From positions 434,001 to 498,000 of the forward strand of contig NZ_FOJB01000001.1 of assembly GCF_900109955.1 (NCBI RefSeq): 64,000 bases of DNA. Reading direction: 5' to 3'. The DNA is from Aliiroseovarius sediminilitoris (GTDB lineage: Bacteria; Pseudomonadota; Alphaproteobacteria; Rhodobacterales; Rhodobacteraceae). Shown here piece by piece: positions 1 through 64,000 of this stretch. Both the position numbers and the translations under genes were made by a program. The notes beneath the pieces are model-generated. The model did no database searches. It had not been told where the DNA came from and worked only from the letters and a program-made list of their open reading frames with translations. Within the stretch, counting starts at the first letter, position 1. Each line of letters starts with the position of its first letter.

Positions 1-245
1 GCGCGCACCAGAGATTGCGCGAATGCCTTGCCGGAGTCGCGGTTGTCGGTCATGCCCCATTTGACTCGGGCGATCACCTCGGACGGTTGTCCGGGGTCGT
101 TGTCGATCAACGCCGCCTTGGTGATGCCAAGCGGGCGCAATGTCGGATCTTTGGTGTAAGAATACCACCCCAATGCCACCACGCTGGGCAAGGCGATCAC
201 GCCGATGATCCCCGCCAGCAATCTGACCCCGCGTCGCGCAAACAT
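1..245 (-). CDS. Hypothetical membrane-anchored protein, partial (C-terminus beyond left edge)
   Basis: Reading leftward from ATG at 245 gives 81 codons open to the window edge. The N-terminus has arginines at residues 4, 5 and 8, then a hydrophobic stretch at about 9-27 (signal anchor or uncleaved signal), then a soluble part beginning YTKDPTLRPLG. An AGGAG element lies about 8 bases upstream of the ATG, which supports this start. The 65-base gap to ilvE holds a small GC hairpin (CCCGC-AAA-GCGGG) just before the ribosome site. I do not recognise the family. It may be cotranscribed with ilvE, which lies upstream on the same strand. Confidence 0.6.
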   Translation of the reverse strand, partial: MFARRGVRLLAGIIGVIALPSVVALGWYSYTKDPTLRPLGITKAALIDNDPGQPSEVIARVKWGMTDNRDSGKAFAQSLVR

Positions 246-310
246 GCCCGGCTCCTACCCCGCTTTGCGGGCAGGATAGGACGGGCAGGTTCATGAAGTG
301 TTAAAGGGTC

Positions 311-1177
311 TTAGCTGCGCACCAATTTTTCATAGCTTTCCGCAATATCGCGGGTCAGGGCGCCAACTTCGAACTTATGGTCGCCGATCTGACCCACCGG
401 AGTTACTTCGGCTGCTGAACCGGTCAGCCAACATTGTTCGAAGCCTTCCATCTCTTCCGGCATGATATGGCGTTCGTGAACGGTGATGCCACGGCTTTTC
501 AGCATGCCGATCACAGTCTGACGTGTCAGCCCGTTCAGGATCGCATCGGGCAGCGGCGTGTGCACCTCGCCATCCTTCACGAAAAACACGTTGGCACCGG
601 TCGCTTCAGCCACATAGCCGCGATAATCCATAAACAGCGCGTCCGAACAACCTTTGGCTTCGGCAGCGTGCTTGGACATGGTGCAGATCATGTAAAGACC
701 GGCGGCCTTGGCAGCGGTCGGAATGGTTTCGGGCGATGGTCGTTTCCACTTCGCGATGTCCAGCTTCGCGCCCTGCATCTTGGCGTCGCCGTAATAATCG
801 CCCCAGGCCCAGGCTGCCACCGCCATCCGCACCGGGTTGCGCGCGGATGAGACACCCATGTCTTCACCTGCGCCACGCCATGCCACCACACGCACATAGG
901 CATTGGTCAGGTTGTTCGCCGCAACCACCGCCTGTTTCGCGGCTTCGATCTCGTCGACAGAATAGGGGATGGGCATGTCCATCATCTCGCCCGATTTCAG
1001 CAGCCGTTCCGAGTGTTTGCGCGACAGGAAAATCTTGCCGTCATACAGGCGCTCACCCTCGAACACAGAGGACGCATAGTGCAGCGCGTGGGTCAGAATA
1101 TGAACATTCGCGTCACGCCATTCGACCAACTGGCCGTCCATCCAGATCTTACCGTCACGGTCATCATATCCGCTCAT
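311..1177 (-). CDS. ilvE: Branched-chain amino acid aminotransferase
   Basis: This is a fold-type IV PLP enzyme that performs the last step of Leu/Ile/Val synthesis, transferring the amino group from glutamate to the 2-oxo acid in the cytosol. The protein has 288 residues, the normal size for the class. The likely PLP lysine is K157 in TAAKAAG, and the conserved EATGANVFF motif lies at 191-199, followed by the glycine-rich phosphate-binding segment (LNGLTRQ). The start at ATG 1177 is preceded by AGGA at suitable spacing. The gene diverges from petP. A divergent ilvE next to a MarR/response-regulator pair is an arrangement I associate with Rhodobacteraceae. ilvD, from the same pathway, lies 52 kb away in this window. 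Confidence 0.95.
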   Translation of the reverse strand: MSGYDDRDGKIWMDGQLVEWRDANVHILTHALHYASSVFEGERLYDGKIFLSRKHSERLLKSGEMMDMPIPYSVDEIEAAKQAVVAANNLTNAYVRVVAWRGAGEDMGVSSARNPVRMAVAAWAWGDYYGDAKMQGAKLDIAKWKRPSPETIPTAAKAAGLYMICTMSKHAAEAKGCSDALFMDYRGYVAEATGANVFFVKDGEVHTPLPDAILNGLTRQTVIGMLKSRGITVHERHIMPEEMEGFEQCWLTGSAAEVTPVGQIGDHKFEVGALTRDIAESYEKLVRS

Positions 1178-1339
1178 GTTCCAGTCCTTTCCACTCTGTC
1201 GCCCTTGGGCATATTTGCAAAAGTTGCGCAGATTAGGTCCATATTGGATATTAAATTACGCAAAATCAGCATTTCGCTAACAATTGATTCTTGGAAAGTC
1301 AACAACACTGACATAAAACTAGGACCTGTAACATGAATT
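1178..1339. promoter_or_regulatory. Divergent ilvE / petP intergenic region
   Basis: This AT-rich 162-base gap between two outward-facing genes must hold both promoters. A short inverted repeat, GTCA-N7-TGAC, at 1298-1312 sits about 30 bases upstream of the petP start and could be a MarR-type operator. With four bases per arm this is weak evidence. No hexamer pair stands out clearly. Confidence 0.35.
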
Positions 1340-1861
1340 GTGATGAGGCCGACAATGGCGGATATGCAGACACCGGGTGGGCAGACGCTTCTGTTCTTGA
1401 CGGATGAGCAATTGCGCAAAGGCATCGAGGCGATGTTCTTCGCCTATCGCGGGTTCACCGCAGACCCGGACCGCATTCTTGATGAATATCGACTGGGGCG
1501 AGCCCACCACCGGGCGCTTCACTTCATCAGCCGGGCGCCGGGCACCACCGTGAACAACCTGTTGTCCATTCTGGGTGTGACCAAGCAATCGCTTAATCGA
1601 GTGCTGCGCACCTTGATTGATGACGGGCTGGTCGAAAGCCGTGTGGGCACGCGCGACAAACGCGAACGCCATCTGTTCCTGACCGAAAGCGGCGCTGCGC
1701 TAGAGCAGGATTTGTCCACCGCCCAACGCGAACGAATGCGGCAGGCCTATCGCGAGGCCGGGCCAGAGGCGGTTCAGGGCTTTCGCACGGTGCTGGAGGC
1801 AATGATGGACCCAGAATTATGGCATCACTTTAACCGGGCCAGGGATAGCGTCGATGAGTGA
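1340..1861 (+). CDS. petP: MarR-family transcriptional regulator, PetP-like
   Basis: This 173-residue winged-helix protein shows the MarR core: a helix-turn-helix around TTVNNLLSILGVTKQSLNRVL, a beta-wing with DxRxR-like GTRDKRERHLFLTESG, then a C-terminal dimerisation helix. The listed start is GTG 1340; in-frame ATGs at 1343, 1355 and 1364 are alternatives and I cannot decide between them. The stop overlaps the start of the response-regulator gene by 8 bases, so the two are translationally coupled. In Rhodobacter capsulatus a MarR-like protein (PetP) and a response regulator (PetR) are paired in this way and are needed for cytochrome bc1. The symbol is assigned from that pairing and is not proven here. 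Confidence 0.72.
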   Translation: MMRPTMADMQTPGGQTLLFLTDEQLRKGIEAMFFAYRGFTADPDRILDEYRLGRAHHRALHFISRAPGTTVNNLLSILGVTKQSLNRVLRTLIDDGLVESRVGTRDKRERHLFLTESGAALEQDLSTAQRERMRQAYREAGPEAVQGFRTVLEAMMDPELWHHFNRARDSVDE

Positions 1862-2555
1862 CATGACCGAAGCGCATCTGTTGATCGTTGACGACGACGA
1901 ACGCATTCGCAGGCTATTGCAGAAATATCTGATCCGACAGGGGTTCTGGGTAAGCGCGGCAAGGGATGCAACCCACGCACGCCGGTTGCTGGAAGGCCTG
2001 GATTTCGATCTGATCGTAATGGATGTGATGATGCCAGGCGAAGATGGGATTGGCCTGACCCGGTCGCTGCGCGAGACGTTGACGACGCCCATCCTGCTTC
2101 TGACAGCCAAAGGCGATACCGAGGATCGGATCAAGGGGTTGGAAGCCGGTGCGGATGACTATCTGGCGAAACCCTTTGAGCCGAAAGAACTGCTGCTGCG
2201 CATCAACGCGATCCTGCGCCGAATGCCGGTCGTTGCAGATGAGGTCATGCCAAAGGTGCTTAACCTCGGTGACAAGCATTATGACACCGAGCGCGGTGAG
2301 CTTTGGTTCGGCGAAGAGCTGGTGCGGCTGACAGCAACCGAAGCGCAATTGATGCGGATTTTTTCAGCGACGCCCGGTGATGCAGTCAGTCGGACATCAC
2401 TGGTCGAACAGTTGGGCCGTGATCAGGGGCAAGCGCAGGAACGTGCCGTAGACGTGCAGATCACGCGGTTGCGGCGCAAGCTGGAAACCGATCCCAAACA
2501 GCCACGCTATCTGCAAACAGTGCGCGGCGCGGGCTATATGCTTGCGCCTGATTGA
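1854..2555 (+). CDS. petR: OmpR-family response regulator, PetR-like
   Basis: The receiver domain covers about residues 8-122: acidic pair in VDDDE, phosphoacceptor D57 in VMDVMMPGEDG, T84 and K106 (AKPF). A C-terminal winged helix (about 133-231) ends in the typical recognition-helix block RAVDVQITRLRRKLE and the wing RTVRGAGYML. It has 233 residues, normal for an OmpR/PhoB-type regulator. No histidine kinase is adjacent. The partner gene is the MarR-like petP, overlapping by 8 bases, which is the layout of petPR in R. capsulatus, where both are needed for bc1-dependent growth. Whether it acts on petABC at 18.4-21.1 kb is an inference. Confidence 0.75.
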   Translation: MSDMTEAHLLIVDDDERIRRLLQKYLIRQGFWVSAARDATHARRLLEGLDFDLIVMDVMMPGEDGIGLTRSLRETLTTPILLLTAKGDTEDRIKGLEAGADDYLAKPFEPKELLLRINAILRRMPVVADEVMPKVLNLGDKHYDTERGELWFGEELVRLTATEAQLMRIFSATPGDAVSRTSLVEQLGRDQGQAQERAVDVQITRLRRKLETDPKQPRYLQTVRGAGYMLAPD

Positions 2556-2613
2556 TCGTTGCAACGGTGCGCATCGTCTTGTTGATCGGTTCGGATTGTC
2601 CTAGCGTCGCGCC

Positions 2614-3549
2614 ATGACAACTCTGCTTTACACGCACCCGGTTTGCCACGAACACGTAACACCGCCGGGACATCCCGAACAGGTCGCGCGGCTTGAGGCC
2701 ATCGAAGCTGCGCTGTCCGCGCCCGATTTCGCCGCGCTTGACCGTCGCACTGCCCCGATGGGCACCTTGGATCACGTGCGCCTTGGGCATTCGCGCCGGT
2801 ATTTCGAGAAACTCGATGACGCCGCACCGGTCGAAGGCTGGGCGCAACTGGATGGCGACACCTTCATGGCGCCCGGATCGTTGGAGGCCGCGTTTCGGGC
2901 GGTTGGCGCGAATGTGGCGGCAATAGACACTGTTTTGGCAGGCGAGGCACAGAATGCCTTTGTCGCCTGTCGACCGCCCGGCCACCATGCCGAAAAGGCG
3001 ACCCCGATGGGGTTTTGCCTGTTCTCGACCGTGGCCATTGCGGCGCGCTATGCGGCGGAACATCATGGGCTTGACCGGATCGCCGTGTTGGATTTCGACG
3101 TGCACCACGGAAACGGCACGCAGGACGTGTTGTGGCATGAAAGCCGGGTACGCTTTGTGTCGTCGCACCAGATGCCACTTTACCCGGGATCGGGCGGGCT
3201 GCACCAAAAGGGCGCGTTCGGGCAGATTGTCAACATCCCCCTGGAAGAGGCGACCGGCGGCGAGGTGATGCAAGAGGCGTGGGAAGGTGTGTTTTCCGAT
3301 GTGTTAGAGCCTTACAAGCCGCAACTGGTGTTGGTCTCGGCAGGGTTCGACGCCCATCGCCGCGACCCGTTGGCCGGGCTTCAGTGGGAAACCGAGGACT
3401 TCGTATGGATGGCGCATAGGATCTGTGATCTGGCAGATAAATGCTGCGATGGTCGGGTGGTATCGTCGCTTGAGGGCGGCTATGATCTTCAAGCCCTTGG
3501 CGACAGTGTCGGGGCTTACGTAAACGTTATGATGGAGCGAGGCGCATGA
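2614..3549 (+). CDS. Histone deacetylase-family amidohydrolase (acetylpolyamine amidohydrolase-like)
   Basis: This is a zinc hydrolase of the arginase/deacetylase fold, 311 residues long. Visible motifs are RPPGHHA at 120-126 (tandem active-site histidines), DFDVHHGNGTQ at 160-170 (zinc ligands D162 and H164) and AGFDAHRRDPL near the C-terminus (third zinc ligand). Bacterial members remove acetyl groups from polyamines, acetoin-related compounds or proteins; the substrate cannot be read from the sequence. The 3' end overlaps xseB by 4 bases. Its placement ahead of xseB-ispA-dxs is an operon order I know from Rhodobacteraceae; a functional link to isoprenoids is not evident. Confidence 0.9.
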   Translation: MTTLLYTHPVCHEHVTPPGHPEQVARLEAIEAALSAPDFAALDRRTAPMGTLDHVRLGHSRRYFEKLDDAAPVEGWAQLDGDTFMAPGSLEAAFRAVGANVAAIDTVLAGEAQNAFVACRPPGHHAEKATPMGFCLFSTVAIAARYAAEHHGLDRIAVLDFDVHHGNGTQDVLWHESRVRFVSSHQMPLYPGSGGLHQKGAFGQIVNIPLEEATGGEVMQEAWEGVFSDVLEPYKPQLVLVSAGFDAHRRDPLAGLQWETEDFVWMAHRICDLADKCCDGRVVSSLEGGYDLQALGDSVGAYVNVMMERGA

Positions 3550-3788
3550 GCGACAAACCCGTAGGCGAGATGAGTTTTGAGGAAGCGATGCGCGCGCTGG
3601 AAGCCGTGGTGGGTCAATTGGAGCGTGGCGACGTGGCGCTTGAGGATTCGATCAAGCTCTATGAGCGCGGCGCCGAGTTAAAGGCGCGGTGCGAGAAGAA
3701 GCTCAAGGAAGCCGAAGAAAAGGTCGCAGCCATCACGCTGGATCCCAATGGGACGCCGGTTGGCACAACCCCGGTCGAAGGGCTGTAG
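3546..3788 (+). CDS. xseB: Exodeoxyribonuclease VII small subunit
   Basis: This 80-residue acidic helical protein shows the XseB pattern: MSFEEAMRALEAVVGQLERGDVALEDSIKLYERG, with the short helical hairpin followed by a KCEKKL-like basic/acidic helix. XseB binds the large subunit XseA and is needed for degradation of single-stranded DNA to oligonucleotides. The ATGA start overlaps the deacetylase stop, and ispA begins with the next base after the stop. The xseB-ispA-dxs order is widespread in proteobacteria. Confidence 0.95.
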   Translation: MSDKPVGEMSFEEAMRALEAVVGQLERGDVALEDSIKLYERGAELKARCEKKLKEAEEKVAAITLDPNGTPVGTTPVEGL

Positions 3789-4643
3789 ATGTTCCAGGCA
3801 CGGCTGACGGAAACAAGCGGGCTGGCGCGGGCTTGTCTGCATGGCGCGATTCGTGATGACGGCGCGCTGGCGGATGCGATGCGGTATGCAACAGCAGGCG
3901 GCAAGGGGATGCGCGGATTTCTGGTGATGGAAAGCGCGCGGCTGCACGGAGTGAACGATACAAGGTCCGTCTGGCCCGCCGCCGCGATCGAGGCCGTTCA
4001 TGCCTATTCGCTCGTCCATGACGATTTGCCCTGCATGGATGACGACGATTTGCGACGCGGTCTGCCCACTGTTCACAAGAAATGGGACGAGGCGACGGCG
4101 GTTCTGGTGGGTGACGCGTTGCAAACCCTGGCTTTCGAGTTGCTGACCCATGACGCCGTTGGCGCGGCGCGTGTTTCATTGATTTCGACCCTTGCGCAAG
4201 CGGCGGGGCAGTCAGGCATGGTGCGCGGGCAGGCGCTGGACATTGCGGCGGAAACGGCACCCATGCCGTTGGGTTTGGACGAGATTATCACGTTGCAAGC
4301 CGGAAAGACCGGCGCGCTGATCCAGTGGTCTGCCGAAGCCGGGGCAATCCTGGCAAGCGCTGATCCCAAGCCTATGCGCGACTATGCCACCGCGTTGGGC
4401 CTGGCGTTCCAGATTGCAGATGACATTCTGGATGTTGAAGGAGATGCGCGGACAGTGGGTAAGGCGGTTGGCAAGGATGCAGGCGCGGGCAAGGCGACAT
4501 TCGTATCTCTGCTTGGCCCTCAGGCGGCAAAAACCCGCGCAGCCGAGCTTGTGGATCAGGCCTGTGATGCCCTTGCCCCGTTCGGCGCGGATGCCGAAAC
4601 CTTGCGGGACGCCGCCCGTTTCGTTATCCAGCGCGACAGATAG
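3789..4643 (+). CDS. ispA: Polyprenyl diphosphate synthase (farnesyl diphosphate synthase type)
   Basis: It condenses IPP with allylic diphosphates (DMAPP, GPP) to make farnesyl diphosphate. The 284 residues match the short-chain bacterial class. Motifs: GGKGMRG near 37-43 (IPP binding), first aspartate-rich motif DDLPCMD at 78-84 with the two-residue insertion typical of bacterial FPPS, and second motif DDILD at 211-215. The gene begins directly after the xseB stop and lies 14 bases before dxs, so precursor synthesis and condensation are cotranscribed. Product chain length is inferred from size and context; GGPP synthesis cannot be excluded. Confidence 0.92.
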
Positions 4644-4657
4644 GCAGCGGGGCGCAG

Positions 4658-6586
4658 ATGGCCGATATACCCAAGACACCCATTCTTGATCGCGTAACGG
4701 TTCCGGCCGATATGAAATCCTTGTCTGATCCAGAACTGTATGCGTTGGCGAAAGAGGTGCGGGCCGAGACGATTTCTGCCGTATCGGAAACCGGCGGTCA
4801 TCTGGGTGCGGGGCTGGGTGTGGTTGAGCTGACCGTGGCGCTGCACGCTGTCTTTGACACACCACGCGACCGGATTATCTGGGACGTGGGCCACCAATGT
4901 TATCCGCACAAGATTTTGACCGGTCGCCGCGACCGCATTCGCACCTTGCGCTGCGAAGGTGGGTTGTCGGGCTTCACCAAACGCTCGGAAAGCGCGTTCG
5001 ACCCGTTCGGGGCGGGACACAGTTCCACCTCGATCTCGGCGGCGCTGGGCTTTTCCGTCGCGCGCGATCTGGGTGGCGCGCCGGAGCATGGCATCGGGGA
5101 TGCGGTGGCCGTGATTGGCGACGGGGCCATGTCTGCGGGGATGGCGTTCGAGGCGATGAACAATGCAGGCCATCTGGATCGCCGCCTGTTCGTGATCCTG
5201 AACGACAACGAAATGTCGATTGCGCCCCCCGTAGGCGCGATGTCCAGCTATCTGAGCCGCCTTTATGCCGGCGAACCGTTTCAAGAACTGAAAGCCGCTG
5301 CCAAGGGTGCGGTCAGCCTGTTGCCTGAACCGTTTCAGGAAGGCGCGCGCCGGGCAAAAGAGATGGTCAAATCCATGACCGTTGGCGGCACATTGTTCGA
5401 GGAACTGGGTTTTTCCTATGTCGGGCCGATCGACGGGCATGACATGGAAAGCCTTTTGTCGATCCTGCGCACCGTGCATGATCGCGCCACTGGACCGATG
5501 TTGATCCATGTGATCACCAAAAAGGGAAAGGGTTATGCACCCGCTGAGGCGGCGCGCGATCGCGGTCACGCCACCGCTAAGTTTGACGTTGCTAGTGGAA
5601 AACAACACAAGGCTCCGTCAAACGCACCCAGTTACACTTCGGTGTTTGGTAAGACGCTGGTCGATCTGGCAGGCAAGGACGACAAGGTCTGTGCGGTGAC
5701 AGCGGCGATGCCGGATGGCACCGGGTTGAACCTGATGGCAGAACGCTATCCGTCGCGGTGCTTTGACGTCGGCATTGCCGAACAGCATGGCGTGACGTTC
5801 TCGGCGGCGCTGGCCGCTGGCGGGATGAAACCTTTCTGCGCGATGTATTCGACCTTCCTGCAGCGCGGATATGATCAGGTTGTGCATGACGTGGCGGTGC
5901 AACGCCTGCCTGTGCGCTTTGCCATAGACCGCGCTGGTTTGGTTGGGGCCGATGGCGCGACTCATGCAGGCGCATTCGATATCGGATACATGTCTAACCT
6001 GCCCGGAATGGTCGTCATGGCCGCTGCGGATGAAGCTGAGTTGATGCATATGGTCACCACTGCCCATTCCATCAATGACGGCCCCTGCGCCTTTCGTTAC
6101 CCGCGCGGCGAAGGGGTCGGGGTTGAACTGCCGGAGCAGGGCGAGGTGTTGGAAATCGGTAAGGGCCGGATGATCCGCGAAGGCTCGCGCGTGGCAATTC
6201 TGTCTTTCGGCACACGCCTGTCCGAGGTCGAAAAAGCCGCCGAAGCCCTGACTGCCCGGGGCATCAGTCCGACAATCGCGGATGCCCGTTTTGCCAAACC
6301 ACTGGATCGCGAATTGATCCTGAAGCTCGCCGCCGACCACGAGGCGCTGATCACCATTGAAGAGGGTGCAATCGGCGGCTTTGGCAGCCATGTCGCGCAA
6401 CTGCTGGCCGAGGAAGGCGTGTTCGACACGGGTTTGAAGTTCCGGTCGATGGTTCTGCCCGACACGTTCATCGACCACGCGTCACCTGCGCGGATGTATG
6501 AAGAGGCGAAGCTGTCCGCCAAGGACATCGAGGCCAAGGTGCTGGATGTGTTGGGCATCGCACAGATCGGTGAAAAGCGGGCCTAA
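4658..6586 (+). CDS. dxs: 1-deoxy-D-xylulose-5-phosphate synthase
   Basis: This is the first enzyme of the MEP isoprenoid pathway: pyruvate plus glyceraldehyde 3-phosphate gives DXP, using thiamine diphosphate. It has 642 residues, full length. The N-terminal domain carries GGHLG (H48), the [14 protein letters not shown] block (H79) and the ThDP/Mg motif beginning GDGAMS at 154. The transketolase-like middle domain has [11 protein letters not shown] and the C-terminal domain is intact. The start ATG at 4658 is preceded by a purine-rich stretch (GGGGCGCAG). Its stop overlaps the convergent SDR gene by 4 bases, so there is no room for a terminator between them. The thiamine importer at 15-18 kb supplies its cofactor. 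Confidence 0.97.
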
Positions 6587-7416
6587 CCTTCGGCTTTCAG
6601 CAGCGCCGCCAACCCGTCCCGATAGGTCGGATAGAGCAGTTTCACGCTCAGTTCACCCTTGATGCGATCGTTTCGCACCCGCTTGCTTTCGGCATAGAAG
6701 CTGCGCGCCATCGGCGTCATTTCGGCAGTTTCAAAATCCTCGGCAGGCGGGTGGGGCACGCCCAGCAAGTCGGCGGCGTGGGCCAGAACGTCCTCTGGCG
6801 GCGCGGCAAGGTCATCGCAGACGTTGTATATGCGCCCCGGATTAGGGGCGGCGATGGATGCCGCCAGAACCTGCGCGATGTCATCGACATGGATGCGCGA
6901 AAACACCTGATTTTTCTTGATGATCCGCCGCGCTGTGCCGCGCCGCACCTTGGCAAAGGGCCCGCGACCGGGGCCATAGATGCCAGCCAGCCGGAAGATA
7001 TGCAGGGGCAAACCGGTCTCGACGGCGAGCTCTTGCCACGCCGCTTCGGCCTCGACCCGCTGGTGGCCGCGTTTGGTGGATGGTGCAAGGGGCGTTTCTT
7101 CGTCCACCCATCCCCCCTGATGGTCGCCATAAACGCCGGTGGTGGACAGATACCCGACCCATTGAAGCTGCGGAGCAATTTGGGCGATTTCGTCTCTAAC
7201 CTGCCGCAAAACGGGATCTCCATCGGTATCTGGTCCGGCTGAAATCAGCAGATGCGTGGCGCGCGACAGGGGGACAGATATATCGGTGTCGGGCCATTGG
7301 ATCACACCGTCGCCTGCCTCGCGTGAGGTGCCAATGATGATAAACTCGTCCCGCAACAGGCGTGCCAGCGCGCGGGCCGAGTATCCGAACCCGAAGATAA
7401 AAAGTGTCTTTTCCAT
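6583..7416 (-). CDS. SDR-family NAD(P)-dependent epimerase/dehydratase-like protein
   Basis: This 277-residue protein has an N-terminal Rossmann start ([16 protein letters not shown]) with a GxGxxA-type pattern, then [16 protein letters not shown], matching the active-site serine/threonine and the VYGD strand of extended SDRs, and a [13 protein letters not shown] motif near the middle. A canonical YxxxK is not obvious, as in the YeeZ-like group. The substrate is unknown. It is convergent with dxs (4-base overlap at the stops) and divergent from ade across a 95-base gap. Confidence 0.75.
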
Positions 7417-7511
7417 GCGCGCAGTATCGTCGTGGCGGCGGGATTGAAAAGTGCAAAAGTCAAAGCGTTTTTGGGGGTTGCGCTAACATCGGAATTTAGA
7501 ACAATGGGTCA

Positions 7512-9317
7512 ATGGAAAATCCAAGTCTCAAACCATGGTCTGACTGCGCCCGCCACCTCGTTGCCGTGGCAGCGGGGCGTGAATCCGCCGATCTGGTGAT
7601 CCGGGGTGGGCGGGTCGTGAATGTTCACACGCGCGAGGTTCTGGACGGTTGGCAGGTCGCCATTGCGGATGGGCGCTTTGCCTATGTTGGCCCGGATGCG
7701 GGGCATTGCATCGGCGAGCAGACCGAAGTGATCGACGCCGATGGTCAATATCTGATCCCCGGCCTGTGTGATGCGCATATGCATATCGAAAGCGGCATGT
7801 TGACGCCCGCCGAATTTGCGCGTGCCGTGATCCCGCATGGGACGACCACCATGTTCACCGATCCGCATGAAATCGCGAATGTGATGGGGCTTGAGGGCGT
7901 CAAGTTGATGCATGACGAAGCGCTGATGCAGCCCATCAACATTTTCACCCAGATGCCCTCATGCGCGCCATCTGCGCCTGGATTAGAGACAACTGGTTAC
8001 GAGATCACTCCCGACGATGTGGCCGAGGCGATGGAATGGCCCGGCATCATCGGGCTGGGAGAGATGATGAATTTCCCCGGCGTGGTGAATGGCGACGCAA
8101 AGATGCTGGCAGAGATTGCAGCGACGCAGAACGCAGGCAAGACCGTGGGCGGGCATTACGCCAGCCCCGATCTTGGCCCGGCCTTCCATGCGTATGCCGC
8201 CGGCGGGCCGGCTGATGATCACGAAGGCACCTGCGAGGCCGATGCGATTGCGCGTGTGCGGCAGGGGATGCGGTCAATGATGCGGCTGGGGTCGGCGTGG
8301 TATGACGTGGAAACACAGATTACGGCGATCACGGAAAAGGGCTTGGACCCGCGCAACTTCATCCTCTGCACCGATGATTGCCACTCGGGCACTTTGGTCA
8401 ATGATGGCCATATGAACCGCGTGGTGCGACACGCGATTTCCTGTGGCTGTGATCCGCTGATCGCGTTGCAGATGGCGACGATCAACACGGCCACCCATTT
8501 CGGGTTAGAGCGTGAATTAGGCTCTATTGCACCCGGACGACGGGCTGATGTGATCCTGACCGATGATCTGACCACCCTGCCGATCAACCGGGTGATCGCG
8601 CGCGGCGTGATGGTGGCCGAGAGCGGAGAAGTCACGGTTGATTGCCCCCATCTGGACTGGCCGCAATACGCCCGCAAGACCGTGCATCTGGGCCGCGTGC
8701 TTGAAGCTGTGGATTTCGAGATTGCCGCCCCGGAGGGCGCGAATTCTGTCCGTGCCAAGGTGATTGGAGTTGTCGAGAATCAGGCGCCGACCAAGGCGTT
8801 GACCCGCGATCTTGGTGTGGTCGACGGTTTGGTGGAAACAGACGAAGCGCAGGATGTATGCCAGATCGCGCTGGTCGAACGACACCGCGCAACAGGTGAG
8901 GTTGTGAACGGGCTGGTGTCGGGTTTTGGCTACACGGGGCGGATGGCGATCGCCTCGACCGTGGCGCATGACAGCCACCACATGATTGTGGTCGGAACCA
9001 GTCGCGAGGATATGGCGCTGGCCGCGAACCGTCTGGGCGAGGTGGGTGGCGGCATCACCGTCTTCAAGGATGGCGAGGAACTGGCGTTGGTAGAGCTTCC
9101 CGTGGCAGGTCTGATGTCGGACGCCCCTGCGCGCGACGTTGCGGCGAAAGCCGATGCGATGGTCGCGGCGATGGCCGCTTGCGGTTGCTCGCTGAACAAT
9201 GCCTATATGCAGCATTCGTTGCTGGCGCTTGTTGTCATACCTGAGTTACGTATTTCCGATCTGGGTCTGGTGGACGTTACCCGGTTTGAATTGACCAATT
9301 TGATTGAGGATCATTGA
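7512..9317 (+). CDS. ade: Adenine deaminase
   Basis: This amidohydrolase converts adenine to hypoxanthine and ammonia with a binuclear metal centre. It has 601 residues, typical of the bacterial Ade family. The metal motif DAHMHIESGM has its histidines at 89 and 91; PHEIANVMG and CTDDCHSGTLVNDGHM are further signatures, and a conserved C-terminal domain follows (FGYTGRMAIASTVAHDSHH). The stop overlaps the amn start (TGATG), so adenine release from AMP and its deamination are coupled. It is not an adenosine deaminase, to judge from length and motifs. Confidence 0.93.
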   Translation: MENPSLKPWSDCARHLVAVAAGRESADLVIRGGRVVNVHTREVLDGWQVAIADGRFAYVGPDAGHCIGEQTEVIDADGQYLIPGLCDAHMHIESGMLTPAEFARAVIPHGTTTMFTDPHEIANVMGLEGVKLMHDEALMQPINIFTQMPSCAPSAPGLETTGYEITPDDVAEAMEWPGIIGLGEMMNFPGVVNGDAKMLAEIAATQNAGKTVGGHYASPDLGPAFHAYAAGGPADDHEGTCEADAIARVRQGMRSMMRLGSAWYDVETQITAITEKGLDPRNFILCTDDCHSGTLVNDGHMNRVVRHAISCGCDPLIALQMATINTATHFGLERELGSIAPGRRADVILTDDLTTLPINRVIARGVMVAESGEVTVDCPHLDWPQYARKTVHLGRVLEAVDFEIAAPEGANSVRAKVIGVVENQAPTKALTRDLGVVDGLVETDEAQDVCQIALVERHRATGEVVNGLVSGFGYTGRMAIASTVAHDSHHMIVVGTSREDMALAANRLGEVGGGITVFKDGEELALVELPVAGLMSDAPARDVAAKADAMVAAMAACGCSLNNAYMQHSLLALVVIPELRISDLGLVDVTRFELTNLIEDH

Positions 9318-10801
9318 TGCTTTCGAATGGAACCTCCATCCCCGTGATTACGCCCCCAGACGGGGCGCTTGAGACTTTCATGGATGCCAAAGCTGCTGTT
9401 CAGCGTTTGAAAGAGCTATATGCAGAAGCCTGCGCCTTCCTGTGTGAGACCTTTGAGCAATCGGTATCGGGCGATCAGCCTGACACGCGCTATCGCGCCT
9501 TCTATCCTCAGATCAGCTTGACGACGACCAGCCATGCGCAGATCGATACACGGCTGAGCTTTGGGCATGTCCCGGCACCGGGCACTTACAGCACGTCGAT
9601 CACCCGGCCCGACCTGTTTGAAAGTTACCTGACCCAGCAGGTGTCGCTGCTTTTGGAGCATCACGGCGTGCCGGTTCAGGTGGGGTGGTCCAACACGCCC
9701 ATTCCAGTGCATTTCGCCGTGGCAAATGATCCCAACATCTCGGTGCCGCAGGAAGGTGCGATGCGGTTTCCGCTGCGCGATGTGTTCGATGTGCCGGACC
9801 TGTCCAGCACCAATGATGACATCGTGAACGGCGTCGCCCAAATGAGTGAAGACGGTGCGTCGCCACTGGCACCCTTTACCGCCCAACGTGTGGATTATTC
9901 GCTGGCCCGGCTGTCGCACTATACTGCGACAAAGCCCGAGGATTTCCAGAACTACGTTCTGTTTACGAACTACCAATTCTATGTTGAGGAGTTTGAGGCC
10001 TATGCCCGCCAGATGCTGGCTGACCCTTCCGGCGGATACACGTCCTTCGTTGGGCCGGGTTATCAGAAGATCACTGCACCCGATCAGGAACTGGCCACTC
10101 CGGAAAAGCTGCCCCAGATGCCGTCATATCACCTGAAGCGGGCTGATGGGTCGGGTATTACTCTGGTGAATATCGGTGTCGGGCCGTCCAATGCGAAAAC
10201 CGCAACCGATCACATCGCCGTTCTGCGCCCCCATGCGTGGTTGATGGTTGGCCATTGCGCCGGTCTGCGCAACAGCCAGCGTCTGGGTGATTTCGTCCTG
10301 GCCCACGCCTATCTGCGCGAGGACAAGGTTCTGGACGATGATCTGCCCATCTGGGTGCCGATCCCGCCGCTGGCGGAAATCCAGATCGCGTTGGAGCAGT
10401 CCGTGGCCAAAGTGACCGAGCTGGAAGGGTACGAGCTGAAACGCATCATGCGGACCGGCACCGTGGCGTCCTTGGACAATCGCAACTGGGAATTGCGTGA
10501 CCAGTCCGGGCCGGTGCAACGGCTGAGCCAGTCCCGTGCCATTGCGCTGGACATGGAAAGTGCGACCATCGCCGCCAACGGTTTTCGGTTTCGCGTTCCC
10601 TATGGCACGCTGCTGTGTGTTTCTGACAAACCACTGCATGGCGAGTTGAAATTGCCGGGTATGGCGTCTGATTTCTATAAGTCCCAGGTGGCGCGTCACC
10701 TGCTGATTGGTATCCAAGCGATGGAGACTTTACGCGACATGCCGATCGAGCGAATCCACAGCCGGAAGCTCAGAAGTTTCGAAGAGACAGCTTTCCTTTA
10801 G
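9317..10801 (+). CDS. amn: AMP nucleosidase
   Basis: It hydrolyses AMP to adenine and ribose 5-phosphate. About 494 residues, with an N-terminal regulatory part and a C-terminal phosphorylase-like domain: IGVGPSNAKTATDHIAVLRPHAWLMVGHCAG is the nucleoside-binding block and ALDMESATIAANG the catalytic acidic segment. I take ATG 9317 as the start (one-base overlap with the ade stop) over the TTG three bases earlier. Together with ade it forms a two-step AMP to hypoxanthine route in one transcript. Confidence 0.93.
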   Translation: MLSNGTSIPVITPPDGALETFMDAKAAVQRLKELYAEACAFLCETFEQSVSGDQPDTRYRAFYPQISLTTTSHAQIDTRLSFGHVPAPGTYSTSITRPDLFESYLTQQVSLLLEHHGVPVQVGWSNTPIPVHFAVANDPNISVPQEGAMRFPLRDVFDVPDLSSTNDDIVNGVAQMSEDGASPLAPFTAQRVDYSLARLSHYTATKPEDFQNYVLFTNYQFYVEEFEAYARQMLADPSGGYTSFVGPGYQKITAPDQELATPEKLPQMPSYHLKRADGSGITLVNIGVGPSNAKTATDHIAVLRPHAWLMVGHCAGLRNSQRLGDFVLAHAYLREDKVLDDDLPIWVPIPPLAEIQIALEQSVAKVTELEGYELKRIMRTGTVASLDNRNWELRDQSGPVQRLSQSRAIALDMESATIAANGFRFRVPYGTLLCVSDKPLHGELKLPGMASDFYKSQVARHLLIGIQAMETLRDMPIERIHSRKLRSFEETAFL

Positions 10802-10940
10802 GGAAAGAAGTGCGATTTCGGGTAAAAAACCGCTATTTATTGGGGAAATCTGCACAACAAATCGTTGTGTCCCCCCTCTACATACAGTTAAATGCGCCCA
10901 ATGAAGCCCAATCAATGGGTAAATGTGAGGAGTGTATTAT

Positions 10941-11228
10941 ATGTCGAAACCTATGACGAAGACCCAACTGGTCGCTGCCTTGGCCGAAGAAATGGGCTCG
11001 GACAAGAAATCGGCGTCGAGCGCGCTGGACGGTATCATCAACATCATCACCAAGGAAGTTTCTGGTGGTGGCGCTGTGACCCTGCCGGGCGTTGGCAAGA
11101 TTTACTGCCGCGAACGTCCCGCCCGCATGGTGCGCAACCCCGCCACTGGCGAGCAGATCCACAAGGATGCTGACAAGGTCGTTAAAATGACCATCGCGAA
11201 GGCTCTGAAAGACAGCGTGAACGGCTGA
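10941..11228 (+). CDS. HU-family DNA-binding protein
   Basis: This 95-residue nucleoid protein has two N-terminal helices (MTKTQLVAALAEEMGSDKKSA), a dimer body and a DNA-binding arm region ending GKIYCRERPARMVRNPATGEQI, where the RNPxTGE motif holds the conserved proline at the arm tip. The ATG at 10941 is chosen over the GTG at 10932 because a strong GTGAGGAG ribosome site at 10925-10932 sits eight bases ahead of it. It is a single-gene unit followed by a clear terminator. HU-alpha/beta against an IHF subunit cannot be fully decided by eye; HU is favoured. Confidence 0.88.
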   Translation: MSKPMTKTQLVAALAEEMGSDKKSASSALDGIINIITKEVSGGGAVTLPGVGKIYCRERPARMVRNPATGEQIHKDADKVVKMTIAKALKDSVNG

Positions 11229-11269
11229 TCTTGGTGCCTTCGGGGCTTGTCCCCGGACACGAATTCGGA

Positions 11270-11300
11270 AAGGGTCGCCCAAGTGGCGGCCCTTTTCTTT
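11270..11300 (+). terminator. Rho-independent terminator after HU gene
   Basis: The stem GGGTCGCC (11272-11279) pairs with GGCGGCCC (11285-11292) with one G-U, around a five-base loop, followed by TTTTCTTTT. It lies 40 bases downstream of the HU stop and just before the ribosome site (GGAGG) of the next gene. Confidence 0.85.
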
Positions 11301-11313
11301 TGCCGGAGGTGAT

Positions 11314-12189
11314 ATGGATCTGCGCGCGATCTTTATGGGGCTTGCCTTTGCCCTGATGTGGAGCTCTGCTTTCACATCTGCCCGCATCATTGTGGCGGAC
11401 GCCCCGCCGCTGTTCTCATTGGCATTGCGGTTTCTGATCTCCGGGCTGCTAGGCGTGGTCATCGCACGCGCCCTTGGGCAAAACTGGAGGCTGACACATA
11501 ATCAATGGCGGGCCGTGATCATCTTTGGCGTCTGCCAGAATGCGCTATATCTGGGCCTTAACTTTGTTGCCATGCAGTGGATCGAAGCTGGGTTGGCGTC
11601 AATCATCGCATCGACCATGCCCCTGATGGTGGCCTTGGCGGGGTGGATCCTGATGGGTGACAGGATGCGCCCGCTGGCGATGGTCGGACTGTTGGCCGGG
11701 ATCATTGGTGTCGCCCTGATCATGGGGTCGCGTTTGTCTGGCGGCGTTGACGTGACCGGCGTGGTGCTTTGCTTTATCGCCGCGGCTGCCCTGACCGCCG
11801 CCACCTTGGCGGTGCGCACTGCGTCTTCCGGTGGCAATCTGATGATGATCGTCGGATTGCAAATGTTCGTGGGGTCCGCAGTGTTGGCCATTGCGGCGCT
11901 TTTCTTCGAAGACCCCAGCTTCGAACCCAGCCTGCGTCTTGGTCTTGCGTTCACCTATACTGTCCTTGTGCCCGGTGTGCTGGCCACTTGGGTCTGGTTC
12001 GCGCTGGTGGGTCGGATTGGAGCGGTGAAAGCGGCAACCTTCCATTTCCTCAACCCGTTCTTTGGCGTCGCAATTGCCTGGCTCTTGCTGGGTGAAGCGC
12101 TGACCGCCGCCGATTTCTTCGGTGTTGCCATCATCACTTTCGGTATCCTTGCGGTGCAGCTTTCGAAACAAAATCCCGCACAGGCGTGA
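11314..12189 (+). CDS. DMT-family (EamA) transporter
   Basis: This 291-residue inner-membrane protein has about ten hydrophobic segments arranged as two EamA repeats (roughly 5-135 and 150-285). Glycine/proline-rich helices such as PLFSLALRFLISG and the second-repeat signature FLNPFFGVAIAWLLLGE are typical of drug/metabolite exporters. The substrate is unknown. It starts 14 bases after the T-run of the HU terminator, with GGAGG upstream, so it probably has its own promoter or depends on readthrough. Confidence 0.85.
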   Translation: MDLRAIFMGLAFALMWSSAFTSARIIVADAPPLFSLALRFLISGLLGVVIARALGQNWRLTHNQWRAVIIFGVCQNALYLGLNFVAMQWIEAGLASIIASTMPLMVALAGWILMGDRMRPLAMVGLLAGIIGVALIMGSRLSGGVDVTGVVLCFIAAAALTAATLAVRTASSGGNLMMIVGLQMFVGSAVLAIAALFFEDPSFEPSLRLGLAFTYTVLVPGVLATWVWFALVGRIGAVKAATFHFLNPFFGVAIAWLLLGEALTAADFFGVAIITFGILAVQLSKQNPAQA

Positions 12190-12757
12190 AGACGATGGGG
12201 TCATCGTTTGATGACACGGATCCCGATTGATCACGTTGTTTTGTCGGTTTTGTCCATCGCGCTGGCAATCACGCCTTGGCCAGACGGTTTGACCTCTGGT
12301 TCAGCTTTTGGGCTATGCCATCGGACGGAGCGAAGGCAACGCAACCTTCGCGCCGGGCGTCTTTAACATCATTCCGGTATTCAGATACGGGGCGCGGGCG
12401 ACCGTTCTGCGCAGACCAACGCTGGTGCGCCGCCTCGGCTTGCACGCACGCAGCACAGCCATGTGTGATCAGTGCTCTGAAGCCGGAAACCCCGCTTATC
12501 AAACGACCAATTGCTTATCGAGGTGGATAGGGCCCAGTTCAGAAATTCAGCCGTGGCGATTTTTTTGTTTCGCGCCGATCGACATTCATTGTTCGGAAAG
12601 ATGATCAGGAACGAGATCGAATCGTTACGAGCACCGCGATGAACGACATGAAGGCACCGATGGACACTGAACCGCTTGCGGTCAACGATCTGGGTTTCTT
12701 CTGGCAGAAAATATCCCCGCCGGAGGCCTCGGATCTGCCGGGCGAAGCCCGGCATCC
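12190..12757. other. 568-base gap with no convincing gene
   Basis: Between the DMT transporter and aroC, no frame shows coding-like codon use or a recognisable protein. A frame from ATG 12211 gives 51 codons with a hydrophobic N-terminus (IDHVVLSVLSIALAITPW) and stops at 12366; a +1 shift would continue as GYAIGRSEGNATFAPGVFN. This could be a decayed small membrane-protein gene or chance. The right-hand end (12692-12753) is a family repeat, listed separately. Confidence 0.5.
12692..12753 (-). repeat. Rhodobacteraceae-type intergenic repeat, copy 1 (after aroC)
   Basis: Read leftward, it starts 5 bases past the aroC stop with a perfect hairpin (GCCGGGC-TTC-GCCCGGC, 12737-12753), continues through GCCTCCGGCGGGGATATTT and ends in CTGCCAGAAGAAACC. 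The same arrangement (hairpin, then GGATATTT, then CCAGAAGAAAC) recurs at 63 kb. The 23-base core agrees at 20 positions between the two copies. There is no T-run, so any terminator role is uncertain. Confidence 0.8.
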
Positions 12758-13864
12758 CTATCCAATCTTGCCACGCGGACCGTCCCCCATCTGTGCGCGA
12801 TGCAGCATGACATGATCAAGCATGACGCAGGCGGCCATGGCTTCACCCACGGGCACTGCGCGGATGCCGACGCAGGGGTCATGGCGACCCTTTGTGACAA
12901 CCTCGACGGGCTGCCCTGTTTTGGTGATCGACTGGCGTGGCGTCAGGATCGAGCTGGTGGGCTTCACCGCGAAGCGCACCACGATGTCCTGACCGCTGGA
13001 AATGCCGCCCAGAATGCCACCGGCGTGGTTCGAACTGAACAGAGGACCATCGTCACCCATCGAAATCTCATCCGCGTTCTCGGTGCCCCGCAGCCCTGCT
13101 GCCGCCATACCCTCACCGATCTCGACGCCTTTTACAGCGTTGATCGACATCATCGCGGCGGTCAGATCAGTGTCCAGTTTGGCATAAATCGGTGCGCCCA
13201 ATCCGGCCGGTGCGCCGCGCACCACGACTTCAATCGCCGCACCGACACTGTCATGTTCCCTGGTGCGCAGGTGGTGCAGGTAGTCCTCCCATTCCTGCAC
13301 TGCGGCATTGTCCGGCAGCCAGAACGGGTTTTGGTCAATCGCATCCCAATCGAACTTCGTGCGATCCAGATGCAGCGCGCCCATCTGGGTCATGTAACCT
13401 TTGATCTGAAGCCCCGGCAACAGCGCCTTCAGCGCCTCGCGCGCTACGCCTCCGGCGGCCACGCGAGCTGCTGTTTCGCGCGCAGACGAACGCCCACCAC
13501 CGCGCGGATCGCGAATGCCGTATTTCTGCCAATAGGTGATATCGGCATGACCGGGGCGGAACGTGGTCTCGATCTCGCCATAATCCTTCGAGCGCTGGTC
13601 GGTGTTTTCGATCATCAGCTGGATGGGCGTGCCGGTGGTCTTGCCATCATACACCCCCGACAGAATACGCACCTGATCAGGTTCGTTGCGTTGGGTTGTG
13701 TGTTTGTTTTGGCCCGGACGTCGTTTGTCGAGCCAGACTTGAAGCATTTCGGCGTCCAGCGGAATATTTGGCGGGCAGCCGTCCACTGTGGCACCCAAGG
13801 CAGGGCCGTGGCTTTCGCCCCAGGTTGTGACGCGGAAGATGTGACCAAAGCTGTTCATCGACAT
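12758..13864 (-). CDS. aroC: Chorismate synthase
   Basis: It converts 5-enolpyruvylshikimate 3-phosphate to chorismate and needs reduced FMN, which is not consumed. It has 368 residues, full length. Signatures: [17 protein letters not shown] at the N-terminus, [30 protein letters not shown] in the middle, and the C-terminal KPTSSI and [13 protein letters not shown] blocks. It is a single gene on the minus strand, 63 bases downstream of the second DMT exporter. A family-specific repeat follows the stop. Confidence 0.97.
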
Positions 13865-13927
13865 GGGGGCGCTCCTTCGTTGTCAGGGTGATAACGAAGC
13901 CCTTGGCGAAAGGGAAGCATGTCGAGC

Positions 13928-14884
13928 TTAGCTTTTCGGTCTGCGGTGTTTTGGTTTTGGTCCGGGTCCGGTGTCATAGCGCGGGTTGGGATCGCGCAGC
14001 AACGGGTTGCGAGCCGAAACCGAAGGGCGGCTTTCGCGCCACACGATAAAGACCCCCGACGCAATGATGACCGATGCGCCCACACCTACCCATGCGTCAG
14101 GTAATTCCCCGAAGAACAGGACGCCGAACAGGGTGGCCCACAGGATTTGACTATACTGACTTGGGGCAACCACTGCGGCCGGGGCAATCCGATAGGCGGC
14201 GATGATCATCATCTGCGCCAGGACAGACAGAACGCCAACCCCAGCCACCATGCCCAACTCGACCACCTCCATCGGTTGATAGACGAACGGCAGCACGACG
14301 GCCATGAACAGGATCGAAGACAGCATCGGATACAGGATCATCACCGCTGTCCGCTCTTCCCCACCGATCTTGCGCATGATGACCGAGCCAAGGCTGGAAC
14401 AGAATGCAGCGATCAGCGCGCAGATATGCCCCCATGAGATCTGTATGACGCCGGGCCTGAGCACGATCAGAACGCCGACCAGCCCGACAACGACAGCCGC
14501 CCAGCGCTGGGCCCGCACGGTTTCGCCCAGCAACATGGCCGACATCGCTGTGATCAGCAGAGGCGTTGCAAACAGAAGGGCATAGACCTCGGCCAGTGGC
14601 AGAACGGTGAAGGCATAGAATGCGGTCGACATTGCAATAAGAGTTGTCACCGAGCGCAGAAGAATAAGCCACGGGTGGTTCGGACGGAAATTGTCGACCT
14701 GTCGGTCGGCCAGCATCATGACCGACATCGGCACGAAGGCAAACAGCATCGCAAAGAAGATGATCTGGAACACCGAGAAGTTGACGCCGAGCGCCTTGAT
14801 GATCGCATCGTGAGTGGCAAAGACGGCGAAGGCGGCAAAAGCAAAGCCCAGCCCTTTCACGGGCGATTGAGTGGCGTCCGACAT
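13928..14884 (-). CDS. DMT-family (EamA/RhaT) transporter
   Basis: This 318-residue protein has two EamA repeats and about ten transmembrane helices (first at about 10-28; second-repeat signature PSQYSQILWATLFGVLFFGELPD). The hydrophilic C-terminal tail is rich in Pro/Arg/Lys (GPKPKHRRPKS). The substrate is unknown. It is divergent from the TPP riboswitch-thiBPQ unit across 238 bases; a thiamine-related role is possible but nothing in the protein shows it. It differs clearly from the DMT protein at 11.3 kb, so this is not a local duplication. Confidence 0.85.
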   Translation of the reverse strand: MSDATQSPVKGLGFAFAAFAVFATHDAIIKALGVNFSVFQIIFFAMLFAFVPMSVMMLADRQVDNFRPNHPWLILLRSVTTLIAMSTAFYAFTVLPLAEVYALLFATPLLITAMSAMLLGETVRAQRWAAVVVGLVGVLIVLRPGVIQISWGHICALIAAFCSSLGSVIMRKIGGEERTAVMILYPMLSSILFMAVVLPFVYQPMEVVELGMVAGVGVLSVLAQMMIIAAYRIAPAAVVAPSQYSQILWATLFGVLFFGELPDAWVGVGASVIIASGVFIVWRESRPSVSARNPLLRDPNPRYDTGPGPKPKHRRPKS

Positions 14885-14985
14885 GTTCGGCTCCGGTTTG
14901 GCGGGTGTTAGCGTTCACATTGCCGATCATCGCCACGAGGTCAAGGGGGCTTGCCAAGCGACATCAAACCGGTCAGGAATGGCGA

Positions 14986-15072
14986 CACCTCGGGGGGCCG
15001 GACTGAACCGGCTGAGATGCAAATCATGCGGACCCGTTGAACCTGAACCGGCTAGAACCGGCGGAGGGAAGG
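14986..15072 (+). promoter_or_regulatory. TPP (thiamine diphosphate) riboswitch
   Basis: The THI-box elements occur in order: CTCGGGGGGCC at about 14989, GGCTGAGA at about 15010-15017 (the pyrimidine-sensing CUGAGA), GACCCGTTGAACCTGA at 15031-15046 (pyrophosphate sensor helix) and the closing GCGGAGGGAA at 15061-15070. It lies about 50 bases upstream of the thiB start. Binding of TPP would lower expression of thiBPQ, most likely by occluding the ribosome site near 15113-15118 (TTGGAGGA), since no terminator stem with a T-run is seen between it and the ATG. Confidence 0.95.
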
Positions 15073-15122
15073 TAATTTGGACACCCCAAATGCCACTCCG
15101 TCCGGCGCATTTGGAGGATGCC

Positions 15123-16118
15123 ATGAAACAGACCCTTTCATTTGTCGCAGGACTTGCACTGACGGCCACGTCGGCCACAGCGGCCAACGCGGAAACGCCC
15201 GTGCTTCAAGTCTATGCGCCTGACTACTTTGCTTCGGAATGGGGCCCTGGTCCGGGGATCGAGCAAGGATTCGAAGCGCGGTGCAACTGCGACCTGCAAT
15301 TCATCACCGGCGACGTGTTGCCCCGTATCCTGTTGGAAGGCGAACGCACAGGCGCTGATGTGGTGATCGGCCTGAACACGGATGTGACTGCACGGGCGCG
15401 TGAATCGGGCTTGTTTGCGCCGCATGGGCAGGACACCAGCGGACTTACGATGCCTATCAATTGGACGGACGATATATTCCTGCCCTTCAACTACGGTTAC
15501 ACCGCGTTCATCTATGACAACACCAAGATGGAAACCCCGCCCGCGAGTTTCGAGGCGCTCTTGGACATGCCCGACGATGTGAAGATCGTTTTGCAGGACC
15601 CGCGCAGTTCGATTTCCGGTTTGGCGTTGCTGTTGTGGGTCAAGGCGATCTATGGCGATGATGCGCCCAGGGCGTGGGAACGCCTGGCCCCGAAGGTTTT
15701 GACCGTGACCAAAGGCTGGTCAGAATCTTACGGGATGTTCACGGATGGTGAGGCCGACATGGTGCTGTCCTACACGACCTCGCCCGCCTATCACATCATC
15801 GCCGAGGACGACATGTCCAAGTCTGCTGCAATTTTCGAAGAAGGTCATTATCTGTTTGTCGAGCTGGCCGCGAAGCTCAAAACCTCGGACCAACCAGAGC
15901 TGGCCAGTGCATTTATGGATTATGTGCTGAGCGAAGAATTCCAGAAGGCGATCCCGACCTCCAACTGGTCCTATCCGTCGAAACTGGACGCATCGCTGCT
16001 GCCAGAGAAGTTCGATCTGTTGGGTGTGCCGGGCAAGGCGATCTTCTACACGGAAGACGAAGCCGAAACCTTGCGCAAACCTGCGCTGGACGAATGGCTG
16101 ACGGCGTTCTCGAAGTAG
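15123..16118 (+). CDS. thiB: Thiamine ABC transporter, periplasmic binding protein
   Basis: This periplasmic receptor delivers thiamine or its phosphates to ThiP. It has 331 residues with a Sec signal peptide (MKQTLSFVAGLALTATSATA, cleavage near ANA-E). The mature part shows the ThiB pattern LQVYAPDYFASEWGPGPGIEQGFE and the WSYP segment near the C-terminus. The start at 15123 is favoured: it has a GGAGG ribosome site seven bases upstream and the signal peptide, whereas a longer in-frame opening from 14871 would translate the riboswitch. thiP begins at the next base after the stop. Confidence 0.95.
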   Translation: MKQTLSFVAGLALTATSATAANAETPVLQVYAPDYFASEWGPGPGIEQGFEARCNCDLQFITGDVLPRILLEGERTGADVVIGLNTDVTARARESGLFAPHGQDTSGLTMPINWTDDIFLPFNYGYTAFIYDNTKMETPPASFEALLDMPDDVKIVLQDPRSSISGLALLLWVKAIYGDDAPRAWERLAPKVLTVTKGWSESYGMFTDGEADMVLSYTTSPAYHIIAEDDMSKSAAIFEEGHYLFVELAAKLKTSDQPELASAFMDYVLSEEFQKAIPTSNWSYPSKLDASLLPEKFDLLGVPGKAIFYTEDEAETLRKPALDEWLTAFSK

Positions 16119-17687
16119 ATGTTTTGGCCGGGCCGGATAGATCGCCCCCTGTGGGTGACGCATTGGCCCGGCCTTTTGGCCGTGCTGGTACTGGTCGTGC
16201 TGGTGTTTGGGACGCTCGTTGCGGTGGCGCTGCGTGCCGAGGGTGGCCGTGGACTTGGACCATCGGATTGGGCGGCCATTCGGTTCACCCTGTGGCAAGC
16301 AACCCTGTCGGCAGGCGTCAGCGTTGCATTAGCTGTCCCGGTCGCGCGTGCGCTGGCCCGGCGTGACTTTCCGGGGCGGCGTGTGCTTGTCACCCTTCTG
16401 GGTGCACCCTTTATCCTGCCGATCATTGTCGCTGTCCTTGGTCTGATCGCGGTCTTTGGACGAAACGGGATCATCAGCGCGGCGCTGGGCGTTTTTGGGA
16501 TCGAGCCGATCTCGGTCTATGGTTATCAAGGCGTCATTCTGGCCCATGTGTTCTTTAACCTTCCGCTCGCAACGCGGCTGATCCTGCAAGGCTGGCTGAC
16601 AATCCCCGCTGAGCGGTTTCGCGTTGCCGCGTCCTTGGGCATGAGTCCGCGCGACATTGCCCGCACCCTGGAACGCCCGATGTTACGCGAAGTGATCCCC
16701 GGTGCGTTTCTTGTGATTTTCCTGATCTGCCTGACCTCGTTTGCCGTCGCCTTGGCGCTGGGCGGAGGGCCACGGGCAACCACAGTTGAGCTTGCCATCT
16801 ATGAGGCGTTCAAGTTCGATTTTGACCTTGGCCGGGCCGCGATGCTGGCCCTGATTCAGTTCGCAATGGGGCTTGGTGCCGCGCTGATTGCGTTCTGGAT
16901 CGCCATTCCGGGCGACATGGGTGCCGGGTTGGATCGCGCGGTGCAGCGGTGGGACGATACGGCGGTTCAGCGGATCATGGATATGGTGGCCGTGACACTG
17001 GCCAGCCTGTTTTTGCTTTTGCCCCTGTCGATGGTCATCATCGACGGCGTGCCCGGGATGCTCTCGCTGCCAATGTCGGTGTTTCAGGCGGCGTTCCGTT
17101 CCTTGCTTGTGGCCATCGCATCGGCGTTTCTGACCATGGCTCTGGCGCTGCCGATCGCGGCCCTTGTGGTGCAGCGGGGGGCCTGGTTGGCCGAGGGGCT
17201 GGGATATCTGACCATCGCGGCCTCGCCTTTGGTGGTGGGGACCGGGCTGTTTCTGATCCTGTTTCCTTTTGTGAAACCATCCGACCTTGCGCTGCCGGTC
17301 ACGGCTGTTGTGAATGCGGCGACGAGCCTGCCGTTCGCCCTGCGTGCCCTTGTGCCCGCGCTTAGAAATGTAGAGAGGGATTACGGCGCGTTGGCGGACG
17401 GGCTTGGGTTGCACGGGTTGACGCGCGTGCGCCTGTTGTGGGTGCCCCGATTGCGGCGGCCTATGGGGTTCGCGCTGGGTCTGGCGGCAGCGTTGTCGAT
17501 GGGCGATCTTGGTGTCATCGCGATGTTTGCCGATCCGCAAGGGGTCACGCTGCCGTTGCAGCTTTACCGCCTGATGGGGTCTTACAGGATGGATGATGCG
17601 GCGGCGGCGGCCGTGCTTTTGCTGGGCTTGTCACTGTTCCTGTTCTGGGTTTTTGACCGTGGGGGTCGCTTGAATGCTGACGATTGA
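16119..17687 (+). CDS. thiP: Thiamine ABC transporter, permease
   Basis: This 522-residue inner-membrane protein consists of two fused permease halves of six helices each (about 15-260 and 285-515). Each half has an EAA-like loop for the ATPase: VAASLGMSPRDIARTLERP in the first and YGALADGLGLHGLTRVRLLWVP in the second. The fused form is usual for ThiP. It abuts thiB and overlaps thiQ by 14 bases, so the three subunits are made together under riboswitch control. Confidence 0.95.
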   Translation: MFWPGRIDRPLWVTHWPGLLAVLVLVVLVFGTLVAVALRAEGGRGLGPSDWAAIRFTLWQATLSAGVSVALAVPVARALARRDFPGRRVLVTLLGAPFILPIIVAVLGLIAVFGRNGIISAALGVFGIEPISVYGYQGVILAHVFFNLPLATRLILQGWLTIPAERFRVAASLGMSPRDIARTLERPMLREVIPGAFLVIFLICLTSFAVALALGGGPRATTVELAIYEAFKFDFDLGRAAMLALIQFAMGLGAALIAFWIAIPGDMGAGLDRAVQRWDDTAVQRIMDMVAVTLASLFLLLPLSMVIIDGVPGMLSLPMSVFQAAFRSLLVAIASAFLTMALALPIAALVVQRGAWLAEGLGYLTIAASPLVVGTGLFLILFPFVKPSDLALPVTAVVNAATSLPFALRALVPALRNVERDYGALADGLGLHGLTRVRLLWVPRLRRPMGFALGLAAALSMGDLGVIAMFADPQGVTLPLQLYRLMGSYRMDDAAAAAVLLLGLSLFLFWVFDRGGRLNADD

Positions 17688-18366
17688 AAATGCCCGGACC
17701 GGGATGGGGGATTTCGCCCTGAGCGCCGACCTGAGCGTGGGTGACGGACGCCGCGTAGCGGTATTGGGGCCATCCGGCGCGGGAAAATCGACCTTATTGG
17801 CGATGATCGCAGGGTTTCAGCCGCTGACAGAGGGTGTGATCAAATGGCAGGGGGTAAAGATGTCCGATGACCCGGCTGATCGTCCCATCAGCATCGTGTT
17901 TCAGGACAACAACCTGTTTCCCCATCTGACTGTGGCACAGAATGTCGGACTGGGGGTTAGACCGGATTTGCGGCTGACATCGGATGATCGGAAGCGGGTC
18001 GCGGCGGCTTTGGCGCGGGTCGGGCTTGCCGGCAAGGAGGCCCGGAAGCCAGCGCAGTTGTCAGGTGGACAGATCGCACGTGTGGCGTTGGCACGGGTGC
18101 TACTGCGTGACCGGCCGCTGTTACTGCTGGATGAACCGTTTGGGGCGCTTGGACCGGCGTTGCGCACCGAGATGCTGGAGCTTGTGGGCGAGTTGGTCGC
18201 CGAGACAAAAGCGACGCTGTGGATGGTAAGCCACAACCCCGAAGATGCCCGGCTTTTGTCGGATGAGGTTATTCTGGTTGAAGGTGGACGGGCTCACGCG
18301 CCAGTTCCGACGGCTCGGATCTTTGAGCATCCGCCCGATGCGTTGCGTGACTATCTTGGCGGGTGA
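17674..18366 (+). CDS. thiQ: Thiamine ABC transporter, ATPase
   Basis: This 230-residue ABC ATPase has Walker A GPSGAGKST at 32-40, a Q-loop in VFQDNNLFPHL, the signature LSGGQIARVALAR and Walker B LLLLDEP. It powers uptake through ThiP. The start lies 14 bases inside thiP. The last gene of the thi unit, it ends about 20 bases before a strong terminator shared with petC. Confidence 0.95.
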   Translation: MLTIENARTGMGDFALSADLSVGDGRRVAVLGPSGAGKSTLLAMIAGFQPLTEGVIKWQGVKMSDDPADRPISIVFQDNNLFPHLTVAQNVGLGVRPDLRLTSDDRKRVAAALARVGLAGKEARKPAQLSGGQIARVALARVLLRDRPLLLLDEPFGALGPALRTEMLELVGELVAETKATLWMVSHNPEDARLLSDEVILVEGGRAHAPVPTARIFEHPPDALRDYLGG

Positions 18367-18387
18367 TAGCGCCATGTGTTCAAAAGT

Positions 18388-18416
18388 AAAAGGGCGCCCT
18401 AAGACGCCCTTTTTTA
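18388..18416. terminator. Bidirectional terminator between thiQ and petC
   Basis: AAAGGGCG (18389-18396) pairs with CGCCCTTT (18405-18412) around an 8-base loop and is followed by TTTTTTATT on the plus strand. Read leftward it is preceded by AAAAAAGGGCG and followed by CTTTTAC, so it can end both thiQ and petC transcripts. Confidence 0.88.
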
Positions 18417-18435
18417 TTCGCGGATTTTTGTGCGG

Positions 18436-19233
18436 TCACAAATCAAGCTGCTTGCCTTTATGCGGCGCCCAAAGCTTCTTGTTCGTGAGATACAGAAGCG
18501 ATGTGAGCAGGACGAGCAGCAGGACCGCGACGAAGCCTGTTTGCTTGCGGCCCATCATCTTGGGTTCAGCCGTCCACATCAGGAACGCAGACACGTCTTT
18601 GGCCATGTCGCGGGCGGTGTTGGCGTGGCCATCATCGTAGTCGATCAGACCATCTTCCAGTTGCGGAGGCATTGACACCCAGCCGCCTTCGAAAGCGGTG
18701 TTGCCATAAAGGATGGAACCTGCGACTTCTTCCTCTTCTCCGTTGAAGCCCAGCAAGAAGCTGGCGATGTATTCAGCCCCGCCTTGACCGCGAAACAGCT
18801 GGTTCAGGCCTGTGCCTGCGGGGCCATGAAAGCCTGCACGTGCCTTCGCCATCAAGGACAGATCGGGGCCCATACCTTCGCCGGAAACGGCTGGGAAGAA
18901 ATCCGCGGGAATGCGTGGGCGGTCATCTTCCAGCTCTTCGTCATAGATGGTGAAGTTCTCGGCGGCGTAGGCGCGCACTTCGTCCTCGGTATAGTTCGGG
19001 CCGCCGGGGTCGGCCAGCGTGCGCAAGGGCACATATTTCAGCCCGTGGCAGGCCGAACAGACCTCGGTATAGACCTTCAGGCCGCGCCGCAGCTGTTCCT
19101 GGTCATATTTTCCGAAAGGACCTTCGAACGAGAAGGCGAAGTCTTCGATGTAGCTTTCACCTTCAGCTGCCAGCGCACCACCAGTGGAAAGCGCCAGCGC
19201 GACGACAGCGGATGCTGCGAGTTTCTTGATCAT
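18436..19233 (-). CDS. petC: Cytochrome c1 of the bc1 complex
   Basis: This membrane-anchored c-type cytochrome accepts electrons from the Rieske centre and passes them to soluble or membrane cytochrome c. From ATG 19233 it has 265 residues: signal peptide (to about A22), mature start [21 protein letters not shown], haem motif CSACH at 59-63, and one C-terminal transmembrane helix ([15 protein letters not shown]) ending in a basic tail. ATG 19233 is chosen over GTG 19251 because AGAGGA sits at proper distance before it and the signal peptide then begins MIKKLA. It is the third gene of petABC. Confidence 0.96.
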
Positions 19234-19247
19234 AGTATTCAATCCTC

Positions 19248-20561
19248 TCACTCGGCTGCGCCGGGATAGTGGGCTTTGAAGTCTTCCTCGATCGTGGCCG
19301 GTGGCGTGGTGGGTTTTTCAAACAGACCCAGAAGCGGCAGGATGATGAGGAAATATGCGAACCAATAGGTGGCGCCAATCAACGAAATCCAGTCATGCGG
19401 GAATTCGGTGTCGCGTGCCCCGACCCACATCAGAACGATGAAGTCGATGACCAGCAGGCGGAACCACCACTTGAAGGCTGGACGATACTGCCCCGAACGA
19501 ACCGACGAGGTGTCGAGCCACGGGGCCAGCGCCATCACGAAGATCGCGCCGAACATTGCCAGCACACCGAAGAATTTCGCGTCGACGATACCGCCGGTCA
19601 GGAAGCTGACCGCTTGCACGGCCCAAACATCGGCAGTGAAGGCACGCAGGATCGCATAGAAGGGCAGGTAATACCATTCAGGAACAATATGCGCAGGCGT
19701 CGATAGCGGGTTGGCTTCGATATAGTTGTCGGGGTGGCCCAGATAGTTGGGCATGAAGCCGACAACGGCGAAGAAGACGATCAGCACAATGCCCAGGCCA
19801 ACAAGGTCTTTGATGACAAAGTAGGGCCAGAAGGGCAGGGTGTCTTTCTCGACTTCGTCTTTCGATCCTCGGCGCACTTCAACACCAGTCGGGTTGTTGT
19901 TGCCAGTGGTGTGGAATGCCCAAATGTGAACGGCGACAAGCGCGGCGATCACGAAGGGCAGAAGATAATGCAACGAGAAGAAGCGGTTCAGCGTGGCGTT
20001 GTCCACAGCGGGTCCACCCAGAAGCCATGTTTGCAGGCCTTCACCGACGAACGGGATCGCCCCGAACAGGCCGGTGATCACCGTGGCCCCCCAGAAAGAC
20101 ATCTGACCCCAAGGCAGAACATAACCCAAAAAGCCGGTCGCCATCATCATAAGGTATATCAGCATGCCAATGATCCACGTGACTTCGCGCGGCGCTTTGT
20201 AAGAGCCGTAGAACAGGCCGCGGAAGATGTGGATGTAGACCGCCACAAAGAAGAGTGATGCGCCGTTTGCGTGGACATATCGCAACATGTAACCACCATT
20301 CACGTTGCGCATGATGTGCTCGATGGATGCGAAGGCCATGTCGACATGTGGCGTGTAGTGCATCACCAGAATGACGCCGGTCACAATCTGAAGAACCAGA
20401 CAGAAGGTCAGGACGATGCCCCAGATCCACCACCAGTTCAAGTTTTTCGGGGTCGGGATCATAAGGGTGTCATACAGCAGGCCAACGACGGGGAGTCGCT
20501 TGTTCAGCCATTTCTCGAACCCGGTCTTGGGTTCGTAATGATCATGAGGAATTCCGGACAT
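19248..20561 (-). CDS. petB: Cytochrome b of the bc1 complex
   Basis: This 437-residue, eight-helix subunit forms the Qo and Qi quinone sites. Haem ligands are H97/H198 and H111/H212, and the Qo motif PEWY falls at 294-297 (E295). These are the positions I recall for R. capsulatus cytochrome b, an unusually exact match that supports a Rhodobacteraceae host. The C-terminal extension (about 30 residues after the last helix) is as in that group. It lies between petA (11-base gap) and petC. Confidence 0.98.
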
Positions 20562-20572
20562 GTAAGCCTCCC

Positions 20573-21136
20573 TTAGCCCAGCTTGATCGTCGTTTCGTCG
20601 ATAAATTCGGCGACGGGAACGTGCAGGTTTTCGGGCGCGGGACCCTTACGGATACGACCAGATACGTCGTAGTGCGAACCGTGGCATGGGCAATACCAGC
20701 CACCGAAGTCACCGGCACCGTCACCCAAGGGCACACAGCCCAGGTGGGTGCAGACGCCAATCATGACCAACCATTCGCCATTTTCGTCCATGGTGCGGTT
20801 TGCGTCTTCCGCAGAAACCGTCGCGTCAACATTCGGATTTCGCGCAAACTTGTCGGGATAGTCAGCGGCGTCTTGTTCACGCGCCAGATCAATTTCCTCT
20901 TCCGTGCGCCGACGGACGAATACCGGCTTGCCCAGCCATTTGACGGTCAGTTGTGTTCCCGGCTCAACCCCCGAGATATCGACTCGGATCGAGCTGAGCG
21001 CTTTCACGTCGGCTGAGGGGTTCATTTGGTTAACGAGCGGCCAGACTGCGGCACCAGCCGTAACGGCTGCGGCACCACCAGTTGCGTAATAAAGGAAATC
21101 CCGGCGGGTTCCTTGGTGGTCGTCGGTTTGTGACAA
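20573..21136 (-). CDS. petA: Rieske iron-sulfur subunit of the bc1 complex
   Basis: This 187-residue protein has a twin-arginine signal anchor ([17 protein letters not shown], then a hydrophobic helix to about residue 33) exported folded by Tat, a flexible hinge ([12 protein letters not shown]) and a 2Fe-2S domain with ligands C129, H131 (CTHLGC), C149 and H152 (CPCHGS), plus C134/C151 for the disulfide. The start must be TTG at 21136: no in-frame ATG precedes the signal and GGGAG lies eight bases upstream. It is the first gene of petABC. The 218 bases upstream carry its promoter. Confidence 0.97.
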
Positions 21137-21354
21137 GAGCGCATCTCCCTAGCTAGGTCGCAGAATTGCAACCGACACGACATTAGACCGCCTAGGAAAG
21201 CAGTCCGTTTTGCGGCTGTTTATCCAAGGAATTGCGCCCAGTCCAGAAGTCATTAGGGCGCAGGGGCGGCTTTTCAAGGTTATGTTGCCGCATGTTAGCG
21301 CGCGCAACCAGATAAATCCGAGAATTTGATGTTGCGATGCCGGGTTCAGGCGAC
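21137..21354 (-). promoter_or_regulatory. Upstream region of petABC
   Basis: This 218-base non-coding stretch lies between the GST gene and the petA TTG start and must carry the pet promoter. I see no clear FNR box or strong hexamer pair by eye. A ribosome site (AGGGAG) precedes the TTG start. It is the place to look for a PetR site. Confidence 0.4.
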
Positions 21355-21957
21355 TCAGGCGGGCATCGTGGCCCGAAAGCTGTCGCGGGCGGAGAATACG
21401 GCAAACCAGTCGTCCAAAGCGTCGCGACCTTTGCGCCATTCCCGCTCGGCATGCCGGAAATCAAGATAGCCCAAAGCACAGGCGACCGAAATCTGCCCCA
21501 TATCGAGCGGACCTGACAAGTGGCTCATCCAACGGGTGTTAAGCGCATCCAGCGCGCCTTCGATCTTGCCCCACTGTGCATCCATCCAACCACCGAATTG
21601 CATGTCTTCGGGCCGGCATCGGTTCTCATATACCATAAGAACGCCTGCATCCATGATGGCGTCACCGGTTGCTTCAAGGACCAGGACATCCCAGATCCGG
21701 CTTTCAGGATAAAGCGCTCCGCCGCTCCGCGCGTCCAGATATCGCGTTACCACGCGGCTATCATAGAGCGTTGGCCCGTCACTGCGGATCAACGCAGGGA
21801 TCTTTGACATGGGATTGGCCGCGGTCAGCTGCGGATTTGGTGCGGTGGGCGAGGACATGACCTCGACCAGTTCGACATCGTCTTCTTGGCCGGTTTCGAT
21901 GATGACCATTCGGGCCTTGCGCGCAAAGGGTGATGCGGGCGAGGTGATTAGCTGCAT
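21355..21957 (-). CDS. Glutathione S-transferase family protein
   Basis: This 200-residue protein has an N-terminal thioredoxin-like domain (MQLITSPASPFARKARMVIIE, with the catalytic/GSH-binding serine region SPFARK) and a PALIRSDGPTLYDSRVVTRYLD block typical of GST G-sites (cis-Pro and DS). An all-helical C-terminal domain follows. The substrate is unknown. It lies three bases downstream of a small unknown gene on the same strand, so they are likely cotranscribed. Confidence 0.88.
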   Translation of the reverse strand: MQLITSPASPFARKARMVIIETGQEDDVELVEVMSSPTAPNPQLTAANPMSKIPALIRSDGPTLYDSRVVTRYLDARSGGALYPESRIWDVLVLEATGDAIMDAGVLMVYENRCRPEDMQFGGWMDAQWGKIEGALDALNTRWMSHLSGPLDMGQISVACALGYLDFRHAEREWRKGRDALDDWFAVFSARDSFRATMPA

Positions 21958-21960
21958 GGT

Positions 21961-22239
21961 TCAGACCTTTCGAAAGCGAATGCGCGTCAGACTGACCGCG
22001 TCGATCTCGATCCCCGGTCCGCTGTCGCCAAAGCGAATCACACGGCGCATACGCGCGGTTGCGTTCACCTGTTCATTGTCGCGGCGGGCCGTCACGCCTT
22101 CGGGGGCATCGTCCAATGCGTCTTCGTGGCGCTGATCGCGTCGCCCACGTTCAATTGAGCGGGCAAAGGCATAAGTGGCAACGGCAACAGTGCCATAGCG
22201 AATGGCAAAGGCCGCAATCGGGGCAAGCGGTAGGGGCAT
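21961..22239 (-). CDS. Conserved small hypothetical protein
   Basis: This 92-residue protein starts MPLPLAPIAAFAIRYGTVAVATYAFARSI, one hydrophobic helix, followed by a charged segment (ERGRRDQRHEDALDDAPEG) and a C-terminal part that could form strands (RRVIRFGDSGPGIEIDAVSLTRIRF). The ATG at 22239 is the start: AAGGAGGAT lies directly before it, so the GTG 15 bases upstream would have the ribosome site inside the gene. I do not recognise the family. It precedes the GST gene with a three-base gap. Confidence 0.75.
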   Translation of the reverse strand: MPLPLAPIAAFAIRYGTVAVATYAFARSIERGRRDQRHEDALDDAPEGVTARRDNEQVNATARMRRVIRFGDSGPGIEIDAVSLTRIRFRKV

Positions 22240-22323
22240 GTGATCCTCCTTCACATCAAATGTAGGTGCGAGGGGGCCTCATGTCCACGTTTTCACGCAA
22301 AACGGCAATCTATTGCTGTCCAA

Positions 22324-23586
22324 TCAGACCACCAATTGTTGCCCGTCAATGCCGGTTGGCGTGGCCGTGACAATTGCGCTCTCGGCTTGAGGCGACCGGA
22401 ATATTACCTCGGCAAATTGCTCGGTCCGGCCCATGGTCGGGTTTTCCATCAGGATACGGTGTTCCCGCCCTATCTGGGCGGACAGATGCCGTTTGGCCTG
22501 AGCATCCCCTGCCGCGCGCAAACGCGCGGCACGATCCTTGATGATTGTGCCGTTGACCTGCGTCGGTATCTTTGCCGCCGGCGTGCCTTCGCGTTTTGAA
22601 TAGGGGAAGACGTGCAGCCATGTCAGGTCGCACTCTGTCACCAGTTTCAGGCTGTTTTCGAAGTGGGCGTCGGTTTCGGTTGGGAAGCCTGCAATGATAT
22701 CCCCGCCGAACGTGATGTCGGGGCGCAGGCGGCGGGCTTCTTCGCAAAAGGCAATCGCGTCGTCGCGCAGGTGACGACGCTTCATGCGTTTCAGGATCAG
22801 ATCGTCGCCGTGCTGAAGACTGAGGTGCAAATGCGGCATCAAGCGTGGCTCGGACGCAATGGCCAACATCAGGTTCTCGTCTGCTTCAATCGAGTCGATA
22901 GAACTGATGCGCAGGCGCGGCAAGTCCGGAACCAGGCGCAGGACGCGCATGACCAGATCACCCAAACGTGGTTCCCCCGGTAGATCGGCCCCCCAACTGG
23001 TCAGGTCCACGCCGGTCAGAACGACCTCGTTGAACCCTTTGTCCACAAGACGCTTGATCTGGTTGACCACCACGCCCGCAGGCACGCTGCGCGAGTTACC
23101 CCGGCCATAGGGGATGATGCAGAAGGTGCAGCGGTGATCGCAGCCGTTCTGAACCTGCACATAGGCACGGCTTCGCGTGCCGAACCCGTCAATCAGATGG
23201 CTGGCGGTTTCGGTGACGGACATGATGTCATTGACCTGTACACGTTCCGTGTCGCCGATCAGGTCAGGGGCAAGACCCGCCCAAGTCGCAGGCGCCATCT
23301 TCTCGTGGTTGCCGATCACGGCGTCTACTTCATCCATTGCCGCAAAGGTTTCGGGCTCGGTCTGGGCCGCACAACCGGTGACGATCACTTTGGCGTCGGG
23401 GTTCTCGCGGCGCAGCTTGCGGATTTCCTGGCGCGCCTTGCGCACGGCCTCGGCGGTGACGGCGCAGGTGTTGACGACGACGGCACCTTCCACGCCTGCG
23501 TCGTCTGCCAATCGCTTCATGGCTTCGGTCTCATAGGCGTTCAGGCGACACCCAAGCGTCGCAAAGATGGGGGGATTGGCACCCAT
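22324..23586 (-). CDS. mtaB: tRNA t6A37 methylthiotransferase
   Basis: This radical-SAM enzyme adds a methylthio group to t6A37 of ANN-decoding tRNAs. The 420 residues divide into a UPF0004 domain with cluster cysteines C13, C41 and C72, a radical-SAM domain with C149-x3-C153-x2-C156 (CDHRCTFC followed by IIPYGRG) and a C-terminal TRAM-like part. The short length and NTCAVTAEA pattern favour MtaB over MiaB or RimO. It starts one base after the dapF stop. tRNA-Lys(TTT), a possible substrate class, lies 1 kb upstream. Confidence 0.9.
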   Translation of the reverse strand: MGANPPIFATLGCRLNAYETEAMKRLADDAGVEGAVVVNTCAVTAEAVRKARQEIRKLRRENPDAKVIVTGCAAQTEPETFAAMDEVDAVIGNHEKMAPATWAGLAPDLIGDTERVQVNDIMSVTETASHLIDGFGTRSRAYVQVQNGCDHRCTFCIIPYGRGNSRSVPAGVVVNQIKRLVDKGFNEVVLTGVDLTSWGADLPGEPRLGDLVMRVLRLVPDLPRLRISSIDSIEADENLMLAIASEPRLMPHLHLSLQHGDDLILKRMKRRHLRDDAIAFCEEARRLRPDITFGGDIIAGFPTETDAHFENSLKLVTECDLTWLHVFPYSKREGTPAAKIPTQVNGTIIKDRAARLRAAGDAQAKRHLSAQIGREHRILMENPTMGRTEQFAEVIFRSPQAESAIVTATPTGIDGQQLVV

Positions 23587-23587
23587 T

Positions 23588-24424
23588 CTACAGCCCTTTC
23601 AGAAAGGCAGGTGTCAACTGGCCTTTGAAAACAAATGCGGTGGGGCCGGTCATCCAAACCCCGTCTTCGCGCCAATCCAGCGTGAGCCAGCCGCCATCCA
23701 ACTCCATCCGTACGCACTTGTCGGTAAGACCACGCCGGTGCGCGGCCACGGCGGTTGCGCAGGCACCGGACCCGCAGGCCAGGGTGATCCCCGTGCCACG
23801 CTCCCACACCCGCATTCGGATTTCGTCACGGGCGCGTATTTCGGCAAACTCGACATTGGTGGCGTCGGGAAAGAGCGGATCGTGTTCGATACGGGGGCCT
23901 ATGCCCGCCACATCGGCTGCATCCGCGTCCTCGACAAAGAACACGCAATGGGGGTTTCCCATGCCGACCGCGACCGGATCGCCATCAAGCGGCAGGTGTG
24001 CGGTGTCGATGTCCCTGGACAACGGCACTTCGTCCCACGCCGTCTGCGGATGCCCCATGTTGAGCGATACCTGATCGCCGTCGATGCGCGCATGCAGCAC
24101 GCCGCGCGCGGTTCGTATGGTCAGTCGCGATTGGCCGGTCAAGTCCATGATATACCGCGCGACACAGCGGGTTGCATTGCCGCACGCCCCGGCGCGACTG
24201 CCATCTGCATTCCAGAAATCAAGGTCGATATCGGCGGTGTCCGAACTTCTTATCTCGGCAAGTTGGTCAAACCCGATCCCTCGGTTTCGGTCCCCCAGCG
24301 CCACCGCCAGTGCACGCGTTACCACGGCATCTTTCCCCCGTGAATCAAGGATCACGAAGTCGTTGCCCGCACCATGCCACTTCATGAAGTCGAGCGCTTG
24401 TAATATTGTGCCATCAGAAGCCAT
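23588..24424 (-). CDS. dapF: Diaminopimelate epimerase
   Basis: It interconverts LL- and meso-diaminopimelate for lysine and peptidoglycan synthesis by a two-base mechanism. From ATG 24424 it has 278 residues with catalytic cysteines C81 (GACGNATRC) and C217 (LACGSGAC) and the opening [14 protein letters not shown] at 14. Relatives commonly have a short extension before that block, so 24424 is preferred over 24385; a longer opening to 24529 would run back into the tRNA promoter region. It is cotranscribed with mtaB. Confidence 0.95.
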
Positions 24425-24490
24425 GCTGCGCGATATAAGCCCTTGTGAAAACTTTTGCCAGAGATCGAACAGATTCCACGGAAAATGGGG

Positions 24491-24517
24491 TTGACCTGCC
24501 AAGCCCACAGCTATAGT
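24491..24517 (+). promoter_or_regulatory. Probable sigma-70-type promoter of tRNA-Lys
   Basis: TTGACC at 24491-24496 and TATAGT at 24512-24517, spaced 15 bases, lie 18 bases before the first base of the mature tRNA. The hexamers are near consensus; the spacer is shorter than the usual 17. Confidence 0.55.
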
Positions 24518-24534
24518 CACCGCGCTCACAGAGT

Positions 24535-24610
24535 GGGCCGTTAGCTCAGTTGGTAGAGCAACTGACTTTTAATCAGTGGGTCGAAGGTTCGAATCCTTCA
24601 CGGCTCACCA
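24535..24610 (+). tRNA. tRNA-Lys (anticodon TTT)
   Basis: This is a full cloverleaf of 76 bases with encoded CCA. The acceptor stem GGGCCGT pairs with ACGGCTC (one G-U) and is followed by discriminator A and CCA. The D-arm has TAGCTCAGTTGGTAGAGC; the anticodon stem ACTGA/TCAGT encloses loop CTTTTAA, giving TTT; the T-arm has GGTTCGAATCC. It is a single tRNA gene, divergent from dapF and convergent with the RND pump gene. Confidence 0.98.
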
Positions 24611-24691
24611 CTTTTGTCAAAACATCACGGTGTTGCGGATTGGGTTGAAAAGCGCGGGTTTTCGTGTGGGGTCGGTAGGCGGGCATCGCAT

Positions 24692-27600
24692 CTACCTCTT
24701 CGCCAAAGTGCTGAGACGTAGGTCGTCCAGAATGGCGTAGACGGCTGGCAGAACGAACAGCACGACGAGGCTGGCACTGAGCAGACCGAAGACCAGACTG
24801 GCCACCAGCGGGATCAGGATTTGTGCCTGCAAGTTGGTTTCGGTCAGAATGGGGAGCAGACCGGCCGTCGTTGTGGTGGTGGTCAGGAAGATCGCGCGAA
24901 ACCGGGCCCGCGCAGCCCGCGCGGCGGCTTGTGATACGTTGGCGACGTCTTCGTGTTCATGTTTGATGAAATCCACAAGCAGGATCGAATTGTTGACCAC
25001 GACACCAGCCAGCGCGACGAAACCCAACATGCTGGGCATCGAGAAATCCAGCCCCATCGCCATATGTCCAAAGATTGCACCGGGCAGGGACAACGGGATC
25101 ACCAGCATCACCACGACCGGTTCGATGTAGGAGCGGAACAGGAAACTCAGCAACAGGAACACACCCAGAAGTCCGATAATAAATCCCTTCAGCATGGATT
25201 GCTGCGTTTTTCCGGCCTCGGCATTCTGGCCTTCGATGTCCAGCGAAACAGTTGGGTTGCGTTGGAGGAAATCGGGCACGAATCGTGTCATGGTATCGCT
25301 GACAATGGCGTTGGCATTGGCAATGCGGGTGTCGATGGCACCTTGCACCGTGACAGTTCGGATCCCGTCTTCGCGGTTTATCCGGCTGTATCCCTGACCC
25401 GTTTCGACGTTGGCGACAACAGACAGCGGCACATAGGAACCATCGGTGCGCGTCACATTGAACTGGTCAAAAACATCACGGTTTCCACGTTCCAGCGTTC
25501 CAAACTGGGCCACGAGTTCGACCAGGCTGCCTGCAATCTGCATTTCGCTGATCGTGGTGCCCAGATAGGCCGCACGTAGTTGGTCGGCGACCATGGCTGC
25601 GGTGATCCCCATTGGCCCGGCTGCATCTTTCAGCGTGATGCGCAGTTCGCGTTTGCCGGGACGAAGGTCGTCAAGAACAGAGGTGACGCCCTCATACTGC
25701 CAAAGCCAGTCCTGCAACTCGACAGACGCCGTTTTCAGCGTCACCAGATCGTCGCCCTTCAGACGGAGATCAATGGCGATGCCTGCCGGGCCAATGGTGC
25801 TTTCATCGTATTTCAGGCTGATCACGTCAGGCACCGGCCCGACCGTATCGCGCCACAGTGCCATGATTTCGTCCGGGGAGCTGGCGCGTTCTGCCGAGGG
25901 CAGCAGGTCAACGCTGAGTGTCACAACATGCGCGCCTGTTTCGAATGCGTCCCGGTTCAGGCCATAATAGACGCTGACATGACGGATCAGGGTCGCACCG
26001 TCAGGTTGTTCGGGGGTCAATGTGGTGTTGACATGCTCCAACCCCGCTTCGAGCTGCGAGACGACCCGTTCGGTGCGCGACAAGGGCGTTCCCTGACGCA
26101 GCAGCACACGGGCAACAATGGTGTCACCATCAAGTTCAGGAAAGGCGGTGAACTTCAGGAAGCCGCCTGCCAGCATGCTGGCTGCGATCAGCAGAACGGT
26201 AAGGCTGAGACCGGCGACCGCATAGCGCCAGCGAATGGTCAGATCGACAATTGGTCCAACCAGTTTTTCGCGCGCCCAGTCGACCGTCTTTTCCACGCGG
26301 GCGCGCAGACCTGTGTCGTGACCCGCGACCTCAAGACTGTGGATCAGGTGGTGAGGCAGGATCAGGAACGCCTCGATCAGCGAGATCGAGAGGACGAACA
26401 GCATCACCACCGGCACGACACGCAACACGGCACCCAGATCGCCCGACAGAAAGGCGAGCGAGCCGAAGATCATCGCCGTCGTTCCAAACGAGGCCAGCAC
26501 ATTGGGAAACACCTGTGCAGCCCCTTCGACGGCGGCGTCCAGCGCGCTGCGGCCCTTTTCGCGCAGGCGGGCGATGTTCTCGGCAATGACAATGGCATCG
26601 TCCATCAGCAGGCCGATCACGATAAGCAGGCCAAGCGTGGTCATCAGGTTCAGGGAATAACCGACCAGCCCCATCAGAGCGACGCCCCCCATGAACGAAA
26701 CCGGCAGGCCCATAGCGACCCAGAACGAGAAGCGGAACCCAAAGAACAGCCACAGCACAAGAAACACAAGCGCCAAACCCTGCACGCCGTTGACCACAAC
26801 CAATGTCAGCCTGTCGCGTACGACGGATACCCCATCTGCGGTGATCTCCAACGTAACGCCGGGCGGAGCCTGCGCGCGCTCGGTATCCAGAAAGGCTTTT
26901 AGCGCGTCCATGGTGCGCAGACTGTCTTCTGCACGGGTTTTGGTGATGTCGAGAATGGCGGCGGGTTGTCCATCGAAAAGGATCACATCATCGTCCAGTG
27001 CGAAACCTTCCGATATCTCGGCGATGTCGCCCAGCCGCACTTGGCCGCCCTGCGCAGACGATCGGACGATCAGGGCAGCGAGCGCATCCGTGTCGCGCCG
27101 CTCCTCGGCGACGCGGATCAGCAGGGTTTCAGTCGTGGTCTCGATGCTGCCTGCGGGCAGGTCCAGGCTTCCAGCTTGTATCGCGCGGGCGATATCCGCG
27201 ACCGAGACGCCAAATTGCTGAAGGGCGGCGGGGCGCAGGTTGACCTGTAATTCGCGTGTAGAGAAGCCGCGAATATCGACTTTGGGGATGCCACCCCACC
27301 GCAGCATGGCGGTCCGTGTCTGTTCGGCATAGTCTTTCAGATCGGTGCGGGAAACAGGTCCGGTGATGGCGACCGAGGCCACGAAATCGGTCAGTCCCAG
27401 CGCCCTGATCGCTGGGGCCTCGGCCCGGTCCGGGAAATCGGAGATCGCGTCGATTTCGGATTTGATGTCGGCCACGAAGGTTTGAAAGTCATCACCTTCT
27501 CGCATGGTCACGACCGCGCGCGCTGAATTCTCGCGGGCTTCGCAGGATTGCCGTTCGATACCCGTCACTGCGTTCATCGCATTCTCGATCCGTTCGCAGA

Positions 27601-27781
27601 TGGCGGTTTCCACTTCCTCGGGGCGGGCGCCGGGATAGGGCACGCTGATCTCGACCTCGCTGGGCGTGGCGCGGGGAAATGTTTCGCGCAACAGCGTTGG
27701 ACTGACGAACAGGCCAGCCGCGAGAAACAGGATCATCAGAAGGTTGGCGATGGTTGGGTGCGCCGCGAAGAAACGGATCAT
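24692..27781 (-). CDS. RND-family efflux pump, inner-membrane permease
   Basis: This 1029-residue AcrB/MexB-type proton-driven pump has the expected two-fold layout: helix 1 (about 10-28), a large periplasmic loop, helices 2-6 (about 330-480), an amphipathic part, helix 7, a second large loop and helices 8-12 (about 860-1020). GLLMDDAIVIAENIARL matches the proton-relay Asp pair region of helix 4. Its motifs favour the drug/solvent (HAE1-like) class rather than heavy-metal pumps. The start overlaps the adaptor stop by 4 bases. No outer-membrane TolC gene is in the operon. Confidence 0.93.
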   Translation of the reverse strand: MIRFFAAHPTIANLLMILFLAAGLFVSPTLLRETFPRATPSEVEISVPYPGARPEEVETAICERIENAMNAVTGIERQSCEARENSARAVVTMREGDDFQTFVADIKSEIDAISDFPDRAEAPAIRALGLTDFVASVAITGPVSRTDLKDYAEQTRTAMLRWGGIPKVDIRGFSTRELQVNLRPAALQQFGVSVADIARAIQAGSLDLPAGSIETTTETLLIRVAEERRDTDALAALIVRSSAQGGQVRLGDIAEISEGFALDDDVILFDGQPAAILDITKTRAEDSLRTMDALKAFLDTERAQAPPGVTLEITADGVSVVRDRLTLVVVNGVQGLALVFLVLWLFFGFRFSFWVAMGLPVSFMGGVALMGLVGYSLNLMTTLGLLIVIGLLMDDAIVIAENIARLREKGRSALDAAVEGAAQVFPNVLASFGTTAMIFGSLAFLSGDLGAVLRVVPVVMLFVLSISLIEAFLILPHHLIHSLEVAGHDTGLRARVEKTVDWAREKLVGPIVDLTIRWRYAVAGLSLTVLLIAASMLAGGFLKFTAFPELDGDTIVARVLLRQGTPLSRTERVVSQLEAGLEHVNTTLTPEQPDGATLIRHVSVYYGLNRDAFETGAHVVTLSVDLLPSAERASSPDEIMALWRDTVGPVPDVISLKYDESTIGPAGIAIDLRLKGDDLVTLKTASVELQDWLWQYEGVTSVLDDLRPGKRELRITLKDAAGPMGITAAMVADQLRAAYLGTTISEMQIAGSLVELVAQFGTLERGNRDVFDQFNVTRTDGSYVPLSVVANVETGQGYSRINREDGIRTVTVQGAIDTRIANANAIVSDTMTRFVPDFLQRNPTVSLDIEGQNAEAGKTQQSMLKGFIIGLLGVFLLLSFLFRSYIEPVVVMLVIPLSLPGAIFGHMAMGLDFSMPSMLGFVALAGVVVNNSILLVDFIKHEHEDVANVSQAAARAARARFRAIFLTTTTTTAGLLPILTETNLQAQILIPLVASLVFGLLSASLVVLFVLPAVYAILDDLRLSTLAKR

Positions 27782-29136
27782 CGGGCTGCATCCTGGGCAA
27801 GCAGGCGATCCACGATTTCAGAATCCAGGTATTGATCCAAAAGCGCGCCGTCGATGGTTGGGATTGGTGGGTTGAGGACGACTTGGCTTCCTTCGGCGAT
27901 GGTATCCGAGAACAGCGCGATATTACCTTGCACCAACTTGGGTTCGGCTGGAACGATGCGCAGCCTGCTTTCGTCATCGGCAACAAAAATCTGGCCGTCG
28001 TGCAAAGCGTCGCGGGGCAGCACAATGCCGGTGAGTGGTTGTGCACGCAGCACGATGTCGACGAACATGCCTTTGGTCAGTGGCGGTCGGTTTCCGTTTC
28101 CGGCCTGACCATAGGCATCGTCGATCTGCACGACGACACCGATCGTGCCGGTCTTGGGATCAATGCCGTCGCTGATCCGATCCACAGTGGCGGGCCAGGT
28201 CAGAACCTCATCGCCCAGACGCAGCCTTACGGTCGCCTTTAGTCCGAGGGCATGCAGGGTTTCGGTCAGCATCACCGGATCCACCGGCGGGGTTGTCGGC
28301 CCATTCGGTCGATTGAGGACGAGGTTTCGAAAATCGTTCATCGCGGCCTGCACCACCACTTCTGCCTGATCCACACCATCCAGGGTGGCGGCGGATTGAC
28401 CTTTGTTCAGAAACTGGCCGACCTCGACGGAATGAGTGGCAACGCGGGCAAGAAAGGGCAGCGTCATTTCACTGCGCTTTAGGTTCAATTCGGCGGTGGC
28501 AAGGTTCGACCGATAAAGTGCGATCTGTTCGGTTTGCGCGGCGCGTTGTGTCGGTAGCAGGGCGAGCGTGCTTTCAATTCCCTGCACTTTCTGGCGTTGC
28601 GCGAGATGGGCAGTACGGATCGCGTCGCGGGCGGTTTGGGTCATGGTTCCCGCCCTGAACAACGTGTCGGCACGTTCCAGTTCCGCCGTCTTCAAGTCCA
28701 GGGCTTCAAGCTCGATTGTCAGGGCGGCGCGCTGGTTGGCTTCCGATACATCAAGCTCTGTCAGGCGCGCTTCGGCGGCCCTTATGTTGGCGTTCGCCTG
28801 TGCTATCGCCAGGTTGAAGTCCACGGGAGACAGGCGCAGCAGTACCGAACCCGCAGGCAGGATCTGCCCGTCGCGCAAGGCGGGATTGACGTATTCAACT
28901 GTGCCGCCGACTTCGGCAATCGCCTGATAAGTGCGGGCAGGGGTGACGACACCGAACCCGACAAGCGTCGGGGCGACTTCGCGCCGCTCCGCCGTGATCA
29001 CCCGCACTGGGTTGGCGCGTTCGGAAAGATCATGGCGATCAGGTGGTGTACGGGTCGAGATGACATAGAGCAGGATGGCGACCCCGATCAACGCAAGCGG
29101 CAGGGTGATCAGGAGCAGTTTCAAACCAGGTCTCAT
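27778..29136 (-). CDS. RND efflux periplasmic adaptor (membrane fusion protein)
   Basis: This 452-residue HlyD/AcrA-type protein starts with one N-terminal membrane helix (LLLITLPLALIGVAILLYVIS, about 6-26). After it come the lipoyl/barrel half (TPARTYQAIAEVGGTVEYVNPALRDGQILPAGSVLLRL), a long coiled-coil hairpin (about 105-215, with repeated leucine/alanine/glutamate heptads), the second lipoyl half (MTLPFLARVATHSVEVGQFLNKGQ) and a C-terminal membrane-proximal domain. It links the pump to an outer-membrane channel. Four-base overlaps join it to the tetR gene before and the pump gene after. Confidence 0.92.
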   Translation of the reverse strand: MRPGLKLLLITLPLALIGVAILLYVISTRTPPDRHDLSERANPVRVITAERREVAPTLVGFGVVTPARTYQAIAEVGGTVEYVNPALRDGQILPAGSVLLRLSPVDFNLAIAQANANIRAAEARLTELDVSEANQRAALTIELEALDLKTAELERADTLFRAGTMTQTARDAIRTAHLAQRQKVQGIESTLALLPTQRAAQTEQIALYRSNLATAELNLKRSEMTLPFLARVATHSVEVGQFLNKGQSAATLDGVDQAEVVVQAAMNDFRNLVLNRPNGPTTPPVDPVMLTETLHALGLKATVRLRLGDEVLTWPATVDRISDGIDPKTGTIGVVVQIDDAYGQAGNGNRPPLTKGMFVDIVLRAQPLTGIVLPRDALHDGQIFVADDESRLRIVPAEPKLVQGNIALFSDTIAEGSQVVLNPPIPTIDGALLDQYLDSEIVDRLLAQDAAR

Positions 29137-29741
29137 GGCTGGTGTCCTTCTCGATCAAACAGGGATAATTGCAGGTTCAGAAGTCGCTCGCCCTCGTCCA
29201 GCAGATGGCCGGTGTCGCGGGTCAGGATCAGGCGCAACACAAGACTTTGGATGAGGCCGACCAGAAGCGTCGCGCTGTCTTCTGGCCGCAGCCCGTCGCG
29301 CAACTGTCCCGCGGCGCGAAGTTCTTCGCAGCATGCGATTAATGTATCGCGAAACCCAAACATCGCGGCCAAAATGCGTTGTCGGGTTTCAGTCAGTCGT
29401 CCGGTGGGATCGCGTGTGACCATGATTTCTGGCAGCGCGGGGTATTCCGCGACCAAGTGCAGATGCGACATAATCATGCGTCGCAACCGGTCGGAAGGCG
29501 TTCCGTTTTGTGTTTTGCCGATTTCGGCGTTCCGGGTGATCCGCTTGCAGATGATATCTGCGACCGCCCCCCAGATGTCTTCTTTTTTGGGGAAGTGTTT
29601 GTAGATGGCTGGTTGAGTCAGGCCAAGCCGCTTGGCGATCCGTCCTGTTGTCACATGGTCCGGCCCGACTTCGAACGCCAGATCAAGGGTGGCGGTCAGG
29701 ATTTCTGCCTTGCGATTGTCGGTGGACTTACGTTTCATCAT
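29133..29741 (-). CDS. TetR-family transcriptional regulator
   Basis: The 202-residue protein has an N-terminal helix-turn-helix (VTTGRIAKRLGLTQPAIYKHFPKKEDIW, about 34-61) and a helical ligand-binding domain. I choose ATG 29741, which overlaps the upstream gene's stop (ATGATGA); a longer opening to 29936 lies inside that gene and reads as out-of-frame sequence. The position between the small membrane protein and the pump genes suggests it represses its own operon. A candidate operator is at 30171-30186. Confidence 0.88.
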   Translation of the reverse strand: MMKRKSTDNRKAEILTATLDLAFEVGPDHVTTGRIAKRLGLTQPAIYKHFPKKEDIWGAVADIICKRITRNAEIGKTQNGTPSDRLRRMIMSHLHLVAEYPALPEIMVTRDPTGRLTETRQRILAAMFGFRDTLIACCEELRAAGQLRDGLRPEDSATLLVGLIQSLVLRLILTRDTGHLLDEGERLLNLQLSLFDREGHQP

Positions 29742-30151
29742 ACTCGCTTGACCTTCTTGCCGCGCATCGTCACCGCGATGATTGTCCAGAACAGGAACCG
29801 GAACGAGAGTGCACCGACAGTGCGCATTTCGAACGCATTGCCGCGAATGATGGTGGTGGCGAATATCAGAATGACAATCGCTGTTGCGGTCGAGATCGCG
29901 ATTGCAAGCCAGCTTGCCCAGATCTTGTTCAGCCACAAACCAAATGCCGCAATGATATAGACAAAGCCCGCCAGGAAGTTAAACCAGACCACAAACGGGA
30001 TGTAGTCACCCGCCATTTCGCGTGCCTGGACCGGACCAAACAGCACGTTGCCGCCGGAAAACACCGTCAGGACGCCAAAAGCCATTGCAAGCGCCGCAAT
30101 GGCTTTGGGCCATACATGTAGGGACGTGGACTTTGAAGGTCGGGTATCCAT
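29738..30151 (-). CDS. Four-helix small membrane protein heading the RND operon
   Basis: The 137 residues form four hydrophobic segments at about 15-36, 52-71, 77-98 and 116-128, with a basic C-terminus (MRGKKVKRV). I do not recognise the family; it resembles small uncharacterised inner-membrane proteins of the DoxX-like size class, without certainty. It is the first gene of a four-gene unit joined by ATGA overlaps, so its level should follow that of the pump. Its start is 20 bases from the inverted repeat at 30171. Confidence 0.75.
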   Translation of the reverse strand: MDTRPSKSTSLHVWPKAIAALAMAFGVLTVFSGGNVLFGPVQAREMAGDYIPFVVWFNFLAGFVYIIAAFGLWLNKIWASWLAIAISTATAIVILIFATTIIRGNAFEMRTVGALSFRFLFWTIIAVTMRGKKVKRV

Positions 30152-30170
30152 CAGCCGATTTCCCGGTTAG

Positions 30171-30186
30171 GTTATAGGTATATAAC
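30171..30186. promoter_or_regulatory. Candidate TetR-type operator ahead of the RND operon
   Basis: The perfect inverted repeat GTTATA-GGTA-TATAAC lies 20 bases upstream of the first gene of the operon and overlaps TATA-like sequence that could serve as a -10 element. TetR/AcrR operators are often AT-rich palindromes of this size. It is the only palindrome of this quality in the gap to the peptide-transporter gene. Confidence 0.5.
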
Positions 30187-30372
30187 TACGCGCTCTGCAC
30201 CGGAGTTTCAATACCGAACCAATGTGGAGGTCCTGAAATGCGAAAAAGCCTTTGTGCATGTTGAGTGTCAACGGCTTCATGCGTTCCCTGCATCGGCTAT
30301 TCGTTATCGGCATTTGCGCTAGTGACCACCCTGACGATAGCGTTTCGGTCACAAACACAGGGGAGTAACTCA

Positions 30373-31929
30373 ATGACAAAATTTGTCAGAAGCCTGACGG
30401 CTGCGGCCGTCGTGGCGACAATGGCGTCGGCAGCTTTTGCCGAAAACACCGTTCGTGTCGCATATGACGCCGACCCGGTTTCACTGGACCCGCACGAGCA
30501 GCTTTCGGGCGGCACGTTGCAGCTGTCGCACATGGTCTTTGACCCACTGGTGCGCTGGACCCAGGATCTTCAGTTCGAACCGCGTCTGGCCGAAAGCTGG
30601 GAGCAGATCGACGACACCACCATGCGCTTCAAGCTGAAAAGCGGTGTGAAGTTCCATTCGGGTAACATGCTGACTGCGAAGGACGTGGATTGGACTTTTG
30701 ATCGCCTGAAGCAAAGTGACGACTTCAAAGGTATTTTCGCTCAGTTTACAGATGTTGAAGTCATCGACGACATGACCTTCGACCTCAAAACCTCGGCACC
30801 GTATCCGCTGGTGCTTCACACCGCGACATACATCTTCCCGATGGACAGCGCGTTCTATACCGGCGAAACCGATGACGGCAAAGACAAGTCAGAGATCGTC
30901 AAGCATGGCGACAGCTTCGCGTCACGCAACGTATCAGGCACCGGACCCTATATTGTGTCCGAGCGTGAGCAGGGTGTGAAGGTCGTGTTCGACCGTTTTG
31001 CGGATTACTGGGACACGGACAGCAAAGGCAACGTGGACAAGATTGTCCTGACCCCGATCAAGGAAGACCCGACCCGCGTGGCCGCTCTTCTGTCAGGTGA
31101 TGTCGACTTCATTGCGCCAGTCCCTCCGACCGATCTTCAGCGCGTTGCGGATGCTGAAGGCGTTGACCTGATCACCATGCCGGGGACCCGGATCATCACG
31201 TTCCAAATGAATCAGGAGCGGGTCGAGGCGTTCAAGGACGTGCGGGTGCGTCAGGCCATCGACTATGCTGTGAATAACGCCGGTATCGTTGACCGTATCA
31301 TGCGTGGCTTCGGCACTGTGGGTGCGCAGGCGAGCCCTGCTGGTTATCTGGGTCATGACCCGGCACTGACCCCGCGTTTTGACGTGGAAAAAGCCAAGGC
31401 GCTGATGGCCGAGGCCGGCTATGCCGATGGGTTCTCGATCACCATGATGGCACCGAACAACCGCTATGTGAACGACGACAAGATTGCGCAGGCTGTGGCG
31501 TCGATGCTGTCACAGATCAACATCAAGGTTGACCTTCAGACCATGCCGAAGGCGCAATACTGGCCCAAGTTCGACGAACGTGCTGCTGATATGATGATGA
31601 TCGGCTGGCACGCGGACACGGAAGATTCTGCAAACTTCCACCAGTTCCTGACCGCCTGCCCGGACGAAACAACCGGCAACGGCCAGTATAACTCGGGCAA
31701 CTATTGCAACGAGGAAGCCGATGCTCTGATGAACGCATCGAACACGGAAACCGACCAGGCGAAGCGCGCAGAAATGCTGACCAAGCTGGAAGGTATCCTG
31801 TACGAAGAAGCCGCATTCATTCCACTGCACTGGCAGAACCTTGCTTGGGGTTCCAAGTCGGGCATGAATTCGGGTGAAATCGTGAACGCACTGAACTTCC
31901 CGTATTTCGGCGATCTGGTTGTCGAATAA
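30373..31929 (+). CDS. Peptide/solute ABC transporter, periplasmic binding protein (SBP family 5)
   Basis: This 518-residue DppA/OppA-like receptor has a signal peptide (MTKFVRSLTAAAVVATMASAAFA-E). The mature part follows the family: PVSLDPHEQLSGG, then LAESWEQIDDTTMRFKLKSG and FHSGNMLTAKDVDWTFDRLK, with the conserved C-terminal region ending in an aromatic LHWQNLAWG. The start at ATG 30373 has GGGAG eight bases before it and gives the signal peptide; a longer frame from 30265 does not. Substrate could be peptides or another solute. It is the first gene of an ABC operon. Confidence 0.92.
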   Translation: MTKFVRSLTAAAVVATMASAAFAENTVRVAYDADPVSLDPHEQLSGGTLQLSHMVFDPLVRWTQDLQFEPRLAESWEQIDDTTMRFKLKSGVKFHSGNMLTAKDVDWTFDRLKQSDDFKGIFAQFTDVEVIDDMTFDLKTSAPYPLVLHTATYIFPMDSAFYTGETDDGKDKSEIVKHGDSFASRNVSGTGPYIVSEREQGVKVVFDRFADYWDTDSKGNVDKIVLTPIKEDPTRVAALLSGDVDFIAPVPPTDLQRVADAEGVDLITMPGTRIITFQMNQERVEAFKDVRVRQAIDYAVNNAGIVDRIMRGFGTVGAQASPAGYLGHDPALTPRFDVEKAKALMAEAGYADGFSITMMAPNNRYVNDDKIAQAVASMLSQINIKVDLQTMPKAQYWPKFDERAADMMMIGWHADTEDSANFHQFLTACPDETTGNGQYNSGNYCNEEADALMNASNTETDQAKRAEMLTKLEGILYEEAAFIPLHWQNLAWGSKSGMNSGEIVNALNFPYFGDLVVE

Positions 31930-32062
31930 GTGAAACTGCAACCGGGCTGGCGCGCGTCGCTGGCCCGGTTTGCCACGTGGTTCCACGTCGCTGCGCTGGC
32001 ACATCGCTGTTGGCACCTGATGGAAACGACGCGCCACAACCCTAATCGAATAAGGTGTTGAG
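31930..32062 (+). promoter_or_regulatory. Intercistronic hairpin between binding protein and permease
   Basis: AACCGGGC (31940-31947) pairs perfectly with GCCCGGTT (31963-31970), followed by TTTGCC rather than a long T-run. Such structures behind a binding-protein gene commonly protect the upstream message or partly terminate, so that more receptor than permease is made. Nothing else is evident in this 133-base gap. Confidence 0.6.
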
Positions 32063-33043
32063 ATGTTTGCCTATCTCGTGAAGCGAGTTTTTCAGGCGAT
32101 TGCCGTGATGTTCGTTATCTCGCTTATCGCTTTCGCCATTCAGGGCAATCTGGGCGACCCCCTGCGTGAGCTGGTCGGTCAGTCCGTTTCCGAAGAGGTG
32201 CGTCAGCAACTCAGGGACGAATTGGGTCTGAATGACAGCTTTCTGACTCAGTATCTTCGCTTTGCAGGCAACGCGCTTCAGGGCGATCTTGGCACATCCT
32301 ATTTTTTCAAAGAGCCTGCGCTTGATGTGATCATGAAGAAACTGCCAGCCACACTTGAGTTGGTTCTGGGCGCCACAATCATCATTGTCGGGCTGTCCAT
32401 ACCATTGGGTGTTTACACCGCCATCAAGCCCGACTCGATCCTGAGCCGCATCATCATGGGGCTGTCGATTGTCGGCATCTCGATCCCCGTCTTCCTGACC
32501 GCCATTCTGATGATTTTTGTCTTTTCGGTGAACTATGGTTGGTTCCCATCCTTCGGCCGAGGCGATGTCGTGCATGTCTGGGGATATTGGTCGACCAATT
32601 TCGCGACTGCCGATGGGTGGATGCATATCATCCTGCCTTCGATCGCACTTGCCTCGATCATGTTGCCGCTGTTCGTCCGCCTGATCCGGGCCGAGATGAT
32701 GGAAGTGCTGCAATCAGAATATGTCAAATATGCTGTTGCCAAGGGCATCCGGCCGTGGCGTATCTATTTCGTTCATGCCCTGAAGAACACTTTGCTGCCC
32801 GTGATCACCGTGGGCGGGGTGCAGATCGGGACCATGGTAGCCTATACCATCCTGACCGAGACAGTGTTTCAGTGGCCGGGCATGGGGTTCATGTTTCTTG
32901 AGGCGGTGAACCGGGTCGATACGCCGCTGATCGTGGCCTATCTGATTGTCGTTGGCTTCATCTTTGTTGTGACCAACACCATTGTTGATCTGATCTATGG
33001 TTTGGTGAACCCGACCGTGAACCTTGCAAGGATGGGCGCATGA
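32063..33043 (+). CDS. Peptide ABC transporter permease, DppB-type
   Basis: This 326-residue protein has six membrane helices. The N-terminal helix (FQAIAVMFVISLIAFAIQG) is followed by the periplasmic LGDPLRELVGQSVSEEVRQQLRDELGLN region typical of DppB/OppB, and the EAA loop LQSEYVKYAVAKGIRPWRIYFVHALKN lies at about 215-245. It pairs with the next gene to form the channel; ATGA overlap at its stop. Confidence 0.92.
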   Translation: MFAYLVKRVFQAIAVMFVISLIAFAIQGNLGDPLRELVGQSVSEEVRQQLRDELGLNDSFLTQYLRFAGNALQGDLGTSYFFKEPALDVIMKKLPATLELVLGATIIIVGLSIPLGVYTAIKPDSILSRIIMGLSIVGISIPVFLTAILMIFVFSVNYGWFPSFGRGDVVHVWGYWSTNFATADGWMHIILPSIALASIMLPLFVRLIRAEMMEVLQSEYVKYAVAKGIRPWRIYFVHALKNTLLPVITVGGVQIGTMVAYTILTETVFQWPGMGFMFLEAVNRVDTPLIVAYLIVVGFIFVVTNTIVDLIYGLVNPTVNLARMGA

Positions 33044-33990
33044 GCACCGAGACCGCGACCCCCCGGGCCGAGCCTTCGCGCTGGTCGAAGATCGCCAATT
33101 CCAACATGGGCTACAGCTTTCGTCGCAACCCGGTGGCGGTCGTCAGCCTGATCATATTCGCGCTGATCGCCGGGGCGGCTTTCCTGTCGCCGCTGATTGC
33201 GCCCTATGATCCCTATGATCCGGCGCAGATCAACATCATGAACTCGGAATATCCGCCGGTGTGGATCAACGGTGCCCTGCCGGACTTCATCTTGGGCACC
33301 GATGACCAAGGCCGCGACCTTTGGTCGACGATCCTGTATGGCACGCGCCTGTCGTTGCTTATCGGGATTTGCGCAGTGGCTTTGCAGGCGTTCCTGGGCA
33401 TCACGATTGGCTTGCTGGCCGGCTATATCGGCGGGCGTCTGGACAACTTGCTGATGCGTTTGGCTGATATTCAGTTGTCGTTCTCGACGTTGATGGTTGC
33501 GATCATCTTTCTGGCGGTTACGCAGGCCATGTTCGGGTCCGAGACGTTTAACCAATACGCCGTTTTCTTCCTGATCGCGGTGATCGGCGTGGCCGAATGG
33601 CCGCAATACGCGCGGACCGTGCGGGCCACCGTGTTGGCCGAAAAGAAGAAGGAATATGTCGACAGCGCGCGCGTGTTGGGGTTTGGCCCCGTGCGGATCA
33701 TGGTGCGGCATATCCTGCCGAACTCTCTGTCGCCGATCTTTGTCATCTCGACCGTGCAGGTGGCAAACGCGATCATTTCCGAGGCATCGCTGAGCTTTCT
33801 TGGCTTGGGTATGCCGCCCAGCCAGCCATCGCTTGGGTCGCTGATCTCGTCGGGGTTCGACTATATCTTTTCGGGTAGTTGGTGGATCACGGTGATCCCC
33901 GGTGTCGTGCTGGTTATTCTTGTTCTGGTGATCAACCTGCTGGGCGACTGGATGCGCGATGTCCTGAACCCGAAACTCTATAAGGGGTAA
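33040..33990 (+). CDS. Peptide ABC transporter permease, DppC-type
   Basis: The 316 residues start with the cytoplasmic OppC_N segment (MGYSFRRNPVAVVSLIIF) leading to the first helix. FILGTDDQGRDLWSTILYGTRLSL is the DppC signature (GTDxxGRDxxSRxxxGxRxSL), and the EAA loop KKEYVDSARVLGFGPVRIMVRHILPN follows at about 205-230. The start overlaps the stop of the preceding permease. Confidence 0.93.
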   Translation: MSTETATPRAEPSRWSKIANSNMGYSFRRNPVAVVSLIIFALIAGAAFLSPLIAPYDPYDPAQINIMNSEYPPVWINGALPDFILGTDDQGRDLWSTILYGTRLSLLIGICAVALQAFLGITIGLLAGYIGGRLDNLLMRLADIQLSFSTLMVAIIFLAVTQAMFGSETFNQYAVFFLIAVIGVAEWPQYARTVRATVLAEKKKEYVDSARVLGFGPVRIMVRHILPNSLSPIFVISTVQVANAIISEASLSFLGLGMPPSQPSLGSLISSGFDYIFSGSWWITVIPGVVLVILVLVINLLGDWMRDVLNPKLYKG

Positions 33991-33994
33991 GGCA

Positions 33995-34990
33995 ATGTCT
34001 TTGCTTTCTGTGCGCGACCTGACCGTCAAGTTCGCCATGCGCGATGAAACCGTGACCGCGTTGAACGGCATTTCCTTCGACATCGCGAAGGGTGAACGTC
34101 TGGGCATCGTCGGTGAAAGCGGGGCGGGAAAGTCGATCACCGGCTTTTCGCTGATGAACCTGATCAGTCGCCCCGGTTACGTCGATCGCGGCGAGATCTT
34201 ACTGGACGGTGAAGACGTCGTGAAGATGAGCGACGCGCGTCTACGCGAGCTGCGCGGCGACAAGATGGCGATGATCTTTCAGGATCCCATGGTGACATTG
34301 AACCCGGTTCTGACCATCGGCCAGCAGATGATCGAAACCTTGCTGGCCCACCGCAAGCTGAGCCGGGAAGAGGCCCGCCAGATTGCGATTGTCAAGCTGC
34401 GCGAGGTTTATATTCCGTCGCCCGAGGAACGTCTGGACCAATACCCGCACGAATTGTCTGGTGGGATGCGTCAGCGGATCATCATCGCCATTGCGCTTCT
34501 GCTGGACCCGGAGTTGATCATCGCGGACGAGCCGACAACCGCGCTGGATGTGACCATTCAGGCCGATATCATGGAACTGCTGCTGGAACTGTGTCAGTCC
34601 AACAAGGTGGGTCTGATCCTGATTACCCATGACCTTGGTGTCGTCAGCCAGATGACCGAGCGGACACTGGTCATGTATGCAGGGCAGATCATCGAAGCCG
34701 GGCGCACCCGCGAGATCATCAACGATCCGCAGCACCCCTATACGCAAGGTTTGATCAACGCTTTGCCGCAGCAAACCTTGCCGGGGCAAAAGCTGCGACA
34801 GATTCCAGGTAACATGCCATCTTTGACAAACATACCCGCGGGCTGTCCTTTCAACCCACGTTGCGAATACGCAACCGATCTGTGTCGCACCAAGGTGCCA
34901 GAGATCATCCAATACGGTGAGGTTCAGGTGGCTTGTCACGAGGTTGAAAGGCTGCACGCCGAAGGCGCGCGGCAGGAGCAGAACGCATGA
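33995..34990 (+). CDS. Peptide ABC transporter ATPase, DppD-type
   Basis: This 331-residue ATPase has Walker A GESGAGKS near 43-50, Q-loop IFQDPMVTLNP, signature LSGGMRQR, Walker B LIIADEPTTALD and the C-terminal oligopeptide/dipeptide domain with cysteines (AGCPFNPRCEYATDLC). It pairs with the DppF-type ATPase whose start overlaps its stop by 4 bases. Confidence 0.94.
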   Translation: MSLLSVRDLTVKFAMRDETVTALNGISFDIAKGERLGIVGESGAGKSITGFSLMNLISRPGYVDRGEILLDGEDVVKMSDARLRELRGDKMAMIFQDPMVTLNPVLTIGQQMIETLLAHRKLSREEARQIAIVKLREVYIPSPEERLDQYPHELSGGMRQRIIIAIALLLDPELIIADEPTTALDVTIQADIMELLLELCQSNKVGLILITHDLGVVSQMTERTLVMYAGQIIEAGRTREIINDPQHPYTQGLINALPQQTLPGQKLRQIPGNMPSLTNIPAGCPFNPRCEYATDLCRTKVPEIIQYGEVQVACHEVERLHAEGARQEQNA

Positions 34991-36033
34991 AAGACATGAA
35001 CGTTCAGACGCCTCTGGTCGAAATCAAAGGCTTGGAAAAGAGGTTCGATCTTGATCAAGGCTTTCTTGAAACCCTAAAGTTTCGTAACGGTCGCATTACC
35101 CGAGAAACGCGTGCCGTCCATGCCGTAAACAACGTGACGCTGGATGTGAACCGCGGCGAGGCGTTGTGCGTTGTCGGGGAAAGTGGCTGTGGCAAATCGA
35201 CCGTTGCCCGTCTGGTGGCGGGGCTTCTGACCCCAACCAGCGGCGAAATCCATTATGACGGATCGCGCATCGACAACCGCTCGCGTGCAGAAATGCAGCC
35301 GTTGCGCAAGAAGATCCAAATGATCTTTCAAAACCCCTACGCGTCGCTGAACCCGCGCATGACCATCCGGCAGGCGTTGGAAGAGCCTGTGAAACATCAC
35401 TTCCCTTCGTTTTCTGCGGCGGAAGTGCGGGACAAGGTAACAGAGGTGATGATGTCCGTCGGGGTTGATCCCAGCTGGGCCAAGCGGTACCCGCACGAAT
35501 TTTCAGGCGGGCAGCGGCAGCGGATCGCGATCGCTCGCGCCTTGACGGTCGACCCGGAGTTCATCATCGCGGATGAACCGATCAGCGCGCTGGACGTGTC
35601 GATTCAGGCACAGGTGTTGAACTTGATGCTGGAGGCCAAGGAAAGCCGTGGCCTGACCTACTTGTTCATCACCCACGATCTGAGCGTGGTCGAACACTTC
35701 GGAACGCGTGTGGCGGTGCTGTATCTTGGAGCGGTGTGCGAAGTTGCCGACACCGCCACACTGTTCTCGAACCCCAAACACCCCTATACTCGGGCCTTGT
35801 TGTCCGCAGTTCCGCAATTGAAGGATGACCGGCCAAACCACATCCGCCTGAAGGGCGAGATCCCGACGCCGATCAACATGCCGCAAGGTTGTCCCTTCCA
35901 AAGTCGCTGCGCATTTGCGAATAACAGGTGCATAAGTGAAAAGCCGAAAGCCATTCACCAACCTGACGGCAGCCTTGTGGCCTGCCACGCTGTCGAGGAA
36001 AACCGGTTGGACGAGGATGTGATCGGCGCCTGA
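34987..36033 (+). CDS. Peptide ABC transporter ATPase, DppF-type
   Basis: This 348-residue ATPase has an N-terminal insert before Walker A (FLETLKFRNGRITRETRAVHAVNNV) as in DppF/OppF. Walker A is GESGCGKST, the Q-loop IFQNPYASLNPRMT, the signature [15 protein letters not shown], Walker B FIIADEPISALD, and the C-terminus carries the cysteine-bearing QGCPFQSRCAFANNRC segment. It is the last gene of the transporter; the LysR gene starts 15 bases later. Confidence 0.94.
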   Translation: MKDMNVQTPLVEIKGLEKRFDLDQGFLETLKFRNGRITRETRAVHAVNNVTLDVNRGEALCVVGESGCGKSTVARLVAGLLTPTSGEIHYDGSRIDNRSRAEMQPLRKKIQMIFQNPYASLNPRMTIRQALEEPVKHHFPSFSAAEVRDKVTEVMMSVGVDPSWAKRYPHEFSGGQRQRIAIARALTVDPEFIIADEPISALDVSIQAQVLNLMLEAKESRGLTYLFITHDLSVVEHFGTRVAVLYLGAVCEVADTATLFSNPKHPYTRALLSAVPQLKDDRPNHIRLKGEIPTPINMPQGCPFQSRCAFANNRCISEKPKAIHQPDGSLVACHAVEENRLDEDVIGA

Positions 36034-36048
36034 TACGGACCCGCGTCA

Positions 36049-36999
36049 TTGGATATAATCTGGCTTAGAGACTTTGAAGCGTTGGTTGCGTGCAAGAATT
36101 TCTCGCGCGCCGCGGAAGAGCGCAACGTAAGTCAGCCGGCTTTCTCGCGGCGTATCAGAGCGTTGGAGAACGAGATCGGCGTGCGCCTGATCAATCGCGA
36201 AACCCTACCTCTGGCATTGACTCCGGCGGGCGAGGTCTTTCTGTCGCAAGCCCGCATCATGTTGCGCACATATGAAGAAACCATCGAACGTTGTCAGACG
36301 ATAGATGCTGCAAGCGAGAATGTTATTCGGTTCGCGACCTCGCAATCACTTTACATGACGCATTACAAAAACCTGATCGCCCCGCTGGCCAGCAAAGGTG
36401 GCGTGGAGACCGACCTGAACTCGACTTCGTGGGCGGCGGATCAGTTTGTCAGTGCGCTTCAGCAAAGCTATTGCGATGTGATCCTGACCTATTGGCACCC
36501 GTCAATGCAGTTTCTGGGGCCGCTTGAGGTTGCGAATTTCGAGCATCTGACCTTATCGGCGGATCGGTTTGTGCCGGTGTCCCGCACCAGACCCGGTGGC
36601 GGACCGGAGTTTCAGTTCAAGACCGGCAGCAAAGATGCGATGCCGCTGTTATCCTACGGGGCCGTATCGGCGTTGCGCGCGGTGCAGGATTTCGTGCTTG
36701 AGCAAGCCATCACCCCGCAAAAGATGCTGATTGTGAACCAGAACGCGCTGGCCAACAGTGTGAAAGCGATGATCCTTGAAGGATTTGGCATGGGGTGGCT
36801 TCCGCTGAGTTTGTGCAAGACCGAGCTGGCGGAAGGCCGGCTTGCCATCGTTGAAGAACGGTTGGCGACCGATCTGGAAGTGCGCGTCTATCGCGACCCG
36901 AAAAACAACAAGGGCACGCTGCACGAACTATGGGCGCAATTGCTGCAAGAACAACGTTCACGGCTACACCGACGCCCCAGACGCGGCGCAACTCTGTAG
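36049..36999 (+). CDS. LysR-family transcriptional regulator
   Basis: This 316-residue regulator has an N-terminal winged HTH (MDIIWLRDFEALVACKNFSRAAEERNVSQ leading into a PAFSRRIRALENEIG helix) and a C-terminal periplasmic-binding-like effector domain. The only reasonable start is TTG 36049; no in-frame ATG precedes the HTH. Its place 15 bases after the ABC operon on the same strand suggests it controls or is co-expressed with the peptide transporter. The effector is unknown. Confidence 0.88.
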   Translation: MDIIWLRDFEALVACKNFSRAAEERNVSQPAFSRRIRALENEIGVRLINRETLPLALTPAGEVFLSQARIMLRTYEETIERCQTIDAASENVIRFATSQSLYMTHYKNLIAPLASKGGVETDLNSTSWAADQFVSALQQSYCDVILTYWHPSMQFLGPLEVANFEHLTLSADRFVPVSRTRPGGGPEFQFKTGSKDAMPLLSYGAVSALRAVQDFVLEQAITPQKMLIVNQNALANSVKAMILEGFGMGWLPLSLCKTELAEGRLAIVEERLATDLEVRVYRDPKNNKGTLHELWAQLLQEQRSRLHRRPRRGATL

Positions 37000-37145
37000 C
37001 TGTATTGGTTAACAGATTGTAGCTGTCTCGTGCGGGCGCGTTAGACGGTCTCAACCCTGTCTTCATAGGACTCTGACGAATTGCTGCCGCCGTCGATCTG
37101 TTCGGCTTGGTGGTGTGCATGGTGCCAAACTGTCAGGAGCATATG

Positions 37146-37412
37146 ATGACAAACCCCTTCGAGAACCGTTCGCTTTCCCTGCGTGGGCCTGCAACTGATA
37201 TGGCGCCGGTCACGCCGTCTGATGCCAGAGATCTGATCAACGTCGCTGTCGCGCTGTATGTTGAAACGGGTGGGGCCGTCGCTTTTACGTCGGTGGCCGG
37301 ATATGATCGCGTGGTCATGGTCGGGGATAACGCAATTCTTCCCGTTGGGGTCAGTCGCGTCATGGCCACTGGTACGACGGCCGCTGGTATCCATGCCTTT
37401 GTGCTCGTCTGA
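37146..37412 (+). CDS. ghsA: GTA-type head spike base protein (RcGTA rcc01079 / GhsA family)
   Basis: This 88-residue protein begins MTNPFENRSLSLRGPATD and runs through a beta-rich body (VTPSDARDLINVAVALYVETGG, then RVVMVGDNAILPVGVSRVMATGTTAAGIHAFVLV). I recognise this as the family named after R. capsulatus rcc01079, the base of the head spikes of the gene transfer agent. ATG 37146 is preferred to 37143 because AGGAG at 37135-37139 then has normal spacing. The stop overlaps the next gene by one base. No other GTA structural gene is in the window, as expected because spike genes are distal to the main GTA cluster. Confidence 0.8.
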   Translation: MTNPFENRSLSLRGPATDMAPVTPSDARDLINVAVALYVETGGAVAFTSVAGYDRVVMVGDNAILPVGVSRVMATGTTAAGIHAFVLV

Positions 37413-38224
37413 TGATGGGGTTGGGATATGATATTCCGGCGCTTGCGTTACGTCGAAGACCATCGACCACGCCCGCGCCGTTTTCGCCGGAGTCGCTGTC
37501 TCCGTCTGTATTCTTTGATCCGTCGCAGATGTCTTCCTTGTTTCAGGATATTGCTGGCACCATGGCTGTTTCGGCAGACAATCAACCGGTCGGGCTTTGG
37601 CAGGATTTGTCAGCGAATGGTCAGAATCTTGGCCAAGAGGTCAGCGCCGCCCGCCCGACATATCGGACCGATGGCAGCTTCCACTGGGTCGAGGCTGATG
37701 GGGTGGATGACGGGTTGAAGACGGCGCCTGTTTTCGATGTTCGGAACCCCGTCACGATGGTGTTGGGGTATCAGATGCTGTCAACCTCGGGCACCGCGCG
37801 CGTGAACATTGCCGAGATCAGCCAGACCAGCACAAACGGCATGTCGGTTGGGGTGCGACCAAACATTGATCGGTTGCAGTATTACAGCCGCATGTCGCAA
37901 CAGGGCGTGCCCGCCAGCAATGTGGCATCCCCGACCGTTTGGGGAAACCACGAGAAACATGTGGTCACACTACAAGCCACGTCAGGCCATGTGACTGTGC
38001 GGTTGGATGGCGTGCCGGTCATTGATACGGCGCAGAACCTTGCACAGCAGTCGATTTCGGCGCAACCGCTTCGCATTGGACTTGGTCTGGTGACGGCAAG
38101 CATTCCGGGAGCGTTTCGGCTGTTCGGTTTACAGGTCTGGACGTCAAGCGCCACGCAACCCAATGCGACACAGATTGACGAATTGGAAGCGTGGCTCGCC
38201 GCCAAGATGGGAGTATCTCTATGA
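37412..38224 (+). CDS. Probable GTA head-spike/fibre protein (GhsB position, lectin-like)
   Basis: This 270-residue protein, coupled to the spike base (one-base overlap), starts MMGLGYDIPALALRRR, an N-terminal segment that probably joins the base. The remainder looks like a concanavalin/LamG-type beta-sandwich: VFFDPSQMSSL, then LWQDLSANGQNLGQ, VEADGVDDGLKTAPVFDV, and a C-terminal half with VTLQATSGHVTVRLDGVPV and RLFGLQVWTSSATQ. Such folds in phage and GTA tails or spikes bind glycans. In R. capsulatus the second spike gene (ghsB, rcc01080) follows ghsA; the assignment here is by position and fold impression, not by sequence identity. Confidence 0.6.
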   Translation: MMGLGYDIPALALRRRPSTTPAPFSPESLSPSVFFDPSQMSSLFQDIAGTMAVSADNQPVGLWQDLSANGQNLGQEVSAARPTYRTDGSFHWVEADGVDDGLKTAPVFDVRNPVTMVLGYQMLSTSGTARVNIAEISQTSTNGMSVGVRPNIDRLQYYSRMSQQGVPASNVASPTVWGNHEKHVVTLQATSGHVTVRLDGVPVIDTAQNLAQQSISAQPLRIGLGLVTASIPGAFRLFGLQVWTSSATQPNATQIDELEAWLAAKMGVSL

Positions 38225-38613
38225 CCATTCGTATTACCATTGCCTGTCCAGAGGGCATGATGTCCGAAGCCAATCAGTTTGCGCTCTGCGTTGGGAACTC
38301 GCCCGCCGATGCACAGACATTCGGTTCGGCGACGTGGGAAGACGGGACGGGGGAGCGTTATGCGCTGGCCTCGCTTTTGGCCGGGGCACAGTTTCCACAG
38401 GTGGCGGGCGCACCGCTTCTCGCACCGGCTTATGCACCGGATGCAGATATTGCCGAGGCAGGGATTGCTCAGGCAGCGCTGCGCATATGGTCGCCCATGT
38501 CACAAGGCAGTTTTCCAGAAATTGGGCCAGATCGTCTTGTCGCAGTCATTGGGCTTGAAGCTGGGCTGGCCATTCCTCTCCTTGGTTTGTCACCCGTTCC
38601 AATCGAGGACTAA
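38221..38613 (+). CDS. Uncharacterised protein coupled to GTA spike genes
   Basis: The 130 residues have no signal peptide or membrane helix (MTIRITIACPEGMMSEANQF; later FGSATWEDGTGERYALASLLAG). ATG 38221 overlaps the previous stop (ATGA), so it is the third gene of the spike unit. I do not recognise a named family, though similar proteins occur beside spike genes in related genomes as far as I recall. It may be an additional spike or capsid decoration subunit or a folding helper. Followed by 140 bases of AT-rich sequence before the capsule locus. Confidence 0.65.
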   Translation: MTIRITIACPEGMMSEANQFALCVGNSPADAQTFGSATWEDGTGERYALASLLAGAQFPQVAGAPLLAPAYAPDADIAEAGIAQAALRIWSPMSQGSFPEIGPDRLVAVIGLEAGLAIPLLGLSPVPIED

Positions 38614-38753
38614 ACTTGGCCTTCTGTCTACTTTGTCTGGGCAGAAAAGCTGCGTAGCCTGCGCGGCCATCAAAATACTTTGCAGTTTAGACAAATCATG
38701 ATAGCAACCTAAAGATGAAAAGAATTTAGGTTAATGCAACCATGAGGTAGTTC
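38614..38753 (+). promoter_or_regulatory. Promoter region of the exopolysaccharide locus (rightward)
   Basis: This AT-rich gap contains a perfect inverted repeat AACCTAAA (38706-38713) / TTTAGGTT (38725-38732) with an 11-base spacer, 22 bases before the sugar-transferase start. There is no T-run, so it is more likely an operator than a terminator. The 11-base string CAACCTAAAGA (38705-38715) recurs exactly at 52153-52163, upstream of the leftward part of the same locus. Confidence 0.5.
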
Positions 38754-39413
38754 ATGCAGCAATACGGCATGACACCGGATCAAACGGTGGATCTGGATCC
38801 GAGGCCTACACGCGCCGCTGCGCTGACGCCGCTTGGTTTTGCAATCGGTAAACGTGTTTTCGATGTCTTTTTCTGCCTGCTGTTAGTGCCAATTCTCGGC
38901 GCAACCAGCTTGCTTTTGCTGCTTCTGAACTATGCCTTCAATCCGGGGCCGTTGCTGTTCATGCAGCCCCGGATGGGGCGCGACTGCACCCCCTTCATAG
39001 CGTATAAATTCCGCACAATGACGCCGTCGACGCAAAGGCGTCGCGCGAATGATCCCCTTGAAAACGAGCGTATCACCAGCCTCGGCGCCGCATTGCGACA
39101 AAGCCGTCTGGATGAGTTGCCCCAGATCATCAATGTCCTGCGAGGCGAGATGAGTCTGATCGGTCCCCGGCCCGATTGCTATGATCATGCCGTCACCTTT
39201 CTGCAAGATGTGCCTGGCTACAAAGAGCGTCACGTGGTTCTGCCGGGGATCAGTGGCTTTGCGCAGACAGAGCTTGGCTATGTCGAAGGCACTGAAGCCA
39301 CGATCAAGAAGGTGGAGGCCGATCTTCACTATATCGCCAATCGTGGTTTCCGGCTGGAAGCGTGGATTTTCTGGCGGACACTCGTGACGGTGATCAGCCG
39401 TTCGGGGCGTTAA
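38754..39413 (+). CDS. Undecaprenyl-phosphate sugar-1-phosphate transferase (initiating glycosyltransferase)
   Basis: This 219-residue PssY/ExoY/WbaP-type bacterial sugar transferase starts repeat-unit synthesis on undecaprenyl phosphate at the inner membrane. It has one N-terminal membrane segment (about 37-60), then the catalytic domain: KFRTM at 85-89, DELPQ at 120-124 and GEMSLIGPRPD at 131-141. It lacks the extra N-terminal helices of the long WbaP class. First gene of the capsule locus, 34 bases before the Wzc-like gene. Confidence 0.93.
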   Translation: MQQYGMTPDQTVDLDPRPTRAAALTPLGFAIGKRVFDVFFCLLLVPILGATSLLLLLLNYAFNPGPLLFMQPRMGRDCTPFIAYKFRTMTPSTQRRRANDPLENERITSLGAALRQSRLDELPQIINVLRGEMSLIGPRPDCYDHAVTFLQDVPGYKERHVVLPGISGFAQTELGYVEGTEATIKKVEADLHYIANRGFRLEAWIFWRTLVTVISRSGR

Positions 39414-39446
39414 TTTCGTGTTTGCATACCGATCAAGGGGCTATGA

Positions 39447-41405
39447 ATGAATATTCGGCAGGAGTTTCCGGACGCCTATGGTTCGACGGCTCGGGATGAC
39501 GCGGAGAGGCCCACAGATCTGGACCTTCTGCGTGTCGGACAGGCGTTGTGGCGGGGCCGTCGGGTGATTGCCCTGCTGGGCATCGTTGGGCTGGTGCTGG
39601 GCGCAGTCTACGGATTTGGAGTTGCGCGCCCCAAATACGCGGCAACGGCTTTACTGGTTATGACGCCGTCGTCCGATCCGGTCATTTCTGGCGATGTCTC
39701 ATCGCAACCCGTGTCGCAAGACCTGTCGGACATGAACACGCAACTTCACATCATTCAGTCGCGTGGCCTGGTGCACAAGCTGGTTGATGAACTGGCCTTG
39801 ACGAGCGATCCGGAATTCAACCCGGCGCTGCGGTCCGGCTGGTCCGTCTTTCCCACGGCTGGTTCTGCGAAATCGGCGGCAGAAGACCCTGAAACCATCG
39901 AACGGGTGATCGGGACTGTGCAGGGCGCGCTGTCGGCCTATGTGCAGAGAAACACACGTATTTTTGCGATCACAGTGCGTTCGGAAGATCGCTTGAAGGC
40001 CGCCAGAATGGCCAACGCGCTTTCGGCCATTTATTTGAAAGATCAAATTGATGCGAAGTTCCAAGCGGCAGATGATGCGGTCGGGTGGCTGTCGGACCGT
40101 GTCGGTGTCTTGCGGCAGGAACTGACGGCGCGCGAAGCGGCCGTTGCGCAACTCAGCACGCGGATGGATTTGACCTCGGTCGAGGGGCTGGCCATCCTGA
40201 ACGCGCGCTTGAAGGACGCGCGCGCGCGGCTGCAGGACGTGCAACAGCGTGCGGATCAAACCGAAGATCGTCGCGACGGTGATCAGCAGAGGTTGGCTCT
40301 TCAGAAATCAGCGTTGGAAAAATCCATTGCCGAGCTTGCGCTGGCGGTTAAGACCCAAAGTGCCGATGCAAACGCGCTGCAACAGTCGGAACGTGAAGTC
40401 CAGGCGACACGTGTACTTTATGAAACCTTATTGGCGCGTTTGAAACAGGCGAGTGCCTTGCGCGGGTTGCAGCAGGCGGACGCGCGGGTTCTGTCTGCGG
40501 CGTCGGCGGGCACATATCAATCCCCGCAAAAGGGGTTGATCATGCTGGCCGGGGCGATGATCGGTATTGTCCTTGCGGGTGCCTATGTCTTGTCGAAGCA
40601 GTTTGTGCATGCTGGGTTTCGCACCTCGGATGAGTTGGAAAAGGCAACCGGGAAACCTGTTTTGGGACAAGTTCCCGTCATTCCCGTTGCGAACCGCAGC
40701 GCGTTGGTGCCGTTTCTGTCGAACCACCCGACAGCCGCAGCGGTTGAAGCCGTCCGAAACCTGCGCACGTCGCTTTTGATGTCAAACATCGACCAACCTC
40801 CGCAGGTTGTGCTGGTCGCTTCGGCTGTGCCGGGCGAGGGTAAGACAACGCATGCGGTGGCCCTGACACAAAACCTTGCCGGTTTGGGCAAGCGTGTGCT
40901 GTTGATCGAAGGGGACATCCGCCGCCGCACTTTGGAGCAATATGTGCCCGGCCCGTCGGAGCTTGGGATCATGTCGGTGCTGGCCGGTGATCTTTTGTTG
41001 TCAGATGCAGTGCAACACGTACCGGGGCTGGGTGCGGATGTTTTGTTCGGTGAAAGAACACGGTCGAGCGCCGCAGATCTGTTCGCGTCGCGCCGATTTG
41101 AAATCCTGATGCGGGACGCGCGGGCGGCTTATGACATGATCGTCATTGACAGCCCTCCGGTGTTGGTGGTTCCAGACGCGCGTGTGATTGCCCGCCAAGC
41201 GGATGCGGTTCTTTTCACCGTGGGGTGGAACAAGACGACCCGTCGGCAGGTTGCCGAAGGTTTGCGGCAGTTTGAGAGGGTGAATCGCGAAGTCACGGGT
41301 TTGGTGCTGTCTCAGGTCAAACCCGACGACATGGTGCGCTATGGGTATGCGGCAACCAATCCCGCATATACGACTTATGGCGAAGAGTATTACGGCCCGA
41401 CTTAA
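39447..41405 (+). CDS. Polysaccharide co-polymerase / tyrosine autokinase (Wzc/ExoP type)
   Basis: The 652 residues contain a Wzz-like N-terminal domain with helix 1 (VIALLGIVGLVLGAVYGFGVA, about 38-58), a periplasmic coiled-coil part (about 190-350), helix 2 (GLIMLAGAMIGIVLAGAYVLSKQ) and a cytoplasmic BY-kinase with Walker A PGEGKTT, Walker A' LLIEGD and Walker B MIVIDSPP. Six tyrosines in the last 22 residues are the expected autophosphorylation cluster. It controls chain length and export with the Wza-like protein. The two convergent genes share the palindrome TTAA (41402-41405) as their stop codons. Confidence 0.93.
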   Translation: MNIRQEFPDAYGSTARDDAERPTDLDLLRVGQALWRGRRVIALLGIVGLVLGAVYGFGVARPKYAATALLVMTPSSDPVISGDVSSQPVSQDLSDMNTQLHIIQSRGLVHKLVDELALTSDPEFNPALRSGWSVFPTAGSAKSAAEDPETIERVIGTVQGALSAYVQRNTRIFAITVRSEDRLKAARMANALSAIYLKDQIDAKFQAADDAVGWLSDRVGVLRQELTAREAAVAQLSTRMDLTSVEGLAILNARLKDARARLQDVQQRADQTEDRRDGDQQRLALQKSALEKSIAELALAVKTQSADANALQQSEREVQATRVLYETLLARLKQASALRGLQQADARVLSAASAGTYQSPQKGLIMLAGAMIGIVLAGAYVLSKQFVHAGFRTSDELEKATGKPVLGQVPVIPVANRSALVPFLSNHPTAAAVEAVRNLRTSLLMSNIDQPPQVVLVASAVPGEGKTTHAVALTQNLAGLGKRVLLIEGDIRRRTLEQYVPGPSELGIMSVLAGDLLLSDAVQHVPGLGADVLFGERTRSSAADLFASRRFEILMRDARAAYDMIVIDSPPVLVVPDARVIARQADAVLFTVGWNKTTRRQVAEGLRQFERVNREVTGLVLSQVKPDDMVRYGYAATNPAYTTYGEEYYGPT

Positions 41406-42769
41406 GGCACGCTGCTGTCGCCGTTGACGGATTTGTTGATCAGGATCGGGAAGGCTTGTTCGAAGGCGCGTGACCATTTGGTGATCGGCTGTTCTTCGAT
41501 AAAGACGATATCGTTTGGACGCATCTGCATCCGCGTGGCCAGCGTGATGTTGACCACATTCGTGGCATCCAGATGCCAAGCCGTGACCTTGGTATCATCA
41601 GTTCCCGTTCCTGGACGGATCACATAAATCTGCGCCGGATCGCCGGTTCTGGTGTCAAACCCGCCCTCATCATACAGCACATCAGCCAAACTGGCTTGCC
41701 GCCCATAAGGCAGGGCGACCCGGCCTTGCTGGGCTACTTCGCCTGCCAGATAGACATAGTCGCGCGTTTCGGCGTCAAGTTCGCGGCGGGTCGAGAAGTT
41801 GGCGCGTCGTTCGTCCAGTGCGTCGCGTTGCACCGACATTTCGGCCTTCAACTCGGTCAAAGCCTGGAGGCGCGCGCCGCGTTTCAGGCCAATCGCCGTG
41901 ATCTGCGCCTCGTAAAAGGCCAGCGCCCGGTCGAGGTTATAGCTTTCATCCACATAGATCGCATCGCCCGGCAAAAGCGTCAGGTTGCGCGCCTCGGCAT
42001 TGGACGGAACGGCTGAGGCGGGCATTTGATAAAGTGTTCCATCGCGGTAAAGACGTATCGCCGTTGCTTCCTTGTCAACTGCAATGACCCCACCTGCCTG
42101 TGCCAGCGCATCGCCAAGCCGCAAGGGTTTCAACGTCAGGGGCACCAAGCCTGCGCGGGCAACCTTTCCACCAACGGCCACATGTTGCGAGTTGAATTCG
42201 GCGATCTCAAGGCTGAAGGCGGGGTCGATGTTCTTGGCCACAAGGGCTTGGAAAACGGCGTCTTCGGCGTCTTCCAGCGTGTTTCCTGCAACCTTGATCT
42301 GCCCAATGTCGGGCAGCGCGATCATCCCGTTGTCGCGCACGGTAAAGCCTTTTCGCTGGGTTTGTGCGCTGAGAAGCCCGCCCAGTTCCTCAATCGTGCT
42401 GGTGGTACTTTTGGTCACGAGCATCACAACGTCGCCAATGCCAATCCTGTAGCGTTGCGGAGCGATCTGGTCCGGCAGTTTGGTGGCTATGCTTTCGCGC
42501 GATTGTGTGGGGCCGTCCGGAATGTCAGGCAGGGTTGCCGCGCCACGCAGGCTTGCGCCACCGGCTTCCGCGTAAAACGCGTCCGGCAGGCTTAGGGGAA
42601 CATAGGGTGCGCTGTTGGCCTGCTTTACCGAACTTGCGGTGATGGGCATTACCTTCACGTCCAGCCCGGCGGCCTGTGTTTGCACGGTAGGGCTGTTATA
42701 GGTCACACCGCAGCCGACCAAGACAAGGCTGGTGCCAAGAAAAAGAGCGCGCAATCCGCTGTGATGCAT
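41402..42769 (-). CDS. Outer-membrane polysaccharide export lipoprotein (Wza/KpsD type)
   Basis: This 455-residue protein has a lipoprotein signal (FLGTSLVLVGC, lipid-modified C20). A Poly_export domain follows (RYRIGIGDVVMLVTKS near 103-118 and VRDNGMIALPDIGQIKVAGNTLEDAEDAVFQAL), then two SLBB-like domains (VAVGGKVARAGLVPLTLKPLRLGDALAQAGG and VYLAGEVAQQGRVALPYG). It forms the outer-membrane channel. The start has GGAGG seven bases upstream. It lies at the end of the leftward capsule genes, after a 105-base gap containing a long hairpin. Confidence 0.93.
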   Translation of the reverse strand: MHHSGLRALFLGTSLVLVGCGVTYNSPTVQTQAAGLDVKVMPITASSVKQANSAPYVPLSLPDAFYAEAGGASLRGAATLPDIPDGPTQSRESIATKLPDQIAPQRYRIGIGDVVMLVTKSTTSTIEELGGLLSAQTQRKGFTVRDNGMIALPDIGQIKVAGNTLEDAEDAVFQALVAKNIDPAFSLEIAEFNSQHVAVGGKVARAGLVPLTLKPLRLGDALAQAGGVIAVDKEATAIRLYRDGTLYQMPASAVPSNAEARNLTLLPGDAIYVDESYNLDRALAFYEAQITAIGLKRGARLQALTELKAEMSVQRDALDERRANFSTRRELDAETRDYVYLAGEVAQQGRVALPYGRQASLADVLYDEGGFDTRTGDPAQIYVIRPGTGTDDTKVTAWHLDATNVVNITLATRMQMRPNDIVFIEEQPITKWSRAFEQAFPILINKSVNGDSSVP

Positions 42770-42785
42770 ATTGTCCTCCGTCCGT

Positions 42786-42824
42786 CCAACCCTACCGCCT
42801 ATCGGTTTTCGGCGTAAGGGTTGG
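42786..42824 (-). promoter_or_regulatory. Long hairpin in the 5' leader of the export lipoprotein gene
   Basis: CCAACCCT and AGGGTTGG form the outer eight pairs and CGCC/GGCG four inner pairs, separated by a two-base mismatch, around an 11-base loop (TATCGGTTTTC). The hairpin ends 17 bases before the ATG, just upstream of the GGAGG ribosome site. There is no T-run on the minus strand. An AT-rich stretch (42830-42874) between it and the preceding stop could hold a promoter for this gene alone. Confidence 0.55.
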
Positions 42825-42874
42825 CATGTTGGGTTAACTCATATCAAAATTGCAAACTGAGAAAATAAAAATAC

Positions 42875-44083
42875 CTAGGGTTGTTGGATGTGAAGATGCT
42901 TCGGGTCGCGTGTGTTGCTGAATTGCGGCGTGTTATGGGGGCTGGGGCGAAGTCGCGCGTCCGCCGTGGTAGCCTGGCCGGGCACGAGGTCGGAAATCGC
43001 GGACAAGTAGCTGTCGACCACGATCGCCTGGTCATATTCCCGCAACATCTTGTCGCGCCCGGCACCGCCCATCATGACACGGGTATTGGTGGGCATGTCT
43101 GCAAACGCCACCAGTCTTTGGCGCAGGCTTTCGATATCGCGTGGCACACACAGCATGCCGGTGATCCCGTCATCCACCACATGTCGGCAGCCCGGCACAT
43201 CGGTGGCAATCAGGGGCCGGGCCATGCTGGCGGCTTCCAGCAGCGTGCGCGGTGCGCCTTCGCGGTAGGATGGCAGGACCACACTGTCGGCCAGCGCGAT
43301 AAAGGGGCGCACGTCGTCATGTTCGCCCAGATGTTCGATGACACCTGCCTGGACCCAACGCGAAAGATCGTTTGCGCCCAGTGCCGATCGGTTCGCTGCA
43401 CCCACCTGGCCAAGAATCTGGAACCGAACATCATTGCGGACAGTCCTGATCTGGCGCGCGGCCTCGACATATTCCAGCACGCCCTTGTCGCGCAGAAGAC
43501 GCGAGATCATCAGGAACACCGTGCCTTTTCTGGCAGGTAAAGGCATTGGGGAAAAGTGCTTCAAGTCTACACCGGAGCCGGGCACAAGACGCGCCTGACC
43601 AGGTGCGATCAGTCGCCGTTGGACAAACAGGTCACGGTCATCCGGGTTTTGAAAGAACAGGATTGGCAGCCCCCGGAAGGCAAAACGATACAGCGTCTCG
43701 ACCACCATTCTGAGCGCGCCACCTGACAGGAAACCGGTCCCCAAGCCAGAAACATTAGGCAGAAACGGGATCGCCATCCGTTTCGCCGCCACCGCGCCGA
43801 AGATGTTGTTCTTTACTGTGTAACCGAGGATGACGTCAGGTCTGAGCGTAGCAAAGTGTGAGGCAAATCGGTTGACCAACCTGGCGTCTTGCCGGGGCGA
43901 CAATCCTTGCACATCCATGTGCAGCTCGACCACCCGACACCCCATGGCACGCAGGGCTGGTGCTGCGTCGTCCAGCGGTGCCAGAATGGTGACGTGATGA
44001 CCTTTGCTCAGCAAAGCCTCGATCACCGGGCGGCGGAAATTCAGGGCGTTCCACGCGGCGTTGACGGTCAGAAGTACTCTCAT
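42875..44083 (-). CDS. Glycosyltransferase, GT4-like
   Basis: The 402 residues form two Rossmann-like domains: the N-terminal acceptor domain starts MRVLLTVNAAWNALNFRRPVIEALLSKGHHVTILAPLDD, and the C-terminal donor domain has VFLMISRLLRDKGVLEYVEAA and the ExxxxxxE-like block LPSYREGAPRTLLEAASMARPLIATDVPGC. It adds a sugar from a nucleotide donor to the lipid-linked repeat in the cytoplasm. The start overlaps the stop of the polymerase-like gene by 4 bases. Confidence 0.9.
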   Translation of the reverse strand: MRVLLTVNAAWNALNFRRPVIEALLSKGHHVTILAPLDDAAPALRAMGCRVVELHMDVQGLSPRQDARLVNRFASHFATLRPDVILGYTVKNNIFGAVAAKRMAIPFLPNVSGLGTGFLSGGALRMVVETLYRFAFRGLPILFFQNPDDRDLFVQRRLIAPGQARLVPGSGVDLKHFSPMPLPARKGTVFLMISRLLRDKGVLEYVEAARQIRTVRNDVRFQILGQVGAANRSALGANDLSRWVQAGVIEHLGEHDDVRPFIALADSVVLPSYREGAPRTLLEAASMARPLIATDVPGCRHVVDDGITGMLCVPRDIESLRQRLVAFADMPTNTRVMMGGAGRDKMLREYDQAIVVDSYLSAISDLVPGQATTADARLRPSPHNTPQFSNTRDPKHLHIQQP

Positions 44084-45162
44084 GGAAAACCTCGGTTCGG
44101 CAATTGATAAATGCCGGGCATTGAAAACAGCCAGCTGTCATAGGGCAGGTAGCAATAGTGGAAATGGGCGGAATAGATGGTCCAAACCGACAGCATCCCC
44201 AACAGCACGACATAAGGCGCGACGGACAGGATTGTGCCTGTTGGGCCAAGGCGCAGTGACGGGATGCGCGCCAGTATCATGGCCTGTAGGGGGATCAGGA
44301 AATAACCGATGCGGTCCGCAATCACACTGGACAGGCCGATCAGCGGTACGGTCGCCAGCATCATCAGCGCACCCAGCACCATGATCCTGTGATCCCCCGG
44401 AAAGCGCGCGCGCCAAGCCGGGCGCAGCACGAGGAAAAACAACCCCCCAGTCAGCGCCAGCAGCGCGGCACGATACAGCGCGCCAGAGGCGTCCACCCCC
44501 GTGTTGACATAACGCGACAACGCAAGCTGCGCGCCATCGCCGGTTGCCAGAAGATAAACACCCGGCCCCGCCAGCACCAAGGCTGCAAGCAACCGCGCCC
44601 TGACCCGATCGCGCCCAGCCAGAGGAGCCAACAGCACGAACACGCCCGCGCTGGAGTGAAAGCCGGTGGCAATCAGCGTGTGGAGGGTGAACCGCGCCGT
44701 GCGCCCATTGCTGAACGCGGCAAAAGCTGCGCACATCACCCCGATAGACGCCGCCTGCCGAATGCCGGACATCGGCATGTTGAGGATCAGCACCGGGTAG
44801 AGAAGGATCAGAAAACCCAACCGGTCAGGTTGTCGACGCGCCAATGCATGCACGCCCGCAAAGAAGATCAGCGCCGCGGCCACATTCAGCCACGGATAAC
44901 CCAGACCCAGCCTACCGATCAGTTGGACCAGCGCCCACCACAACGGCTCGCGCTGGGCCAGGGCATCGGCGAAACCAAGGTCCAGTTGAATCAGGAAGTG
45001 ACGGTAGTAGCCATTCCAGTCGCAGCCGACCTCGAGCCGGAACGCAACGAACAGGAACAGGGCGGCAAGCACGACGGGATAGATCTGGTCGCGCAAGCGG
45101 GAATGGTGTGCCAGCACGAGGCGCAGCAGGATCAGCGCAAGGAACAGGACGACATAGATCAC
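44080..45162 (-). CDS. EpsG/Wzy-like polysaccharide polymerase
   Basis: From GTG 45162 this is a 360-residue polytopic membrane protein with about ten helices. FRLEVGCDWNGYYRHF near residues 46-61 matches the EpsG family pattern (FR-x2-VG-x-DW-x2-Y), and later segments (LNMPMSGIRQAASIGVMCAAFAAFSNG) match the RQ-containing loop of that family. GTG overlaps the TGA of the upstream gene (GTGA); the longer opening to 45237 would extend out of the membrane domain into sequence coding the neighbour. It probably joins repeat units in the periplasm. Confidence 0.85.
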   Translation of the reverse strand: MIYVVLFLALILLRLVLAHHSRLRDQIYPVVLAALFLFVAFRLEVGCDWNGYYRHFLIQLDLGFADALAQREPLWWALVQLIGRLGLGYPWLNVAAALIFFAGVHALARRQPDRLGFLILLYPVLILNMPMSGIRQAASIGVMCAAFAAFSNGRTARFTLHTLIATGFHSSAGVFVLLAPLAGRDRVRARLLAALVLAGPGVYLLATGDGAQLALSRYVNTGVDASGALYRAALLALTGGLFFLVLRPAWRARFPGDHRIMVLGALMMLATVPLIGLSSVIADRIGYFLIPLQAMILARIPSLRLGPTGTILSVAPYVVLLGMLSVWTIYSAHFHYCYLPYDSWLFSMPGIYQLPNRGFP

Positions 45163-45977
45163 GGCTGCATGGCGCCCTGAACACCCGTGGGCAACCTGCT
45201 GCGCGCAACATAGACGAGTTGCACAACCACGCCCCAAAGCAGGCAGACCAGCGGGGCAGCTTCATTGGTCAGCACGGACAGAAGAAGAATGAGCGGCAGA
45301 ACAGCGATATGGGTTTTCAGGTGATAGCTGCGAGCTTTGCGTTCTGGCAGCGACAGTCGCCCTTTGGCATCCATGTAGGTCAGGAACCGTGGCAGGGTGA
45401 ACAGCAGAAGCGCGGTGGCGAAAACCGTCAGAATGGCCGTTGTGTCACCTTTGACAATCAGTGCAGGCAGAATGGGCAGCGCGAACCTGAACAGGGAAAG
45501 CTGTATGAATGTATAGAACTTCAACTCGACCGCGCGCAGGGTGTTGTGAGCGATCAGCGTAGCGGCCAACGCTGCCACGGCAGTCCAGTAAAGGCCCGAG
45601 GTGACGACCCCCAATACGAAGGCCGCAGCCAGCCCAACACCCAGCCGTATGACCACGAAAGCGAAGATGAAACCAGCGGAACTGGCGACCTCTACCCGTC
45701 GCCGGGGAGTCGGATCATGACGCAACCCGATCGTGTCATTGGCCAGATAGCCCAGTTCATAGATGCAGATGAATGTGGCATAGCCCAACAGATAACTGGT
45801 GATTGCAGCCCCTGCAGACAGATCGCCAAGCAGTGCCAGAAGGATCATTCCTGACACCCACGCCGTCAGGGCATTGACGATGAAGTCGCGCGGCCAGTGA
45901 TAGCGAGAGACGAACGCATATCCAAACGGCAGCAGCAGGATCAGGTGGCGCAGCCTAGTGGCACAGAATTTCGGCAT
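45159..45977 (-). CDS. UbiA-like polytopic membrane protein
   Basis: This 272-residue protein has about seven to eight helices. It carries a UbiA-like first motif at 80-94: ND, then D88 and basic residues (LANDTIGLRHDPTPRRR), where the middle aspartate of the usual NDxxDxxxD is glycine. The second aspartate motif of UbiA enzymes is not clear. UbiA members transfer prenyl chains or, as in decaprenyl-phosphate phosphoribosyltransferase, join a sugar phosphate to a polyprenyl phosphate. It starts 23 bases inside the HAD gene, an arrangement recalling fused HAD-UbiA proteins. The function in this capsule locus is inferred. Confidence 0.6.
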   Translation of the reverse strand: MPKFCATRLRHLILLLPFGYAFVSRYHWPRDFIVNALTAWVSGMILLALLGDLSAGAAITSYLLGYATFICIYELGYLANDTIGLRHDPTPRRRVEVASSAGFIFAFVVIRLGVGLAAAFVLGVVTSGLYWTAVAALAATLIAHNTLRAVELKFYTFIQLSLFRFALPILPALIVKGDTTAILTVFATALLLFTLPRFLTYMDAKGRLSLPERKARSYHLKTHIAVLPLILLLSVLTNEAAPLVCLLWGVVVQLVYVARSRLPTGVQGAMQP

Positions 45978-46623
45978 CCCACTTCCTCATCCATTTGCGG
46001 GGAGTGCGTGAGGCAACCAACACAGCGGGGTATGCCACCGCGACCAGATCACGGTCCGACCGGTTGTCGGTGATCACCGCAAACTGCACATGGTCAAGCG
46101 AGTGATTCAGATATGCCTCGATCGCTTTGCGTTTTTGTCCGGTCAGATCACGGAACAACCGGCCTGTCAGGCACCCATCCTGAACATCCGGCTGCGATGC
46201 GATGCAGGGTAGTTCAAGTTTCCGTGCAATTTCTTCAATCACAGGCGCAAGGGCGTTTGACACCAGGACAGGCTGCCAACCCGAAGCGCGCATTTGCGCC
46301 ACACGGGCATGGGCGGCGGGTATGGCGTGGGTGGGAAGATGATCCGCGACATATCGCGTCGCCGAGGCTTGCAGTGAAGTCAGGGTTTCACCCCGCAGGC
46401 TGGCCAGAACAAGCGCACGGTGGGCGTCAAACCGGCTCAGTTTGGCAAATAGGATCAATCCCTGTTGCAGCATTGATCGGCGGCGCGTCAGAGCCTTCAT
46501 CATCGCAAACCGCCACCGATGCCCGCGGCGCGCGTGGTGAAACGTCACCAGTCCGGCAGTGGTGTTGGTATCATACAATGTGCCGCAGACGTCTACCGCA
46601 AGGGTCCGGTCGGTGTGAGTCAT
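45955..46623 (-). CDS. HAD-superfamily hydrolase of the capsule locus
   Basis: The 222 residues carry motif I DVCGTLYDTNT (nucleophile D11), motif II LVSNAL, motif III lysine in GQKRKAIEAY and motif IV ITDNRSDRDLV. The residue two after the nucleophile, normally Asp in phosphatases, is Cys13. A helical cap lies between motifs I and II, as in HAD-IB enzymes. Its tight coupling to the UbiA-like gene suggests it dephosphorylates that enzyme's product, for example a polyprenyl-phospho-sugar phosphate; this is inference. Confidence 0.8.
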   Translation of the reverse strand: MTHTDRTLAVDVCGTLYDTNTTAGLVTFHHARRGHRWRFAMMKALTRRRSMLQQGLILFAKLSRFDAHRALVLASLRGETLTSLQASATRYVADHLPTHAIPAAHARVAQMRASGWQPVLVSNALAPVIEEIARKLELPCIASQPDVQDGCLTGRLFRDLTGQKRKAIEAYLNHSLDHVQFAVITDNRSDRDLVAVAYPAVLVASRTPRKWMRKWDAEILCH

Positions 46624-47861
46624 GCGGCCTTCCTTTCGATGCCGAACGACCGATAGAGCGCGTCGTAGACATCACATGCCCGTTCAAGTGAAAACCGGGC
46701 GGCGGCATGGGCGCGAATGACGGCGCGTGGGGCAAATGGAGCCGACGCGATGGTGCGTGCGGCGTGTTCAATCGCAGGGGTGTCGTGATGAGCAAGCACC
46801 AGACCGAACCGGCGATCCGGCAAGATGTCGTTGATATCGCCAATCCCGGTGTTGCTGATCACCGGCAGGCCACAGGACAAATATTCACCGACCTTGGTGG
46901 CCGAAACGCCGAGGCTGGACTTGCTGGCAATGCGGAAGGACAGGCCGATATCCGCAGCGTTCAGAAGCGCAGGCACCTCGTCATGCGGAACATGGCGGCA
47001 GGTCAGATGCGCCGGGTTCAGCGTGACACCATAGCTTTGGGCAGCCTGGACATGCTGTTGCACATCGAGGTCCCCGACCAACAAAAGCCGCCCCCGCATC
47101 CGCTGCGCTTGAAGGGCGGCCAGCAGGCGATATGTCGTGCCCATCTGATAGAGCGGCCCAGCGGATCCAAGATGCACCAGCACAACATCTTTTGCCGAAT
47201 ACCCCAGCGCCAGCCGCGTGCTTGCCCGCAGGGTCTTGTCGGGTCGGAACCGGGTCTGATCGACGCTACAGGGAATGACGCTTGTGACCGACCCCGCCGA
47301 CGGGCGGCGTGTTGCGACGACGGCTTTCGCGTCGTGGGTCAAGGCGATAATCGCGCTTGCGTCGCTGATTGCCTTTGTTTCCAGTTTGCGAAAGTGACGG
47401 GAAATGCTGTGGCCCAGCGGTCCTTGCCAGATGCCTGCCTCGCAGCGTTCGTCCACCCAGAACCCGCGCATGTCGAACACAAAGGGCAGGCCGCGCCGCT
47501 TGCAGACTGGCAGGACCGCCCCCAAGGGCATATAGCTGCGGCAATGGATCAGGTCGGGCTGAAAGGCGTCGACCAGCTTGTCCAGACGGCTTTGCATCAA
47601 CGCCGGCATGGCGAAGCGCTCCAGCTTCCCCGCCAGCGGCAAGGTGCGGCGCAGGATTGGGCTGTGCAAGACCCCGGCGCGTTTCAGCCTTGGTGCGATC
47701 TTGGTGTCAAAAACGTCCTGCCTTGTGGGATGCTCGACCGACAGGCAGGCGATGCGATGACCGCGGGCCGCCAGGCCTTCAAGATAGGGTAGCACCTGCG
47801 CGGTGCCGATATGATCGGACAGGCCGTTATTGGTGACGAAGATCGAACGGGTGGCGCTCAT
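46620..47861 (-). CDS. Glycosyltransferase, GT4-like
   Basis: The 413 residues have a GT-B fold: N-terminal domain SIFVTNNGLSDHIGTAQVLPYLEGLAARGHRI with the GxxQV-type glycine-rich loop, and a C-terminal domain with VVLVHLGSAGPLYQMGTTYRLLAAL and LSFRIASKSSLGVSATKVGEYLSCGLPVISN (the KxxEYLxxGxPV signature). It adds one sugar of the repeat unit; donor unknown. ATGA overlaps with both neighbours. Confidence 0.88.
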   Translation of the reverse strand: MSATRSIFVTNNGLSDHIGTAQVLPYLEGLAARGHRIACLSVEHPTRQDVFDTKIAPRLKRAGVLHSPILRRTLPLAGKLERFAMPALMQSRLDKLVDAFQPDLIHCRSYMPLGAVLPVCKRRGLPFVFDMRGFWVDERCEAGIWQGPLGHSISRHFRKLETKAISDASAIIALTHDAKAVVATRRPSAGSVTSVIPCSVDQTRFRPDKTLRASTRLALGYSAKDVVLVHLGSAGPLYQMGTTYRLLAALQAQRMRGRLLLVGDLDVQQHVQAAQSYGVTLNPAHLTCRHVPHDEVPALLNAADIGLSFRIASKSSLGVSATKVGEYLSCGLPVISNTGIGDINDILPDRRFGLVLAHHDTPAIEHAARTIASAPFAPRAVIRAHAAARFSLERACDVYDALYRSFGIERKAA

Positions 47862-48991
47862 ATGTGCCTCATTGACTTTGATAACTTGGGTTCAGGAAGA
47901 AGGGGCAGGAACCTGACAGCCGCGACACCCGGACGGAAGTCCAGAGCGCGTTTGCGCGCCGCGTCAGGGTTGTGCGGCACACGCAGGGCGGCACCGATTG
48001 CGGCAGCCAAGGCGGCGGTGTCCCCTACAGTAACCAGGGTGCCAACGTCGGGGGTGTTCAGGATTTCGGCTGGGCCATGGGGGCAATCGGTGGCGACAAC
48101 GGGAAGGCCGTGCGACAACGCCTCGACAATCACATTCGCGAACCCTTCGCTGCGTGAACTGAGCGCGAACAGATCGGCGGTCGCATAATAGGACCCGGTA
48201 TGCGGCGTGAACCCCGGCATCGCCACCCGTTCGGTCAGGCCCAGCGACTGCACCATCCCAGACAGCACCGCACGATCAGGCCCATCGCCAAGAATGACAA
48301 GTTCGCCGTCGCAGCCTTTGTCCAGCAGCAGGCGGAAGGCACGCAGAAGGGTCGGAAAACCTTTCTGCCAGCGCAAAGAGCCAACGGCCAATATCCGATG
48401 CTTTGCCTGTGCGGGCCAGACGGCGTGTCCTGTGTCTGGTTCGGGACGCATGACCGGGTTGTGGATGACCTTGACCCGGCCGACCGGCAGACGCCCCAAT
48501 TGCTCCAGATCGCGGGCAGACCCGGCCGAGACCGAGACATTGGCCCGCGCCCGAAGATAGGTTGCGCGGATACTTGCCCGCAACACAAGCCGGTGCGGCA
48601 CGCCTTTGCCCGCGTATTGATTCGACAGCGTCGCGTGATCGGTGGTGATGATCGGCACCCCCGTTCCGCGCGCCGCCCAGACCGCGATGCTGGTCAGGGG
48701 CCACATCGCCGGGACCAGCGCCGTTGGTTGGTTTTCGCACAGCCAACGGCGCAACGGCGTGGCGACCTCCCGTAGACGGTCGGTCTTCAGGTCAGTGATG
48801 GGAAGGCGCGCGTGCTGGGCGTCGGCCATCAACGCGCCACCTGCGTTGGCAAGGATGATATGTGGCGCATAGCCAAACTGCGCAAGCTCGGTGGCCAGCG
48901 TCAGCATCACACGTTCCGCGCCGCCGCCGCGCAGGTCAGGTAACACGAAGGCCAGTGTATTGTCAGATTGCAGCGGATAAGCGTGCTTCAT
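47858..48991 (-). CDS. Glycosyltransferase, GT4-like
   Basis: The 377 residues have a GT-B fold: LAFVLPDLRGGGAERVMLTLATELAQFGYAPHIILA at the N-terminus is the GT4 opening with GGAERV. HRILAVGSLRWQKGFPTLLRAFRLL and the acidic block LSSRSEGFANVIVEALSHGLPVVATDCPHGPAEIL complete the donor site (E-x7-E). It is related to, but clearly distinct from, the neighbouring glycosyltransferases, so the repeat unit probably needs at least three transfers after the initiating sugar. Confidence 0.9.
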   Translation of the reverse strand: MKHAYPLQSDNTLAFVLPDLRGGGAERVMLTLATELAQFGYAPHIILANAGGALMADAQHARLPITDLKTDRLREVATPLRRWLCENQPTALVPAMWPLTSIAVWAARGTGVPIITTDHATLSNQYAGKGVPHRLVLRASIRATYLRARANVSVSAGSARDLEQLGRLPVGRVKVIHNPVMRPEPDTGHAVWPAQAKHRILAVGSLRWQKGFPTLLRAFRLLLDKGCDGELVILGDGPDRAVLSGMVQSLGLTERVAMPGFTPHTGSYYATADLFALSSRSEGFANVIVEALSHGLPVVATDCPHGPAEILNTPDVGTLVTVGDTAALAAAIGAALRVPHNPDAARKRALDFRPGVAAVRFLPLLPEPKLSKSMRHI

Positions 48992-50790
48992 GCCGCCACC
49001 CCCGCCAAGGCACGAAACCCGTCATTCTGCGCGATCAGCTGGGCATAGCTTCCCTGGGCCACGATGCACCCACGTTCCAGCACCACGATCTGATCGCAGC
49101 CCTCGACGGTCGAGATACGGTGGGCGATCATCACGATGGTTTTCTGCCCCTGAAGCCCGGTAATCGCCCTCATCACTTCGCGTTCTGTCGAGGTGTCGAG
49201 CGCGCTTGTCGCCTCGTCAAACACCAGAATGTCGGGGTTGTGATACAAAGCGCGCGCGATGCCGATGCGCTGGCGTTGTCCACCGGACAGTCGCACGCCG
49301 CTTTCGCCAACGGCGGTGTCATAACCGGCAGGCAGTTGCGTATCCACAAAGTGATCCAGTTGCGCCATCCGGGCACACTCAACGATGCGCTGCATGTCGA
49401 TCTGCGCGCGTGGCGTGCCAAGGGCGATGTTCTCTGCAATGCTGGTGTCGGCCAGAAAGATCGACTGTGGCACATAGCCGATTGCGGCCTGCCAGTCTTT
49501 GACATTCGCCGTGGTGATCGGAGTGCCATCGACACCAATCTGCCCGGCTTGCGGGGTCAGAAGACCCAGAAGCAGGTCGACCAAAGTCGTTTTGCCTGCC
49601 CCGGTGCCGCCGACGATGCCAAAGGACGCGCCCGCCGGGATGGTCAGGGACACATCACTCAGGCTGCGCGTGGCGTCGTCATGGGAATAGCTGACGTTCG
49701 TCACCTCCAGCGCCTTGGTCAGGTGCATTGGCGGCACCGCCCGCGTATCGGGGTAAACATCCGACAAGGCTTGCATGTCGCTGAACAGAACATCAACCGC
49801 ACCTGCGCCGAACCGAAACTCGACCATCGCACGGTAAATACCCTGCACGGACGGCAACATCCGGTAGCCTGCAAAGGCATAGACGCCAAGCTTTGGCAGG
49901 ATAGCGGCGGTGCTGGCATTGGGGCCAGCGGCCGCCAGCAGGGCGACGCAGAGAAGCAACATGCCGCCGAAGCCGATCGCTTCGACCAGATATTTCGGGA
50001 CTTGGCCCAAGACGAGGTTGGCGGCTTGCATTCGCGACACCTCGATAGATGGGGCGCGGAAATGGCGGATATAGGAGTCTTCTTTCCCCAGGATGCGGAT
50101 GTCCTTGATGCCGCCCAAGGCCTCGCGTGTGATCGTATAGCGGGCTTCGTCCGCGACCACGCGGCGGGCGCTGTTGCGGGTGACAAGGTGCCGAATTGCC
50201 AGGAAGATCAGCGTATAGGCCGTGCCCAGAGTGGCGATCGCGGTGAAGGCGATGATTGGGTCCATCAAGATCAGAAAGCCCAGCATCGACAAAAGCGTCA
50301 CAACGGATGTGGTCAGCCGCAGCACCGGAGCCAGCGCGAACATGGTGACTTGTTCGACCTCGGACAGGATGTTTTTCGCCATCTCGCCTGTGTGGCGGTT
50401 CAGAAAGAACGCATATGGCTGGCGCAGGTAACGCTCGATTAACCGCGTGCCAAGGCTGTGGCGGCGCATCTGGACGAACCGTGTCATCGCGTATTCGCCC
50501 GCGCTTCGGATCAGCGCGCCGCTGACAAGGAAGGCGAAGGTGATGAGGGCAAGCACCAGAAGGAAGCCGAGATGGTCCGTAAATCCACCCCAGCGATAGG
50601 CGGCAGATAGATAGGCGTTCGTCTGCACAAGACCGGGATCGGACAGTGCCAGAAAGAACGGAAAGACCGAAGCTACGCCGATCACCTCGAACACCGCCAT
50701 AAGTAGTGCAAGGCTGAATACCAAAGCACCGCGTCTGCGTTCGCGGGGGGTCAGAAGGGACCAGATCTTACCGAGCGTTCGTGTCTTCAC
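48988..50790 (-). CDS. ABC transporter, fused permease-ATPase (lipid-linked oligosaccharide flippase type)
   Basis: The 600-residue half-transporter has six N-terminal helices (about 20-300) and an ATPase domain with Walker [10 protein letters not shown], signature [15 protein letters not shown] and Walker [13 protein letters not shown]. The membrane part ([29 protein letters not shown]) resembles PglK/MsbA-type exporters. In a locus without a visible Wzx it most likely flips the finished lipid-linked unit across the inner membrane. ATGA overlaps join it to the glycosyltransferase and the nucleotide-sugar dehydrogenase. Confidence 0.88.
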
Positions 50791-52067
50791 AGCCGCAAGT
50801 CCGCCATTTCTCGCGGCAGCGCGGATTTGATGTCATAGATCACCGAGAGGTTCTTGGCGTAGCGGTTGATCCAGCCCGGCGGACGGTCCAGATAGGTGCG
50901 ATGCGGCACCGCCAGCATGACCCCGTCATAGCGATGCACTTGCGGCGTGTCGGTCAGGTCGATCCCGTATTCGGCACGGGCAGTGATGGGGTCGGCCAGC
51001 GGGTCGTGAATGTCCACCCTAACGCCATAATCGCGCAGTTCTTCCAGAATATCGACGATGCGCGTGTTGCGCAGATCGGGGCAGTTTTCCTTGAAGGTCA
51101 GGCCAAGGATCAGAACCCGTGACCGTGCCACGTTTATCCCCTTGCGCATCATCGACTTTATCATTTGTCCGGCGACATATGCGCCCATGCCGTCATTGAT
51201 CCGGCGGCCCGACAGGATCACCTGCGGGTGATAGCCCATCTCTTCCGCCTTATGGGTCAGGTAGTAGGGATCGACGCCGATGCAGTGTCCGCCGACAAGA
51301 CCGGGTCGAAAGGGCAGGAAGTTCCACTTGGTGCCCGCCGCTTCCAGCACGGCACCGGTGTCGATGCCGAGCCTGTTGAAGATGATCGCAAGTTCGTTCA
51401 CCAGACCGATGTTCAGATCGCGCTGGGTGTTTTCGATCACCTTCGCGGCCTCGGCGACGCGGATGCTTTCGGCCTTGAAGGTGCCCGCCGTGATGATCTG
51501 GGCATACAGCGCGTCGATGCGGTCAGCGGCTTCGGGTGTCGAGCCGGACGTGACCTTCACAATCGACGGCAGCCGGTGGGCCCGGTCGCCGGGGTTGATC
51601 CGCTCGGGGCTGTAGCCGACAAAGAAATCGCGGTTGAAGGTCAGGCCCGACGCCGCTTCGAGGATCGGCACGCAGACTTCCTCGGTCGCGCCGGGATAGA
51701 CGGTGCTTTCATAAATCACGATATCGCCTTGCGACAATGCGCACGCCACGGTTTGGCTGGCGCGCCGCAACGGCGTCAGGTCGGGGCGGTTATGGGCGTC
51801 GATGGGGGTGGGGACAGTCACGATGAAGACAGTCGCCGCCGTCAGGTCATCCGGGTCGCTGGTAAAGCGCAGGTGGCGGGCATGGGTCAGGTCGTCGGCT
51901 GTCACTTCATCCGTGCGGTCCTTGCCGGATTGCAATTCAGCGATGCGGGTCGGGTCGATGTCGAACCCGATGACCGGGCGCGTTTTGCCGAACTCGACCG
52001 CAAGCGGCAGGCCGACATAGCCCAGCCCGATCACTGCGATCTGCCCAAGATCTGGAAAGTCCTTCAT
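50787..52067 (-). CDS. Nucleotide-sugar 6-dehydrogenase (TviB/WbpA-like)
   Basis: This 426-residue UDP-sugar dehydrogenase makes a uronic acid donor by two NAD-dependent oxidations. It has an N-terminal Rossmann motif [19 protein letters not shown], the substrate segment [15 protein letters not shown], the catalytic cysteine in [12 protein letters not shown] and a C-terminal domain with [15 protein letters not shown]. The sequence style (TviB/WbpA/WbpO group) favours an N-acetylhexosamine substrate such as UDP-GlcNAc or UDP-GalNAc over UDP-glucose. It heads the leftward capsule operon; upstream lie a CtrA-like site and the CAACCTAAAGA motif. Confidence 0.9.
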
Positions 52068-52211
52068 AACCGAACGCGTCCGCTAACAATCCGCAACACA
52101 ACCATTGCGAGTGTAACATTGCGTAAACATCCGTTAAAAGAAAGTTAAAATTCAACCTAAAGAGGCAAAAGGCGCGACCCTTTTCTGTTTCAACCCCAAA
52201 AACACGGGGGA
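52068..52211 (-). promoter_or_regulatory. Promoter region of the leftward capsule operon with CtrA-like site
   Basis: This AT-rich gap holds TTAA-N7-TTAA at 52134-52148, the full-site consensus of the alphaproteobacterial master regulator CtrA, 67 bases upstream of the dehydrogenase start. Next to it is CAACCTAAAGA (52153-52163), shared exactly with the rightward capsule promoter at 38705. Confidence 0.5.
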
Positions 52212-53231
52212 TCAGGCTTTGTAGTAGTCCAGATACCACGCGACGAAGCTATTCACCCCATCGCGGAAATCGGTTTCCGGGCGATAGCCGGTCAGGCGTT
52301 TCAAAAGGGTCGCGTCCGCCCAGGTGGCGGGGACATCGCCCATCTGCATCTCCATGTAATTGCGCTGGGCTTTCTTGCCGATCGCATCCTCGATGGCATC
52401 CACAAAATCCAAAAGACGCACCTTGTCCGAGTTTCCGAGATTCACCACGCGATAAGGCGCGGCAGGTGACAGGCTGTCGCCGTCTTCGATATCATCCGGG
52501 CTGGCGGGGCGAACAGGGACTGCGTCGATCAACAGGCGGATGCCGCGCACCAGATCCTCGACATAAGTGAAGTCGCGGAACATCTCGCCATTGTTGTAGA
52601 TGTCGATGGGGGTGCCGTCGATGATGCCTTTGGTGAATTTGAACAACGCCATGTCGGGGCGTCCCCACGGGCCATAGACGGTGAAGAAGCGGAACATCGT
52701 TGTGGGTAAGCCCCACAGATGTGCATAGCTGTGCGCCATGCTTTCATTTGCCTTCTTGGTGGCAGCATAGATGGTCAGCTGGGTGTCGGCTTTCTCGGTT
52801 TCAGTGAATGGCATGTCGGTGTTTGCGCCATAAACCGAACTGGTCGAAGCCATCAGCAGATGGTCGACCTTGTGCCGCCGTGCGGCCTCCATCACGTTGA
52901 AGGTGCCGATCACGTTGCTGTCCAGATAGGCGCGGGGGTTCTCAAGGCTGTAGCGCACACCAGCTTGGGCGGCGAGGTGGACGATCACGTCAGGCGCGAA
53001 GTCGTCCGTCACCTCGTCCAGCAGCGCCTGATCTTCCAGCATCCCTTCGGTCATCGTGAAATTCGGATCTTGCAACAGCATCTGGTGACGGCGCAGTTTC
53101 AGCGTCACATCGTAGTAATCCGTCATCCCATCATAGCCGTGCACGCGAAAGCCCTCGGCCAGCAGCAGTTTGGACAGGTGATAGCCGATGAACCCGGCCG
53201 ACCCGGTGACCAAAACTTTGCGTTGCGCCAT
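52212..53231 (-). CDS. NAD-dependent sugar epimerase (UDP-glucuronate 4-epimerase-like)
   Basis: This 339-residue extended SDR has cofactor motif GSAGFIG at 10-16, the STSSVYG strand, catalytic YxxxK in IYAATKKANE and TVYGPWGRPDMA. FRDFTYVEDLVRGI and RNYMEMQMGDVPATWAD are typical of GlcA epimerases (LspL/Cap1J type), which convert UDP-GlcA to UDP-GalA. With the adjacent dehydrogenase it suggests an acidic polysaccharide. It is the most upstream gene of the leftward locus, separated by 144 bases from the dehydrogenase. Confidence 0.9.
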   Translation of the reverse strand: MAQRKVLVTGSAGFIGYHLSKLLLAEGFRVHGYDGMTDYYDVTLKLRRHQMLLQDPNFTMTEGMLEDQALLDEVTDDFAPDVIVHLAAQAGVRYSLENPRAYLDSNVIGTFNVMEAARRHKVDHLLMASTSSVYGANTDMPFTETEKADTQLTIYAATKKANESMAHSYAHLWGLPTTMFRFFTVYGPWGRPDMALFKFTKGIIDGTPIDIYNNGEMFRDFTYVEDLVRGIRLLIDAVPVRPASPDDIEDGDSLSPAAPYRVVNLGNSDKVRLLDFVDAIEDAIGKKAQRNYMEMQMGDVPATWADATLLKRLTGYRPETDFRDGVNSFVAWYLDYYKA

Positions 53232-53385
53232 GGGGATATGCCTTTCAGGGTGCGGTTTGGTCGCTTCTAACGCGGGGATCGGGCAACGCCAAGCCTGATC
53301 ATGCGGGCTTAATCTGCGCTGGTGTCATCGCGCGTGGAATGATAATCCGCTGTGAGATACAATTTCCTGACAAGGTGGGGACCGC

Positions 53386-55221
53386 ATGCCTGCTTATCGT
53401 TCCAGAACTTCGACCCATGGCCGCAATATGGCCGGTGCCCGTGGCCTTTGGCGCGCGACCGGCATGACCGATGATGATTTCGGCAAGCCGATCATCGCCA
53501 TTGTGAACAGCTTCACGCAGTTTGTGCCGGGTCACGTCCACCTGAAAGATTTGGGCCAGATGGTCGCGCGCGAGGTTGAAGCCGCAGGCGGTGTTGCCAA
53601 GGAATTCAACACCATCGCTGTCGATGACGGGATCGCGATGGGCCATGATGGGATGCTGTATTCGCTGCCGTCGCGCGAAGTGATCGCCGATAGCGTCGAA
53701 TATATGGTTAACGCGCATTGTGCGGATGCGATGGTTTGCATTTCGAACTGCGACAAGATCACGCCCGGTATGTTGATGGCCGCCATGCGTCTGAACATCC
53801 CCGTAATTTTCGTGTCCGGCGGTCCGATGGAGGCCGGTAAGATCGAGATGGCTGACCTTGACATGGACAAGATCGACCTTGTCGATGCCATGGTTGCCGC
53901 CGCCAGCGAAGACCTGACGGATGAGCAGGTTCAGCATATCGAAGAAAACGCCTGCCCGACCTGCGGGTCGTGTTCGGGCATGTTCACCGCAAACTCGATG
54001 AACTGTTTGGCCGAGGCGCTGGGCCTTGCCCTTCCCGGCAACGGATCGACCCTTGCGACACACGCGGACCGCAAACACCTGTTTCTTGAGGCCGGACGCA
54101 AGATCGTCGAGATCACCAAGCGTCATTACGTGAACGAAGAAAAAGGCCTGCTTCCGCGCGAGATCGCCACGTTTGACGCGTTCGAAAATGCCATGTCACT
54201 GGACATCGCAATGGGTGGATCCACCAACACTGTTCTGCACCTGCTGGCCATTGCCCATGAGGGCGAGGTCGATTTCACCATGAAAGACATGGACCGGCTC
54301 AGCCGAAACGTGCCCTGCTTGTGTAAGGTCGCACCCAACATCGCCAACGTGCATATGGAGGACGTTCACCGCGCCGGTGGCATTTTCTCGATCCTGGGCG
54401 AGTTGCATCGGGCCGGGCTTCTGCATGGCGATTGTTCAACCGTGCACACAGCCACGATGGCCGAAGCGATCGCGAAATGGGACATCAAGATAGCCAACAA
54501 CCCCGAGGCCGAAAGCCTGTTCAAAGCCGCCCCCGGTGGCGTGCGCACCACGCAGGCGTTCAGCCAGTCGAACCGATACAAGGAACTGGACACTGACCGC
54601 GAAGGGGGCGTGATCCGGTCCAGGGAACACGCGTTCAGCGAAGATGGCGGGTTGGCTGTTCTGTTTGGCAACATCGCGTTGGACGGGTGCATCGTGAAAA
54701 CGGCGGGCGTGGATGCCTCGATCCTGAAATTCACCGGCACTGCGCATGTCTGCGAAAGCCAGGATGCGGCGGTCAGCGATATTCTGACCGGCAAGGTCAA
54801 GGAGGGCGACGTGGTCGTCATCCGCTACGAAGGTCCGCGCGGCGGGCCGGGGATGCAGGAAATGCTGTATCCGACCAGCTATCTGAAATCGAAAGGGCTG
54901 GGCAAGGCCTGTGCGCTTCTGACCGATGGGCGCTTTTCGGGGGGCACTTCAGGCTTGTCAATCGGTCACGTGTCGCCGGAAGCGGCAGAGGGTGGTGCGA
55001 TCGGATTGGTGCAGCAAGGCGACAAGATCGAGATCGACATCCCCAACCGCACCATCAATCTGGCCGTGCCGGACGAGGAACTGGCCACGCGCCGCGCCGC
55101 GCAGGACGAACAAGGCTGGCATCCCGCCCAGCCCCGCAAGCGCAAAGTGTCAAAGGCGCTGAAAGCCTATGCGATGCTGGCGTCTTCTGCGGCGAAGGGC
55201 GCGGTGCGTATGATCGACTGA
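53386..55221 (+). CDS. ilvD: Dihydroxy-acid dehydratase
   Basis: It dehydrates 2,3-dihydroxy-isovalerate and -methylvalerate in Val/Ile synthesis, one step before IlvE. It has 611 residues, full length. Iron-sulfur ligands are visible in [11 protein letters not shown] and [19 protein letters not shown]; other signatures are [11 protein letters not shown] and the C-terminal [24 protein letters not shown]. The start has AAGGTGGGG nine to ten bases upstream. It is monocistronic, with a terminator directly after. Confidence 0.97.
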
Positions 55222-55242
55222 TCAAAGGCAGATAGGATCGGG

Positions 55243-55270
55243 AAAGGGCGGGGGTTTATCCCCGCCTTTT
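55243..55270. terminator. Rho-independent terminator after ilvD
   Basis: GGCGGGG (55247-55253) pairs with CCCCGCC (55260-55266) around a six-base loop, followed by TTTTCTAATTTT. Adenines before the stem allow use in the leftward direction too, and the convergent binding-protein gene ends at 55271. Confidence 0.9.
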
Positions 55271-56320
55271 CTAATTTTGCAGCAAAGAATTTTCCCAGTT
55301 TCTGAGAAAGCTCTGCCGCTTCAGACTGTCAAGAAAGACCAATAGGCCGGGTCCATACCGAATGGGTCTGAGCGACGGGTTCGCGCGCAGGGCGGACGGA
55401 TCAATGGCGGGCAAGCCGGTGGCATCCACCAAATCCTTGCGGGATTTCAGGCTCAGCAGAAAATCCAGCATCGCGCGGGCGTCGTCGACGTTCTTCGCTG
55501 TGCGCGGGATCAGGACGGTGCGCGACATGATATTTACATAGTCGCTCATCTCGATGATCTGATAGCCACCTGTATTCTTTTGCTGGCTTGCCGCATAGCT
55601 GCCCAGCACGTTATAGGCCAAGGCCAGCTTGCCAGATGCCACGTCACGGATCATGTCGCCCGAGCAGCAATAAAGCTTGGCATCCAGACGCCCCATCACC
55701 TCCATCAGCCGCCAGAACGCATCAGAGTTTCGGCTGTCCTGCGTCGCCATCAGATAGCCAAAGCCGGAACGGCGCACGTCATAGGTGCCGATTTTGCCCT
55801 GAAACCGTTCCGGGTTGGCGCGCAGAAGGGCAATCAGTTCATCCCGGTTTTGCAGTGCTTCGCCGGGTGGGAAAAATTGATCCGAGACCACGACCACCGC
55901 TGGCTCCTGCGTGAAAGCAAACAACTGATCACGCCAACTGGCCCAAGCGGGCAGGGCGGTCGAGGTGGTTGGGGTGTGGTTCAGTGCAAAGCCGTCATTT
56001 GCCAACTTGGTCTGCAAATCCATTGCCGAGGATATGGCAAGGTCGAAGGCCGCCCCCTCGTCATACAACGCCTTCATCAAGTCGGTTGTGCCTGTTACGA
56101 CATAGTCGACAGTTACACCCGGTTGGCTGGCTTGAAAGGCGCGGATGATCGGATCGAACACATCAAGATCGGCGGTCGAGACGACGCTAAGCCTTGCCCG
56201 TTCGGATGTCGCTTCGTATAGGCGACGATCCTCGATCTCGAAACCCGCTGCCACACTGGCAGACAGGGCCAACCCAAGAACTGCTGACACTAGTCGCGTG
56301 GGAATACCAGCGAAACACAT
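55271..56320 (-). CDS. Periplasmic substrate-binding protein linked to a two-component system
   Basis: This 349-residue protein has a signal peptide (MCFAGIPTRLVSAVLGLALSASVAAG) and an extracellular solute-binding fold of the iron/polyamine class (SVVSTADLDVFDPIIRAFQASQPGVTVDYVVTGTTDLMKAL). It starts 31 bases inside the kinase gene, and no transporter permease or ATPase is adjacent. A binding protein in an operon with tctD-tctE-type regulators suggests a sensory co-receptor rather than a transport subunit; this is inference. The start at 56320 gives a basic n-region; GTG 56290 would not. Confidence 0.82.
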   Translation of the reverse strand: MCFAGIPTRLVSAVLGLALSASVAAGFEIEDRRLYEATSERARLSVVSTADLDVFDPIIRAFQASQPGVTVDYVVTGTTDLMKALYDEGAAFDLAISSAMDLQTKLANDGFALNHTPTTSTALPAWASWRDQLFAFTQEPAVVVVSDQFFPPGEALQNRDELIALLRANPERFQGKIGTYDVRRSGFGYLMATQDSRNSDAFWRLMEVMGRLDAKLYCCSGDMIRDVASGKLALAYNVLGSYAASQQKNTGGYQIIEMSDYVNIMSRTVLIPRTAKNVDDARAMLDFLLSLKSRKDLVDATGLPAIDPSALRANPSLRPIRYGPGLLVFLDSLKRQSFLRNWENSLLQN

Positions 56321-57663
56321 GCGCCTTCCCCCTTTTCATTCGGTGAAATTTCCAACCGTCCGCCATGCGCTTTCGCGACCTCGTCCGCGATGGTAAGCCC
56401 AAGCCCAGACCCCACGATGTCGCCGACATTCGCGCCGCGCGTATAGCGGGTCGTCAGGCCAGACAGATCCGTGTCACCAAAGCCTCGTCCCTGATCCGTG
56501 ATTGACAGGGTGATATTATGATCAAGAATGACGCGGGCAGTGATGTTGCTGTCGTCCGGCGAATACTTGATCGCATTGTCGAGAATGTTTTGAAGCGCGG
56601 CTTGCAGCAGGATGCCATCGCCCGTGAATGCCACAGGCTCGGTGCCAAGCTCGCGCTGGATCGCGATGTCTTTCAGGTCGGCGGTGGGGCCAAGCCGGTC
56701 GCAGGTTTCAGCCATAAGCCCTTGCAAGTCGAGCGCGTCTTGCGCCAAGCTGTCGGCCCGGAACGTGACCATCGCATGATCCAGCATCTGCCCGGCCGAA
56801 CGTGAGCTTTCGTCGATGGCGCGGATCATCTCGCGGATCGCCAGTTTGTGTTCGGGTTTGTTCAGCTTGCGGTGAGTGATCTCGGCCTGCGCGCGAACGG
56901 TTGCAAGCGGGGTGCGCACACGATGCGCGGCCTCGGTGATGAAGTCTTCGGTGCGCGACAGCGACGCCCTGAGCCGCGCCATGAAGGAATTGAGGGCATT
57001 GATCAGCGGCACAAGTTCATCAGGCGCATCGGCCTGAACGGGGCGCAGATCGGTCGGTCCGCGACGCGTGACCGATCCTGTGATCCGTGTGATCGGTGCC
57101 AGCGCCGAGCCGGCAGCCCACAGGCTGAGCGCGGTGGCCAGCAGAAAAAAACCGACGCCAATGCCCGTCGCCGTCGCGGTGATTTGCCGGGAAATGGCCG
57201 CAAGCCCCTGTCGGGTTTGCGCCACCGTCACCACCACTTGCGCCGCATTCGCCCCGGTGCCAACCGGGCGCGTGACCGAGACAGCGCGTATCTCGTCGCC
57301 ACGATAGAGCAGCGTCTCGACGCTTGGTGCGCTGAGGCGGGGCGGGACTTCCGGTTGCGGCAGATCGGCATACCCGGTCAGTGTCTGACCTTCCGAAACG
57401 ACACGATAGAACACCCGATCTTCGTTGATCGACCCCAGCATGGACAAGGCCGAATACGGCAGATCAAGCGTGACGTGACCGTCCTCGCTGCGCAAACTAT
57501 CGGCAATGGCTGTGGCAGACGCCGACAGGATGTCATCCTGCGTGCCTTCGGCGGCCCGTTCGGCCACGCCGCGCACGACCAGAAAAAAGGCCAGCGACAA
57601 GACGGCAGCGACAAGGGCAAGCTGAATGAACAGCCGCCTGCGGATTGATCCGATGATCTTCAC
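56290..57663 (-). CDS. tctE: Sensor histidine kinase, TctE-like
   Basis: The 457 residues contain helix 1 (about 11-31), a periplasmic 2CSK-type sensor region (about 35-160), helix 2 (about 165-187), HAMP-like linker, H-box AAHRVRTPLATVR with phospho-histidine H247, N-box (LDNAIKYS), and G-boxes (DQGRGFGDTD, GSGLGLTIADEVAKAHGG). It probably senses a carboxylate and phosphorylates the neighbouring regulator. It overlaps both the regulator gene (4 bases) and the binding-protein gene (31 bases). Confidence 0.85.
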   Translation of the reverse strand: MKIIGSIRRRLFIQLALVAAVLSLAFFLVVRGVAERAAEGTQDDILSASATAIADSLRSEDGHVTLDLPYSALSMLGSINEDRVFYRVVSEGQTLTGYADLPQPEVPPRLSAPSVETLLYRGDEIRAVSVTRPVGTGANAAQVVVTVAQTRQGLAAISRQITATATGIGVGFFLLATALSLWAAGSALAPITRITGSVTRRGPTDLRPVQADAPDELVPLINALNSFMARLRASLSRTEDFITEAAHRVRTPLATVRAQAEITHRKLNKPEHKLAIREMIRAIDESSRSAGQMLDHAMVTFRADSLAQDALDLQGLMAETCDRLGPTADLKDIAIQRELGTEPVAFTGDGILLQAALQNILDNAIKYSPDDSNITARVILDHNITLSITDQGRGFGDTDLSGLTTRYTRGANVGDIVGSGLGLTIADEVAKAHGGRLEISPNEKGEGACVSLVFPRD

Positions 57664-58325
57664 CGCGCGACCATCCGATAGCCCATGCCGCGCACGGTTT
57701 CGATCTTTGCGCCCGATCCTTCGAGCCGCTTGCGCAAGCGGCCCACATAGACTTCGATTGCATTTTCGGACGCCTCATCCGACAAGGAAAAAAGCCGGTC
57801 AATGAGGTGAGTTTTAGAGAAGACCTGTCCGGGGGCTGCAAAAAACACCTCGAGCAAACGCAGCTCGCGGTTTCGCAGCGACACGGTCTGGCCGTCAAAT
57901 CGCAATTCGCCTTTGGTCGAATCAAGCGTTGTCTCTTCAAAGGTTGTCGTGTTGTCCGCCGCGCCGCCCTGACGCCTGAGAACGGCGCGCACGCGGGCTT
58001 CCAACTCGGAAAAGTCGAAGGGTTTGACGATGTAGTCATCCGCCCCGAGGTCCAGCAATCCGACCCGATCAGATACCGACGACCGAGCGGTAATAACGAT
58101 CACCGGCGTGCGTCTTTCGGCCTGCCTTTGGCGTTCCAGAAAATCGCGGCCATCGCCGTCAGGCAGCATAATATCCAACAAAATCAAGTCGTAATCGGCA
58201 ACGGCGGTCAGGTCAGTTGCATCGGACAAAGTGCCAGCGTGATCCACGGCGTGACCATCCAGTTGCAATCGCTCGACCACGACGCCAGCCAGCTTTGGAT
58301 TGTCCTCGATCAGAAGGAACCGCAT
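57660..58325 (-). CDS. tctD: OmpR-family response regulator, TctD-like
   Basis: The 221 residues contain a receiver with phosphoacceptor D51 (LLDIMLPDGDG) and VKPF lysine near 100, and a C-terminal winged helix (VSLRNRELRLLEVFFAAPGQVFSKTHLIDRLF to RTVRGMGYRMVAR). First gene of a leftward regulator-kinase-binding-protein unit and divergent from tctC, the classical arrangement for control of a tripartite carboxylate transporter. A direct repeat at 58349-58368 is a likely binding site. Confidence 0.87.
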   Translation of the reverse strand: MRFLLIEDNPKLAGVVVERLQLDGHAVDHAGTLSDATDLTAVADYDLILLDIMLPDGDGRDFLERQRQAERRTPVIVITARSSVSDRVGLLDLGADDYIVKPFDFSELEARVRAVLRRQGGAADNTTTFEETTLDSTKGELRFDGQTVSLRNRELRLLEVFFAAPGQVFSKTHLIDRLFSLSDEASENAIEVYVGRLRKRLEGSGAKIETVRGMGYRMVAR

Positions 58326-58348
58326 AAGTTGCCCTTTTTTCTGCTGCG

Positions 58349-58368
58349 TGACAGGTTGGTGTCAGGTT
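58349..58368. promoter_or_regulatory. Candidate TctD binding site (direct repeat)
   Basis: TGACAGGTT (58349-58357) and TGTCAGGTT (58360-58368) repeat with an 11-base period, one helical turn, in the gap between tctD and tctC. OmpR/PhoB-type regulators bind head-to-tail repeats with this spacing. A small hairpin (GGGCG/CGCCC, 58390-58406) lies between this site and the tctC ribosome site. Confidence 0.5.
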
Positions 58369-58426
58369 CAGGCGATTGGGTCTGAGCATGGGCGGGTGTA
58401 ACGCCCCTGTCAAATGGGAGGAACTA

Positions 58427-59395
58427 ATGACAAAACGTCTTTTCAAGGCGCTGGCGACCAGTGCCGTATTGGGCCTTGGTGCCACCACCGCAGCAACCGC
58501 TGCCGAATGTATTGCACCGGCCAACCCCGGCGGTGGCTGGGACTTCACCTGCCGTCAGATCGGCAAGATCATGTATGACATTGGCGCGGTGGACAAACCA
58601 ATTCAGGTCACGAACATGGCGGGCGCGGGTGGCGGTTTGGCGTTCAACCATGTTGTGTCCGAACGCAACGAAGATGCCGACCTGATCGTCGCGGCGTCGT
58701 CGGCAACCTCGACCCGTCTGGCGCAAAACGCTTATGCTGGCATGACGGCAGATCAGGTTCGCTTTGTCGGTGCCATCGGTGCCGATCCCGGCGTGATCGT
58801 TGTTGCGGCAGACAGCCCTTACCAGACGTTGAATGATCTGGTCGAGGATGTGAAAGCCAATCCGGGCAGCGTTGCTTTCGCTGGTGGGTCGGCGGTTGGT
58901 GGGTTTGACCACCTTAAGCCTCTGATGATCCTGCAACGTGCAGGTGTCGAGGATGTGAAGGCCGTGAAATACATCGGTGTTGACGGTGGTGCAGATGCGA
59001 TCACCCAAACCGTTGGCGGGTTCACCCAGGCGATGTCGGGCGATATGTCCGAAATCGTCGGCTTCCTGAAATCCGGCGACGTGCGAGCCATTGCGGTTCT
59101 GACCGAAGAACGCGTGCCGGGCTTTGAAGACATTCCCACCGCGAAAGAGCAAGGCATCGACGTTGTCGCCGTCAACTGGCGTGGGCTTTATGTGCCCAAG
59201 GGTATCAGCGACGATGACTTCAACATGTGGGCTGAGCGGCTGCAACAAGTTGCAGACAGCGATGAATGGAAAGAAGCCATGGCCGCAAATGGTCTGGCGC
59301 CGTTCACCAAGGTTGGCAACGACTTCCAGTCTTACGTTGACGGTGTGGTGTCCGAAATCCGCGCTCTGTCGAAAGAGATCGGGGTGATCCAGTAA
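58427..59395 (+). CDS. tctC: Tripartite tricarboxylate transporter, periplasmic binding protein
   Basis: This 322-residue Bug/TctC-type receptor has signal peptide MTKRLFKALATSAVLGLGATTAATA. The mature part begins with AECIAPANPGGGWDFTCRQIG, whose PGGGWD segment is the family's ligand-binding loop; GGLAFNHVV and GGSAVGGFDHL follow. The start at 58427 has GGGAGGA just upstream. It delivers a carboxylate to TctBA. Divergent from tctDE. The stop overlaps the tctB start by one base. Confidence 0.93.
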   Translation: MTKRLFKALATSAVLGLGATTAATAAECIAPANPGGGWDFTCRQIGKIMYDIGAVDKPIQVTNMAGAGGGLAFNHVVSERNEDADLIVAASSATSTRLAQNAYAGMTADQVRFVGAIGADPGVIVVAADSPYQTLNDLVEDVKANPGSVAFAGGSAVGGFDHLKPLMILQRAGVEDVKAVKYIGVDGGADAITQTVGGFTQAMSGDMSEIVGFLKSGDVRAIAVLTEERVPGFEDIPTAKEQGIDVVAVNWRGLYVPKGISDDDFNMWAERLQQVADSDEWKEAMAANGLAPFTKVGNDFQSYVDGVVSEIRALSKEIGVIQ

Positions 59396-59835
59396 TGGCC
59401 TCTGACCGTATCTTCGGAGCGGTCGTGACCCTGGTGGCGCTGGCATATGTTGCCAGCGCCGCACAGATCCAGACCAGTTTCATGGCGGATCCTGTCGGGC
59501 CAAAGACCTTTCCCATCCTGATCGGAAGCGTTGCGGCTCTGTGCGGGATTATCGTCGCTGTGAAGCCTGACCCGGATCCTGAATGGCCAGTGCTGGCCAC
59601 GTTTGGCTCTCTCGCGCTCGCTGTTGTTGTGTTGGTGGGCTATGCCTATGCGCTGAAACCACTTGGGTTTCTGATCCCGACGGCGATCACGGCCACCATT
59701 CTGAGCTATCAAATCGAGCCGCGCGCCTGGCGCGCCGTGCTGGCCGGGATCGGCCTGTCCGTTGGCTTGTTCCTGATCTTCAAATTCGCGCTGGGCCTTG
59801 GGCTTGTGCCCTTTCCCAAATCGCTGACCGGCTGA
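59395..59835 (+). CDS. tctB: Tripartite tricarboxylate transporter, small membrane subunit
   Basis: The 146 residues form four membrane helices (about 3-22, 38-55, 65-84, 88-140 in two parts), with the TctB pattern GPKTFPILIGSVAALCGI and PLGFLIPTAITATILSYQI. It forms the membrane part with TctA. The ATG overlaps the tctC TAA; tctA follows after 10 bases. Confidence 0.9.
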   Translation: MASDRIFGAVVTLVALAYVASAAQIQTSFMADPVGPKTFPILIGSVAALCGIIVAVKPDPDPEWPVLATFGSLALAVVVLVGYAYALKPLGFLIPTAITATILSYQIEPRAWRAVLAGIGLSVGLFLIFKFALGLGLVPFPKSLTG

Positions 59836-59845
59836 GGAAATCCCC

Positions 59846-61351
59846 ATGGAATTACTCTCGAACCTCGCGATCGGATTCGAAATCGCGCTGTCTCCTTATA
59901 CGCTGATGCTGGCCGTGATTGGCTGTTTCATCGGCACAATCATCGGCGCGCTGCCGGGCCTTGGCCCGTCCAACGGTGTGGCGATCCTGATCCCGCTGAC
60001 CTTTACGATGGGGCTGGATGCCACATCGGCGCTGGTCCTTATGACGTCCGTTTACTACGGCGCGATGTATGGCGGGCGGATCAGCTCGATCCTTCTGAAC
60101 ATTCCGGGTGACGAACCGGCGCTGATGACCACGCTCGATGGTTATCCCATGGCGAAGGCGGGTCGTGCGGGTGACGCGCTGGTTCTGTCCGGTGTTGCGT
60201 CGTTTGTCGGCGCGTTTCTGGCGACCATCGGCCTTATGCTTCTGGCACCGCTTCTGGCGCGTGTGGCTTTCCTGTTTGGTCCAGCCGAGTATTTCGCGCT
60301 TTACCTGCTGGCCTTTGCCACGCTGGGCGGCATGGCATCAAACAACCAAGCCAAGGCGGCGATTGCGTCCTGTATCGGCTTGGGCATCGCGATGATCGGG
60401 GTGGACAATAACTCGGGCCTGCCGCGCTTGACCGGCGGCAATATGCACCTGTTCGACGGCATCGACTTCCTTGTCGCCATCGTTGGCCTGTTCGCCATCG
60501 CCGAAGTCTTCTTCTTCATCGAAAGCCACGGCAAGAACACCTCTATCGGGGTGAAGCTTGAAAAGGTGACGATTCCGTTCAAAGACATCATGGAGTCTGG
60601 TTGGACCATGCTACGCGCATCGGTCGTTGGATTTGTCGCGGGTGTGCTTCCGGGGGCTGGGGCCTCGCTGGGCAGTTTCCTGGCCTATATGAGTGAAAAA
60701 TCCATCGCGGGTGAAAAAGGCGGCTTTGGCACAGGTGTGCCGAAAGGTGTCGCCGCGCCTGAGGCGGGCAACAACGCGGCGGCTGGTGGCGCTTTGGTGC
60801 CGATGCTGACGCTGGGTGTGCCCGGATCTGGCACCACGGCCGTTTTGCTGGCGCTTCTGATGACACTGAACATCACCCCCGGCCCGATGTTGTTCACCGA
60901 ACGGCCCGAGGTCGTTTGGGGCCTGATCGCATCGCTTCTGATTGCCAACTTCGTGCTGCTTCTGATGAACGTGCCGATGGTGAAGATCTTCGTGAAAATC
61001 CTGTCCGTGCCGCCATGGGTCTTGTTGCCGGGTGTGACGATGATCAGCTTCGTGGGCATCTATTCCCTGTCCGGCAGTTATTTCGACCTGCTTCTGATGG
61101 TGGCGTTTGGGGTGCTGGGCTATGTGCTGCGCAAGCTTGATGTCCCGACCGTTCCGGTCATTCTTGGCATCCTGCTGGGCGGTCATATGGAGGACGCGCT
61201 GCGACGCGCCATGGTATTGTCGAGCGGCGACTGGACCTTCCTGTTCTCGTCCGGCATTTCAATCACGCTGTGGATCATTGCCGTTGTGGGTTTTGTGGCC
61301 CCGATGTTCCTGCGCAATGTTCTCAAGAAACCGCAAAGGATTACCGACTGA
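59846..61351 (+). CDS. tctA: Tripartite tricarboxylate transporter, large membrane subunit
   Basis: This 501-residue protein has about twelve helices and the two TctA glycine-rich loops: GTIIGALPGLGPSNGVAILIPLTF (about 32-55) and VAGVLPGAGASLGSFLAYMSEK (about 265-286). YYGAMYGGRISSILLNIPGD is also diagnostic. It drives sodium- or proton-coupled carboxylate uptake. The stop overlaps the AtuA-like gene by one base. Confidence 0.96.
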   Translation: MELLSNLAIGFEIALSPYTLMLAVIGCFIGTIIGALPGLGPSNGVAILIPLTFTMGLDATSALVLMTSVYYGAMYGGRISSILLNIPGDEPALMTTLDGYPMAKAGRAGDALVLSGVASFVGAFLATIGLMLLAPLLARVAFLFGPAEYFALYLLAFATLGGMASNNQAKAAIASCIGLGIAMIGVDNNSGLPRLTGGNMHLFDGIDFLVAIVGLFAIAEVFFFIESHGKNTSIGVKLEKVTIPFKDIMESGWTMLRASVVGFVAGVLPGAGASLGSFLAYMSEKSIAGEKGGFGTGVPKGVAAPEAGNNAAAGGALVPMLTLGVPGSGTTAVLLALLMTLNITPGPMLFTERPEVVWGLIASLLIANFVLLLMNVPMVKIFVKILSVPPWVLLPGVTMISFVGIYSLSGSYFDLLLMVAFGVLGYVLRKLDVPTVPVILGILLGGHMEDALRRAMVLSSGDWTFLFSSGISITLWIIAVVGFVAPMFLRNVLKKPQRITD

Positions 61352-62700
61352 TGGTAAAGGTGCTTATTCCTTCGGGTGCGTTGGGTCTGGGATATGATCG
61401 TGACGCGCTGGCACGAGGGATTGCGGCGCAACCGGACATCATTGCGATTGATGGGGGCTCGACCGATTCGGGCCCTCATTACCTTGGCACCGGCACGTCG
61501 AAATACTCGCGTGGATCCACCAAGGCCGAGTGGGCTGATCTGATGGCCGCGCGGGTCGAAGCCGGTGTGCCGCTGATCATTGGAACGGCTGGCACATGCG
61601 GCGCGGATGATGCGGTTGACTGGCTGGTTGACATCACCCGCGAGATTGCCGCCGAACGAGGCGAAAGCTTGAAGCTGGCCGTGCTGAAAAGTGGGCAGGA
61701 TGGGGACGCGATGGCGTCGGCGCTTGAGGATGGGCGGATCACCCCTTTGACCCCTGCGCCCGAAATCTCGGCGGACCTTCTGCGTGACTGCACCAATATT
61801 GTCGCGCTGGCGGGGGCTGAACAGATACAGGCCGCGCTTGAGACTGGTGCGGATATTGTGATTGCCGGGCGGACGACCGACACCGCGATTATCTCGGCTT
61901 TGCCGCTTGCGCGGGGCTGTCATGCAGGCAGTGTCTGGCACGGTGCCAAGATTGGCGAATGCGGGGCGCTTGCGACGACCAGCCCGAACACAGGAACAAT
62001 CCTGATCGAGTTTGACGCAGATGGGTTCACCATTACTCCGATGGGCAGGGATGCCCGCGCGACACCTCGCACCGTGTCGGCGCATATGCTGTATGAAAAC
62101 AACGATCCGTATCGGTTGTATGAACCTGGCGGGTATCTGGATGTGACAGGCGCGCAGTATGCGGCACTTGATGACCGTCGGGTGCGGGTGACGGGCAGCG
62201 AATGGGTTGAAACAACACCCTACACCGTGAAGCTGGAAGGCGCGCGGCGCGCCGGGTTTCAAACCGTGTCATTGGTGTTGGTGCGTGATGCGCATTACGT
62301 GGACAACATACGTGCCTGGGTGGATGACATCCGGACAAAGTGCACCGCCAAGGCAGCGGCGCGTGTAGGCGGAGACTTCCATATCGAACTGCGGATCATC
62401 GGCGCTGACGCCACGCTTGGTGCGTTGGACACCGGCGCGACACCGGGCAGCGAGCTTGGCGTCATGGGCATTGTCACCGCCGAGACCGAGGCAGTGTCAC
62501 GCGAAGTGGCGAAGATGCTGAACCCTTATCTTTTGCACCACCCGCTGACCGAGCAGGAAGAAATGCCGACTTTCGCCTTCCCGTTCTCGCCGCCTGAAAT
62601 GCCGCGCGGTGCAGTTTACGAGTTCTGCCTGAATCATGTGCTCGCGCTGGACGACCCCATGGAGGCTTTTCGATTGACGATTGAGGAGGTCGGCGCATGA
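61351..62700 (+). CDS. AtuA-like (DUF1446) protein
   Basis: This 449-residue protein begins MVKVLIPSGALGLGYDRDAL, with DGGSTDSGPHYLGTG and LIIGTAGTCGADDAVDWLVD, matching the acyclic-terpene-utilisation AtuA/DUF1446 family. No biochemical role is firmly known to me. ATG 61351 overlaps the tctA stop; a longer opening to 61270 lies inside tctA. The coupling to the transporter and to a DUF4387 gene suggests catabolism of the imported acid. Confidence 0.85.
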   Translation: MVKVLIPSGALGLGYDRDALARGIAAQPDIIAIDGGSTDSGPHYLGTGTSKYSRGSTKAEWADLMAARVEAGVPLIIGTAGTCGADDAVDWLVDITREIAAERGESLKLAVLKSGQDGDAMASALEDGRITPLTPAPEISADLLRDCTNIVALAGAEQIQAALETGADIVIAGRTTDTAIISALPLARGCHAGSVWHGAKIGECGALATTSPNTGTILIEFDADGFTITPMGRDARATPRTVSAHMLYENNDPYRLYEPGGYLDVTGAQYAALDDRRVRVTGSEWVETTPYTVKLEGARRAGFQTVSLVLVRDAHYVDNIRAWVDDIRTKCTAKAAARVGGDFHIELRIIGADATLGALDTGATPGSELGVMGIVTAETEAVSREVAKMLNPYLLHHPLTEQEEMPTFAFPFSPPEMPRGAVYEFCLNHVLALDDPMEAFRLTIEEVGA

Positions 62701-62999
62701 CCGCCCTGAAAGACATCGCGGACAAGGTGCGGTCGAAAAACGCAGGACCGTTTTGGCTGACCCTGGATGTTTTCTGCGGCACGGAGGAGGCGTTTGCGCG
62801 CATCTCTGCCGGGCTGGATACGGATTTGGTCGCAGAAACGTTCAAGACCGATCCCGCAACGCTGAAACGGTTCGATATGCAGGAGTTGAACGTGGTGAAG
62901 TTCAGCCTGCCGCGCCCCGCTGTGCAGGGAACGCGGGCAGACAGGGACATGCATGGAGCGAGTTTTGCGGTGCTGTTGGGCGAGGTGCAGGTCGACTGA
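62697..62999 (+). CDS. DUF4387-family protein
   Basis: The 100 residues start MTALKDIADKVRSKNAGPFWLTLDVFC and end with RPAVQGTRADRDMHGASFAVLLGEVQVD, the pattern of DUF4387, which is commonly encoded with or fused to AtuA-like proteins. Function unknown; probably a small subunit or partner of the preceding protein. ATGA overlap at its start. Last gene of the tctCBA operon, followed by a family repeat. Confidence 0.85.
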   Translation: MTALKDIADKVRSKNAGPFWLTLDVFCGTEEAFARISAGLDTDLVAETFKTDPATLKRFDMQELNVVKFSLPRPAVQGTRADRDMHGASFAVLLGEVQVD

Positions 63000-63007
63000 C
63001 CTGGCGC

Positions 63008-63094
63008 GATGGCTCACGTTGTGAGCCTGTGAGGGGCGTTGCCCCTCTGCGCTGGCGCGCATTCACCCCAGGATATTTCTGGCCAGAAGAAACA
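63008..63094 (+). repeat. Rhodobacteraceae-type intergenic repeat, copy 2
   Basis: This element has two perfect seven-pair hairpins with GTT loops, GGCTCAC/GTGAGCC (63011-63027) and GAGGGGC/GCCCCTC (63031-63047), then a GC-rich step and the core CAGGATATTTCTGGCCAGAA followed by GAAAC. It fills the gap between two convergent genes. The core agrees at 20 of 23 positions with copy 1 at 12.7 kb, and both copies lie directly after a stop codon. Confidence 0.8.
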
Positions 63095-63099
63095 GTGGG

Positions 63100-64000
63100 T
63101 CAGGTCAGGCCGAAGCCCGTGTAGGGCAGGAAGCGCACTGGTGTACCGGGCGCGATCTCGAGTGCCTCGTCTGGCAGTTCGACCAGTCCGGTGGCCCAGC
63201 TGAGGCCGGAGATGCGGCCTGAGCCTTCGGATTTGAACACTTCAACCTGGTCTGTATCATTGATCCGCGCGCGCAGGTATTCGCGGCGTCCGGCTTTCTT
63301 TGATTTCGAGAAGGCGGCGGGCAGGGTGAAGACCTGGGGCGTGAGCCAAGGGCCTCCGGCGAGTTTCGAGAAAGCCGGTCGGGCAAAGATCAGCGTGGTG
63401 ACAAGCGCGGCGACGGGGTTGCCGGGCAGACCAAAGACGGGTGTGCCGTTCCATTGGGCCAGCGCCAGCGGGCGACCCGGTTTGATCGCAATGCGCCAAT
63501 GGTGCAGCGATCCGGTCTGTTCCAGCAGGGCCGAGACATGGTCTTCATCCCCCGCCGATGCGCCGCCGGAGGTCAGGATAACATCTGCTTTTGTCGCGGC
63601 ATCATCAAAGGCTTGGCGCAGCTTGTCCCGATCATCGGCGACATGGCCAAGATCGACAGGCAGATAGCCCCAGTTTTCGGCCAGCGACATCAGCATGGGG
63701 CGATTAGCGTCATAGGTGCGACCAACGTCCAGCGTCGTGCCGGGTTCGGTCAGTTCGTCGCCGGTGGACAGGACGCCGACGCGCAGGTGGGTGTGGACCT
63801 CTGCGTCCGAGAGGCCGAGGGCAGACAGCAGCGCCACATCCGGCGCGCGCATCTTGTGGCCTGCGGGCAGGGCGAGTTTTCCTGCTGCGACGTCCTCGCC
63901 TGCGGCCCGGGCATTTGCGCCGGGTTTCACACCTGCCGGGAACCTCAGCGTCGTTCCGTCAATCCGCACATCTTCCTGCATAACCACGGTGTCGATCCCG
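63100..64000 (-). CDS. moeA: Molybdopterin molybdenumtransferase, partial (N-terminus beyond right edge)
   Basis: It inserts molybdate into adenylated molybdopterin to finish molybdenum cofactor. About 300 C-terminal residues are present of the usual 390-400; the frame stays open to the edge, reading GIDTVVMQEDVRI, where DTVVMQED is a MoeA signature. Further motifs are the domain-III block VGVLSTGDEL and VILTSGGASAGDEDHV, then KPGRPLALAQWNGTPVFGLPGNPVA. The C-terminal domain IV is complete (to GFGLT). Convergent with the DUF4387 gene. Confidence 0.95.
   Translation of the reverse strand, partial: GIDTVVMQEDVRIDGTTLRFPAGVKPGANARAAGEDVAAGKLALPAGHKMRAPDVALLSALGLSDAEVHTHLRVGVLSTGDELTEPGTTLDVGRTYDANRPMLMSLAENWGYLPVDLGHVADDRDKLRQAFDDAATKADVILTSGGASAGDEDHVSALLEQTGSLHHWRIAIKPGRPLALAQWNGTPVFGLPGNPVAALVTTLIFARPAFSKLAGGPWLTPQVFTLPAAFSKSKKAGRREYLRARINDTDQVEVFKSEGSGRISGLSWATGLVELPDEALEIAPGTPVRFLPYTGFGLT

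Follow-up and report, generated by a model that had tools for sequence, protein, structure and literature searches.

Putative gene-transfer-agent head-spike genes are linked to a capsule/exopolysaccharide locus in Aliiroseovarius sediminilitoris and to polysaccharide genes across genera

Introduction

Why should genes for the head spike of a gene transfer agent (GTA) lie next to genes for a surface polysaccharide? In R. capsulatus, the head spikes of the agent RcGTA bind the capsule, and capsule genes are adjacent to and co-regulated with the spike genes (PMC10218006, PMC7296036). The original prediction for the locus described here pointed to this R. capsulatus arrangement. The maintenance of suicidal GTA production is an open question, with delivery confined to kin as one proposed answer (PMC10883770). 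We analyzed a 64,000-nucleotide stretch of A. sediminilitoris contig NZ_FOJB01000001.1 (positions 434,001 to 498,000; hereafter “the window”, whose numbering we use). We consider it likely that positions 37146-38613 represent the head-spike cassette of this strain’s own RcGTA-type GTA, that the neighboring locus makes the glycan to which the cassette’s lectin binds, and that linkage causes cassette and glycan locus to be inherited together. Capsule binding and gene adjacency are already known in R. capsulatus, and the window locus is a new example of that arrangement.

A three-gene cassette with an RcGTA-family base and a phage counterpart

The original prediction assigned the gene at 37146 to the Rcc01079/GhsA spike-base family, and profile searches bear this out. 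The encoded 88-residue head-spike base protein (37146-37412, forward strand; a further in-frame ATG lies ahead of the start, at 37143) scores 97.7 bits against NCBIfam model NF048002 (“spike base protein, RCAP_Rcc01079 family”; cut-off 28), 2e-17 against PHROG 12296, and E = 9e-10 against the solved RcGTA “Head spike base Rcc01079” (PDB 6tb9, 6tba, 6tsu and 6tui). It is present as a single copy in the genome. Two coupled genes follow on the same strand, again as proposed: a putative fibre gene (37412-38224), whose start overlaps the spike-base stop at 37410-37414, and a third gene (gene 3; 38221-38613), whose ATG at 38221 overlaps the fibre stop at 38224. We rejected other reading frames overlapping gene 3, such as 38279-38701, as spurious, because homologs of gene 3 occur in a phage and in further genera. 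The window shares with R. capsulatus Rcc01079/Rcc01080 (GhsA/GhsB) its base family, a fibre gene directly after the base, a GTA structural cluster located elsewhere, and adjoining polysaccharide genes, there the capsule genes rcc01081-rcc01086 (PMC10218006, PMC7296036). It differs in having a third gene and in encoding an initiating transferase, Wzc and Wza within the locus itself; in R. capsulatus, those genes (rcc01932, rcc01958-60) are listed apart from rcc01081-86.

The second gene encodes 270 amino acids (269 from the second ATG), and an AF2 model, Foldseek searches and homology to gp39 of the Cobetia phage Carin1 together point to a head-spike fibre. Its predicted layout comprises a short N-terminal Gly/hydrophobic peptide followed by a ConA/LamG-like lectin domain. 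The AF2 model (mean pLDDT 82.4) is predicted to have a ConA/LamG-like lectin fold, and phage proteins labeled ConA-like lectins are among its best viral Foldseek matches. The fold also resembles binding domains of assorted unrelated PDB proteins, which we read only as common ConA-like lectin architecture. Sequence searches of the PDB with the fibre and with gene 3 gave no meaningful match for either.

The N-terminus of the window fibre, MMGLGYDIPALAL, resembles the docking peptide of the RcGTA fibre (IALGLGLGL), with a Tyr because of which it misses the strict phi-G-phi-x-phi anchor pattern at one position. Spike-base-coupled genes in other genera often start with a comparable Gly/hydrophobic peptide (MLGLSLGL, MIGVGIGV, MSGIGLGLGLG) and thereafter encode quite dissimilar proteins of ~120 to 1,400 amino acids. 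Of 74 spike-base-coupled genes, 30 have the phi-G-phi-x-phi pattern among their first 12 residues, versus 19 of 1,814 others (P 1e-32); this P value is descriptive, as the pattern was picked after inspecting these N-termini. The downstream parts of 83 coupled genes fall into 35 families, and some of these genes probably do not encode fibres. On a Limimaricola plasmid (L200:12261-13619) the spike base is followed by an annotated sialate O-acetylesterase, and on a Cereibacter plasmid (L201:1430-3334) by an annotated SGNH/GDSL hydrolase; both have Gly/hydrophobic peptides at their N-termini. Judging from these annotations, a subset of head fibres may act enzymatically on acetylated glycans.

Gene 3 encodes a 130-residue protein that appears to be a conserved companion of lectin-type fibres, with homologs in Aliiroseovarius and at four further loci. 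Its AF2 model (pLDDT 93) shows one clear structural match, to an unnamed Caudovirales protein. In phage Carin1, gp40-gp39-gp38 are homologs of the base, fibre and gene 3 in matching order, with gene ends that overlap or abut as in the window. Carin1 gp40 is annotated as a head spike base protein and has been structurally identified and validated. The gp39 protein begins with MLGLGLGI and is 54% identical to the window fibre over 63 residues of the lectin region, while gp38 is 40% identical to gene 3 over its full length. The phage cassette differs in lying within the head module, just after the major capsid and cement genes, with no capsule locus, and in its longer fibre (384 amino acids). Given this three-gene counterpart and the Caudovirales structural match of gene 3, the cassette at 37146-38613 is very probably of virion origin. 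A spike-base homolog (45% identity) is also encoded by a family of R. capsulatus phages that includes RcMcLean (L205:4001-4294), where the gene that follows is annotated as helix-turn-helix and is not a fibre.

The adjoining capsule/EPS locus and its relatives

The capsule/EPS locus begins 140 bp after gene 3 and continues to 53.2 kb, and Pfam searches identify the initiating transferase, Wzc and glycosyltransferases that had been proposed. On the forward strand are an initiating sugar transferase (Bac_transf; 38754-39413; PF02397, 6.7e-48) and a Wzc-type chain-length regulator/tyrosine autokinase (39447-41405; Wzz at 4e-12, AAA_31, GNVR and eps_transp_fam). On the reverse strand are a Wza-type outer-membrane polysaccharide export protein (41402-42769; PF02563 at 5.9e-13, SLBB) and, by Pfam assignment, the remainder of the locus (42875-53231): GT4 glycosyltransferases, an EpsG-type (EpsG/Wzy-like) polymerase, a HAD hydrolase, an ABC exporter, a UDP-sugar dehydrogenase and an epimerase. 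The genome carries three PF02397 transferases, which leaves another glycan as a possible receptor.

The order base-fibre-gene 3-transferase-Wzc-Wza is conserved in all six Aliiroseovarius relatives that we compared. Across 32063-42769, identity between the window and these relatives (L002-L007) falls from 85-98% in the upstream ABC transporter and LysR genes to 86-92% in the spike base, 71-86% in the fibre and 52-75% in Wzc. This stepwise fall suggests faster evolution or recombination beginning at the spike cassette. It also fits an alternative explanation for the adjacency, in which variable, recombining capsule/EPS loci gather exchangeable genes, and fast-turnover spike genes meet them there without selection for the pairing. 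The conserved base-fibre-gene 3-transferase order argues against such hitch-hiking.

An RcGTA-type cluster elsewhere in the genome

The main GTA cluster does lie elsewhere in this genome, at ~2.108-2.122 Mb of C1, ~1.64 Mb from the window’s spike genes. It encodes a portal, HK97 capsid, connector, major tail protein, tape measure (RcGTA_tape NF058675, 337 bits), distal tail protein, hub, peptidase and megatron (1871 bits). We conclude that the three window genes probably build sugar-binding spikes of a GTA.

The cassette could instead be a prophage remnant, the relic of a phage insertion close to the capsule locus, belonging outside the GTA. A virulent phage, Carin1, does carry a homologous cassette, and some other spike bases adjoin prophage-type genes. 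Against this origin, the cassette’s open frames are 62-92% identical in the six Aliiroseovarius relatives and occupy an unchanged position, and no phage genes were found among the neighbors examined with Pfam. Moreover, the lone spike base is found in a genome that has a GTA cluster, and a putative CtrA half-site-like motif lies upstream of it. Overall, we judge a prophage remnant to be very improbable.

Among 299 genomes of the family, each from a different genus, 273 have a megatron match and 110 match the spike-base model. Most GTA-bearing genera are therefore without a recognizable head-spike base, through loss, replacement or divergence.

Spike bases lie near polysaccharide genes across genera and on plasmids

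Polysaccharide genes lie within 10 kb of 81 of 125 spike loci from 110 genera, and within 3 kb of 61, as counted with gene families built from those very loci and named from representatives. In the other 44, the 10-kb surroundings contain no such gene; contig ends truncate some of these loci or they look prophage-like, as where spike bases adjoin prophage-type genes at L144 and L146. Because these gene families came from the loci themselves, we used Pfam placements as an independent test. In 80 genomes, at least 30 of 88 spikes have a PF02397 transferase no more than 20 kb away, a conservative count, compared to 1.7 expected when the mean genome size is taken as 3.85 Mb (Poisson P ~1e-26). With the GTA megatron as a control anchor, the corresponding number is 0 of 46 among the matches listed (Fisher P 5e-7); since genera were treated as independent, both P values are too small. 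Spike-capsule adjacency thus extends beyond this strain, to six Aliiroseovarius relatives and, far above chance expectation, across genera, and it is not due to chance.

The contrast between strong spike linkage and no megatron linkage also speaks against hitch-hiking, but the megatron is a slow, conserved gene, so the contrast excludes it only in part. In favor of hitch-hiking, the genes adjoining the spikes vary from locus to locus, as do their side and orientation.

We identified spike bases on ten plasmids, nine of them from Rhodobacterales. In eight of these nine the spike base lies inside or adjoins a polysaccharide locus: Tritonibacter mobilis p4, Jannaschia p1, Pontibrevibacter (typed as conjugative), Marinovum pMaD9, Rhodovulum pRGUI04, Rhodovulum pRSMBB, Limimaricola, and Roseinatronobacter, whose spike base has no coupled fibre. 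The exception is Cereibacter pORIO5. On the tenth plasmid, from Acuticoccus (Hyphomicrobiales; L204:10460-12258), the spike base adjoins a sialidase-family gene, and rfb genes are located a few kb from it. Like the window, the plasmid loci place a spike base and a following, mostly fibre-like gene among glycosyltransferase and flippase genes, and Tritonibacter p4 shares the window’s lectin-type fibre. They differ in being extrachromosomal, in one case on a plasmid typed as conjugative, and in their varied fibre domains, as in the Limimaricola esterase.

Possible co-regulation of spike and polysaccharide genes

A TTAAC motif, a putative CtrA half-site-like element, lies ~133 bp upstream of the spike base (37009-37013, forward strand), and each of the seven Aliiroseovarius loci has a TTAAC ahead of its spike base. 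Among the wider set, TTAAC/GTTAA occurs upstream of 43 of 125 spike bases versus 175 of 1012 controls (P 2e-5), an enrichment that is conservative because the control set is more AT-rich. Putative CtrA half-sites have been reported in the R. capsulatus spike promoter (PMC9638019), and the upstream TTAAC in Aliiroseovarius fits that report. Full CtrA sites in the window occur at chance level, with none near 37146.

In another explanation for the adjacency, linkage would serve shared control, with quorum sensing and related signals switching spike and capsule genes jointly and the matching of specificities being secondary. Co-regulation is reported in R. capsulatus (PMC10218006), and we found no terminator-like site in the 140-bp gap between gene 3 and the transferase. 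Set against this, producers and recipients in an R. capsulatus population are different cells, so that one transcript is not needed, and the closest polysaccharide gene is oppositely oriented in many loci. We regard shared control as a doubtful explanation for the linkage.

Fibre families and neighboring gene content

The original prediction held that a ligand-receptor module is kept together so that spike and surface glycan change together. Recurrence of the linkage across genera and on plasmids supports the first part of this claim. For the second part, loci with a common fibre family share neighbor content only slightly more than other loci (Jaccard 0.095 versus 0.078; permutation p 0.08, with low power). 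When spike-base identity is controlled for in a partial Mantel test, the association between fibre family and neighboring gene content is not significant at the low power available (p = 0.18). The relative L007 gives a specific case: its distal capsule locus differs, in that a YjbH-type gene is present and nothing in the stretch compared matches the window’s EpsG-to-HAD block, yet it retains a full-length homologous fibre (71% identity). Co-change of fibre and glycan is thus not supported, and the locus is best read as a linked receptor-binding cassette and glycan locus, in an arrangement that was already known. The non-significant co-variation after control agrees with hitch-hiking, which on all the evidence above we still consider unlikely.

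A proposed model for spike-directed delivery to kin

In our preferred reading, a GTA head spike linked to the genes for its receptor, the base protein would be placed on the five-fold vertices of the capsid, as its sequence similarity to PDB 6tb9 suggests. The fibre would be pinned into the base by its short N-terminal Gly/hydrophobic peptide and would display the predicted ConA/LamG-like lectin domain. Gene 3, judging only by its constant company, may serve the lectin fibre as an accessory or assembly partner. The lectin would bind the glycan produced by the neighboring capsule/EPS locus, so that particles would first attach to cells with the same locus, that is, to kin. Ligand and receptor would then be inherited jointly whenever the locus is transferred, by plasmid or otherwise.

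More tentatively, the cassette and glycan locus may form an exchangeable kin-recognition supergene. Transfer by plasmid or recombination would then re-target a fixed chromosomal GTA to cells with that glycan locus, and fibre domains (lectins, SGNH-type esterases, large unrelated proteins) would be swapped on a constant base by way of the short docking peptide. With the spike linked, in dozens of genera and on plasmids, to genes that probably make its receptor, the kin-delivery answer can be tested: the linkage predicts the glycan bound by each GTA, and predicts that swapping one locus swaps partners in gene flow. In literature outside most subscription journals, we did not encounter accounts of the spread of this arrangement among genera, its occurrence on plasmids, the recurrent docking peptide, or the third gene and its Carin1 counterpart.

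Two further kinds of protein repeatedly accompany spike bases in EPS loci (L075, L080, L101, L103, L104, L126, L169 and L173), several of which have exosortase or TPR genes: a family of ~780 amino acids, and right-handed beta-helix proteins. Both kinds are possible depolymerases or EPS-processing proteins.
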